Positions 1 to 36,031 of a stretch of DNA of 36,031 bases are shown in pieces. A program made the translations under genes and the position numbers. The DNA comes from a virus. The first letter of the stretch is position 1. Each line of letters starts with the position of its first letter. The notes below the pieces were generated by a model. It did not search any database, was not told where the DNA came from, and saw nothing but the letters and a program-made list of their open reading frames with translations. The stretch lies in IMG/VR virus record IMGVR_UViG_3300048928_000675, positions 1 through 36,031 of that record; one strand, written 5' to 3'.

Positions 1-279
1 TTAAACCTTATTAAAGTCTTCCACACATTTTTTAGCGTAGATCTTTGTTACATTAAAGACCATCTTTTTAGACTCGGTATCTTTCTCTAATTTATACTCT
101 TTAATAAAGGTCATCGCGGTGTTTTCGAATTCGGTTTGCAGATCGTTCACAAAAGCCTCAAGTTTTGACCCAACAACTGAAACGTACACCTCATTATTGA
201 ATCTACCCAGGAAATCTTTGTGAACAGCATCACATGCCTGCGTTAATGCGTACTCTAGCTCATCGTAATCAAAAGTCAT
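1..279 (-). CDS. Hypothetical protein, paralogue of the gene at 504-782
   Basis: A complete 92-residue soluble protein with no signal peptide or membrane segment. I do not recognise the family. It aligns over its full length with the next protein: both have DY near the start, an ACD motif near residue 15, a shared KL-x2-F segment in the middle, an FI motif near residue 58 and a closing AK-x-CV-x-D motif. By eye identity is roughly 30 percent. It lies on the chromosomal side of the tRNA-His attachment scar, so it is probably a host gene rather than phage. The stop codon is at the first three bases of the window. Confidence 0.6.
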   Translation of the reverse strand: MTFDYDELEYALTQACDAVHKDFLGRFNNEVYVSVVGSKLEAFVNDLQTEFENTAMTFIKEYKLEKDTESKKMVFNVTKIYAKKCVEDFNKV

Positions 280-405
280 ATATATAGTAGTGTAATTTAA
301 AATATGTTTTTACTGATTTTTAAATCAACACAAATTAAACTATTAAATACCGCAGCAGAGTTATGATATTTAACCCATATTTAATGAAATTTTGCGGCAG
401 TCCTC

Positions 406-446
406 AAAATTACAAAGGTTCTGAATATTTCAGAACCTTTGTAATT
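406..446 (-). terminator. Rho-independent terminator after the 504-782 gene
   Basis: A perfect inverted repeat: ATTACAAAGGTTCTGAA at 409-425, a 3-base loop, and its exact complement at 429-445, extendable by one pair. On the minus strand the stem is followed by TTTT (complement of 406-409). It lies downstream of the minus-strand gene at 504-782. Confidence 0.7.
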
Positions 447-503
447 AAGCTTTTACATTATAATCAATAAAAACAAACAATCCAGCCTTTCTAAAACTGT
501 ATT

Positions 504-782
504 TTATATCAATTTACTGTAGTCATCTACACATCTTTTCGCAAACACTCTTGCTATGATCTTTATACGTCGAAGCGCCTCTTCATCCTCCATTAAAACA
601 TGCTGTTCAATAAAGCTTTTTTCAACATTATCAAAGTGCCATTGTACGACTCCGAGAAACGAATTTAATTTATCCGGCCCCTTCGTTTTATAATCAGAAT
701 CATACCGGATCGACAAGTGTTTTATCGCATCATCACAAGCACAGTTGAATCTGTTTTCCAAATCTTCGTAATCTATAGCCAT
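504..782 (-). CDS. Hypothetical protein, paralogue of the gene at 1-279
   Basis: A complete 92-residue protein related over its full length to the product of 1-279; the conserved positions are listed there. It is rich in charged residues and predicted mostly alpha-helical, with no membrane segment. The two genes are in tandem on the same strand, 224 bases apart, with a strong hairpin between them, so each probably has its own promoter. The tandem arrangement suggests gene duplication in the host flank. Function unknown. Confidence 0.6.
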   Translation of the reverse strand: MAIDYEDLENRFNCACDDAIKHLSIRYDSDYKTKGPDKLNSFLGVVQWHFDNVEKSFIEQHVLMEDEEALRRIKIIARVFAKRCVDDYSKLI

Positions 783-864
783 AAAACATTATTATATATC
801 CTCTAAGATATATCTTTTACAAACAGTAATTACATCCAGAATGAAAACCCACAAAATAATACAA

Positions 865-894
865 TAAAAAAAGCCTCTCATTACTGAGAGGCTT
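865..894 (-). terminator. Terminator of the displaced tRNA-His gene
   Basis: The stem AAGCCTCTCA (871-880) pairs with TGAGAGGCTT (885-894) around a 4-base loop. Read on the minus strand it is followed by a run of T (complement of the A run 865-872). It lies 10 bases after the 3' end of the tRNA-His fragment and was probably the original terminator of that tRNA, left behind when the phage integrated. Confidence 0.8.
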
Positions 895-904
895 TGAAAT
901 TCAG

Positions 905-947
905 GGTGAATGAGGGGTCTCGAACCCCCGACCTTCGGAACCACAAA
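905..947 (-). other. Attachment site: 3' fragment of tRNA-His(GTG)
   Basis: On the minus strand this reads as the 3' part of a tRNA. It has an anticodon loop TTGTGGT with anticodon GTG (complement of 942-944), the 3' anticodon strand TCCGA, a variable loop, and a T arm GGGGG-TTCGAGA-CCCCT. It ends with the 3' acceptor strand CATTCAC and discriminator C73 at 905, the base typical of tRNA-His. The 5' anticodon strand does not pair (CCATT against TCCGA), and no D arm or 5' acceptor follows, so the gene is cut here. CCA is not encoded. Phage integration into a tRNA leaves exactly this scar at one end and a rebuilt tRNA at the other. Confidence 0.85.
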
Positions 948-1143
948 ATGGCGCTCTTAGTAACACTGTTATGGATTATATCTAAATATCAGTAATTTAT
1001 GTTTTTGTAAAAGGTAAAAATTAGTATTTATTTGTTGTTTAGTTACTTTGGCGGGTTACTGGCAGTATTTTCGCGCGAATGGCTTATTTTACTACTGTTC
1101 CCGATGATTTATATTGTTTTTTTTTTTTGTTAATGATACTCGT
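948..1143. other. Prophage left-end non-coding segment
   Basis: No credible gene is seen between the attachment scar and the first phage ORF. The segment contains AGTAAC at 959-964 and its complement GTTACT at 1042-1047 and 1055-1060, which could be integrase or excisionase arm sites but are too short to be convincing. A 12-base T run lies at 1117-1128. Confidence 0.35.
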
Positions 1144-1476
1144 TCAATTAAAAGTCATACCTGCTCTCGTTTCGAATCTGTATTTCTGTTTTTTTATGTA
1201 TGTTTCAAATAGTTCTTTTAAAGTGTCGAAAGATTCTGTTTTGTTTTGCTCGTGAATAGCATTTTTTTGTGCTTTGCTATCCGCAATTCCTAAAGCTTCA
1301 TTAAAATATTTCCTTAAAATTTCTTTCTTCTTTTCGTCAATCATTTCATTATCATCTAAAGAATCGTAATCAGTTGTTTTGTATGAAAAATCGAATTTTT
1401 CAATTAAATCATTTAATTCTCTATCAATATCGCAATAAGCATCTTTTAAGAATTGTGGTAAAGCTTGGTTTTCCAT
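1144..1476 (-). CDS. Hypothetical phage protein (lysogeny block)
   Basis: A 110-residue, highly charged, probably all-helical soluble protein with no recognised domain. It is the last gene of a tight minus-strand series (2622 to 1144), only 4 bases after the small lipoprotein gene, so the three genes are probably cotranscribed. Position next to the attachment site and downstream of the repressor is typical of lysogenic-conversion cargo that is expressed while the phage is dormant. The function cannot be inferred from sequence alone. Confidence 0.6.
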   Translation of the reverse strand: MENQALPQFLKDAYCDIDRELNDLIEKFDFSYKTTDYDSLDDNEMIDEKKKEILRKYFNEALGIADSKAQKNAIHEQNKTESFDTLKELFETYIKKQKYRFETRAGMTFN

Positions 1477-1480
1477 AGTT

Positions 1481-1726
1481 TTAATATTTAGGCACGCTCC
1501 TTTTGTGCGGCTTTACATAAGTACTGTCTTTTTTAAAATATCCTTGTACGCGCACTGGTTTCTCTGATGTGCTATCGTTATAAATGCACCTGGCATTTAA
1601 ATAAGGCATTACAATGGTATCGTATTGCGGCATATTAACCTCCTCCTCAGTTAACCAAATTGTGCCCGATTGAGATTTGCAGGAAATTAAGGTTATTAAC
1701 AAAATTAAAATTATAAGTCTTGTCAT
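1481..1726 (-). CDS. Small lipoprotein, lysogenic-conversion candidate
   Basis: An 81-residue protein that starts with a signal peptide (basic residue at position 3, then a hydrophobic stretch) and a lipobox LISC with Cys16 as the predicted lipidated residue. The mature part is about 65 residues, polar and basic near the end, with no known domain. Its start overlaps the stop of the upstream lipoprotein gene by 4 bases (ATGA), a sign of translational coupling. By family knowledge, type II signal peptides place it in the inner or outer membrane. Whether it acts in superinfection exclusion or host surface change is inference. Confidence 0.65.
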   Translation of the reverse strand: MTRLIILILLITLISCKSQSGTIWLTEEEVNMPQYDTIVMPYLNARCIYNDSTSEKPVRVQGYFKKDSTYVKPHKRSVPKY

Positions 1727-2622
1727 ATACCTGTTCCGCCCATTGCTTTATAAAGATCCAGCGTGTTTTTTATAGATTTTATCTGTTTGGTTGTAATAGG
1801 TTTTATTTTGTGGTACTGTCTTCCTATTATTTTAACCTTAGCTTCTTTTGCGTTAGCTAAAGCATTAATTAATTCCGAATCAGAATAGTTAATCGAATTA
1901 TCGAACCATTCACAGATTCCTCCATTTCCGACATCTGTTTGCGTATTAAGTGGTATGAATTCATAAGCTTTGCCATCAATTAAAAATTGGCATTTCTGAA
2001 TAAAAAGCCAATCTTCTGCCTCGTATTGAAACTTTAACCTTAAATTACTAGCTACCCCATTATTTTCTTGAAAATAACAGTAAATGCTATTTACGTTTAC
2101 ATAGTTAGGTGCGCTTTTTGGAGTTACCCAGGTTAATCCCGATGGGTCAAATTCGTCTTTTTTAAAATTAAATAATGATTTTAATTTCTTGAATGATTCA
2201 TTGTCAATTTTAGGAGTTTCTGAATTTTCCTGTTGTGGAACATATGAGGTAGCTAATCCCCCATTCAAGCTATTAATGCTCTTTTGTAAATCCGCAATTA
2301 GGCTATCCTTTTTAATGAATTCGATATCCCTAATATCTTTTCCTTTTTCATCATGGACTTTAAAGCCTATGACATCTTTAAATTTTATATGTGTTCTGGC
2401 GTAGGTTATATCATTTGCTTTTTGAGCAATAAAATATTTCTTATAACTAAATAAAACAGCAGCTGAATCAGATTCCGCGGTAAAAGGTTCTTCTTTTTCC
2501 TTTTCTAAATATGGAGAATCGGTACTTTTTTCAATTTCTATGTAAGTATATTTTTTATCAATTATACTGCTGTTGCAGGATACAAGTAAAGAAATTAATA
2601 ATAGTATAGTAAAGTTCTTCAT
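1723..2622 (-). CDS. Lipoprotein of unknown function, lysogenic-conversion candidate
   Basis: A 299-residue protein with a short signal peptide ending in the lipobox LVSC (Cys16 lipidated). The mature domain is large, with charged helical segments up to about residue 150 and a more beta-rich part near residues 165-240, ending in a helical tail that carries the motif KVKIIGRQYHKIKPIT. I do not recognise the family. It heads a three-gene minus-strand operon and overlaps the next gene by 4 bases. Being placed between the attachment site and the repressor, it is likely transcribed in the lysogen and may alter the host envelope. Confidence 0.7.
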   Translation of the reverse strand: MKNFTILLLISLLVSCNSSIIDKKYTYIEIEKSTDSPYLEKEKEEPFTAESDSAAVLFSYKKYFIAQKANDITYARTHIKFKDVIGFKVHDEKGKDIRDIEFIKKDSLIADLQKSINSLNGGLATSYVPQQENSETPKIDNESFKKLKSLFNFKKDEFDPSGLTWVTPKSAPNYVNVNSIYCYFQENNGVASNLRLKFQYEAEDWLFIQKCQFLIDGKAYEFIPLNTQTDVGNGGICEWFDNSINYSDSELINALANAKEAKVKIIGRQYHKIKPITTKQIKSIKNTLDLYKAMGGTGI

Positions 2623-2721
2623 TTTTGTAAGGGTTTAATTAACAAATATAGCAATTTATCCAATAAATATTTAAACTACAGCGTTGTACTGGGTCACACA
2701 TTTCTTTAATCACCTTACCCT

Positions 2722-2856
2722 ATGGCGAATGATCCTGAAAGAATGGCAGAAAGCCGGCTTGTGGCGTTGGAAAATGAAAACAGGCTATTGGAAATTGAGA
2801 AAGCTGACTTATTGATTATTTTAAAAGACTTGCTTCAAAAATCTACTTCTTTTTAA
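2722..2856 (+). CDS. Possible 44-residue coiled-coil ORF, perhaps a remnant
   Basis: ATG at 2722 opens a 44-residue frame beginning MANDPERMAESRL and rich in Leu and Glu with heptad-like spacing, so a short coiled coil is plausible. Its end overlaps the 3' end of the repressor gene by 14 bases, tail to tail. The upstream frame is closed by a TAA at 2707. It resembles the C-terminal tail of some HTH regulators and may be the remains of a displaced gene. It is short, so it could also be chance. Confidence 0.3.
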   Translation: MANDPERMAESRLVALENENRLLEIEKADLLIILKDLLQKSTSF

Positions 2857-3244
2857 GTTCATCTTTTAACATATCTACCTGTGCTTTTAAAATAATATTT
2901 TTATACCAGATCGCGAATTTTTTATTTTTTAAAAGTTCGTCCTCATTTTCTATTACATAATTCGCTACATCATCATGATTAAATTGTAATTTTTTAATCA
3001 TATTATATTCAGTCGGTTTTTCGTTAACCGATTGTACATCTTGAACTAAAAGTTTCTCTGATATATAGTCCTCAATTGCATCTAAGGTACTGTTTTGAGG
3101 GTTTTTAGTAATACCTTTAATAATCTTATCTAACGCAGAAATGTTTAAATTTTTACTCACTCCTATTTCATAAGCCGTGATATTATTATTTAAAATCATT
3201 TCAAGCAAATATTTTAATCTATCTTTTTTGTTTAATTCATTCAT
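2843..3244 (-). CDS. HTH phage repressor (CI-like), no protease domain
   Basis: A 133-residue protein. The N-terminal ~65 residues look like an XRE/CI helix-turn-helix: the segment ITAYEIGVSKNLNISALDKI is followed by IIKG and a closing helix with STLDAIEDY. The C-terminal half is helical and charged, with no Ser-Lys autoprotease motif, so it would not be cut by the RecA route used by lambda CI. It is divergently placed against the early plus-strand genes, with two perfect inverted repeats in the gap. The expected role is maintenance of lysogeny by binding those operators. The family call is by pattern, and the assignment as the master repressor is inference from position. Confidence 0.7.
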   Translation of the reverse strand: MNELNKKDRLKYLLEMILNNNITAYEIGVSKNLNISALDKIIKGITKNPQNSTLDAIEDYISEKLLVQDVQSVNEKPTEYNMIKKLQFNHDDVANYVIENEDELLKNKKFAIWYKNIILKAQVDMLKDELKKK

Positions 3245-3270
3245 AATCAGTTATATACATATTTTATTAA

Positions 3271-3310
3271 AAATAATATGATTTTTTATTATTATTTAAT
3301 CATATTATTT
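3271..3310. promoter_or_regulatory. 13-bp inverted repeat in the repressor/early control region
   Basis: AAATAATATGATT at 3271-3283 is repeated as its exact complement AATCATATTATTT at 3298-3310, separated by 14 AT-rich bases. It lies directly upstream of the repressor start (3244) on one side and the early genes on the other. It may be an operator bound by a repressor or Cro-like protein, although the extreme AT content raises the chance of coincidental symmetry. Confidence 0.5.
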
Positions 3311-3333
3311 AATTATATTTGTTTAATAATAAT

Positions 3334-3349
3334 AATCCTGTACAGGATT
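3334..3349. promoter_or_regulatory. Perfect 16-bp palindromic operator candidate
   Basis: AATCCTGTACAGGATT is a perfect 16-bp palindrome with a GC-containing core in an otherwise AT-only region. It lies 15 bases before the chosen start of the first early gene (3365). That size and symmetry fits a dimeric HTH repressor. A Bacteroidota-like -7 element, TATATTTG (3314-3321), lies just upstream, but no clear -33 TTTG is seen at the right distance. Confidence 0.65.
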
Positions 3350-3364
3350 TATAATGCAAATGTA

Positions 3365-3628
3365 ATGATTCTAAATAAAAAAATGTTAACGAAACGTGAA
3401 AAGGGTTCTCTTCTTAGGATTAAGAATGCAGGACGCGCAACGGCATTATTACAGGAATTTTTTGCAAAAGGGTTTACTTCTCTAGTTGCATTAAATGCAA
3501 TATCGTGCCATTATTATCCAAATCTAACTATTACAGAAGTAAATAATTTTTGGCATTTCAGAAATATTTCTGATGATCTGTTGAGCAAGATGGAAAACAT
3601 ATTAGAACAACTAAAAGCCGAATGGTAA
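3365..3628 (+). CDS. Small early protein, possible Cro-like or DNA-binding
   Basis: The open frame reaches back to 3278, but that part would encode only an AT-rich hydrophobic tail and would cross both operators. I therefore start at ATG 3365 (87 residues) or ATG 3383. The protein has a basic N-terminus (LTKREK), a helical middle and the motif TITEVNNFWHFRNIS, which looks like the end of a small helix-turn-helix-like domain. It is the first gene transcribed rightward from the control region, where Cro or an antirepressor would sit. The DNA-binding role is inference. Confidence 0.6.
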   Translation: MILNKKMLTKREKGSLLRIKNAGRATALLQEFFAKGFTSLVALNAISCHYYPNLTITEVNNFWHFRNISDDLLSKMENILEQLKAEW

Positions 3629-3879
3629 TGAACATACAACAACGCAAAGCGGCTTTAAAACAAATAGCTGATGATGCCGAAACACTAATACAGGTTTCGA
3701 GTCAGGTAATGGCAAATGCTGCACGTCTCAAAAGTGAAGCTACTACCGCCCTGAATGAGTTGGGAGGCTCTGACGGGCGGCACCGAAAGGTGAATAAATC
3801 ATCATTGAATACTAAAAATATTCTTGATATAAAAGGCAGTATCACTAAAGGTGCGAAACCTTATAACCTTAATTCTTAA
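3628..3879 (+). CDS. Small hypothetical early protein
   Basis: An 83-residue protein that starts at ATG 3628, overlapping the previous stop codon TAATG by one base; an ATG two codons earlier (3622) is also possible. The first ~50 residues form an Ala- and Gln-rich amphipathic helix, and the rest is basic and polar (GRHRKVNK). There is no recognised domain. The tight overlap shows it belongs to the early operon. It could be a small nucleic-acid-binding or regulatory protein. Confidence 0.55.
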   Translation: MNIQQRKAALKQIADDAETLIQVSSQVMANAARLKSEATTALNELGGSDGRHRKVNKSSLNTKNILDIKGSITKGAKPYNLNS

Positions 3880-3884
3880 TTGCT

Positions 3885-4214
3885 ATGAAGGGTAAAATGA
3901 TAGGCTTATACGGCAATGAAATTGAACTGCTTGAAACACATGGCCCGCCCGCTTTCCTGGGTTTTAGTAACTGTAATAAACTCTTTGTGATGGAACATAT
4001 ACAGGCCGCGCAGGCTTTGAAGTGTAATTGCTATGTAGGCAGTCAGTTTCCTGTTATCCCCGGATTGAGTTATGAAGCTACAAAACAGCGCAACGTTGAT
4101 TTTGATAAACAGGTTAACGGCAATAGCAAGCATTGCCCTGGTGATGGAATATGTGCGCCTGGTGGTAAAAGAAGCCGTAAGGAATGGTGTAATGAATGTG
4201 ATAAAATAGTGTAA
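3885..4214 (+). CDS. Cys-rich hypothetical early protein
   Basis: A 109-residue protein with eight Cys residues, including CNC near residue 48 and a C-terminal cluster HCPGDGICAPGG...WCNECD. This spacing suggests a small metal-binding (probably zinc) knuckle, although the pattern does not match a standard zinc ribbon. It starts 5 bases after the previous stop, so it is in the same operon. Function unknown. It is preceded and followed by other small early genes of the same transcript. Confidence 0.6.
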   Translation: MKGKMIGLYGNEIELLETHGPPAFLGFSNCNKLFVMEHIQAAQALKCNCYVGSQFPVIPGLSYEATKQRNVDFDKQVNGNSKHCPGDGICAPGGKRSRKEWCNECDKIV

Positions 4215-4233
4215 ACCAATTAAATTTTTAGAT

Positions 4234-4611
4234 ATGAAACAAATTGAAACTTTTGAAATGGCCTGTGCTGAAATGGGGTATGATCCATTGACGGTATTAC
4301 CTGATTATTCCAAAACCCCTGAACATCTGCGTAGCGGAATGATAGCGCATGATAAGTTAGTGATATGGACGGAAGCTTTAAATAAAGGCCACGAAGGTGA
4401 TAGTATTTACTTCCCTGTTTTTTATAAAGGTTCCCCTTCGGGTTCCGGGTTTGCGTTTCTCGACTACTACCGCTGGGATACGTGCTCGAATGTCGTTGCC
4501 CGCCTTTGTTTTGTAAATCCTGACCTGGTAAGACAGGCAGTTGCGATTCCTGAATTCTTTGAGTTGTGTAAAGTGTATCACGTGCCGGGATATGTTCCGG
4601 AGAATAAATAA
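4234..4611 (+). CDS. Conserved-looking hypothetical phage protein
   Basis: A 125-residue soluble protein rich in aromatic residues. Notable motifs are MGYDPLTVLPDY near the start and FLDYYRWDTCSNVVARLCF in the middle. Proteins of this layout are common in Bacteroidota prophages next to the early genes, but I know of no assigned function. It follows the previous gene by 19 bases with an A/T-rich leader. Confidence 0.6.
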   Translation: MKQIETFEMACAEMGYDPLTVLPDYSKTPEHLRSGMIAHDKLVIWTEALNKGHEGDSIYFPVFYKGSPSGSGFAFLDYYRWDTCSNVVARLCFVNPDLVRQAVAIPEFFELCKVYHVPGYVPENK

Positions 4612-4623
4612 AGCATTACGATC

Positions 4624-4791
4624 ATGGAAATATATGAAACTGTTTTACTATGCTCGCTATATGTAGTCGCTATAGTCCTGGTTGTATCGATTGTAGTTAT
4701 CGTGGCAATTCTCTTAAGAATGATTTGGATTGCCCATAGTGATATTATAACTGCGGTGCAGCAGCTTCGGAAAAATACCCTAATCAAGTAA
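4624..4791 (+). CDS. Small membrane protein
   Basis: A 55-residue protein with one strong transmembrane segment, about residues 7-36 (SLYVVAIVLVVSIVVIVAIL), and a short polar C-terminal tail. It starts 12 bases after the previous stop and is in line with the early operon. The reading frame is complete from ATG to TAA. Function unknown; small early membrane proteins can act in superinfection exclusion or membrane attachment of replication, but nothing in the sequence decides this. Confidence 0.5.
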   Translation: MEIYETVLLCSLYVVAIVLVVSIVVIVAILLRMIWIAHSDIITAVQQLRKNTLIK

Positions 4792-4811
4792 CCAAGTAAA
4801 TTTTTAATAGC

Positions 4812-4988
4812 ATGGCAAACAAACCGCTTACAGATGCTGAACGCACAAAGATTATTGATACATGGTTATCCAGTAAAGATAATTCCGCAAAAAGTCTTTC
4901 GGCTGTTACCGGAATTTCCGCAAGCCGTTGTGATGCCGTGATTACTAAATACCTGAATGAGAAAATACAAAAACTTAAAAAGTTTTGA
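4812..4988 (+). CDS. Small helix-turn-helix-like protein
   Basis: A 58-residue protein from ATG 4812 to TGA 4988. The middle part, SAKSLSAVTGISASRCDAVI, has the pattern of a helix-turn-helix: a helix ending before a Gly turn, then a recognition-type helix, followed by a basic tail (KIQKLKKF). The similar segment at the N-terminus of the next gene also looks like a DNA-binding helix pair. A regulator or accessory DNA-binding protein is likely but not proven. Confidence 0.5.
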   Translation: MANKPLTDAERTKIIDTWLSSKDNSAKSLSAVTGISASRCDAVITKYLNEKIQKLKKF

Positions 4989-4990
4989 TT

Positions 4991-5869
4991 ATGGATCCCT
5001 GGGAAGATGAAGATATGGAAATCCTGAAACAGAAATATCCAATAATGAAAACTAAAGAACTGGCTTTATTACTGGGTAAATCTAATACTGCGGTCGTTTC
5101 GATGGCAAACAGGAACGGTATTAAAAAAGCACCCGGATTTTGCGGTAAGAAGATTTGGCAGGATTACGATGATGCCTATCTGAAACAGCATTATGCAAAA
5201 GGTGATCTTAATAAAATGTGTAATGACCTGAAATGCTCTAGGCGCGCTTTGTATGCCCGTGCTTTTATCTTAAAGCTTATGAGGGATAGCGACATGATTA
5301 AAGAAGCCCGCAGGATATGGGCGTTTGAAAACAAAGATATCCTTTCGCAGTTCCAGTTTAAAAAGGGTTCTGTTTCGTGGAATACAGGTAAAAAGCAGGT
5401 GGATTATATGACTCCTGAAAATATTGAAAAGACGAAAAAAGGAAGGTTTAAGCCTGGTAATATTCCCTGGCATCAAAAGCCTATAGGAACATTGATTGTG
5501 CATTCTAATGGTGATGTTTTTGAAAAAGTAAAAGAAGGCTGCGGGCATGAGAACTGGGCGCGGAAAAACCGGCTAGAATATGAAAAGCATTTCGGGTCCA
5601 TTCCTGAAGGCGCAGTGATTGAGGTACGGGATGGGAATAAAATGAACTGGAATCCTGAAAACCTAGTATTGAAAACAAAACGTGAAAATCTACTGGATAA
5701 CGGGCTTCGTGATACCTGTATACTTAAAAGGTATATGAATGTACGTGATCCTGAAGAAATTCAGGAATTTATAGAAAACCATAGTGATCTAATTGAAATG
5801 AAACGTAACGAAGTAAAACTAAATGGAAGACTCAAAAAGATTAAAAGCGCTTCTGGAACTAAAACATAG
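4991..5869 (+). CDS. HNH endonuclease with SANT-like DNA-binding N-terminus
   Basis: A 292-residue protein; I start at ATG 4991 because the longer frame begins with a TTG inside the previous gene. The N-terminal ~100 residues contain two repeats of a Trp-led helical motif (PWEDEDMEILKQKYP and IWQDYDDAYLKQHYA) resembling SANT/Myb-like DNA-binding helices. The C-terminal part, about residues 180-235, has the HNH_3-like signature GHENWARKNRLEYEKHFG, then IPEG, DGNKMNWNPENL and the closing EN. The position before DGN often carries HH and here is VR, so catalysis may be altered. Such genes behave as homing-type nucleases or packaging helpers. Position within the early operon suggests a phage-borne selfish or recombination gene. 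Confidence 0.75.
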   Translation: MDPWEDEDMEILKQKYPIMKTKELALLLGKSNTAVVSMANRNGIKKAPGFCGKKIWQDYDDAYLKQHYAKGDLNKMCNDLKCSRRALYARAFILKLMRDSDMIKEARRIWAFENKDILSQFQFKKGSVSWNTGKKQVDYMTPENIEKTKKGRFKPGNIPWHQKPIGTLIVHSNGDVFEKVKEGCGHENWARKNRLEYEKHFGSIPEGAVIEVRDGNKMNWNPENLVLKTKRENLLDNGLRDTCILKRYMNVRDPEEIQEFIENHSDLIEMKRNEVKLNGRLKKIKSASGTKT

Positions 5870-6293
5870 AAGCTTTGAATTAAACAGGGTTCGGTATGAT
5901 GTAACTGATGTTCGGTTCTATATGAATAATTACACGGTGTATTCACCCCAACGAACATTCGTAAAAAACGAAAGCCAGTTTGAGACCTTTTTAAGGCAGA
6001 TAAAGCTACTGCCTATAGATGAACCTGTGAAAAAGGTATTTATCCCTAACAAAGAACTAATAACACTTAAAACTGAAATTATTATGGATCCGGAAACTAC
6101 TACTGCGCTTACTGCCGCTACATATGAAACGGCTACTGTTAACACTGCCTTGTTGAATATGTTTAATAAGCTTAGTAATAACCCTACTGAATCAGACTAT
6201 AAACAGGCTGAAGCTATGAGTAAACTGGCAAATACCATTATTAGTGCAAAGCAGATGCAGATCAATTTTTTTAAGCTTAAACAAGGGAAGTAA
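5823..6293 (+). CDS. Hypothetical early phage protein
   Basis: A 156-residue soluble protein whose start overlaps the end of the HNH gene by 47 bases in another frame. The N-terminal 60 residues look like a small alpha-beta unit (RYDVTDVRFYMNNYTVY); the C-terminal half is a helical region rich in Ala, Asn and Thr with TALLNMFNKLSNNPTESDY. There is no recognised domain. It directly precedes the replication initiator with 12 bases between them, so a role near replication is possible by context only. Confidence 0.6.
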   Translation: MEDSKRLKALLELKHRSFELNRVRYDVTDVRFYMNNYTVYSPQRTFVKNESQFETFLRQIKLLPIDEPVKKVFIPNKELITLKTEIIMDPETTTALTAATYETATVNTALLNMFNKLSNNPTESDYKQAEAMSKLANTIISAKQMQINFFKLKQGK

Positions 6294-6305
6294 AATTATA
6301 GCATT

Positions 6306-6971
6306 ATGGATCAGCCTAGTTATTACGCAAATATTCCTTCTCCTGTTCGGTATGACAGGTCGTTAAAACCTAATGCTAAACTCTTGTATGGAGAAATTAC
6401 CGCATTGACAAATAAAGAGGGTTTTTGCTGGGCACCAAATGAGTATTTCGCAACACTTTATGACGTGTCTAGTGAGACGGTTTCGAGGTGGATTTCACAG
6501 CTTAGGGATGCAGGATATATTGAAGTAGAAATCTTACATATTGAAGGAAATAAACGCAGGATTACTATTGACAAAATAATCAATAGGTCTTGTCAAAAAG
6601 GTCAAGAGGTCTTGACAAAAAAATCAATACCTCTTGACAAAAAGGTCAAACCAATATATGAGAATATTACAATTAATAATACAAGTAATATATATATCGA
6701 AACTGCATTCGAATTTTTAGAAAAAAATGCTCCTACTCAACTTGAATCTGCGCTAATGAATTTCAAGTCTAAAATAACCGATTTCGAAGCCTTTAAAACC
6801 TACTTCAATAACCGGGTTGATAAAGATGATTTGGAACTAAAACCAAGAGTGTTGATCGGAGCAATGAAAATGCTTGCTGAAACATGGATTGGGAATTTAA
6901 GAAAAGAGCAGTTTGCTCAACCTGATAAAAATATTACCGGTCCTGCATACATGGCAAAACCTTTAGACTAA
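6306..6971 (+). CDS. Replication initiator with winged-helix domain (lambda O-like role)
   Basis: A 221-residue protein. Residues 1-90 look like the winged-helix domain seen in phage O and DnaD-type initiators: YYANIPSPVRYD, LKPNAKLLYGEI, LTNKEGFCWAPN, then SSETVSRWISQLRDAGYI as the recognition helix and wing. A linker at about residues 87-116 is encoded by four 22-bp iterons, the presumed origin. The C-terminal domain (about 125-221) is helical and probably contacts the helicase. The next gene, 6 bases on, is a DnaB-type helicase, so the pair forms a complete initiation unit: the initiator binds the origin and loads the helicase. The domain call is by pattern; the mechanism is by analogy with lambda O. 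Confidence 0.85.
   Translation: MDQPSYYANIPSPVRYDRSLKPNAKLLYGEITALTNKEGFCWAPNEYFATLYDVSSETVSRWISQLRDAGYIEVEILHIEGNKRRITIDKIINRSCQKGQEVLTKKSIPLDKKVKPIYENITINNTSNIYIETAFEFLEKNAPTQLESALMNFKSKITDFEAFKTYFNNRVDKDDLELKPRVLIGAMKMLAETWIGNLRKEQFAQPDKNITGPAYMAKPLD
6566..6653 (+). repeat. Four 22-bp iterons inside the initiator gene (origin candidate)
   Basis: The core T(A/C)TTG(A/T)CAAAA(A/T) starts at 6566, 6588, 6610 and 6632, an exact 22-base period (two helical turns). The last three cores are TCTTGTCAAAAA, TCTTGACAAAAA and TCTTGACAAAAA. Each unit also has a TCAA half-site facing the TTG, so every iteron is a small dyad (clearest in the fourth: TTGAC-AAAAAG-GTCAA). Twenty-two is not a multiple of three, so the repeat is not caused by a repeated peptide. 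Confidence 0.85.
6654..6735 (+). other. AT-rich unwinding region next to the iterons
   Basis: Directly after the fourth iteron come about 80 bases that are strongly AT-rich, with runs such as AATATTACAATTAATAATAC and TAATATATATATCG. In lambda the O-bound iterons are followed by just such an AT-rich stretch where the strands open. Here it is also coding sequence of the initiator. Confidence 0.6.
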
Positions 6972-6977
6972 AAAAAA

Positions 6978-8519
6978 ATGACAGAAACAAATAACATACC
7001 ATCACAACGAATTGATAAATCAGATATCGTTAAGCTGGAAAAAGGTAAGATTGCCCCGAATGCAATCGATATTGAAGATGCTGTGATAGGATCAATTATA
7101 ATCGATAAAAAAGGGGTTGATGATGCTTTAATGCTGATTAAGAATCCTGCTGTGTTTTATAAAGAATCTAACAAAGTAATTTTTACAGCAATACAGGCAC
7201 TGCATTTAAAAAATGAACCTATCGATTTAGTATCGGTGAATGCGCAATTAAGAAGCACAAAGGAATTAGAAGCCGCTGGCGGTGACTGGAATCTGATTAC
7301 GCTAACGCAAAAGATTTCCTCTTCTGCTCATATCGAATACCATTGCAGGTTGTTGCTTCAGTTCTATGTAAAACGCCAAATGATACGTGATGCAGCCGAA
7401 ACTATGGCAAAAGCTTATGATGCTGATGCCGATATATTCGATCTGTTGGGTGATGCATCATTAAAGCTAGATAGCCTTATAGAACAAACGAGTACGGGTC
7501 GTGGTGATACGCTAATGGTTGCAGCACTTAACCAGGTTGAGAAACGTATTGAATTGGTTTCCAGTAAATCTATAAACGAAATAAGCGGTGTTCATACCGG
7601 ATTTAAGAAAGTAGATCTTTCTACTGGTGGGTGGCAGCCATCGGACTTGATTATAATTGCTGCGCGTCCCGGCATGGGTAAAACCTCATTGGTTATGAAG
7701 GGTGTTTTGGATTGTGTTAAGAGTAATGTTCCTGTGGGTTTTATTTCTCTTGAAATGAGCACCGTGCAGTTGGTTACACGAATGGTAGCATGTAACAGCC
7801 ATTTCCATTTAAAGCAGTTGTTTAGGGATGGTTTCTCAAAAACAAAATACTTTGAGCAGTTCATGATGATTAAGGCTGAAATGAGTAAGTACCCTGTGTA
7901 CTGGGATGATAACTCCAGTGATCTAATGGACGTGATGGCAAAGATTCGTTTGTGGGTCAGGAAGTTCGGGGTGCGCAAAGTTGTTGTCGATTACCTGCAG
8001 TTGATGTCTTTCTCCCAGTTGAAAAAGAATGGCAACAGGGAACAGGAAATTTCTACTATAACCCGTAACCTTAAGAAGCTTGCTAAAGAACTAAATATAC
8101 CGATCATACTGTTATCACAGCTTAGCCGTGATCTCGAAAAGCGCGGTGATAAACGCCCTATGCTTGCTGACCTTAGAGAGAGTGGAGCGATAGAACAGGA
8201 TGCAGATGTTGTGGCATTTATATACAGACCGTCCTACTACAAACTAGAACCTGATGATGATATGGCAGCGATGGGTGCTAATGCTGAGTTCATTATTGCA
8301 AAGAATCGTAATGGTGATCTAGGTCGTAAAGGATTATTCTTTGATGAAAACAAAACTAAGTTCATGGATCCGGATGATAGACTGGATACTGATAGACAGG
8401 ATGCTATGATGTATGCAGAAGCTGAAGGTAATGTCATAAAGCCTTTGCCTACTCCTACTGCATCTGAAGCGTTTGGAGCACTAATAGTAGGTAATGATAA
8501 TGATGATACACCATTTTAA
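6978..8519 (+). CDS. dnaB: Replicative DNA helicase, DnaB family
   Basis: A 513-residue protein with the full DnaB layout. The N-terminal helical domain spans about residues 28-135 and a linker follows to about 195. The RecA-like core has Walker A ARPGMGKTS (229-237), the segment VGFISLEMS (253-261), Walker B VVVDYLQL (335-342), and the C-terminal DnaB signature IILLSQLSRDLEKR plus LADLRESGAIEQDADVV (about 377-412). It unwinds DNA at the fork as a ring hexamer. It follows the initiator by 6 bases. Phages that carry their own DnaB do not need to recruit the host helicase. The acidic C-terminal tail after residue 470 is phage-specific. Confidence 0.97.
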   Translation: MTETNNIPSQRIDKSDIVKLEKGKIAPNAIDIEDAVIGSIIIDKKGVDDALMLIKNPAVFYKESNKVIFTAIQALHLKNEPIDLVSVNAQLRSTKELEAAGGDWNLITLTQKISSSAHIEYHCRLLLQFYVKRQMIRDAAETMAKAYDADADIFDLLGDASLKLDSLIEQTSTGRGDTLMVAALNQVEKRIELVSSKSINEISGVHTGFKKVDLSTGGWQPSDLIIIAARPGMGKTSLVMKGVLDCVKSNVPVGFISLEMSTVQLVTRMVACNSHFHLKQLFRDGFSKTKYFEQFMMIKAEMSKYPVYWDDNSSDLMDVMAKIRLWVRKFGVRKVVVDYLQLMSFSQLKKNGNREQEISTITRNLKKLAKELNIPIILLSQLSRDLEKRGDKRPMLADLRESGAIEQDADVVAFIYRPSYYKLEPDDDMAAMGANAEFIIAKNRNGDLGRKGLFFDENKTKFMDPDDRLDTDRQDAMMYAEAEGNVIKPLPTPTASEAFGALIVGNDNDDTPF

Positions 8520-8530
8520 AATTGATAGAT

Positions 8531-8725
8531 ATGAAATCAGAATTATGTGCATGGCTAACAGATTTGCAATCGTTAGCAAGTAAAGAAGGATTAATCGTGG
8601 AGGCACAACACATTGATTGTTTAGAGTTTATTTTTAGATGTAGGCTGAATGATTCTTTAGAGTACTCGCTTGATGAGTATAAACAGTTTAAACGCAAATA
8701 TGATGCGCTTAATCAAGTAAGTTAA
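8531..8725 (+). CDS. Small hypothetical protein after dnaB
   Basis: A 64-residue protein from ATG 8531; a frame starting at TTG 8522 is less likely. It is short, acidic and probably helical, with a C-terminal YSLDEYKQFKRKYDAL segment. It lies between the helicase and the HNH gene with a 2-base gap to the latter, so it is cotranscribed. No function can be assigned. Confidence 0.5.
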   Translation: MKSELCAWLTDLQSLASKEGLIVEAQHIDCLEFIFRCRLNDSLEYSLDEYKQFKRKYDALNQVS

Positions 8726-8727
8726 AG

Positions 8728-9051
8728 ATGGCAAACAGACCACAGAAAGTAAACAGGCCCTGGGTACCTGAAAGCAAACCTTTTGAGCGTGCCCGCACCC
8801 GTGATGATTTTGATTACAACGGTCGCAAATGGAGAAACTTAAGGAAAGCTTATCTAGTAAAGCATCCTTTGTGTTGCATGTGTGAAGCTGAAGATAAAGT
8901 AACTGAGGCAACTGTAGTCGATCATAAGATCAGGGTAAAAGATGGTGGTGCAGGATATGATGAATCGAACCTACAACCTCTATGTAAACCGCATCACGAT
9001 AGCAAATCGGGACGTGAAAGGCACGCAGGGGGTATGGGGTCAAATCTCTGA
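8728..9051 (+). CDS. HNH endonuclease next to terminase
   Basis: A 107-residue protein of the classic packaging-linked HNH family. It has a zinc pair C49-x2-C52, the catalytic DH at 65-66 (VVDHKIRVKDGG), the Asn of NLQPLC (81) and the second zinc pair C86-x2-H89 (CKPHHDSKSG). In HK97-like cos phages such a protein lies beside the small terminase subunit and is needed for cos cleavage together with the terminase. Here it is 105 bases upstream of terS. This placement supports a cos-type packaging mechanism, as inference. Confidence 0.9.
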   Translation: MANRPQKVNRPWVPESKPFERARTRDDFDYNGRKWRNLRKAYLVKHPLCCMCEAEDKVTEATVVDHKIRVKDGGAGYDESNLQPLCKPHHDSKSGRERHAGGMGSNL

Positions 9052-9156
9052 TAAACAAACCTTATGTACATCGCTGCTTAGCTAGAATTTTACTCGGGGT
9101 AAGTTTTAAGGGGGGGGTATCAAGTTGTTAGTTAGTGAATTTTAAAGTGAAGTATT
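9052..9156 (+). other. Non-coding gap between HNH and terS, possible cos region
   Basis: No gene is seen. The segment contains a run of eight G (GGGGGGGG at about 9111-9118) that stands out in this low-GC phage. In cos phages with an adjacent HNH nuclease, the cohesive-end site usually lies near the small terminase gene, so this gap is the best candidate. No clear cos dyad was found. Confidence 0.35.
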
Positions 9157-9603
9157 ATGAATGCGAAAATGGACGTAGTAAGTATTAATAAGGGTAAAAG
9201 TACACTTATGGTTGTACCTGCACCCCCGGCACATTTAAGCACGGGTGCGAAAAAAGGATATTTAATGATGGGTAAATTTTTGGCTCAGGCTGAACGCTTG
9301 AAAAGCTACTACTTACCTACTCTTGAAATTTTTGCCGTTGCCTTTGACCAATGGCAATGGGCGTGCAAAGCTATAAACGAGAAAAACAAACATGCTCCTG
9401 GAACTGGTTTTATACAAACATTTAAAACCGGCGCAACAAATATTACTACTGAAATGACTGTGCGTAATGATGCAGCAGATACCATGATGAAAACCGCTAA
9501 ACTTTTTGGACTTGATCCTAAAAGTGAAAAAGAACTTGTTACTGCCGCCGAAAGCGGCCAACTTGATTTATTTAAACAATTGCTGGAACTTAAAAATGCA
9601 TAG
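9157..9603 (+). CDS. terS: Terminase small subunit (P27-like)
   Basis: A 148-residue protein. Its order of motifs fits the P27 family: PPAHLSTGAKKGYLMMGKFL at the N-terminal helix, a middle with EIFAVAFDQWQWA, the TG...F...GA(T/N) stretch, a helix with DAADTMMKTAKLFGLDPKSEKELV and an acidic tail. It recognises phage DNA and feeds it to the large subunit. A 36-base gap and a foreign-looking gene separate it from terL, which is unusual because the two subunits are normally adjacent. Confidence 0.8.
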   Translation: MNAKMDVVSINKGKSTLMVVPAPPAHLSTGAKKGYLMMGKFLAQAERLKSYYLPTLEIFAVAFDQWQWACKAINEKNKHAPGTGFIQTFKTGATNITTEMTVRNDAADTMMKTAKLFGLDPKSEKELVTAAESGQLDLFKQLLELKNA

Positions 9604-9639
9604 TGCTTACAAACAAATAATCATTTAAAAATTAAAATT

Positions 9640-10017
9640 ATGAATGAATATGTTTCGCCAATTATGCTTGATAAATTGTGTAATGCTAATTCATGTATGG
9701 AACTTTCAAGCGATAAAGTAAAAAAAATAATCAGACTTCAAATCGGAGACATTGTAATTACAGGTACAAAATCAAGCGGGGCTTTAGGGTGGATAAGTTG
9801 TTGGGGATATTGTGCTGTTTTACACTGCAACTACAATGGTAAAATATCTCCATTATTTGAAAAGGAACATTCAATATCTATATACCAAGGTATTAGAGAA
9901 AGGGGTTATGATGGTAGGTTATTCAAACATGAAGGAATTAAATATGTACTTCAGGGGCCTCAAATCACATTTTTACCATTAAATATTTTAAAAGCTCAAC
10001 AATTAACACTTTTCTAA
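9640..10017 (+). CDS. Unknown protein inserted between terminase subunits
   Basis: A 125-residue protein with five Cys residues and a hydrophobic middle (GALGWISCWGYCAVLHCNY). There is no known domain and no signal peptide. It ends immediately before terL (the stop codon at 10015-10017 is followed by ATG at 10018). It sits where terS and terL are usually adjacent, and its base composition is more AT-rich than the flanking genes, so it is probably a later insertion (moron). Function unknown. Confidence 0.55.
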   Translation: MNEYVSPIMLDKLCNANSCMELSSDKVKKIIRLQIGDIVITGTKSSGALGWISCWGYCAVLHCNYNGKISPLFEKEHSISIYQGIRERGYDGRLFKHEGIKYVLQGPQITFLPLNILKAQQLTLF

Positions 10018-11769
10018 ATGAAAATAACCCCCGAAATGCTTTCTTCTGTTCCTTTTCAATATGCGCAAGATGTATTGGATGGTAAAATAGTGACGGGTAA
10101 AAGGATAAAACAAGCTGTGCAACGCTTTTATAAATGGATTGATGAAGCCGACACTTCAGGTTTTTACCTGGATCATAAGGCTGGAATGTTTGTAGTGAAC
10201 TTTTTCCCGATGTTTATTAATCATACTACCGGTAAAATGCAGGGTAAACCGTTTCATTTAGCACCTTTTCAGGCTTTTACAATGTACAATGTGTTTGCAT
10301 GGAAAAAAATGACAGGTTCAAAACCTGATAAGGCTAATGACCTGCGCAGGATAAAAACGGTTTATGATAAACGCGCAAAGAAAAACGGCAAATCTGCTGA
10401 AATGGCTGGGTTGTCATTAGTAATGCTTAGTGTGGATGCTGAAAGCGAAGCGCAGGTATATGTAGGTGCTACAAAAGAAGATCAGGCGCGTATTTGTTGG
10501 AAACAGGCAAAAAGTTTTATTGATAGCCATGTAGCGAACCCGATGTTAAGGAGATTAGGCTTTTTTACCCAGCAAAGGGTAATTGGCTTTTCCGGAACAA
10601 ATTCTGTGATGATGGCTTTGGGTGGTGATAGTAAAACGCAGGATGGTATTAATGCACACCTGGCTATAATTGACGAATACCATGCTCACAAAGATGATAG
10701 TGTAAAAGAAAATTTAGAATCATCGATGGTTATGCGCTCCCAACCTATTGTATGGCATATCACTACAGCCGGAACCAATGTACAAAGTGCTTGCAAAAGA
10801 TATGAAGATAGTGTTATTGAAGTTTTGGAAGGCCGCGCAAAAGATTTAGATCACTTATTTATCATGATTCACGATCTCGATGCCGGTGATGATTGGGAAG
10901 ATCAAAACAATTGGATTAAAGCTAACCCATTATTAGGGCATGGATTAGAATTGAAAGGTATCATGGAGGAATACGAAAACGCAAAACTCCAATTATCAAA
11001 AATACCAAATTTCAAGACAAAACATTTAAATATGTGGGTGGATGCTCCGAAAATTTGGATTCCAAACGAAATATGGCAGCAGAACAAACATACACTTAAA
11101 GAAAATGAAGTTTTAGAGAAATTTCAAAAATTTGGTGGTTATGTTGGTTTGGATTTATCTACAAAACTGGATATTTCTGCTTACGTCTTGCTTAGTGAAC
11201 CCGACGAGAATATGGATCGTTATGTTGTGCCCTGGTTCTTTTGCCCGAAAGATAATATTGATGTAAGAAGTAAAAACGATGGTGTTCCGTATCGCTATTG
11301 GACGGACGAAGGGTTTATTACTGCAACGCCAGGCAATGTAATCGACTATGATTATATAGAAGATACCATAAAAGCCACTTATAAAAAATACAATATCGAT
11401 CGTATAGAAATTGATCCATGGAACGCCTGCCAAATGACCACAAACCTAATGAATCAGGGTGTAAATGTTTCTGAATTTGAGCAGGGAATCGGAAAAATAT
11501 CCGGACCAACAAAAGAATTTGAACGACTGGTGTATTCGGGTAAAATTAAACACGATGGAAACCCAATTTTAGAATGGATGCTTGCCGGATGCCAAATTTA
11601 CCGCGATGCTAATGACAATATGAAAGTACACAAAGGTCAAAGCAATGTAAACGGCCGCCGTATTGATGGAATTATAGCGATCATTAATGCCCTGGGTGGT
11701 TCGCTTTCACCGCCTGAAGATACCAACGAAAGTATTTACAATAACCCTGATGTGCCCTTTGAATGTTAA
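10018..11769 (+). CDS. terL: Terminase large subunit
   Basis: A 583-residue packaging motor of the Terminase_1 type. Walker A is KRAKKNGKS (118-126), with the KNGKS form usual in this family, and Walker B is HLAIIDE (214-220), with the catalytic Glu at 220 and YHAHKD following. The coupling motif region WHITTAGTN is near residue 245. The C-terminal RNase H-like nuclease begins at GGYVGLDLSTKLD (about 373) and continues with RIEIDPWN and RRIDGIIAIINALGG near the end. It cuts concatemeric DNA and pumps it into the prohead through the portal. The length is normal. Confidence 0.95.
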   Translation: MKITPEMLSSVPFQYAQDVLDGKIVTGKRIKQAVQRFYKWIDEADTSGFYLDHKAGMFVVNFFPMFINHTTGKMQGKPFHLAPFQAFTMYNVFAWKKMTGSKPDKANDLRRIKTVYDKRAKKNGKSAEMAGLSLVMLSVDAESEAQVYVGATKEDQARICWKQAKSFIDSHVANPMLRRLGFFTQQRVIGFSGTNSVMMALGGDSKTQDGINAHLAIIDEYHAHKDDSVKENLESSMVMRSQPIVWHITTAGTNVQSACKRYEDSVIEVLEGRAKDLDHLFIMIHDLDAGDDWEDQNNWIKANPLLGHGLELKGIMEEYENAKLQLSKIPNFKTKHLNMWVDAPKIWIPNEIWQQNKHTLKENEVLEKFQKFGGYVGLDLSTKLDISAYVLLSEPDENMDRYVVPWFFCPKDNIDVRSKNDGVPYRYWTDEGFITATPGNVIDYDYIEDTIKATYKKYNIDRIEIDPWNACQMTTNLMNQGVNVSEFEQGIGKISGPTKEFERLVYSGKIKHDGNPILEWMLAGCQIYRDANDNMKVHKGQSNVNGRRIDGIIAIINALGGSLSPPEDTNESIYNNPDVPFEC

Positions 11770-11790
11770 ACAATAAAACACTACCCCATT

Positions 11791-12060
11791 ATGCCGGAAA
11801 ATAATTTAATAACAGTAGAAATCATGCTGCAAAAAAAGGTTCATGAAACCATGCAGCAAACAGAACTAATGAAGCAGTTAAACACACCTGTAGGATTTTG
11901 CCAGGCATATTTTAATGTGCTTTCGGTAGCCCGAACCAATGAAGAAGCGTTTAACGCGGTAAACGATCAGTACCTGGAATACTTTGGTGAAGAAAAGTAC
12001 AGCAGCTTTGATTCTTTCCGGGTAACTAAGAACAGAATCTTAAAAAAACAAAACCAATGA
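11791..12060 (+). CDS. Hypothetical protein at start of cargo block
   Basis: An 89-residue, probably all-helical protein with the segment VHETMQQTELMKQLNTPVGF and a C-terminal Phe/Tyr- and Lys-rich tail. There is no recognised domain. It overlaps the next gene by 4 bases (ATGA). It lies in the block between terL and portal, a place where siphophages often carry no genes or only cargo. Function unknown. Confidence 0.5.
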   Translation: MPENNLITVEIMLQKKVHETMQQTELMKQLNTPVGFCQAYFNVLSVARTNEEAFNAVNDQYLEYFGEEKYSSFDSFRVTKNRILKKQNQ

Positions 12061-12239
12061 GAATAATATTTACAGCCCTTATAGTATTCCTGCTGGCATT
12101 TTTAGCAAGCTGTTTACTAGAGTTCGATTTTATTGCAAAAAACTGGGTTCGTTATGCGCTTACTGTATTGCTGGTTATTTCTATTCTATCGGCAGGTGTA
12201 TATCTTTTAAAAGCAATGAGACCTAAAAATGAGGAATAA
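12057..12239 (+). CDS. Small membrane protein
   Basis: A 60-residue protein with two hydrophobic stretches, about residues 3-22 (IIFTALIVFLLAFLASCLL) and 33-51 (YALTVLLVISILSAGVYLL), and a charged C-terminus (RPKNEE). It is probably a two-pass inner-membrane protein. A lipobox-like ASC (residues 17-19) is present, so a lipoprotein reading is possible but the second membrane segment argues against it. Translationally coupled to the previous gene. Confidence 0.5.
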   Translation: MRIIFTALIVFLLAFLASCLLEFDFIAKNWVRYALTVLLVISILSAGVYLLKAMRPKNEE

Positions 12240-12253
12240 CTAACAGCGAAATA

Positions 12254-12424
12254 ATGAAAAGCATAGAAGAAATTAAAAACGAAGTAGCTGTAAAGCATTT
12301 ATTTGAAAACTTTGAACAAGTTAGAACCTGTATTGATGTTGGCACAATAACAGCAAATACGTTGGAAGATATTCTTAACGAGCCATGCAGGAACACGCCA
12401 AACAATGCTGTGAGGAACAAATAA
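12254..12424 (+). CDS. Small hypothetical protein
   Basis: A 56-residue protein from ATG 12254 to TAA 12424, starting MKSIEEIKNEVAVKHL. It is helical and acidic. Its 3' end overlaps the next gene by 40 bases in another frame. Its leader contains TAACAGCGAAA (12240-12250), which recurs before the broken gene at 13013. Function unknown. Confidence 0.45.
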   Translation: MKSIEEIKNEVAVKHLFENFEQVRTCIDVGTITANTLEDILNEPCRNTPNNAVRNK

Positions 12425-12573
12425 ATAGATGTTATTCTAATTCTTTAATAAGAAGAACATTTGACAAAGGCGGTTATGATACAATAGAAACATTCAATGA
12501 TGCTTATTCGTCTTTTGAAATTGACAAAGACTCAATACTTAACACCTCTAACGTAGTAACAATAAAGCCATGA
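12385..12573 (+). CDS. Small hypothetical protein
   Basis: A 62-residue protein with a Cys pair (QCCEEQINRCYS) near the start, then DKGGYDTIETFNDAYSSFEIDKDSIL and a polar end. It matches the general style of small proteins found in Bacteroidota prophages. It overlaps the previous gene by 40 bases and the next by 4 (ATGA). Function unknown. Confidence 0.5.
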   Translation: MQEHAKQCCEEQINRCYSNSLIRRTFDKGGYDTIETFNDAYSSFEIDKDSILNTSNVVTIKP

Positions 12574-12818
12574 TAAAAAATGATTATTCCAAAGGTTTTT
12601 TTGCTTATGGCGGAATGCTACCTAATCAAAAAACAAAGGTTCATATAGCTACACCTGACGGCAATCCACTTTGTGGGGTTAAGTCTAATTGGTTTCAATG
12701 CTATGGAAAACTAAATAAAGAAGGAATTATTGAGGGTTTAACTCATGTCATTGAGAATCATGTAGATCAAAACACATGTAAGAAATGCTTAAAGAAACTA
12801 ACAACAAATACAAAATAG
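12570..12818 (+). CDS. Small Cys-containing hypothetical protein
   Basis: An 82-residue protein that ends in NTCKKCLKKL, a CxxC pair, with another Cys in NPLCGVKSNWFQC in the middle; the four Cys could bind one zinc ion. The start ATG overlaps the previous stop by 4 bases. There is no known family. It is followed at once (1 base) by a broken gene. Confidence 0.5.
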   Translation: MIKNDYSKGFFAYGGMLPNQKTKVHIATPDGNPLCGVKSNWFQCYGKLNKEGIIEGLTHVIENHVDQNTCKKCLKKLTTNTK

Positions 12819-12819
12819 T

Positions 12820-12988
12820 ATGAAATATAGTGCAGGATTATATGAGTTTATTAGATGGATTAATAACAATGGTTGGCAATGGAATTCAGATGGTAAAATA
12901 TTGGTATAGGTCGGATAATCATAATCAATGGCCGCCACAATATACCGCTACAGATAGAGAACTTCACGAAGTATATTTTGGTAACTAA
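12820..12988 (+). pseudogene. Frameshifted small gene
   Basis: ATG 12820 opens a 29-residue frame ending at TAG 12907. From 12890 a second frame continues (…KYWYRSDNHNQWPPQYT…) to TAA 12988. Removing one A from the AAAA run at 12895-12898 joins the two parts into one ~55-residue protein with WINNNGWQW followed by DGKYWYRSD and ending ELHEVYFGN. The joined protein looks like a typical small phage protein, whereas each half alone looks truncated. It may be a true frameshift, a sequencing error or, less likely, a programmed shift. Confidence 0.5.
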
Positions 12989-13012
12989 CAGCGAAAGCTT
13001 AAAACGAATAGT

Positions 13013-13159
13013 ATGGCAGAAATATTACCGGATGGTAGTTTATAAGGATATAGTGGTATTTGCCCAAAGTGCAAAAAAACTATAAAAGTTAATTTTCAAG
13101 GCGATGAATTAGAGAGCCACGAATGTTTTAACCAATCAGGCGAAAGCCTTAATAAATAA
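13013..13159 (+). pseudogene. Small zinc-knuckle gene with in-frame TAA
   Basis: ATG 13013 to TAA 13157-13159 is one frame of 48 codons interrupted by TAA at 13043-13045 (codon 11). After the stop the frame reads GYSGICPKCKKTIKV…, a CPKC knuckle that makes coding sense. A C at 13043 in place of T would give Gln and restore the gene. It is the second broken small gene in a row. All three stop codons end other genes here, so code change is not indicated. Confidence 0.5.
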
Positions 13160-13528
13160 TAACATGATAAGTCAAAGAGAATTAGAGAGAAAGTTTACCG
13201 CACTTATGAAAAGCGTTAAGGAAGATGATTTTTACAAAATTGATCTTTCTAACAGAGTAAATTGTTACAAGTGCCAGTGTGGTCATATAACTAAAACAAA
13301 AGATTCTGATGCTGGTGTTACGCCGTTTAAACATAAGTGTGAGGAATGCGGTGATTTTTCAACAAGCACTTTTTACACAGATATTCTTCCAGATCAAAAA
13401 CCTACACAAGAATGGTACAGGCCATCTTTAAGAGAATTACTTAAAATAAGAAAAAATGAACCTTTATTAGATCATGTTTTAAAAGGCGGATTGATGTCAA
13501 GAGCTATAATTAATAAATAATAACATGG
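13149..13528 (+). repeat. 18-bp direct repeat at two gene boundaries
   Basis: TTAATAAATAATAACATG occurs at 13149-13166 and again, identical, at 13511-13528. Each copy spans the end of one gene (Asn-Lys-stop) and the start codon of the next. The same junction sequence at both ends of the 13164-13520 gene would be expected if that gene, or its neighbour, was exchanged by short-homology recombination. Confidence 0.6.
13164..13520 (+). CDS. Zinc-ribbon-like hypothetical protein
   Basis: A 118-residue protein with two Cys pairs, NCYKCQCGHIT near residue 34-42 and HKCEECGDF near residue 58, consistent with a small zinc ribbon. The C-terminal part EWYRPSLRELLKIRKNEPLLDHVLKGGL is a motif I associate with conserved small Bacteroidota phage proteins. 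Its function is unknown. It is followed after 4 bases by the MazG-like gene. A host-interacting role is possible but unproven. Confidence 0.6.
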   Translation: MISQRELERKFTALMKSVKEDDFYKIDLSNRVNCYKCQCGHITKTKDSDAGVTPFKHKCEECGDFSTSTFYTDILPDQKPTQEWYRPSLRELLKIRKNEPLLDHVLKGGLMSRAIINK

Positions 13529-13776
13529 AATTACACCCAAAAGTTTTAGCATTTGCAGAGCAGATGCAAATGGAACTAGAAAACAATTCTCATAAAGGTG
13601 ACTGGAATGAATTTAGAGATGTTAAAGAAATACTTAATGAAATTGAATACCATAAAGCAAAACTAATTATTGCTTTAGGTAAAAAATCACCGCATTCTGA
13701 ATGCAAGGAACTAATTGCAGATTGTGCTAATTTTTTAATGATGCTAGGTAATGCAGGTGAATTATATAGCGAATAA
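13525..13776 (+). CDS. MazG-like all-alpha NTP pyrophosphohydrolase candidate
   Basis: An 83-residue helical protein starting LHPKVLAFAEQMQ, with HKGDW, then KEILNEIEYHKAKL and CKELIADCANFLMML. The two acidic helices, E-x3-E and E-x3-D followed by a hydrophobic run, resemble the metal-binding helices of all-alpha NTP-PPases (MazG superfamily), and such proteins are frequent in phages. If active, it would hydrolyse nucleotides such as dUTP or ppGpp analogues; the substrate cannot be told. The match is by eye, and the length is at the short end of the family. Confidence 0.45.
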   Translation: MELHPKVLAFAEQMQMELENNSHKGDWNEFRDVKEILNEIEYHKAKLIIALGKKSPHSECKELIADCANFLMMLGNAGELYSE

Positions 13777-13983
13777 CTATTGTGATGCCAAAAGACATTT
13801 TAAAGCATGCAGTCTATCAATGAATGGCTGAATAAGTTTGCTGTTTGGATTGTTTTTTATCACACTAAAATGACTTCTTACAAAATCCTGCACATTATTA
13901 ATGGTGGTTCCCTGGTATAGCAGTATTGGTCCTTCCGGTAGTTTCGCGTTAGCAAACCAATTATCAAGTTCTTGTATTGTCAT
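13777..13983 (-). CDS. DUF6965-like small protein
   Basis: A 68-residue protein on the minus strand: MTIQELDNWFANAKLPEGPILLYQGT, then VQDFVRSHFSVIKNNPNSK and FIDRLHALKCLL. This order (TI-x-EL, LP, G-T-x-I, F-v-x-SH, Np, RL) fits the small family I recall as DUF6965, common in Bacteroidota and their phages, with no known function. The end of the gene touches the end of the MazG-like gene (13776/13777), so the two are convergent. The name of the family is from memory and not searched. Confidence 0.6.
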   Translation of the reverse strand: MTIQELDNWFANAKLPEGPILLYQGTTINNVQDFVRSHFSVIKNNPNSKLIQPFIDRLHALKCLLASQ

Positions 13984-14014
13984 GATTTAGCGTTTTATAT
14001 CTTTGGTGTCATAT

Positions 14015-14710
14015 TTAATAAACGTATAGATATTTATTTACATAAAAATGGTCATTCCAAAATTGGTCATCAAAAGGGTCTGTTTTTTTTGAAATAAACA
14101 CAGGTATCGATTCTGCTTTGGTTGCATCATAAAGCCTCTTGCTGATTAAATACTTTTGAGTATTTTCGTCCCAACGGATATAGTAGCAATGTAGGATAGT
14201 CATATTTCTCGCACCTACTTTGAAGGTTATAAAGTGTTCGTTTTTATTTAACAATACAAGGACAGGGAGATTGACTTTATTATTTTGAGATAAATTAAAG
14301 ATTGCTTGATTGGGTTCTGCACGATTCCACTCTCCAGGGCGGTATATCACTTTATCACCATCAACTTTAGGTCTATAAGTATCTTGTCGGAGATAGTTGT
14401 TACATAATATGTTTATATCTATTATTGGATAAGGCGTAGTGTTTTCTAGTATGAATGTCATCCTATTCATATCTATGTATTGGGGCACAACAGAGGGCCA
14501 TCCATAACCCTCAATTTTTTTAATAGTTTCTTTTTGTAGAAGCTCTGAATTTCCTTGTTTAGTTAGCACCTCTTTTGTTAAATTTTCGTTTTTCCTTGCA
14601 GAAGCTTCCGCTCCATAATATTGATAAAAAGCGATGCCAGTGCTTAATACGCCAACTATCAAAATAAAAATTCCAGGTCCTGGCTTTTGCCAAACAATAT
14701 CCCATTCCAT
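14015..14710 (-). CDS. Membrane-anchored hypothetical protein (cargo)
   Basis: A 231-residue protein with one N-terminal transmembrane helix (about residues 12-31, GIFILIVGVLSTGIAFYQYY) and then a short charged helix and a C-terminal domain of about 150 residues with strand-like segments (MTFILENTTPYPIIDINI, HFITFKVGARNMTILHCYYIRW). No known domain. It lies on the opposite strand to the late genes and follows nothing closely, so it probably has its own promoter and is expressed in the lysogen. A role in phage exclusion or host envelope change is a guess from that context. Confidence 0.6.
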   Translation of the reverse strand: MEWDIVWQKPGPGIFILIVGVLSTGIAFYQYYGAEASARKNENLTKEVLTKQGNSELLQKETIKKIEGYGWPSVVPQYIDMNRMTFILENTTPYPIIDINILCNNYLRQDTYRPKVDGDKVIYRPGEWNRAEPNQAIFNLSQNNKVNLPVLVLLNKNEHFITFKVGARNMTILHCYYIRWDENTQKYLISKRLYDATKAESIPVFISKKTDPFDDQFWNDHFYVNKYLYVY

Positions 14711-15008
14711 GGTATTGTGGTTTTTAGGTTAATAGGACGAAGTTAACAATAAACTAATAGTGTAGCATAATTAGCTTATAATATTCTTTTTTTTGCATCA
14801 ACATAGATATGGATGTATAGATAATATATGGTGCTTATATGCTATCTGATAATCCGAAAGTTTAAAGACTTAAAATTGATTTAATAAATTTTAGTTTGAT
14901 GCTTATTATGAAATCGTTTAAATATCCAATAGGTAATGCTTGTTAAGTAAATTGTAAATAATTGATTGTCATACTTTAATTTTTTAAATTTAATAAAAAC
15001 AATTAGTT
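14711..15008. promoter_or_regulatory. Divergent AT-rich intergenic region with a candidate plus-strand promoter
   Basis: This 298-base gap separates the minus-strand membrane protein from the plus-strand gene at 15009. No gene is seen. A loose Bacteroidota-type promoter may serve 15009: TTG at 14952-14954 and, 17 bases later, TACTTTAA at 14972-14979 (consensus TAnnTTTG). Both elements are imperfect. Confidence 0.3.
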
Positions 15009-15434
15009 ATGAGACGATTCCTGGTTCTGTTTAAGTATCTGGATCATTTAGTAATTCCGGATGAAAAAGATAATAGAAATGAGGTTGTGATTAATCAGGT
15101 TATTTCTAAGCTGCGTGAAGGTGTTGTGGCTTTAGAAAATTATGATGAAATTCACGATTTGGAAATTGATAATGAGAATGACAATCAAACTCCTGTAATT
15201 GAAAATGCTACTATTTTTGAAATAAGGTTACTTATGGATGATGAAATTGTAGACTTCCATGATGGTGGTGAAGATGTATATTATTATGTCCTGGAAGATC
15301 TTGAATTGAATAAACCCGAAATTACCTATATTTATACTGCCGGTGATCTGCCATTAATGAAAACAGTAATTGGCATAGATATAAATTACCCGGTAGTTCC
15401 TAACGATAATTTGTTACCCAATGATTTACTATAA
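15009..15434 (+). CDS. Hypothetical protein, cargo block
   Basis: A 141-residue acidic protein (many Asp, Glu, Asn) with an N-terminal RFLVLFKYLDHLVIPDEKD and a strand-like middle (ATIFEIRLLMDDEIVDF). It has no signal peptide or known domain. Its end overlaps the next gene by 14 bases, so the two are coupled and probably work together. They have their own intergenic region upstream and are flanked by minus-strand genes on both sides, so they form a separate transcription unit. Confidence 0.55.
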   Translation: MRRFLVLFKYLDHLVIPDEKDNRNEVVINQVISKLREGVVALENYDEIHDLEIDNENDNQTPVIENATIFEIRLLMDDEIVDFHDGGEDVYYYVLEDLELNKPEITYIYTAGDLPLMKTVIGIDINYPVVPNDNLLPNDLL

Positions 15435-15777
15435 CGTATTAACCCCTATACCTGGCGGTAAAGAATTAAAATTTGTGAAAGGCCACCTACCGGATAACTT
15501 TCCTAACATCGGTGAAATAATGGTCCCTGCGGATACGGAATTGATTATTGCCCCAAAACCCTTTGTGCTGGATGATGAATTGCATGCAAAATTATCTAAA
15601 GGAAAAGAATATACAACTTATATCCTTACAAGTATAAATGTACCGGATGAAATTACGCCTGATACGCCTGCCTTTTTTGAGGAAGTTTTGGCGGTTATTG
15701 ATCGTGGTAATGTAGCTACTTTAAAAGAATCAGTATTTAATTACCAAATAGTACAACTGGAATTTTACGATTTTTAA
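15421..15777 (+). CDS. Hypothetical protein, partner of the 15009 gene
   Basis: A 118-residue protein starting MIYYNVLTPIPGGKELKFVKGHLPDNFPNIGEIMVP, rich in Pro and beta-branched residues, so probably beta-sheet. No recognised family. It overlaps the previous gene by 14 bases. Its stop (15775-15777) touches the stop of the convergent SRAP gene (15778). A short perfect palindrome AATTACC-T-GGTAATT at 15776-15790 spans this junction; its loop is too short for a normal terminator. Confidence 0.55.
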   Translation: MIYYNVLTPIPGGKELKFVKGHLPDNFPNIGEIMVPADTELIIAPKPFVLDDELHAKLSKGKEYTTYILTSINVPDEITPDTPAFFEEVLAVIDRGNVATLKESVFNYQIVQLEFYDF

Positions 15778-16404
15778 TTACCTGGTAATTGGTACTGCTT
15801 TTAGCTCGATCTCGCTGCGGTTCTTATAAGGTTCTAACTTTTCGTTGTTTAACCACAATTTTTGTTCGTCTATTGTCATAACTACAGGCATTCGCTTTGC
15901 TGAATTATGGATTTCTGCCATTAGTGTATTGGCTTCGGTGGTAAGGATCGTAAAAGTTGGTTCGTTATTAACCATTGAGTAAATACCTGCCATTGCAAAC
16001 GGATCACCTGAAGGAAGCGAAATCTCATAAGGTTGTTTATCTACTTTTGTGCCGGTTGTGAGTACATGCTTGTATTCAATAAAACTTTGTGCTAGTATCA
16101 AACATCTGTTATCAACATTCGATTTATAGGAGTTTAATGTTTCTACGGTTTCAATTTTGGCATTTAGCGTGTTGGCTTTTTTAAAGAATTCCTTTCGATC
16201 TTGTTTAGCTGCCCAATATGGAATAAGTCCCCAATATCCTGAAGTAATTATATTTGGATTCTTATCGATAATGATTGCCGCATGTGGGTGATCGAAGCCA
16301 AATAGTTTTACTCCTTCAGTAAATTCAAAAGCAGCATCTAAATCTGCACTGAATAGATCAACCATCTTTTTTTTACTAGCCGGTGCTTTGTAGGTGTAAC
16401 ACAT
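15778..16404 (-). CDS. SRAP / HMCES-YedK family abasic-site protein
   Basis: A 208-residue SOS-response-associated peptidase family protein. All key residues are present at the right spacing: Cys2 (exposed after Met removal), the N-A-K-x-E motif (Asn81, Glu85), Glu110 in CLILAQSFIEYK and His166 in AEIHN-x-A-x-RMPV. In YedK the equivalents are Cys2, Asn75, Glu105 and His160. Known relatives form a thiazolidine crosslink to abasic sites in single-stranded DNA and protect them. It is the last gene of the umuD-umuC operon, 1 base after umuC, so it is expected to be induced together with the translesion polymerase when DNA is damaged. Confidence 0.92.
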   Translation of the reverse strand: MCYTYKAPASKKKMVDLFSADLDAAFEFTEGVKLFGFDHPHAAIIIDKNPNIITSGYWGLIPYWAAKQDRKEFFKKANTLNAKIETVETLNSYKSNVDNRCLILAQSFIEYKHVLTTGTKVDKQPYEISLPSGDPFAMAGIYSMVNNEPTFTILTTEANTLMAEIHNSAKRMPVVMTIDEQKLWLNNEKLEPYKNRSEIELKAVPITR

Positions 16405-16405
16405 A

Positions 16406-17671
16406 TCATAGACAGTTTACAGTTATTATATCTTTCGGGTTGGTAGTGTAACATGGTGATAGCCTTTCCTGCTTCATTTTCCATTTACGATCTAAAGCCA
16501 TCCCTCCAAATTTTACAACGTCTTTTCCGGTGCTCCTGTTTACCGAATCAATTACTTTCATGAGGTCCTGGTGTTTGGGGTTCTCCCCTTTAAACAGGTT
16601 CATTTGGTAATTTTCGGCTGGTGTGATGTTCATTACTATTACCCCTGCTTTTTTATAATGGTACCCGGGCCTGTATATCCTATCTAGTCCCATGTGAGCA
16701 ATACGGATAACTTCCATAGTGGAATTGGTAGGGAATTCAACCGGGAACATGATCGATGGGTTATAAGGTGGTAAATCGGTACGGAACCGGTTTGTTTGCA
16801 GGAACACACACACCATTCGTGTATGGCTTCCTTCTTTACGAAGCTTTTCCGCAACTGTTCCGGCAAAGGTGGCTAATCTTTCTTTTAGTAGGTCTTTATC
16901 CGATATCATCCCTTCAAAACTTCGTGTGCATGCTATGTTTTGCTTCGGTTTGATCTCTTCAAAACCGATGGACGGTTTATTTTCAAGATCGTGTTTTAAT
17001 CGTAAGCCTACAACGCTCATGTTTTTACGTACCCATTCATCCGGAAGCTGTGTAAAATCGTAAGCCGTAAAAACTTTAATAGCATTCAATCGTTTTGCAT
17101 GCTGGCGGCCAATACCCCAAACGTCCTCCACTTTAAGCCATTTTAAAGCTTTGACACGTTTCTCTTCAGAGTCCATAACATAAACGTTATTCCAATGCTT
17201 ATGATATTTTTTTGCAATCCGGTTGGCTACTTTGGCCAGTGCCTTTGTCGGTGCAAATCCGATACTGACGGGAATACCGGTACCTCTTAAAATTCGCTTG
17301 TGTATGGTTATGCCGTACTGGTAAAGATCAAAATATGTATCGAATCCCTCAAACTTCATGAAAGCTTCATCAATAGAGTAAATTTCTATATCCGGGGTGT
17401 ATTCACCTAGTATAGTCATTACCCTGCTGCTCATATCTCCGTAAAGCGGATAGTTGGAAGAAAATACTTTTATATCGTGCTCCTCGAATAAATGTTTGTA
17501 TTCAAATGCAGGTGCTCCCATTGGCACGCCTAATGCTTTTGCTTCGTTGCTACGTGCAATTACGCATCCGTCATTGTTAGATAATACAACAACAGGTTTT
17601 TCCCTAAGCAGCGGATTAAAAACCCGTTCGCAGGATGCATAAAAATTGTTGCAGTCAACTAAAGCGTACAT
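16406..17671 (-). CDS. umuC: Translesion DNA polymerase V catalytic subunit UmuC
   Basis: A 421-residue Y-family polymerase. The N-terminus [17 protein letters not shown] has the catalytic Asp6, and the second catalytic pair lies in YSIDEAF. The [17 protein letters not shown] segment is typical of UmuC. The helix-hairpin region around [13 protein letters not shown] and a little-finger domain follow. The C-terminus carries QMNLF (356-360), a beta-clamp binding motif, and then the UmuC-specific tail ending [11 protein letters not shown]. It copies damaged DNA with low fidelity, in complex with cleaved UmuD. It is 2 bases after umuD and 1 base before the SRAP gene, so they form one operon. The full set of domains argues that it is functional. 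Confidence 0.97.
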
Positions 17672-17673
17672 AG

Positions 17674-18132
17674 CTAAAAGTCTTTTATAACATGGATCAC
17701 TCTACCCCAAATAAGAAAGCTTTCGTTTTCTTCCGTAACCTTGATAGGCTGGTACGCTTCGTTTTCGGCTACAAGCCAAATTGTTTTTGTTTTCTTTTCT
17801 ATCTGTACCCTCTTAACTGTAAATTCCCCGTCAATAAAGCAAACGAATATCTTACCGTCTTCCGGTGCCAGTGAGCGATCTATTACAAGGGTATCACCGT
17901 CATGTATACCCACATCTTTCATGGAATTTCCTTTTACTTTGGCATAAAACGTCTCTGATGGGTGTTTAACCAGGATACGGTTAAGGTCAATCTTTTCTCC
18001 CATGAAATCCTGTGCAGGTGAAGGAAACCCCGCGCTGATGCCGCCGGATATAAAAGGTATTTCTAATTCTGTAGACACTTCAGGTATAAAGAATTGGAAC
18101 TTTCCGTTAGGATCAATATTTATCACTTTCAT
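17674..18132 (-). CDS. umuD: UmuD-like LexA-type self-cleaving protein
   Basis: A 152-residue S24-family protein without a DNA-binding domain. The catalytic Ser70 lies in VKGNSM and Lys107 in FTVKRV; the predicted self-cleavage bond is Ala34-Gly35 in [13 protein letters not shown]. RecA-triggered cleavage would give the active form that joins UmuC. It heads a three-gene minus-strand operon. Its start is 64 bases from the inverted repeat at 18196-18211 and 70 bases from the late-promoter element, so the 139-base gap to the portal must hold both the SOS promoter and the late promoter. No known LexA box could be identified. Confidence 0.94.
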
Positions 18133-18195
18133 AACTCAATAATTCATGTATCAAAGCTATTCCAAAATCACATAAGAAAAAAATTAATTAAACAT

Positions 18196-18211
18196 TTTCG
18201 TAAAAACGAAA
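18196..18211. promoter_or_regulatory. Inverted repeat between umuD and portal
   Basis: TTTCGT (18196-18201), four A, then ACGAAA (18206-18211) make a perfect 6-bp dyad that overlaps the left end of the 32-bp late-promoter element. At the second copy of that element the left arm is imperfect (TTTGTT), so this dyad may be specific to the divergent umuD/portal control region, for example an SOS operator. Confidence 0.35.
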
Positions 18212-18251
18212 CAATGTTTCACCTCTACGGAAAACACCAAAAGTACTTTTA
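18202..18251 (+). promoter_or_regulatory. Phage late promoter, copy 1 (before portal)
   Basis: A 32-base block (18202-18233) with the dyad GAAAC-AAT-GTTTC (18208-18220), followed by ACCTCTACGGAAA, is repeated 31/32 at 24755-24786. In both places TACTTTTA, close to the Bacteroidota -7 consensus TAnnTTTG, follows the dyad by exactly 23 bases, here at 18244-18251. The portal ATG (18272) is 20 bases further on. Conserved block, spacing and distance to a start codon all point to a promoter. No normal -33 TTTG is present, so an activator bound at the dyad may be needed. Confidence 0.75.
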
Positions 18252-18271
18252 CCCTATTAATAAGTTTGGGT

Positions 18272-19504
18272 ATGAATGTAATAGACCGTGCTTTTTCCGA
18301 TATGCTATCCTCAAAGCGTTCTGCTGATGAAGGTGCCGCAAAGAGTGGGAATTTATTTTCCGACTTATATGCCTTTGGTGGTGTAAAAGGATCTCGTGCG
18401 GTCAATTACAAGCAATCCCTAAAGCTAAGTGCGGTTTACAATGCTGTAGATATTAAGAGCGATGCCCTGGGTGTTGTTCCTTTTTGTGTTTATCAAAAGA
18501 CAGATGAAGGTCGCGAAAGATTAAAGGATCATCCTGTAGACTGGATGCTGAACCAGGAGCCGGATGGTGAAGATGGATATCTTACACCTTTCCATTTTAA
18601 AAAGCTAAAAGGGATTTCTTTAATGCTTCGAGGCAACTGCCTTTTTAAGATCATTGGAAGAAATAACGGTGTAGCGTATGTAAAATACATTGCCTGGGAT
18701 GATGTTTACGATATTAAAAAAGTAGATGGAAGACTGGTATATCAGGTAAAAGGTGAAACGCTTCTTTCTTCTGAAGTACTGCATTATAAAATATTCAGTT
18801 TTGATGGTATATGTGGTATTTCAGTTATTACTTACGCCTGTCTAAATCTGAATACAGGATTGGAAGTTCAGGAATTTAGTTATACCAACTTCCAGAATAA
18901 AGGTGTTAGACAGGGTGTTATAGAAACAGATAAGCAGTTAACCCAGGATGATGCTAAAGGAAAGATTAAAACGGCATGGAATTCTGCAATGCAACAGAAA
19001 TCTCCCGACCGCATTGTGGTACTGGATGATGGTTTTAAATTCAAATCAATCACAATAACCCCACAGGAAGCACAATTAATCGAATCTGCACGATTCAATA
19101 TTGAAGATATCGCACGATGGTTCAATGTGCCATTATACAAACTAAAATCCCTTACACAAAGTACAAATAATAACGTGGAGCAAATGGCTATTGACTGGCT
19201 TGTAGATAGCGTGCAGCCCCTAGTAACGAGCGTGGAACAGGAAAGTGCTAAAAAGCTTTTAAGTCGGGCGGAACGTAAAAGCGGCCGATACATTAAAGGC
19301 AATATGAATGTACTGCTTCGCGCCGATACTAAATCACGAGGTGAGTTCTATTCTAAAATGGTTAATAACGGCATACTAACGCCTAATGAGATAAGGGAAA
19401 TGGAAGAACGTAATAAAAAAGATGGTGGTGATGAATTACGTTTCCCGGTAAACACACAAACACAGACTCAAATTGATGCTAAAATAGAAGAAAATGAGCA
19501 GTAA
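18272..19504 (+). CDS. Portal protein, HK97 family
   Basis: A 410-residue protein; ATG 18272 is chosen over a TTG two codons earlier. Motifs of the HK97 portal family appear in order: SAVYNAVDIKSDALGVVPF, DHPVDWMLNQEPD, LRGNCLFKIIGRN, HYKIFSFDGICGISVI, GVRQGVIETDKQLTQDDAK, the IEDIARWFNVPLYKL motif and a C-terminal segment PNEIREMEERN. Twelve copies form the ring through which DNA enters the head and to which the tail joins. The gene follows a phage-specific promoter and overlaps the protease gene by 11 bases. Confidence 0.94.
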   Translation: MNVIDRAFSDMLSSKRSADEGAAKSGNLFSDLYAFGGVKGSRAVNYKQSLKLSAVYNAVDIKSDALGVVPFCVYQKTDEGRERLKDHPVDWMLNQEPDGEDGYLTPFHFKKLKGISLMLRGNCLFKIIGRNNGVAYVKYIAWDDVYDIKKVDGRLVYQVKGETLLSSEVLHYKIFSFDGICGISVITYACLNLNTGLEVQEFSYTNFQNKGVRQGVIETDKQLTQDDAKGKIKTAWNSAMQQKSPDRIVVLDDGFKFKSITITPQEAQLIESARFNIEDIARWFNVPLYKLKSLTQSTNNNVEQMAIDWLVDSVQPLVTSVEQESAKKLLSRAERKSGRYIKGNMNVLLRADTKSRGEFYSKMVNNGILTPNEIREMEERNKKDGGDELRFPVNTQTQTQIDAKIEENEQ

Positions 19505-20123
19505 AGATTACATAAAAAGTATAGACGGTGCAGAACGCCGCTATGCAGTATCGGATATGCGCGTAGAAAAACGTGCCGATAGTGAAGGAAAAGAAAATTT
19601 TACCGTAGAGGGTTACGCTGCATTATTTGAAAAGCCTACCGTTATTGGAGGATGGTTTGAAGAAGTAGTTGAAAAAGGCTTTTTCGATGATGTCCTTAGT
19701 GACGATATCCGTTGCCTGTTTAATCATGATGCAAACCAAATTTTAGCGCGCTGTTATAAAGGTAAGGGTACGCTTGAAGTAGGGATTGATGAAAAAGGTT
19801 TATGGTATCGTTTTATAACTCCTGACAGACAGTATGCACTGGATTTGGCAGATGCTATTGATAAAGGTGATGTTTCGGAGTCTTCATTTTCTTTTGTACC
19901 TAAAGAAGAAGAATGGGTAAAAAGAGAAGGTAAAATGGATCTGAGGAGGCTAATAAAATGTAAAATATTATATGATGTATCACCGGTAACTTTTGCGGCA
20001 TATCCTGATACTACAGTGGCGAAAAGAAGCCGTGATGCATTCATGGAAATAAGGGAAAATATTCCTAACGATAAAGAGCTCTCTTTAATGGAAGCGCAGT
20101 TAATTATTAATCAAAATTTGTAA
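19494..20123 (+). CDS. Prohead maturation protease (HK97 family, S78-like)
   Basis: A 209-residue serine protease of the herpes/HK97 assemblin type. The catalytic His78 is in CLFNHDANQ and Ser131 in GDVSESSFSF; the strand VEGYAALFEKP and RFITPDRQYALDLADAI complete the pattern. It removes the scaffold-like N-terminal part of the capsid protein during head maturation. The start overlaps the portal end and the stop is 6 bases before the capsid gene. This portal-protease-capsid order is the standard HK97 layout. Confidence 0.93.
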   Translation: MSSKDYIKSIDGAERRYAVSDMRVEKRADSEGKENFTVEGYAALFEKPTVIGGWFEEVVEKGFFDDVLSDDIRCLFNHDANQILARCYKGKGTLEVGIDEKGLWYRFITPDRQYALDLADAIDKGDVSESSFSFVPKEEEWVKREGKMDLRRLIKCKILYDVSPVTFAAYPDTTVAKRSRDAFMEIRENIPNDKELSLMEAQLIINQNL

Positions 20124-20129
20124 ACAGAC

Positions 20130-21449
20130 ATGAAAAAGTCGTTTGAATTTATCAAAGAAAGAGCCGCGTTAATAGAGGCTCAAAAAAGGCTGCATGAAGC
20201 AGCTGAAAAAGAAACACGTTCCTTGAATGAAGCTGAAACAAAAGAGTTTCGCGATATGCAGGGGCAAATTGAAGCGCTCAACGAAAAAATTAAGGATGCC
20301 GAGGCGTACGAAGCAAACTTGAGAATGATGGCGCAAACAGCACCTTCGGTTCTTACTACTGTTAATGGTGAAGAAAGAGAACTGGATAAAATGAAGGAAG
20401 GGTATTCACTGTATAAAGCTATGCGTTCGCAGATGCAGAATGGTGAAAAGCTTAGCGGTGTAGAATTGGAATTCCATCAGGAAGCTGAAAAACGCGCTAA
20501 AGTTGCCGGTGTTAGTTTGGGTGGTTTGGCTATCCCGACTTTTGACAGGCGTTCTGAAAAAAGAGCCGATGGCCAAACCGTTACTCAGGATTCAGGTGCT
20601 TACGGTGGCAACCTTGTTGCTACAGAGCAAAGGCCGATCATTGAAATGCTAAGGCCAAAGCCAGTTTTAGAAATGATGGGTGCAACGTTTTTAACAGGGT
20701 TACAGGGCAATCTTAAGTTCCCGGTAAATAACGGTGGTATTGCTGCAACCTGGGAAGGTGAAGTAGATACAGTGCCGAATTCTAAAAACGCTTACGGCAG
20801 CAAAACAATGACGCCAAAACGTTTATCTGCTTCTGTACTGATCTCTTTGCAGAATATCATGCAGTCTGTTATTGATCTTGAAAAATACACGATCGATGAT
20901 ATTAATAACGTCATAGCACTTGCTATTGATACTGCGGGTATTAACGGTACCGGTACTAACGATCAGCCTACGGGTATATTGAATGTTAGTGGTACTAACC
21001 CAATTGTTGGTGGTGCGAATGGTGCGGCACCTACTTGGGCGAATGTGGTGCAGATGGAATCAAGTGTATTTATTGAAAATGCAAATGCTGCACGAATGAA
21101 CTACCTGATTAACCCTGTTACAAGAGGTAAGTTAAAAACTACCAAACATGAAGCTGGTGATCTTGGTTATCTGATGGGTACTGATAACACGATTAACGGT
21201 TATGGTGTAGGTACAAGTAACCTTATGCCGTCTAACCTTACTAAAGGTACTGGTACAGGTTTAAGTGCTGCTATTTTTGGTGATTTCAGCCAGTTATACA
21301 TTGGTCAGTGGGGCTTCCTTGATTTGTCTGTAGATGATAAATCACGTAAAAAAGAAGGTTATGTGGAAGTTACCGTAAACACTTTCGTAGATCTTATGAT
21401 CCGTCAGCCAAAAGCATTCTCAATTGTTAAAGACTGGATAACTACATAA
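20130..21449 (+). CDS. Major capsid protein, HK97 fold
   Basis: A 439-residue protein. The first ~70 residues are a charged coiled coil (delta-domain) that serves as built-in scaffold and would be cut by the protease, probably at a site between residues 90 and 150. The shell domain has the usual segments: GGNLVATEQRPIIEMLRPKP, the E-loop area GIAATWEGEVDTVPNSKN, MTPKRLSASVLISLQN, the spine/A-domain AIDTAGINGTGTNDQPTGIL and the late strand GDFSQLYIGQWGFLDL. It is the main head protein and should be the most abundant phage product. The length is normal for the family. Confidence 0.96.
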   Translation: MKKSFEFIKERAALIEAQKRLHEAAEKETRSLNEAETKEFRDMQGQIEALNEKIKDAEAYEANLRMMAQTAPSVLTTVNGEERELDKMKEGYSLYKAMRSQMQNGEKLSGVELEFHQEAEKRAKVAGVSLGGLAIPTFDRRSEKRADGQTVTQDSGAYGGNLVATEQRPIIEMLRPKPVLEMMGATFLTGLQGNLKFPVNNGGIAATWEGEVDTVPNSKNAYGSKTMTPKRLSASVLISLQNIMQSVIDLEKYTIDDINNVIALAIDTAGINGTGTNDQPTGILNVSGTNPIVGGANGAAPTWANVVQMESSVFIENANAARMNYLINPVTRGKLKTTKHEAGDLGYLMGTDNTINGYGVGTSNLMPSNLTKGTGTGLSAAIFGDFSQLYIGQWGFLDLSVDDKSRKKEGYVEVTVNTFVDLMIRQPKAFSIVKDWITT

Positions 21450-21462
21450 TATTAACGATCCT

Positions 21463-21717
21463 ATGAAAAAAGTAAGATTTGTATTGTCACCCACAGGCCA
21501 TTTCGGCCTGGGGTACAATATCGGTGAAGAAGCTGAATTTGAAGATAAGCAGGCTAAAGAACTAATTGAGATGGGTTTTGCTGTTCCGGTTGATGGTGAT
21601 GCTAAACCCACTAAAGAGGAACTTAAAAAAGCAGCTGATCTAACCGTTAACGGTGCTGAAAATGCATCGGATAAAGCGGCGGCTGGTGCTGAAAAAAGAG
21701 ACGGTGTAAAACCTTAA
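21463..21717 (+). CDS. Small head-region protein
   Basis: An 84-residue protein: KVRFVLSPTGHFGLGYNIGEEAEF forms a small beta-rich domain, then DKQAKELIEMGFAVPV, and a long Ala/Lys/Asp-rich C-terminal tail that is likely disordered. Short proteins of this type often follow the capsid gene in Bacteroidota siphophages. It may be a head decoration or accessory protein, but no function is shown. It starts 13 bases after the capsid stop. Confidence 0.6.
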   Translation: MKKVRFVLSPTGHFGLGYNIGEEAEFEDKQAKELIEMGFAVPVDGDAKPTKEELKKAADLTVNGAENASDKAAAGAEKRDGVKP

Positions 21718-21729
21718 TACTATCCAAAG

Positions 21730-22287
21730 GTGATAAAAGATAAAGAAATACTTCCCGGAACAGGAACTGCGGTAACCCTCGAACTTGCTAAAAAGCATTT
21801 AAACATCGAAGCTGATTTTACTGATGATGATGAACTCATTGGTGTTTATATCGATGCAGCGGTGCAGGATGCAGAAAACTATACAGGGCATCCGTTATTC
21901 CAAATCGTGAAAGTATACCTGAATAATTTTTTATTGCCTTTGGTTATACCTGCTTTTGCAGATGCTTCGGTTACTGAAGTTACTTATGCAGTCGATAACG
22001 GTGGTGTAGTGACTTACGAAGTATTGCCGGAAGTAAACTATCAATTATCCAAATTAAATAACAGTGCGGTGGATCTTGTCTTTAAAGGTGATGATCTGCC
22101 TGCGCTGTTACCGGATAATGATAAAGCGGTGATTGTCGAATTGGCTACCTCCTGCCCTTCTAAGGTTAAAGCAGGAATATTACTGCGCATCGGTGATCTG
22201 TATTTAAGACGTGAAGATCGCGCAACTGGTAGTTCGAGTACTGCGGTTTTGGACTTGTGGCGTGACTATAGATCTAACTGGAAATAG
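21730..22287 (+). CDS. Head-tail connector (HK97 gp6-like adaptor)
   Basis: A 185-residue protein that uses a GTG start (21730). The N-terminal part VTLELAKKHLNIEADFTDDDELIGVYIDAAVQDAENYTG is the usual signature of the gp6/gp15 adaptor: a Leu-x2-K-x2-L helix, an acidic DD loop and AA-x3-AE-x2-TG. The C-terminal helix RDYRSNW follows. It forms the ring docked under the portal. It stands between the head genes and the next connector, as in HK97-like phages. Confidence 0.85.
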   Translation: MIKDKEILPGTGTAVTLELAKKHLNIEADFTDDDELIGVYIDAAVQDAENYTGHPLFQIVKVYLNNFLLPLVIPAFADASVTEVTYAVDNGGVVTYEVLPEVNYQLSKLNNSAVDLVFKGDDLPALLPDNDKAVIVELATSCPSKVKAGILLRIGDLYLRREDRATGSSSTAVLDLWRDYRSNWK

Positions 22288-22289
22288 CT

Positions 22290-22619
22290 ATGGAAAAAGT
22301 ACCGTTTGCAGGGCAGTTAGATAGGGTAATTACAATTTACAGATCGGAAACGATTGTAAATGCGGTGTCAGAGCATAAAGTAACATTGATCCAGGTTGCA
22401 AAACCACGGGCAATGTTAAAAGACCTGACAGGATCGCAAGTAATTGAAGGGGCTGTACTGAACGAAGTAAACCGTTCGTACACAATACGCCGTTACAGCG
22501 ATATCGCTAAAAACGGTCGTAATATGATAGTGCAGGACGGTGATGTTAAATACAACGTTTATGCGCTTAAAGAAATTGAACGCACACATTTAGAACTTTT
22601 TGTTACCGCTTATGAGTAG
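22290..22619 (+). CDS. Head closure protein (SPP1 gp16-like)
   Basis: A 109-residue beta-rich protein that begins AGQLDRVITIYRSETIVNAVSEHK, then a strand with VAKPRAMLKD and later NRSYTIRRYSDI and VQDGDVKYNVYALKEIER. This order matches the head-tail joining family that seals the portal channel after packaging. It starts 2 bases after the adaptor and overlaps the gp10-like gene by 8 bases. Confidence 0.83.
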   Translation: MEKVPFAGQLDRVITIYRSETIVNAVSEHKVTLIQVAKPRAMLKDLTGSQVIEGAVLNEVNRSYTIRRYSDIAKNGRNMIVQDGDVKYNVYALKEIERTHLELFVTAYE

Positions 22620-23163
22620 TCCTCTAGTTGAAATAACAGGATTTGCAGAACTGCAGCGTAAACTGATACTTCTTGCTGACGATAAGAAAAAGAAAGCACC
22701 TATGTTAAGGGTGCTTCGTAAGGTAGCGCAGGGAACGATTAAGGCGGCAAAGCGTAACGCTCCGGTAAGTAAACAGGCACACCTGATATCGGGTAAACGT
22801 ACAAGAAAAATAGTACAGCCTAAAAACCTGTCAAAATCTATTGGAGCGATCACGGGTAAAAAAGGTGCAGCTAAAACGAATCCCACTATTTATGTAGGGC
22901 CGCGTACTAAAGGTATAAACGATGGCTTCTATGGAAATTTTGTTGAGTATGGTCATAACATATACAGCAAAGGATTTAAAAGGAAACGTTCGGCATCTGC
23001 GAAAGCAAAAGCACACAATGCGGGCGGTGCAAAAAGCAGGACTACAGCCATTCCTTTTATGCGTGATACGTATGACCAAACAAAAGGCCAGGTAACAGCT
23101 GAAGCGGAAAAAGGCGTAGTGGCTTTTATCCAAAAAGAAATAAATAAACTCAGTACACGATGA
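22612..23163 (+). CDS. Tail completion / neck protein (HK97 gp10-like)
   Basis: A 183-residue basic protein; I use ATG 22612 instead of an upstream TTG. It has the family pattern: ITGFAELQRKLILLADDKKKK, an AAKRNAPVSK segment, GVKR-like lysines, a strand with TIYVGPRTKG and FVEYGHN, and a PFMRDTYDQTKGQV helix. Members of the gp10 family form the ring joining tail tube and head. It overlaps the next gene by 4 bases (ATGA). Confidence 0.88.
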   Translation: MSSPLVEITGFAELQRKLILLADDKKKKAPMLRVLRKVAQGTIKAAKRNAPVSKQAHLISGKRTRKIVQPKNLSKSIGAITGKKGAAKTNPTIYVGPRTKGINDGFYGNFVEYGHNIYSKGFKRKRSASAKAKAHNAGGAKSRTTAIPFMRDTYDQTKGQVTAEAEKGVVAFIQKEINKLSTR

Positions 23164-23492
23164 ACGAAAAGGCAGTAGAATTAGTAAGTTTTATAAACAG
23201 CCGTCCTGAATTTACAGATGTGATAGGCAGCCGTTTATTTCCTTTGGTTGCGCTGAAAGATACACTTATGCCATTCGCGATATACACTATTAGTTCTTAT
23301 CCCCTTTCAAAGGATGGTGACGAATATAGGATAGGTATACAGGCTTTTTTCTCAACTAATGAGTTTACTGAAATGCTGAATTTCATTGATGTGTGCAAAG
23401 GAATATTTAGCGAAAAATACGATGTGGGGAGTGTCGAAACGGATTATAGTCCGGAATATGAATCCCTTTTTACAACAATTCTTTTAACTTAA
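23160..23492 (+). CDS. Tail terminator protein (DUF3168 / gp17-like)
   Basis: A 110-residue alpha-beta protein: ELVSFINSRPEFTDVIGSRLFPLVAL, then PFAIYTISSYPLSKDGDEYRIGIQAFF and a late helix MLNFIDVCKGIF. This fits the tail-terminator family, which caps the tail tube and joins it to the neck. Its place between the gp10-like protein and the tail tube protein supports the call. Confidence 0.8.
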   Translation: MNEKAVELVSFINSRPEFTDVIGSRLFPLVALKDTLMPFAIYTISSYPLSKDGDEYRIGIQAFFSTNEFTEMLNFIDVCKGIFSEKYDVGSVETDYSPEYESLFTTILLT

Positions 23493-23504
23493 AAATTAAA
23501 GATC

Positions 23505-23930
23505 ATGGCGGATAAAATTATTAAAGGCAAAAATGTACGCCTTATCCTGGATGGAAAAAAAATATTCCATGCTACAGAATGCAGTATCGATATGACTTTC
23601 AACCTTGAATCCATTGCGACAAAAGATACTGCCGGAAAAATATCGATACCATCGGATTATGAATGGACGGCTTCGCTTAATGCGCTGGTTGCGGAAAAAG
23701 ATCCGGTATCGTTAACGCATCACAGTTTTATCGATGTGGTGCAAAAAGCATTAGCTATGGAAGAATGCACGTTCCAGTATACCACTGATGAAGAAGGCGA
23801 ATTCCTGTTTACGGGTAAGGTATTTATTAACCAGGCTAACATAACGGCATCTACGGAATCAAGTGCTACAGGAACATTCTCGTTTACAGGGAACGGTAAT
23901 CTTGTGTTAACTGAAGTTCCTGCTCCGTAA
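23505..23930 (+). CDS. Major tail (tube) protein
   Basis: A 141-residue beta-rich protein: GKNVRLILDGKKIFHATECSIDMTFNLESIATKDTAG, then EWTASLNALV and a C-terminal half with FLFTGKVFINQANITASTESSATGTFSFTGNG. It matches the TP901-1/lambda tail-tube type by strand pattern. Many copies build the tail tube around the tape measure. It is directly followed by a strong terminator, which fits high expression of this gene with reduced transcription of the chaperones. Confidence 0.85.
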   Translation: MADKIIKGKNVRLILDGKKIFHATECSIDMTFNLESIATKDTAGKISIPSDYEWTASLNALVAEKDPVSLTHHSFIDVVQKALAMEECTFQYTTDEEGEFLFTGKVFINQANITASTESSATGTFSFTGNGNLVLTEVPAP

Positions 23931-23956
23931 TCTATAAAATACAGACTATAAAAAGC

Positions 23957-23981
23957 ACCTGCCTCCGGGCAGGTTTATTTA
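23957..23981 (+). terminator. Rho-independent terminator after the tail tube gene
   Basis: ACCTGCC (23957-23963), loop TCCG, GGCAGGT (23968-23974), then TTTATTT. It lies inside the late operon, 27 bases after the tail tube gene and 37 before the chaperone gene. Probably partial, since the chaperone and its frameshift product need some read-through unless another start exists. Confidence 0.75.
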
Positions 23982-24010
23982 ACCAACTATAAATTATAAA
24001 AATAATTATC

Positions 24011-24346
24011 ATGAAAATTACAATTAATGGTGTGGAATACACTTTAAAATTTGGATACGGCTGCTTAAGATGTTTAAGTACGCTTTGGGGACTGCCAAGT
24101 GTTAATCATGTAATTGAAAAAGTAGATGCTGAAAATGAGGCTGGCAGGTCATTAGAAGCCTGTATTGATCTTGTTAGGGCATCTGTTTCGGCTTCAGGAA
24201 GTAATGATCCTGGTACAGATGATGTGGGTGATTACCTGATGCAGAATCCTGAAAAGATGACAGAAATTATTGAACTACTTGTAGCATCGTTGCCGGCTGC
24301 TCCTGCTAATGAAACGGGAAAGCAGAAAGCGCAACGGGTGAAGTAA
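24011..24346 (+). CDS. Tail assembly chaperone, short form (gpG-like)
   Basis: A 111-residue acidic protein starting KITINGVEYTLKFGYGCLRCL, with a helical middle and an acidic stretch near SGSNDPGTDDVGDYL. It stands between the tail tube and the tape measure, the fixed position of the tail chaperone pair. In lambda gpG and its frameshift product gpGT coat the tape measure while the tube forms. The end of this frame contains the slippery site GGGAAAG (24316-24322). Confidence 0.85.
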   Translation: MKITINGVEYTLKFGYGCLRCLSTLWGLPSVNHVIEKVDAENEAGRSLEACIDLVRASVSASGSNDPGTDDVGDYLMQNPEKMTEIIELLVASLPAAPANETGKQKAQRVK

Positions 24347-24729
24347 CGAACCCTGTTGCGTTAGACTGGGACGGACTCGAAGCCCTTGCTTGTGGTGAAA
24401 TTGGCCTGACAATAGAATACTTTTACTGGCTTACTCCAAGGCAATTTGCAAATATTGTAAAAGGCTATTTAAGTAAAAGAGAATTTTATTTAAAAACAAG
24501 TTGGGAACAAACACGTAGGGTTATGAGTGTTACCGCTTCGGTAAATTGGAATACATCAAACCATGGGGAATTTACACTGCAAAAGCTTTTTCCTTTCCCC
24601 TGGGATGACAATGTTACGAATGTTGCAGAAACCGATATTAATAAAATTGAGATTGAAGTAGCTACAAAAAATATGCTCGTTTGGGATCGTATCGATGCTC
24701 TAATGAATAAAGATAAAACCGACTGTTAG
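24011..24729 (+). CDS. Tail assembly chaperone, -1 frameshift fusion (gpGT-like)
   Basis: The -1 frame is open from the slippery site to TAG 24727-24729 without a stop. A slip at G-GGA-AAG (24316-24322) after codon 104 gives a fusion of about 239 residues: the first 104 of the short form plus about 135 new ones. The added part begins AESATGEV, then NPVALDWDGLEALACGEIGLT and FYWLTPRQFANIV, a helical domain like lambda T. No independent start with a good leader is seen for the second part, although an ATG exists at 24523. The frameshift is the standard way such phages make the long chaperone at a low ratio. Confidence 0.88.
24316..24322 (+). other. -1 ribosomal slippery heptamer GGGAAAG
   Basis: In the frame of the short chaperone the bases read G-GGA-AAG, fitting X-XXY-YYZ. 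It is identical to the lambda G/T slippery heptamer. The 0 frame ends 22 bases later (TAA 24344-24346) and the -1 frame is open for 408 bases. No obvious strong hairpin was found just downstream. Confidence 0.88.
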
Positions 24730-24740
24730 TCGGTTTTTTT
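24715..24740 (+). terminator. Terminator overlapping the stop codon of the long chaperone
   Basis: ACCGACT (24718-24724), loop GTT, AGTCGGT (24728-24734), with A-T pairs extending it and a following run of T (24734-24740). The stop codon TAG (24727-24729) of the -1 frame lies in the hairpin. The second late-promoter copy starts 15 bases later, so transcription ends and restarts here. Confidence 0.85.
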
Positions 24741-24754
24741 ATGCCTGTTTGTTA

Positions 24755-24804
24755 AAAAACGAAACAATGTTTCACCTCTAAGGAAATCGCTGAAACTACT
24801 TTTA
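24755..24804 (+). promoter_or_regulatory. Phage late promoter, copy 2 (before tape measure)
   Basis: The 32-base block at 24755-24786 is identical to 18202-18233 except for one base (ACCTCTA followed by A here, C there). The dyad GAAAC-AAT-GTTTC is at 24761-24773, and TACTTTTA is at 24797-24804 after the same 23-base gap. The tape measure ATG (24826) follows 21 bases later. No divergent gene is here, so the shared block belongs to the rightward promoter and not to the umuD operon. Confidence 0.78.
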
Positions 24805-24825
24805 ATCCATACTAAAAGTAAAATT

Positions 24826-27513
24826 ATGGCTGGTAGTTTAGCGAGTATTAATATACGTTTTAAAGTTGCTTTGGGTGAATTATCTACCCAACTGCAAAAT
24901 GCTGCGCGTATAGCACAAAGTGCCGGTAAGCAGTTTCAGGATGCAGGACGTACACTAACGCTTGGTTTAACAGCCGGACTTTTAGCGTTTGGTTTAGCTT
25001 CTGTTAAAACCTCTGGAGATTTAGAGGCTCTTAAAAAAGGGCTTACCTCAGTTACGGGATCTGCTCTTGTTGCATCGGCGGAATTTGAGAACCTAAAAGA
25101 AGTTGCAAAATTACCTGGTCTTGGTTTAGAAGAAGCTGTAAGAGGTTCTGTAAATCTACAGGCAGCGGGATTTAGTGCATTAGAAGCTAAAACTTCCTTA
25201 GAGGCTTTCGGTAATGCTTTGGCTACTGTTGGTAAAGGCGCACGCGAACTCGATCTTGTTGTTTTAGCATTGACCCAGTTGAATAATAAAACAACCGGAT
25301 TCGGGCAGGATCTAAGGCAGTTAACCGAGCAGTTGCCGCAATTGCGGGGTGCGTTAACGGCTGCATTTGGTACATCTGACAGCGAAGCAATAGCTAAAAC
25401 AGGGGTTACGGGTAAACAGGTAGTCCAGCTGCTTACAAAAGAGTTTGCAAAGCTGCCAAAGGTTACAGGCGGTATTAATAATGCTTTTGAGAACTTAAGG
25501 GATAGTACGAAAATATCTATGGCAGGTGTTGGAGAAGCACTTAATAAAGCTTTCGATATTGAAGGGCTTTTAGAATCAGTTGGTAAAAGCCTGCAGGGGA
25601 TCACTGAACGATTTCAGGAATTGAGCCCCAACGTGCAAAAAAACATCTTAAAATTCACTGTTTTTGCGGCGGCAATTGGTCCTGTGTTATTGTCTATAGG
25701 TGCTTTATTGAAAGTTATGCCTTTGATTTCTTTAGGTGTAAAAGGTATAGCAACTGCAATAACTTTTGCATCTGTACAAATAGGTAATGCTTTAATATAC
25801 CTTGGAACTGCAATTGCGGCTTTACAGGCTTATGCGATTCCTATTGCAATTGCTTTGGGGGCAATATACCTGGCGTATAAATTAATGCAGCCGGAAATTG
25901 TAAAGCTTACCGGCGCGCAAAAAGATCAGGTCAATCAACAGAAATTATTGACCAGTGTAGTTGATGAAGCCACCCGTTCTATTATATCGCAAAAAGCGCG
26001 TTTACAACAATTGGTTTATACAGCTAAAAATGATAAGCTATCCCTCGTAGAGCGTAAAAAAGCGATGCAGGATATTAATAATATATCTCCTAAATACCTG
26101 GGAAATATTACTCTTGAAACTATCAATACTGATAAAGCTACTGAAGCACTTAATAAGTATAATGAAGCACTTTTAAAAGGCGCAATTGCCAGGGCAGCGC
26201 AAACGAAACTTGATGAACTTGCTAAAAAGCAGGTAGAGTATGGTTTTAAATCTTTAAAAGGAAAAGAGCAGGAAATTGAGGCTAATAAGAAATTAGCTAA
26301 ATCAACTGAAGATATTGCTTCACTTGATGCTTTACGATTAAAACAGCAAAGTGCCTACGGGATTGTAGGTGCTGTATTAGCGCGTGCACAAGAGAAAAAA
26401 GATAAAAAGGAAATAGATTTCCTTACACAGCTTATTAACTCCAATAAGGAATATTTAGGGCTTTTAGAGGGTGTTGGTGATGCAAACGCTAAAAACGCAG
26501 ATGTGTCTAAATACAAAGCTGGAACTATTGCTTTTTATGAAGAACAGATAAAGAGCCTGCAAAAACTTCAAAAAGAATTTGAAACTACTCCTGAAGGTGT
26601 ATCTGTATTAGAAGGTAGAATTGAAGGGCTTCAAAAAAAGATAGATAAACTTAGTAATGTCAAGGTAAAGGTTACATCTGTTTTTGAGGGAATTGAACGC
26701 CCCGATACATTAAATGAAAGCCAGGGTACTACTGACTATTATGACCGACAAATAACAGCCCTAAGAAAGATTCAAAACGAGGTCGCTACAACTTCAAGTT
26801 TTTTTAGAACACTAGAAGAATCTATTGCTGAATTGGAACTGGATAAAGCAGTAAAATTTGATATTGATGTTGATACTACTGGTTTAGATTCTGCTGATGA
26901 AAGTGTAAAGGTTTTTGGTCAAAAATTCGCTAAAAACACAAAAAAAATGATTGAACTCTCAAGAGAGTTTTCTGAAAGTGTTTCTAGTGCTTTTAAAGGC
27001 TTTGTCACGGATTCAATCGAAATGTTTGGTGAGTTAATGGGAAATCTTGCAACAGGTAAAGGATCTCTTGGTGGTGTTCTTGCTGGGCTTTCTAGTTTGA
27101 TTGCTGACTTTGTTATAAACGTGGGTAAATCGCTAATTGCGGTTGGTGTAGCGGGTATTGCTTTTCAAAACTCGCTTACTAATCCTTATACTGCTTTGGT
27201 AACAGGTGCGATAGTAGTGGCTGTGGGTTCAGCTTTTAAAGCTGCTATTGGTAGTTTTAACGATGCCGGTGCTTTTGCTAATGGTGGTATCGTTGGAGGT
27301 TCTTCATATACCGGTGATAAATTATTTGCGCGTGTTAATAGTGGAGAAATGATCCTGAATAAAGGTCAGCAAAATAACCTAGCAAACATGCTTAATCCTG
27401 CTGTTACAGCAAAAGATATGATCGTTCAGCTTGTTGGTGGATTTGAAATTGAAGGAAGCAAATTAAAGCTTGTATTGGACCGTACTAATAATAGGGATAG
27501 CCGAATCAAATAA
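24826..27513 (+). CDS. Tape measure protein
   Basis: An 895-residue protein. The N-terminal ~270 residues are of the TMP type (QSAGKQFQDAGRTLTLGLTAGLLAFG, SGDLEALKKGLTSVTGSA, GFGQDLRQLTEQLPQLRGAL). Hydrophobic membrane-like segments lie around residues 275-350, then long coiled-coil stretches (about 360-690) and a second hydrophobic region (about 740-815). The C-terminal motif ANGGIVGG...GDKLFARVNSGEMILN is a common end of tape measures. It sets the tail length and helps DNA ejection. By the usual ratio of about 0.15 nm per residue, a tail near 130 nm is inferred. Start codon follows a late promoter. Confidence 0.95.
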   Translation: MAGSLASINIRFKVALGELSTQLQNAARIAQSAGKQFQDAGRTLTLGLTAGLLAFGLASVKTSGDLEALKKGLTSVTGSALVASAEFENLKEVAKLPGLGLEEAVRGSVNLQAAGFSALEAKTSLEAFGNALATVGKGARELDLVVLALTQLNNKTTGFGQDLRQLTEQLPQLRGALTAAFGTSDSEAIAKTGVTGKQVVQLLTKEFAKLPKVTGGINNAFENLRDSTKISMAGVGEALNKAFDIEGLLESVGKSLQGITERFQELSPNVQKNILKFTVFAAAIGPVLLSIGALLKVMPLISLGVKGIATAITFASVQIGNALIYLGTAIAALQAYAIPIAIALGAIYLAYKLMQPEIVKLTGAQKDQVNQQKLLTSVVDEATRSIISQKARLQQLVYTAKNDKLSLVERKKAMQDINNISPKYLGNITLETINTDKATEALNKYNEALLKGAIARAAQTKLDELAKKQVEYGFKSLKGKEQEIEANKKLAKSTEDIASLDALRLKQQSAYGIVGAVLARAQEKKDKKEIDFLTQLINSNKEYLGLLEGVGDANAKNADVSKYKAGTIAFYEEQIKSLQKLQKEFETTPEGVSVLEGRIEGLQKKIDKLSNVKVKVTSVFEGIERPDTLNESQGTTDYYDRQITALRKIQNEVATTSSFFRTLEESIAELELDKAVKFDIDVDTTGLDSADESVKVFGQKFAKNTKKMIELSREFSESVSSAFKGFVTDSIEMFGELMGNLATGKGSLGGVLAGLSSLIADFVINVGKSLIAVGVAGIAFQNSLTNPYTALVTGAIVVAVGSAFKAAIGSFNDAGAFANGGIVGGSSYTGDKLFARVNSGEMILNKGQQNNLANMLNPAVTAKDMIVQLVGGFEIEGSKLKLVLDRTNNRDSRIK

Positions 27514-30197
27514 TGAAAGTCACTGTAGAAATAAAGTTCTTTTTAAGGCCTGTTAACGGGCAGAAATTTGCATTTACCTATTATGTGAATGGTGATACTG
27601 TTTTGCAGGTTACGAAATCATTTAAAGACAGTGCGCCCGGTGTAGATGAAATATTGATCGGTGCAAATGCTACCCTGACTGCTGAAAATGTACTGCTGCA
27701 TTTGCAGGCTAATAATATGATTGCCGGTATGGTTTATACCCGTGTAGGTACTTCTGTTTTCGCTTCTTATGACAATGCAGGGGATATTATGGTTACAGAT
27801 CTTGTTGATACACAGGATTATTTTTCGGTATACGTTCAGGATGCTGAAGTTATGGGAATGCCTCCTGTTAATATGTATTCTATTAGCATTGAAATAATAG
27901 ATACCTATGATAATACGCGCCCGTTAATTGAAGAGTATACACAGCCATCGGCACCGAAACTTGTTTGGGATGGTGGTGATGATCTTTACCAGGCTCTAAT
28001 GACTTCGAGTCTCAAATTCAACATGGCTGTTTTGGATGCTGCCGATGCAAAATTTTTACACCTTTTATCGGGTGATGAAAAACGCTATTTGGTAAAAGTA
28101 AAGAATACAGATACCCACGATAATATAATATTGCTTTGGCAGGGGTTTATACTTCCGGACCTATATAGTGAGCCGTGGAAAAACGGCGTTCCGTTTATTG
28201 AATATACGGCAATAGATATGCTGGCTTCTCTTAAAACGAAAACATTTGATTCTTGGTACTACGAACAGCGTTACAGCCTGCCGGAACTACTGGGGTTAAT
28301 TTTAAAAGAGACAGGACTTTTACAAGAAATGTATATCCGTCCTATGATGATAAATGTGCTGCATGCGGATTTCGAGTGGCGCGATACAAACATAAGCCTT
28401 GAAACTTTCCGGGATGATAAAAAACTGACTAACCTATATGATGTACTAGAAAAAGTTTTAACGGCGCAGGGAATGACTATTTATAGTTTTAGAGGTAAAT
28501 GGTTTATTGAAGGTTTAACCCGTAGATGTGAGGGTAAAAGTGCAGCAACACAAAAACCTATTGTTGAAGTATATCATCCGGATGGGGTGTTTAAAGAAAA
28601 AATTGGTTTGGGTCATAAAGTTGTCGCGCCCTTATTTATGGAAGATTTGCCGGTAGTAGATGCTGAAACGCCTTGGAAGCGTGTAAATATGGATTTCGCT
28701 GCGGAAGCTGAAGATGGCCTGTTTTCTCAGGAAGTGGGCAAGCTGGATTACTTTTCTACACGCTACCGATATGATTCTGATTTTGCAGATTATATGTATG
28801 GTTTTGTAAGCGGCCTTAATGCAATGTGGCAAAAAGTAAATGCACCAGGGTTTATTTGGAGTGATGGTAAATACCCATTTTTTAATTATGGTTTTGAAAA
28901 CCCTGGCTATGTTGGTACTGAAGCTTTTGCGTTATCGAATTATTTTGAATGCATTCAGCAGCCTTATGCGGTTGCCGGAAGAAGATATAAGTTAGAAATA
29001 GATGTGAATTTGCGTCTTGGAAATACTTTAGTTCTTAATCCTGCTGCTTTTCAGGAAAAACTAACAAACGGTGACTGGGATTCTGTACTGCTGTTTCTTT
29101 TAAAAATAAATGGAACTGAATTTATATCCAACCGTCCAGGTAATATCATTAATAAGCTGGTTCAGTTTAGTAAAAATATAGCACCATCGCGGTTTAATAA
29201 TACTGCTACTTTCAGGTTAGACTATGAATTTGTAATGCCGCAAAGCGGATTTATACAATTCAGTTTTTTGGCACCTATCGGAAATTTTCACGATATGTTT
29301 TTATCAAATTTTACAGCACGTGTTGATGTGCTGAAAATAACGCTTGTAAAAAACCCTTCTGAAACTGAAAGTATAAGTGCTGTGAGGCCTATCAATTTTA
29401 CAAAGGAATTAGATGTATCTCTTGATTTTACCTGTAGTGTAGATGATTCTATTAAGAATAGTTTTGGTATTGGCCGTCGTATCAGTAAGCGTTTTTATAG
29501 TGTTCCTGTTGTAGATCTTACCCCTATTTATGATACCCATTACCAGGTGTTGGATCAGGATGTGTTTGATCCTATTGATGGTACACATGGTTTTGAGAAA
29601 ACAATTGTCGCAGCATACCTGGAATTATCACAATGGAAAATTGAACCCTTTACACGCGACCTGCTGTTTAAGGCCGGGCTTACTGCGAGTATGTTTATGG
29701 TTCGTGCCGATGGTACGAGTATCGAATACCCTTCTGTCTATGTTCGTGAATATTTAGGTCAGGCGTATATAACTGCTTACAATGGTTTTATAGCACCGCC
29801 GCCGGGGTTTACTTACCCTCATATTCCTGAAACAGATCCTGAACTGCCAGTGCCGGAATCGGGTGATAAAATTTATATCATGTTGTCTCTATATCCTGAA
29901 GAAAATAAAAACCTGCGTGCAAAATGGAAAATTTACGGGTACCCGGATGAATCAGCAGATAGCTATATAAACACTTTAGCAAAAGCATGTCATGATATAC
30001 GTCCTGATGTGTGCTTTGGATTAGAAGCTACTGCACTTGATCTTATAACTCCTAATCAGTTGGTTTCATTCCGCTATAATAACCAAAACAGGGTGTTTAT
30101 TTCTACACGCCTTGAATTGGATCTGACTGAAGGTAAAACCCAGCTTACCATGAAAGAAGCCTTATTGACCAATGTAAACGATATAAGCTATGACTAA
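27513..30197 (+). CDS. Tail tip / hub protein (distal tail plus hub region)
   Basis: An 894-residue protein whose ATG overlaps the tape measure stop by one base (TAATG). Place and length fit the distal tail or tail-hub protein that follows the tape measure. The N-terminal ~130 residues look beta-rich; residues 140-260 (IEEYTQPSAPKLVWDGGDD…FNMAVLDAADAKF…LLWQGFILPDLYSEPW) resemble the hub region of Bacteroidota siphophages; the rest has beta-sandwich-like segments and a C-terminal part with LEATALDLITPNQLVSF. No enzymatic motif is visible. The specific hub role is from position more than from motif. Confidence 0.7.
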   Translation: MKVTVEIKFFLRPVNGQKFAFTYYVNGDTVLQVTKSFKDSAPGVDEILIGANATLTAENVLLHLQANNMIAGMVYTRVGTSVFASYDNAGDIMVTDLVDTQDYFSVYVQDAEVMGMPPVNMYSISIEIIDTYDNTRPLIEEYTQPSAPKLVWDGGDDLYQALMTSSLKFNMAVLDAADAKFLHLLSGDEKRYLVKVKNTDTHDNIILLWQGFILPDLYSEPWKNGVPFIEYTAIDMLASLKTKTFDSWYYEQRYSLPELLGLILKETGLLQEMYIRPMMINVLHADFEWRDTNISLETFRDDKKLTNLYDVLEKVLTAQGMTIYSFRGKWFIEGLTRRCEGKSAATQKPIVEVYHPDGVFKEKIGLGHKVVAPLFMEDLPVVDAETPWKRVNMDFAAEAEDGLFSQEVGKLDYFSTRYRYDSDFADYMYGFVSGLNAMWQKVNAPGFIWSDGKYPFFNYGFENPGYVGTEAFALSNYFECIQQPYAVAGRRYKLEIDVNLRLGNTLVLNPAAFQEKLTNGDWDSVLLFLLKINGTEFISNRPGNIINKLVQFSKNIAPSRFNNTATFRLDYEFVMPQSGFIQFSFLAPIGNFHDMFLSNFTARVDVLKITLVKNPSETESISAVRPINFTKELDVSLDFTCSVDDSIKNSFGIGRRISKRFYSVPVVDLTPIYDTHYQVLDQDVFDPIDGTHGFEKTIVAAYLELSQWKIEPFTRDLLFKAGLTASMFMVRADGTSIEYPSVYVREYLGQAYITAYNGFIAPPPGFTYPHIPETDPELPVPESGDKIYIMLSLYPEENKNLRAKWKIYGYPDESADSYINTLAKACHDIRPDVCFGLEATALDLITPNQLVSFRYNNQNRVFISTRLELDLTEGKTQLTMKEALLTNVNDISYD

Positions 30198-30324
30198 TAA
30201 CAGGATACATATAATAAACCTGCGGGTGAAAAAATATGATAAAGAGAAAACGCCAAGCGGGAAGTTTTCAGACAATAAAATCAAGTGGAGTGATACAAAT
30301 ATAAAATTCAGTAAAAAGGTTTAA
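30190..30324 (+). CDS. Small hypothetical protein between hub and fibre
   Basis: A 44-residue, strongly basic protein (MTNNRIHIINLRVKKYDKEK…) from ATG 30190 to TAA 30324. It overlaps the hub gene by 8 bases and ends 1 base before the fibre gene. The tight overlap on both sides argues that it is a real gene. The repeated IKWSDTNIKFSKK end is polar. Function unknown. Confidence 0.5.
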   Translation: MTNNRIHIINLRVKKYDKEKTPSGKFSDNKIKWSDTNIKFSKKV

Positions 30325-30325
30325 C

Positions 30326-33064
30326 ATGGCACAGCAAATTATAAATATAGGCTTATACGATAACGATCCTAATGCTGACAATTTAAGGGTTGGTGGTGAT
30401 AAGATCAATGAAAATTTTACGGAACTATACACCTTTTCGAACAACAAAATGGTTTACCGTAATATAGGGTTAATTGCCGGCAGCGGTGTAGTAACAAATC
30501 AGGAAGTTGCTGATAAGATCAATGCTTCCGGGACGTTACTGACTGTTTTTGCATATTCATCCCCTGTTATTATCGTTGCTTCAAAATTTACAGGTGATGT
30601 AAATTATAAGTATGTGTTTGTTTTTGCCAGTGGTAAAGGTGTTTGGGGTCCCGGTGAAAAAGAAATCCTACCTAGCAGTTTCAGGCTTTTAAGTACTACA
30701 CGTTTAACTCCTGAAGATATTGCAGATGATCCTAACGCTGTGATTGAAAATATCGATCCGGTTGTTAATGGTGATTTTGTTACTAAAGCAAATCAATCCA
30801 TTTGGGATTTTAGCGATTCTAAAGAACCGCAGCCGGATGGTGGTTTGAAATCCTATTATTTCACCTATACCGATAAAGGTATTCTATATTTTGCATTGTT
30901 TGATAGTACACCCGGTATTTATGGCGGTGGCGGTACCCCGTTTACAATAGATCAATTTAAAATATCTACTAATAGCAGTATTACACCTGAATTCAGTATA
31001 CCGGAATGGAAAGCAGGAATTTATCCTGAAAGCAGTTTGGTTACTAAAAATGTAAACGGGCAAAAGTACCTGTTTAAAAGCAATGAAAATTCAAACGAAA
31101 CTGAACCTTTACTAAGAAGTAATAAGCCTGCCTGGGAAAACCATTTTGGCGGTGTGTACGTGGGTGTATGGAATAATGCCACGGCTTATGTTTCCGGTGA
31201 TATTGTTAACCGTGAAGGGTATGCTTACTGGTGCGCTTCTAATAACACGAATACAGATCCTAATGCTTTGCTATATAATAAATGGATCAAGCTGGGTAAA
31301 TTCATCGGCGCTTACAATCCTGTTACTCTTTATAAAAACGGTGATGTTGTTACCGATGGTACTGATATACTTATATCTAATTATGATAACAACAATTACC
31401 CGTTAGATTACGGCCGTGTTTCTAAATGGGATTTTATTAATGGTGATGCAAATACTATTGTTTCTCTTGGTGATAGTATGACGGAAGGAACGGGAAGTAC
31501 AGGTGATGGAAACTATCCGGCGCAATTATCAAAAAGATTAGGTAAGAATGTTTTGAATATGGGTGTGGCTGGTGAAACTTCTACACAAATAAGAAGCCGG
31601 TTCTTTGCTATGCCTAATTTATGGCATCTATCATTTATCTTTTGGGCAGGCAGGAATAATGCCGGTGATGCTGCAACTGTGCTTGCTGATATTGCTGCAA
31701 TGGTTGAGGCTTTACCGCATGACAGATATGTTGTTGTAGGGGTAACTAAACACGTATATGAAGATAATACACAGGTTGATGATCTTAACGCGCAGCTTGA
31801 AGCAATTTATGGTGACAGGTTTATTGATGCACAGGCATTTCTGTTTAGTATCTACGATCCTACGATTCCGCAGGACGTTGCGAATCATGCTTCCGGTTAT
31901 CTTGCCTGGTCAATTTTATCGGACAACCTGCATTTAAATAATAAAGGTTATTTCTATGTAGCTAAATTAATTGCATCACGATTTCTTTACCTGCAGGGAA
32001 CTCCAAAAATAAAAATGACTGTCGATCCCTATTCACTGCCTTTAAACCTACCCGCAAAAGGATTAATGATGTTATCATCCGGTGAATTTGTCACAGCACC
32101 AAGTATAGGTTCAGGTTATATACCTTTTGAAAATGGTCAAGGTATTCCTAATACTAGCGGTCTTTATTTTGACGGTATAAATACCGGTGCCAATACAGGA
32201 TCAGATATTGAGGATGGGTGGAAGTTACAGGTGAATGGTTCTTTTGCTGCGGGCAATAAAGGTTCTGCAAGATTTTACGGTTTTACGCTTGATGCGGAAA
32301 CTTATGGAATTCAGATAAGGGATATTGGTTATCAAAAAAACTTGAAATTATATATTGAACAACTGCTAGTAGGTAATGCTGCTATTGCGACTGCTAATGG
32401 TGAAGCTGCTGTTTTTTCAGGTGAAATTAAAATCCCAAATGGTACTTTATCCAGTAGTGGAGTTAATAAAAGCCAGATCGATCTAAAAGCGGATTTGGTT
32501 GGTGGTACCGTTCCGGCTTCGCAGCTTCCCTCTTATGTAGATGATGTTTTAGAATATGCAAATTTAGCAGCGTTCCCTGTAACGGGTGAATCCGGAAAAA
32601 TATATGTAGCAAATGATACAAATCTAACGTATCGCTGGTCAGGTTCTTCTTATGTAGGATTGAGTATTTCATTAGCATTAGGTGAAACTGCGGGTTCTGC
32701 TTATCGTGGTGATCGTGGCAAAATAGCGTATGACCATAGCCAGACTTCAGGTAATCCGCATAACACAACGATATCGGATATACCAGGGCTTACAGATGCA
32801 CTTCCTGTGATATTAAAGCTAACCCAAAACATCGACTTTCCGGATCTTGGTTCGCATTCCTATTCTGATGTAGAATTCGACTTTACAAGTGCTGCAATGG
32901 GTGATTGTGTTGATGTATTTGCACCGGTCACTTTAATACTGCCCAGAGTTTATTATACAGCGTGGGTATCTGCTGTAAATAAAGTAACTGTGCGTGTTAC
33001 GAATACCGATGCACCATCTGTTTCAATGCCTGCCGGGGATTTTAAACTAAGAATCATTAAATAA
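30326..33064 (+). CDS. Tail fibre / receptor-binding protein with SGNH esterase domain
   Basis: A 912-residue protein. The N-terminal part (INIGLYDNDPNADNLRVGGDKINENFTELYT) is a tail-attachment type used by many phages. In the middle lies an SGNH/GDSL hydrolase domain of about residues 375-555: block I VSLGDSMTEG with Ser384, block III-like FWAGRNN, and the Asp533/His536 pair in DNLHLNNKGY. This enzyme family removes acetyl or other esters from surface sugars. The C-terminal half is beta-rich and has a motif (ALGETAGSAYRGDRGKIAYDHSQTSGNPHN) common in phage fibres. It probably binds and trims the host capsule or O-antigen. Confidence 0.88.
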   Translation: MAQQIINIGLYDNDPNADNLRVGGDKINENFTELYTFSNNKMVYRNIGLIAGSGVVTNQEVADKINASGTLLTVFAYSSPVIIVASKFTGDVNYKYVFVFASGKGVWGPGEKEILPSSFRLLSTTRLTPEDIADDPNAVIENIDPVVNGDFVTKANQSIWDFSDSKEPQPDGGLKSYYFTYTDKGILYFALFDSTPGIYGGGGTPFTIDQFKISTNSSITPEFSIPEWKAGIYPESSLVTKNVNGQKYLFKSNENSNETEPLLRSNKPAWENHFGGVYVGVWNNATAYVSGDIVNREGYAYWCASNNTNTDPNALLYNKWIKLGKFIGAYNPVTLYKNGDVVTDGTDILISNYDNNNYPLDYGRVSKWDFINGDANTIVSLGDSMTEGTGSTGDGNYPAQLSKRLGKNVLNMGVAGETSTQIRSRFFAMPNLWHLSFIFWAGRNNAGDAATVLADIAAMVEALPHDRYVVVGVTKHVYEDNTQVDDLNAQLEAIYGDRFIDAQAFLFSIYDPTIPQDVANHASGYLAWSILSDNLHLNNKGYFYVAKLIASRFLYLQGTPKIKMTVDPYSLPLNLPAKGLMMLSSGEFVTAPSIGSGYIPFENGQGIPNTSGLYFDGINTGANTGSDIEDGWKLQVNGSFAAGNKGSARFYGFTLDAETYGIQIRDIGYQKNLKLYIEQLLVGNAAIATANGEAAVFSGEIKIPNGTLSSSGVNKSQIDLKADLVGGTVPASQLPSYVDDVLEYANLAAFPVTGESGKIYVANDTNLTYRWSGSSYVGLSISLALGETAGSAYRGDRGKIAYDHSQTSGNPHNTTISDIPGLTDALPVILKLTQNIDFPDLGSHSYSDVEFDFTSAAMGDCVDVFAPVTLILPRVYYTAWVSAVNKVTVRVTNTDAPSVSMPAGDFKLRIIK

Positions 33065-33069
33065 ACTAT

Positions 33070-33624
33070 ATGAAACTAAAAACCTTACTTAAGCACTTAA
33101 AAGATTATTCCAAATATTTTATAAAGTTTGGAATAACAATAAAAGCAATGTTTACTAAACCGTTGCCATTGCTGGCGTGTATGCCTGTAATGTATATGCC
33201 GGTATTTACTACTGAACAAAAGGCCTTGATCCTTTTGGGCTGCTTATTTATTATTGATTTTGCGACAGGAATTATGGCTAGTTGGTCAGAATTTCAAAAA
33301 GTATTGCCTGAAAATCGAAAAGACTATCTGATCGAATCCGATAAATTAAGGTTATCGGCTGTGAAATTTATAACCTATGCCTTTACCGCGTTAATGGCTT
33401 GGGGAATTGAGAAGGTTTTTATTATAGGTGAATTTGAGCCACATTCCAAACTTCAGAAAATGACTTTTACAACAATTGTAGTTGCGTTTTGCTGTGCGAT
33501 TGAAATTTATTCGATCGTGTTTGAGAATTTCAAAAGGATGGGGTTTGATATAATTAAGAAAGTCAAAAAAATTGCCTCATCCGGATGGGGTGTATACAAA
33601 TCAATTAAAAACGAAAAAGAATAA
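33070..33624 (+). CDS. Holin (phage holin family)
   Basis: A 184-residue membrane protein with about four hydrophobic segments: LPLLACMPVMYMPVF (near residue 35), ALILLGCLFIIDFATGIMASW (50-70, with the DFATGI motif typical of this holin type), VKFITYAFTALMAWGI (about 97-115) and FTTIVVAFCCAIEIYSIVFE. The C-terminus is basic. It lies 5 bases after the fibre gene and 2 bases before the endolysin, the usual lysis cassette order. It times lysis by opening the inner membrane to the endolysin. Confidence 0.87.
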   Translation: MKLKTLLKHLKDYSKYFIKFGITIKAMFTKPLPLLACMPVMYMPVFTTEQKALILLGCLFIIDFATGIMASWSEFQKVLPENRKDYLIESDKLRLSAVKFITYAFTALMAWGIEKVFIIGEFEPHSKLQKMTFTTIVVAFCCAIEIYSIVFENFKRMGFDIIKKVKKIASSGWGVYKSIKNEKE

Positions 33625-33626
33625 TT

Positions 33627-34091
33627 ATGAAAGGTCAAAAAATAATCGATGTTGCTATTAAAGAAGTAGGACAAATTGAAAGCCCGTTTAATAGCAATAA
33701 AACAAAATACGGGAAATGGTTTGGGTTTGATGGCGTTGCCTGGTGTGGAATATTTTGCAGTTGGGTATATGCTCAGGCAGGTTATGCTTTGCCTAAAATC
33801 GGATTTACAAAAGGTTTTGCCGGATGCCAGACTGCTGTATCACATTTTAAAAAAACAGGTGAAATTACAGAAAATCCTCAGGTTGGTGATCTTGTATTTT
33901 TTGACTGGAATAATGACGGACGTTATGACCATGTTGGAATATTCAACGGTTGGAAATCTATGGGTTCCGGAATATTCTACACAATTGAAGGAAACACTTC
34001 AACTACTAACCAAAGTAATGGTGGTCAGGTAATGAATAGGGTAAGATTAACAACAAGTGTATTATTTGTTCATCCTAAAGTATTAGACTAA
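33627..34091 (+). CDS. CHAP-domain endolysin
   Basis: A 154-residue protein with the CHAP catalytic set: Cys40 in AWCGIFCSW, His102 in DHVGIF, and Glu121/Asn123 in TIEGNT. The segment NPQVGDLVFF between them is also typical. It has no signal peptide, so export depends on the holin. It cuts peptide bonds in the peptidoglycan. It overlaps the next gene by one base. Confidence 0.93.
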   Translation: MKGQKIIDVAIKEVGQIESPFNSNKTKYGKWFGFDGVAWCGIFCSWVYAQAGYALPKIGFTKGFAGCQTAVSHFKKTGEITENPQVGDLVFFDWNNDGRYDHVGIFNGWKSMGSGIFYTIEGNTSTTNQSNGGQVMNRVRLTTSVLFVHPKVLD

Positions 34092-34726
34092 TGAGAAAGT
34101 ATATCCCATACATTGCAATACTGGTTTTGTTGGTCCTATTATTTGCATCGATGCAAACCTGCAGCTTTCATAAGTCGCATGCTGATTCTAATTTAGAAGC
34201 GATAACCGATACTGTAAAACACTTTAAAAATAAGCTCGGTACTCAAACGGCCAGTATCAATACACTGCAACTGGATGCAGCACAATTACAAAAAGTTATC
34301 CTGGATAAAGATGCGGAACTGGCCACACTCACAAAAGAGTTTTCAAAAGTCAATATCATTACCAAGTATAAAACGGTAATGCAAATCGATACGATCAGGA
34401 TTACATATAAAGATACAGTGCCGTGCATTTTTGAGCGTTCAGGTGAAGTTAAAAAGGATTGGTATAGCTTTATGTATAAATCAAATCAAAAAGGCTTACA
34501 GATCGATTCTTTATCAATACCGAATACTACAACAGCTATTACCGGATTTAAAAGAAAATGGTTTTTAGGTAAACAAACCGCAGTAACCGATATAACGCAT
34601 TCAAATCCTTTTATAAAGGTTACAGAAATAAAATCTGTTGAAATTGTTGTACCGGTACCGTGGTATGAAAAATGGTATGTGTGGCTCGTTTCAGGCTTAA
34701 TAGGTGGTTTCTTGGTTTCTAAATAG
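34091..34726 (+). CDS. Spanin-like or DUF6808-like membrane protein
   Basis: A 211-residue protein with an N-terminal transmembrane segment (IAILVLLVLLFASM, about residues 7-22) followed by a helical, partly coiled-coil region (HFKNKLGTQTASINTLQLDAAQLQKVILDKDAELATL) and a C-terminal hydrophobic segment (WYVWLVSGLIGGFLVSK, about 195-211). It overlaps the endolysin by one base and closes the lysis cassette, the place where Rz-type spanins lie. It resembles the family I remember as DUF6808. The spanin role is inference from position and layout. Confidence 0.6.
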   Translation: MRKYIPYIAILVLLVLLFASMQTCSFHKSHADSNLEAITDTVKHFKNKLGTQTASINTLQLDAAQLQKVILDKDAELATLTKEFSKVNIITKYKTVMQIDTIRITYKDTVPCIFERSGEVKKDWYSFMYKSNQKGLQIDSLSIPNTTTAITGFKRKWFLGKQTAVTDITHSNPFIKVTEIKSVEIVVPVPWYEKWYVWLVSGLIGGFLVSK

Positions 34727-34766
34727 TTTGATTGGTTTTTGTTTTAATTATTTTTGGTAGGTTGGT

Positions 34767-34800
34767 AAAGCCGGTGCTTAATTGCATCGGCTTTATTTTT
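34767..34800 (+). terminator. Terminator at the end of the late operon
   Basis: AAAGCCGGTGC (34767-34777) pairs, with one G-T wobble, with GCATCGGCTTT (34784-34794) around a 6-base loop. ATTTTT (34795-34800) follows on the plus strand. The hairpin overlaps the stop codon of the convergent integrase gene (34793-34795) and may also end its transcript. Confidence 0.85.
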
Positions 34801-36031
34801 GTGTATAGTATTCAGTTGGTGCAAATTCGTTGGTCATTTGCTGTACCTGTAACATTTCCCTGTATTTATGTCCGGTGGCATAATGTTTTTCTACCATGTC
34901 TGTAGTGGTATGTCCTGCTGCCCTGGCGGCAACTAATAAAGAAGATCGTTCTGCGATCTCATCAAGGTTGGAATGTTTCAGGGCGTAAAAGTCGGCTGTG
35001 ATCCCTAGTTTTTCTTTAACATGGGTTTTCCAACGCCTTGTGATCTGGTCGCGCCTGATGATTTTTTCGCCCGGAACTAATCCTTTCGAGAAAATAACAT
35101 TTCCTTTTTCAGCCCCTATAAAAGCTTTTTCCCAATAAGGTACACTTATGGCTTTAATTGGTCTGAATATCCACTTAGACTTACCGCCTTTGCGCACAAT
35201 GGTTTTATAGGTAAGATTTACCAGATCAATATCTTCATATCTTAAACTAAGTAACTCTACTTCGCGGCCACCTGAATGAAAAAATAGGATCGTGAACAAC
35301 CAAAAGCGTGGATAATTTTGTTTTAAATGGTTGTTTACCCTGATGCGTTCCGCTACAGTTAAGGTTTGTCGCGGTTCGGTAAGCGTATCTTTCTTTTTAA
35401 ATTTATGCAGCGGATTGAAATCGATAAAACCATTTGATGCCAGGATCTCTAATAATGGCGATAAATGTGCAATGTATTTATTATAGCGTTTATCTGAAAA
35501 TCCTTCTTTTACATTAACCATGTTATCCATGATCTGCCGGATATGGTAACCGCGAACAGTGTTTATTTGTAAATTGGTTACTTTAAGCATATCACATGAC
35601 TGGCTAAAATAGGTCAGCATGGATTTAATATCCTTTTTAGTATCGCTGTTGCAGGTATGCAGGTTATTGGCAAAGTGAAGTGCGGTGATTAAATTAGAAT
35701 CCCGTGTGATCTGTAGAATTGAATCGGATTGCGGTTCATCCTGCGGTACCATGAATTGTTTGGTAATTGGATTGTACCCTTTTTTAAGGACGGTTTCCAT
35801 TTCTTCCCAGGCAATACGAATGGCTTCCCTCCTATCTTCGATAGTGGTCCATTTGTTTTGCCGCCTCCTGAATTGAAAACCCTTCGGTTCTTTGTCCGGA
35901 AACTTAGGATCATGGAAGTCACATTGTACATACCAGTCCTCATTTAAAGCTTTTTTGGAAGTTGTTGTTTCCCAGTTTTGAGGTGATGCCCATACATCTG
36001 TATAAGTGCATCCGAAAAAAGATTTATTCAT
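34793..36031 (-). CDS. int: Tyrosine-recombinase integrase
   Basis: A 412-residue integrase whose start codon is at the last bases of the window. The N-terminal arm-type and SAM-like domains span about residues 50-210; the catalytic domain follows. Arg256 in HSGGREVELL, a Lys in KGGKSKW, His374 in AAGHTTT and nucleophile Tyr384 in KHYATG are present. The box usually written HxLRH is YALKH (349-353), so the first His is Tyr and the Arg is Lys. This variant appears in some Bacteroidota phage integrases and may still be active. It catalyses insertion at the tRNA-His site, the other end of the element. It is convergent with the lysis genes. Confidence 0.93.
   Translation of the reverse strand: MNKSFFGCTYTDVWASPQNWETTTSKKALNEDWYVQCDFHDPKFPDKEPKGFQFRRRQNKWTTIEDRREAIRIAWEEMETVLKKGYNPITKQFMVPQDEPQSDSILQITRDSNLITALHFANNLHTCNSDTKKDIKSMLTYFSQSCDMLKVTNLQINTVRGYHIRQIMDNMVNVKEGFSDKRYNKYIAHLSPLLEILASNGFIDFNPLHKFKKKDTLTEPRQTLTVAERIRVNNHLKQNYPRFWLFTILFFHSGGREVELLSLRYEDIDLVNLTYKTIVRKGGKSKWIFRPIKAISVPYWEKAFIGAEKGNVIFSKGLVPGEKIIRRDQITRRWKTHVKEKLGITADFYALKHSNLDEIAERSSLLVAARAAGHTTTDMVEKHYATGHKYREMLQVQQMTNEFAPTEYYTQK

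Follow-up and report, generated by a model that had tools for sequence, protein, structure and literature searches.

A putative late-promoter module with a phage-specific dyad in Bacteroidota phages and a small candidate activator encoded directly after TerL

The window analysed here is a complete IMG/VR virus record of 36,031 bp, in which the portal and tape measure genes are each preceded by a copy of the same short module (Table 1). The two modules are identical at 31 of 32 positions (18202-18233 versus 24755-24786), and the direct repeat reaches 50 nt at 88% identity (18202-18251 / 24755-24804). Each copy carries a dyad of the form GAAAC-AAT-GTTTC, which is followed after a gap of exactly 23 bases by a -7 element, and the ATG lies 20 bases after this element at portal (18272) and 21 bases after it at tape measure (24826). 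No third copy of the 13-mer dyad was found in the window with two mismatches allowed, and the 20-mer GAAACAATGTTTCACCTCTA was not found among 2.9 million IMG/VR contigs. The first-pass annotation had described this two-block arrangement (identity, dyad, 23-base gap and ATG distances), which held to the base, as well as an opposing umuDC-SRAP operon and a terminator; the umuD-umuC-SRAP genes are present, and so is a hairpin with a T-run. Its further statement that each module restarts transcription where it should fail is plausible only, as a cargo operon and a terminator-like hairpin do lie upstream and no RNA data are available.

Table 1. Positions of the genes and putative regulatory features in the 36,031-bp window
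Feature	Position	Strand	Basis or remark
Putative late-promoter module 5′ of portal	18202..18251	+	50-nt direct repeat, 88%
Putative late-promoter module 5′ of tape measure	24755..24804	+	50-nt direct repeat
Dyad GAAACAATGTTTC, portal copy	18208..18220, centre 18214, about -42 from predicted start	+	Fixed -30 spacing across relatives
Dyad GAAACAATGTTTC, tape measure copy	24761..24773, centre 24767	+	Sequence match
-7 element TACTTTTA, portal; predicted start about 18256	18244..18251	+	Promoter column profile, host consensus (PMC6847099)
-7 element TACTTTTA, tape measure; predicted start about 24809	24797..24804	+	Sequence match
Portal gene	18272..19504	+	PF04860, E 1e-75
Tape measure gene	24826..27513	+	PF20155, E 1.9e-12
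TerL	10018..11769	+	PF20441 and PF03354; query for relatives; ACT comes next
ACT, 89 aa, first gene 3′ of TerL	11791..12060	+	Candidate late activator; family presence, helix-dyad covariation
ACT C-terminal helix codons, residues 73-88 (proposed recognition helix)	12007..12054	+	DSSP of model, covariation peak
R82 codon of ACT	12034-12036	+	Inside C-terminal helix
SRAP, UmuC and UmuD genes, located between ACT and portal and opposite in direction to the late operon	15778..18132	-	Gene annotation
umuD	17674-18132	-	Opposing gene
umuC	16406-17671	-	Opposing gene
SRAP gene	15778-16404	-	Opposing gene
Intrinsic-terminator-like hairpin AAAACCGACTGTTAGTCGGTTTT, then further T, directly 5′ of second module	24715..24737	+	Inverted repeat listed, opposite strand

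Relatives of the window were retrieved through TerL, which yielded 80 viral loci at 46-67% identity. A TerL search of named genomes gave 45 loci, 16 of them from Bacteroidota (including Flavobacterium, Myroides, Aquimarina, Lutibacter and Pukyongia) and the remainder distant TerL relatives of other phyla. Among the Bacteroidota relatives, those with enough sequence have their genes in a common order: TerL, small genes, portal, protease, capsid, tape measure; therefore, we infer that the host of the record is probably a member of the Flavobacteriaceae. Searches of viral and genome contigs with the portal and capsid proteins brought up hardly any relatives. Viral contigs gave many unsorted matches to a relaxed DNA pattern of the module, which was left unused, and a scan for sigma-70-type promoters is uninformative in this phylum. 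The genome search with the ACT profile was limited, with only part of the candidates scored (8/397 genomes).

The portal and tape measure promoters of the relatives were found to share one architecture. Taking at least 5 of 8 symmetric pairs as the criterion, 38 of 48 non-redundant promoters have a dyad whose centre lies exactly 30 bases before the T of TAnnTTT, whereas 1000 shuffles averaged 2.5 such promoters and never exceeded 8. The symmetry profile aligned on this T showed its sole peak at -30, with 6.37 of 9 pairs against about 2-3 elsewhere. Because the same T sits at -12 in the promoters of Flavobacterium johnsoniae (PMC6847099), the dyad centre would fall at about -42 from the transcription start. 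This geometry places the starts in the window at 18256 and 24809, in agreement with the start near 18255 predicted earlier, in the absence of 5′-end data. The dyad thus agrees with the class II position, in which the activator site has its centre near -41.5 and overlaps the -35/-33 region. The poor or missing -35/-33 element of that class is also seen here, with a TTG 19-23 nt before the -7 T in none of the 48 promoters. Since the -33 motif of host promoters is also weak (PMC6847099), the missing TTG is only supportive. The phage -7 consensus is TA(C/A/T)TTTTA, then C; base -5 is A in 97% of the phage promoters in the column profile, whereas in the host it is nearly always G (PMC6847099), and TACTTTTA equals the host consensus TAnnTTTG with A replacing G-5. 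We infer, without expression data, that a dyad at -42 with no -33 motif is the expected look of a class II activator-dependent promoter. In three distant relatives (L130, L168 and L183) ACT is present and no clear module was seen at the assigned -7 element.

In most relatives the portal and tape measure promoters of a phage carry a common dyad, and the letters of the dyad differ from phage to phage, as in GTTACATAATGTAAC, GTTGAATTATTCAAC, GGTACAAATTGTACC, TTGTTATCAATGATAACAA and GGAACAAAGTTACAC. The first-pass annotation had proposed searching related phages for the 13-bp dyad upstream of portal and tape measure, and conservation of its sequence failed; what the relatives retain is the placement of the dyad centre 30 bases ahead of the -7 T, a symmetric dyad that is the same at both promoters of a phage, and the -7 sequence TA(C/A/T)TTTTAC. 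In the 33 phages with both promoters, the portal and tape measure dyads of one phage differed at a mean of 1.39 of 15 positions (median 0, 21 identical), compared with 7.93 of 15 between phages, and the lowest mean among 5000 re-pairings was 5.64. The flank just upstream of the dyad showed no within-phage excess (10.42 versus 10.42). The best evidence against chance is that the same arrangement with other letters recurs in dozens of related phages. Copies of the dyad in the assembled relatives are confined to portal, tape measure and a few further sites of the same spacing. G044 has such a site ahead of TerL, G028, G031 and G037 have one that precedes tape measure by about 200-250 bp, and in L139 and L176 portal is preceded by two sites. 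Against the general pattern, the two promoters of phage L171 carry unlike dyads.

Two readings that assign no operator function to the dyad can be judged on these data. The first holds that it is an RNA hairpin, serving processing or antitermination in read-through transcripts, and is favoured by an inverted repeat occurring near the terminator-like hairpin 5′ of tape measure. However, the dyad lies upstream of the -7 element, its arms are about 5 bp, its unpaired centre is kept within a phage as well as the arms are, and its symmetric positions show 1 G-U against 89 other mismatches, which leaves this reading all but excluded. The second holds that the repeats are boundary sequences of the head and tail modules, kept by recombination and without promoter function; they do lie at module boundaries, and the phages are mosaic (L171). 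It is contradicted by the constant 30-nt phasing to the -7 element while the flanks diverge, and by the extra same-phase copies upstream of TerL or small genes, and can likewise be virtually ruled out.

ORF clustering of the 33 assembled relatives identified ACT as a small family of about 85 aa, encoded directly 3′ of TerL in nearly all and present in 32 of the 33, and an HMM found it at 76 of the 80 TerL loci. The TerL relatives outside Bacteroidota (Clostridia, Bartonella and others) carry neither ACT nor the promoter module. ACT lies upstream of portal in the relatives too, mostly at a distance of 1-1.5 kb that includes small genes; in the window the distance is about 6 kb and cargo genes lie in between. 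Across 57 members, no supported match to ACT was found in PHROGs, Pfam or NCBIfam, and no family match in the PDB. AlphaFold2 predicts a long N-terminal helix and three more helices. The last helix spans residues 73-88 in the model of the window protein, which has a mean pLDDT of 79, and 70-84 in that of the L126 protein, which has a mean pLDDT of 90. A Foldseek search of the PDB with the two models gave no match at E <= 0.001, small all-helical folds being hard for this program, and we detected no similarity to a known DNA-binding fold; in BFVD, Foldseek returned four matches, all of them uncharacterised phage proteins. No conserved cysteine is present in the invariant or near-invariant columns. 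An early 'FWHFR' family (window 3278) had joined the ACT cluster only via fusion proteins, and it was rejected, with no dyad covariation (r 0.02).

With TerL distance removed, the distance between ACT proteins was correlated with that between dyads (partial Mantel r 0.48, n=29), the highest value of all families present in at least 24 phages (runner-up 0.41). The last ACT helix gives the strongest signal (0.56-0.59), with at most about 0.35 elsewhere in the protein, and the best 14-residue window of any other family in at least 24 phages reached at most 0.45, versus 0.59 for the ACT helix. When phages within 30% TerL distance were left out, the nearest ACT helix predicted the dyad with 5.88 of 15 mismatches and the nearest TerL with 8.70 of 15. 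Two families of 10-12 members gave higher window values and were therefore compared with ACT on identical sets of 10-11 phages. They raise the possibility that ACT merely hitch-hikes and the dyad is read by another phage regulator, such as an early one or the Xre-type protein whose gene lies upstream of TerL in antisense orientation; the Xre family reaches a partial r of 0.44-0.46 and the early family 0.56-0.59 in their 10-12 phages. Against this, the families were detected in only 12 assembled relatives and are absent from the window, and on identical phages the ACT helix reached 0.73-0.80, compared with 0.40-0.56 for the rivals including the Xre-type regulator. We consider this alternative very unlikely and retain ACT as the candidate reader of the dyad.

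The covariation can be followed to single positions of the helix. When the residue at F76+6 is basic (R82 in the window), dyad positions -2/+2 tend to be C (at -32) and G (at -28), and with an aromatic or other residue they tend to be A/T. Counted with a fixed dyad centre, a test that supersedes a free-centre version, the rule gave 25/2 versus 4/34. Nine of ten phylogenetically independent pairs agreed and none contradicted it, with the reservation that the pairs are independent only on the TerL tree and phage modules recombine. The rule was discovered on part of the data, and outside the discovery set it held for portal promoters at 9/3 versus 1/15. Two of the failures (L168 and L169) likely result from a mis-assigned -7 element, and the third (L183) has no dyad at the assigned position; two genomes with readable promoters (L306 and L314) also fit. 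Among close ACT members, R, K or V at F76+2 was seen by eye to go with GTTAC, GTTGA or GTTAA, and in the pair L157 and L162 the ACT N-termini are nearly identical while the helices and the dyads are unlike. In a single-column mutual information analysis, ACT R82 ranked third of 3766 columns, and columns of tape measure and other proteins scored similarly. Single columns thus do not single out ACT, and we therefore place the weight on the helix-level, pairwise and held-out tests.

This comparative evidence supports the earlier proposal that a phage-encoded activator reads a late-promoter module, and a candidate gene for the activator has been found. The fixed architecture, the identity of dyads within a phage and their divergence between phages, the absence of TTG, the presence of ACT and the helix-dyad covariation are shown by sequence; that ACT dimerises, binds DNA and activates rather than represses, and when it does so, is inferred. 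We think it likely that ACT is the dyad-binding late activator of the portal and tape measure promoters, with binding and transcription inferred from sequence and no RNA, binding or genetic data at hand. In this model, both blocks would be late promoters that use host RNA polymerase and depend on a phage-encoded activator, most likely ACT. An ACT dimer would bind the dyad at about -42 through its C-terminal helix, over the -33 region where a host promoter would have its TTG, and bring polymerase to the -7 element TAnTTTTA-C, which departs from the consensus at G-5. Produced together with the replication and terminase genes, ACT would then activate two gene sets simultaneously, the head genes starting at portal and the tail genes starting at tape measure. 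In the window, the first module would restart transcription past the umuD-umuC-SRAP cargo and the second past the terminator-like hairpin, and a lineage-specific ACT helix with matching dyads would keep the regulators of different phages insulated from each other.

The main rival of this model is that the dyads are operators of a repressor, either the lysogeny repressor or ACT itself, that silences the late genes. A dyad over the -33 region might also block polymerase, and the window has a repressor-like gene at 2843-3244. However, none of the assembled relatives showed a dyad copy in its early or repressor region, and differences in the repressor sequence are not mirrored in the dyad (partial r 0.05-0.07), the lysogeny-repressor-like family reaching 0.07 against 0.70 for the ACT helix on identical phages. 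Moreover, promoters lacking both the -33 element and G-5 look weak unaided, and ACT is encoded in the lytic operon. The repressor reading is thus unlikely, although it is not excluded.

We found no description of late-gene control in Bacteroidota phages in the open-access literature and, to our knowledge, there is no transcript, binding or genetic result for any ACT member. The activation model works like that of RinA, Ltr, ArpU and Alt, the late regulators of Gram-positive phages (Quiles-Puchalt 2013, cited in PMC13123087). However, those proteins are about 130 aa and adjoin terS, whereas ACT is about 85 aa and follows TerL; the phi13 Ltr and TP901-1 Alt sites are direct repeats farther upstream, in contrast to the single dyad at -42; the ACT system has two promoters per genome, unlike the Gram-positive regulators; and ACT gave no supported match to the families of RinA, LtrA-C, ArpU and Alt in PHROGs, Pfam or NCBIfam. 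P2 Ogr and P4 Delta are zinc-finger proteins, each a single activator of several late promoters with a dyad upstream of each, centred near -55. The ACT model shares with them the one activator, the several late promoters and the upstream dyads, but ACT lacks conserved cysteines and its dyad lies at about -42. Mu C and Mor are small dimeric activators from sigma-70 hosts, with a dyad near -35 of late or middle promoters and a helix-turn-helix family in Pfam; ACT is likewise small with a dyad near the -35 region, but is without a profile match. Compared with Flavobacterium host promoters (TTTG / TAnnTTTG; PMC6847099), the phage promoters have the -7 element TAnnTTT in common, carry A for the near-invariant G-5 and have an ACT-type dyad in place of TTG.

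We infer from sequence that ACT represents an activator family that has not been described and that works with a distinct promoter architecture within the Bacteroidota sigma system. Bacteroidota phages are common, and the primary sigma factor of their hosts is unusual. The model, if true, would name a function for a widespread unannotated gene and supply a rule for locating late promoters in these phages. It would also provide tens of natural activator-operator pairs for the study of protein-DNA recognition, make testable how an activator and two operators shift specificity jointly, and offer orthogonal switches for Flavobacterium genetics. A bolder reading, towards which we lean by a small margin, is that ACT founds a new activator family which binds DNA through an all-helical arrangement not yet described, the operator letters being set by a few helix positions (for instance F76+6, with R/K versus aromatic, and F76+2, with R, K or V). 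Were this correct, it would amount to a natural protein-DNA recognition code and an insulated late-gene switch in each Flavobacteriaceae phage.

A single ACT member was found in the phage record collection, gp08 of Cellulophaga phage phi39:1 (YP_008242160.1; HMM E 2e-20), which is encoded between TerL and portal and annotated as a hypothetical protein. Phage phi39:1 is a cultured phage of Cellulophaga baltica. No clear dyad site was seen at its tape measure gene, and its portal promoter carries a site with 6 of 8 symmetric pairs at -30 before TAGGTTTA.

The promoter module, a dyad centred 30 bases before the T of the -7 element TAnnTTT, normally stands once before portal and once before tape measure, and additional copies were found in several relatives with the phasing unchanged (Table). 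Within one phage, L171 (G035, L240), the two dyads are unequal, with GTTAACAATGTTTCC at portal versus GTTACATAATGTAAC at tape measure, which may reflect a mosaic phage or a regulator midway between specificities. In Myroides phages and relatives (L134, L145, L261, L262, L272), the -30 dyad occurs together with CCTTGTCAAGG and TAAGTTTG, which are nearer the host consensus TAnnTTTG; it is conceivable that these promoters depend less on an activator.

Between portal and the gene of ACT, the putative late activator encoded after TerL, relatives usually carry just 1-1.5 kb of small genes, whereas the window holds a minus-strand cargo operon and one more minus-strand gene. Directly upstream of TerL, a 73-aa Xre-type regulator is encoded antisense in a subset of relatives (L230 and 11 others).

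In several relatives an ACT-like domain is followed by a domain of the early small-protein family 'FWHFR', fused in one protein (e.g. L186:883-1338; L260:1356-1811). These fusions suggest that the 'FWHFR' protein could be an early counterpart of ACT. The iteron-like repeats of the window might represent its replication origin.

Coordinates of accessory genes, repeats and additional module copies
Feature	Location	Strand	Remark
Small 'FWHFR' protein gene	window 3278-3628		adjoins repressor-like gene
Replication initiator gene	window 6306-6971
Iteron-like repeats (22 bp, n=3)	window 6568-6649		within replication initiator gene
Minus-strand gene	window 14015-14710	-	inserted between ACT and portal
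SRAP-UmuC-UmuD cargo operon	window 15778-18132	-	inserted between ACT and portal
Tyrosine-integrase-like gene	window 34793-36031	-	right end of record; weak Pfam match, under curated cut-off
Xre-type regulator gene	L230 (G025) 2318-2539	antisense
Third module copy	G044 (L246/L247)		upstream of TerL
Third module copy	G028 (L233/L234), G031 (L237), G037 (L244/L245)		upstream of small stretch preceding tape measure
Second portal-side module copy	L139, L176		before portal
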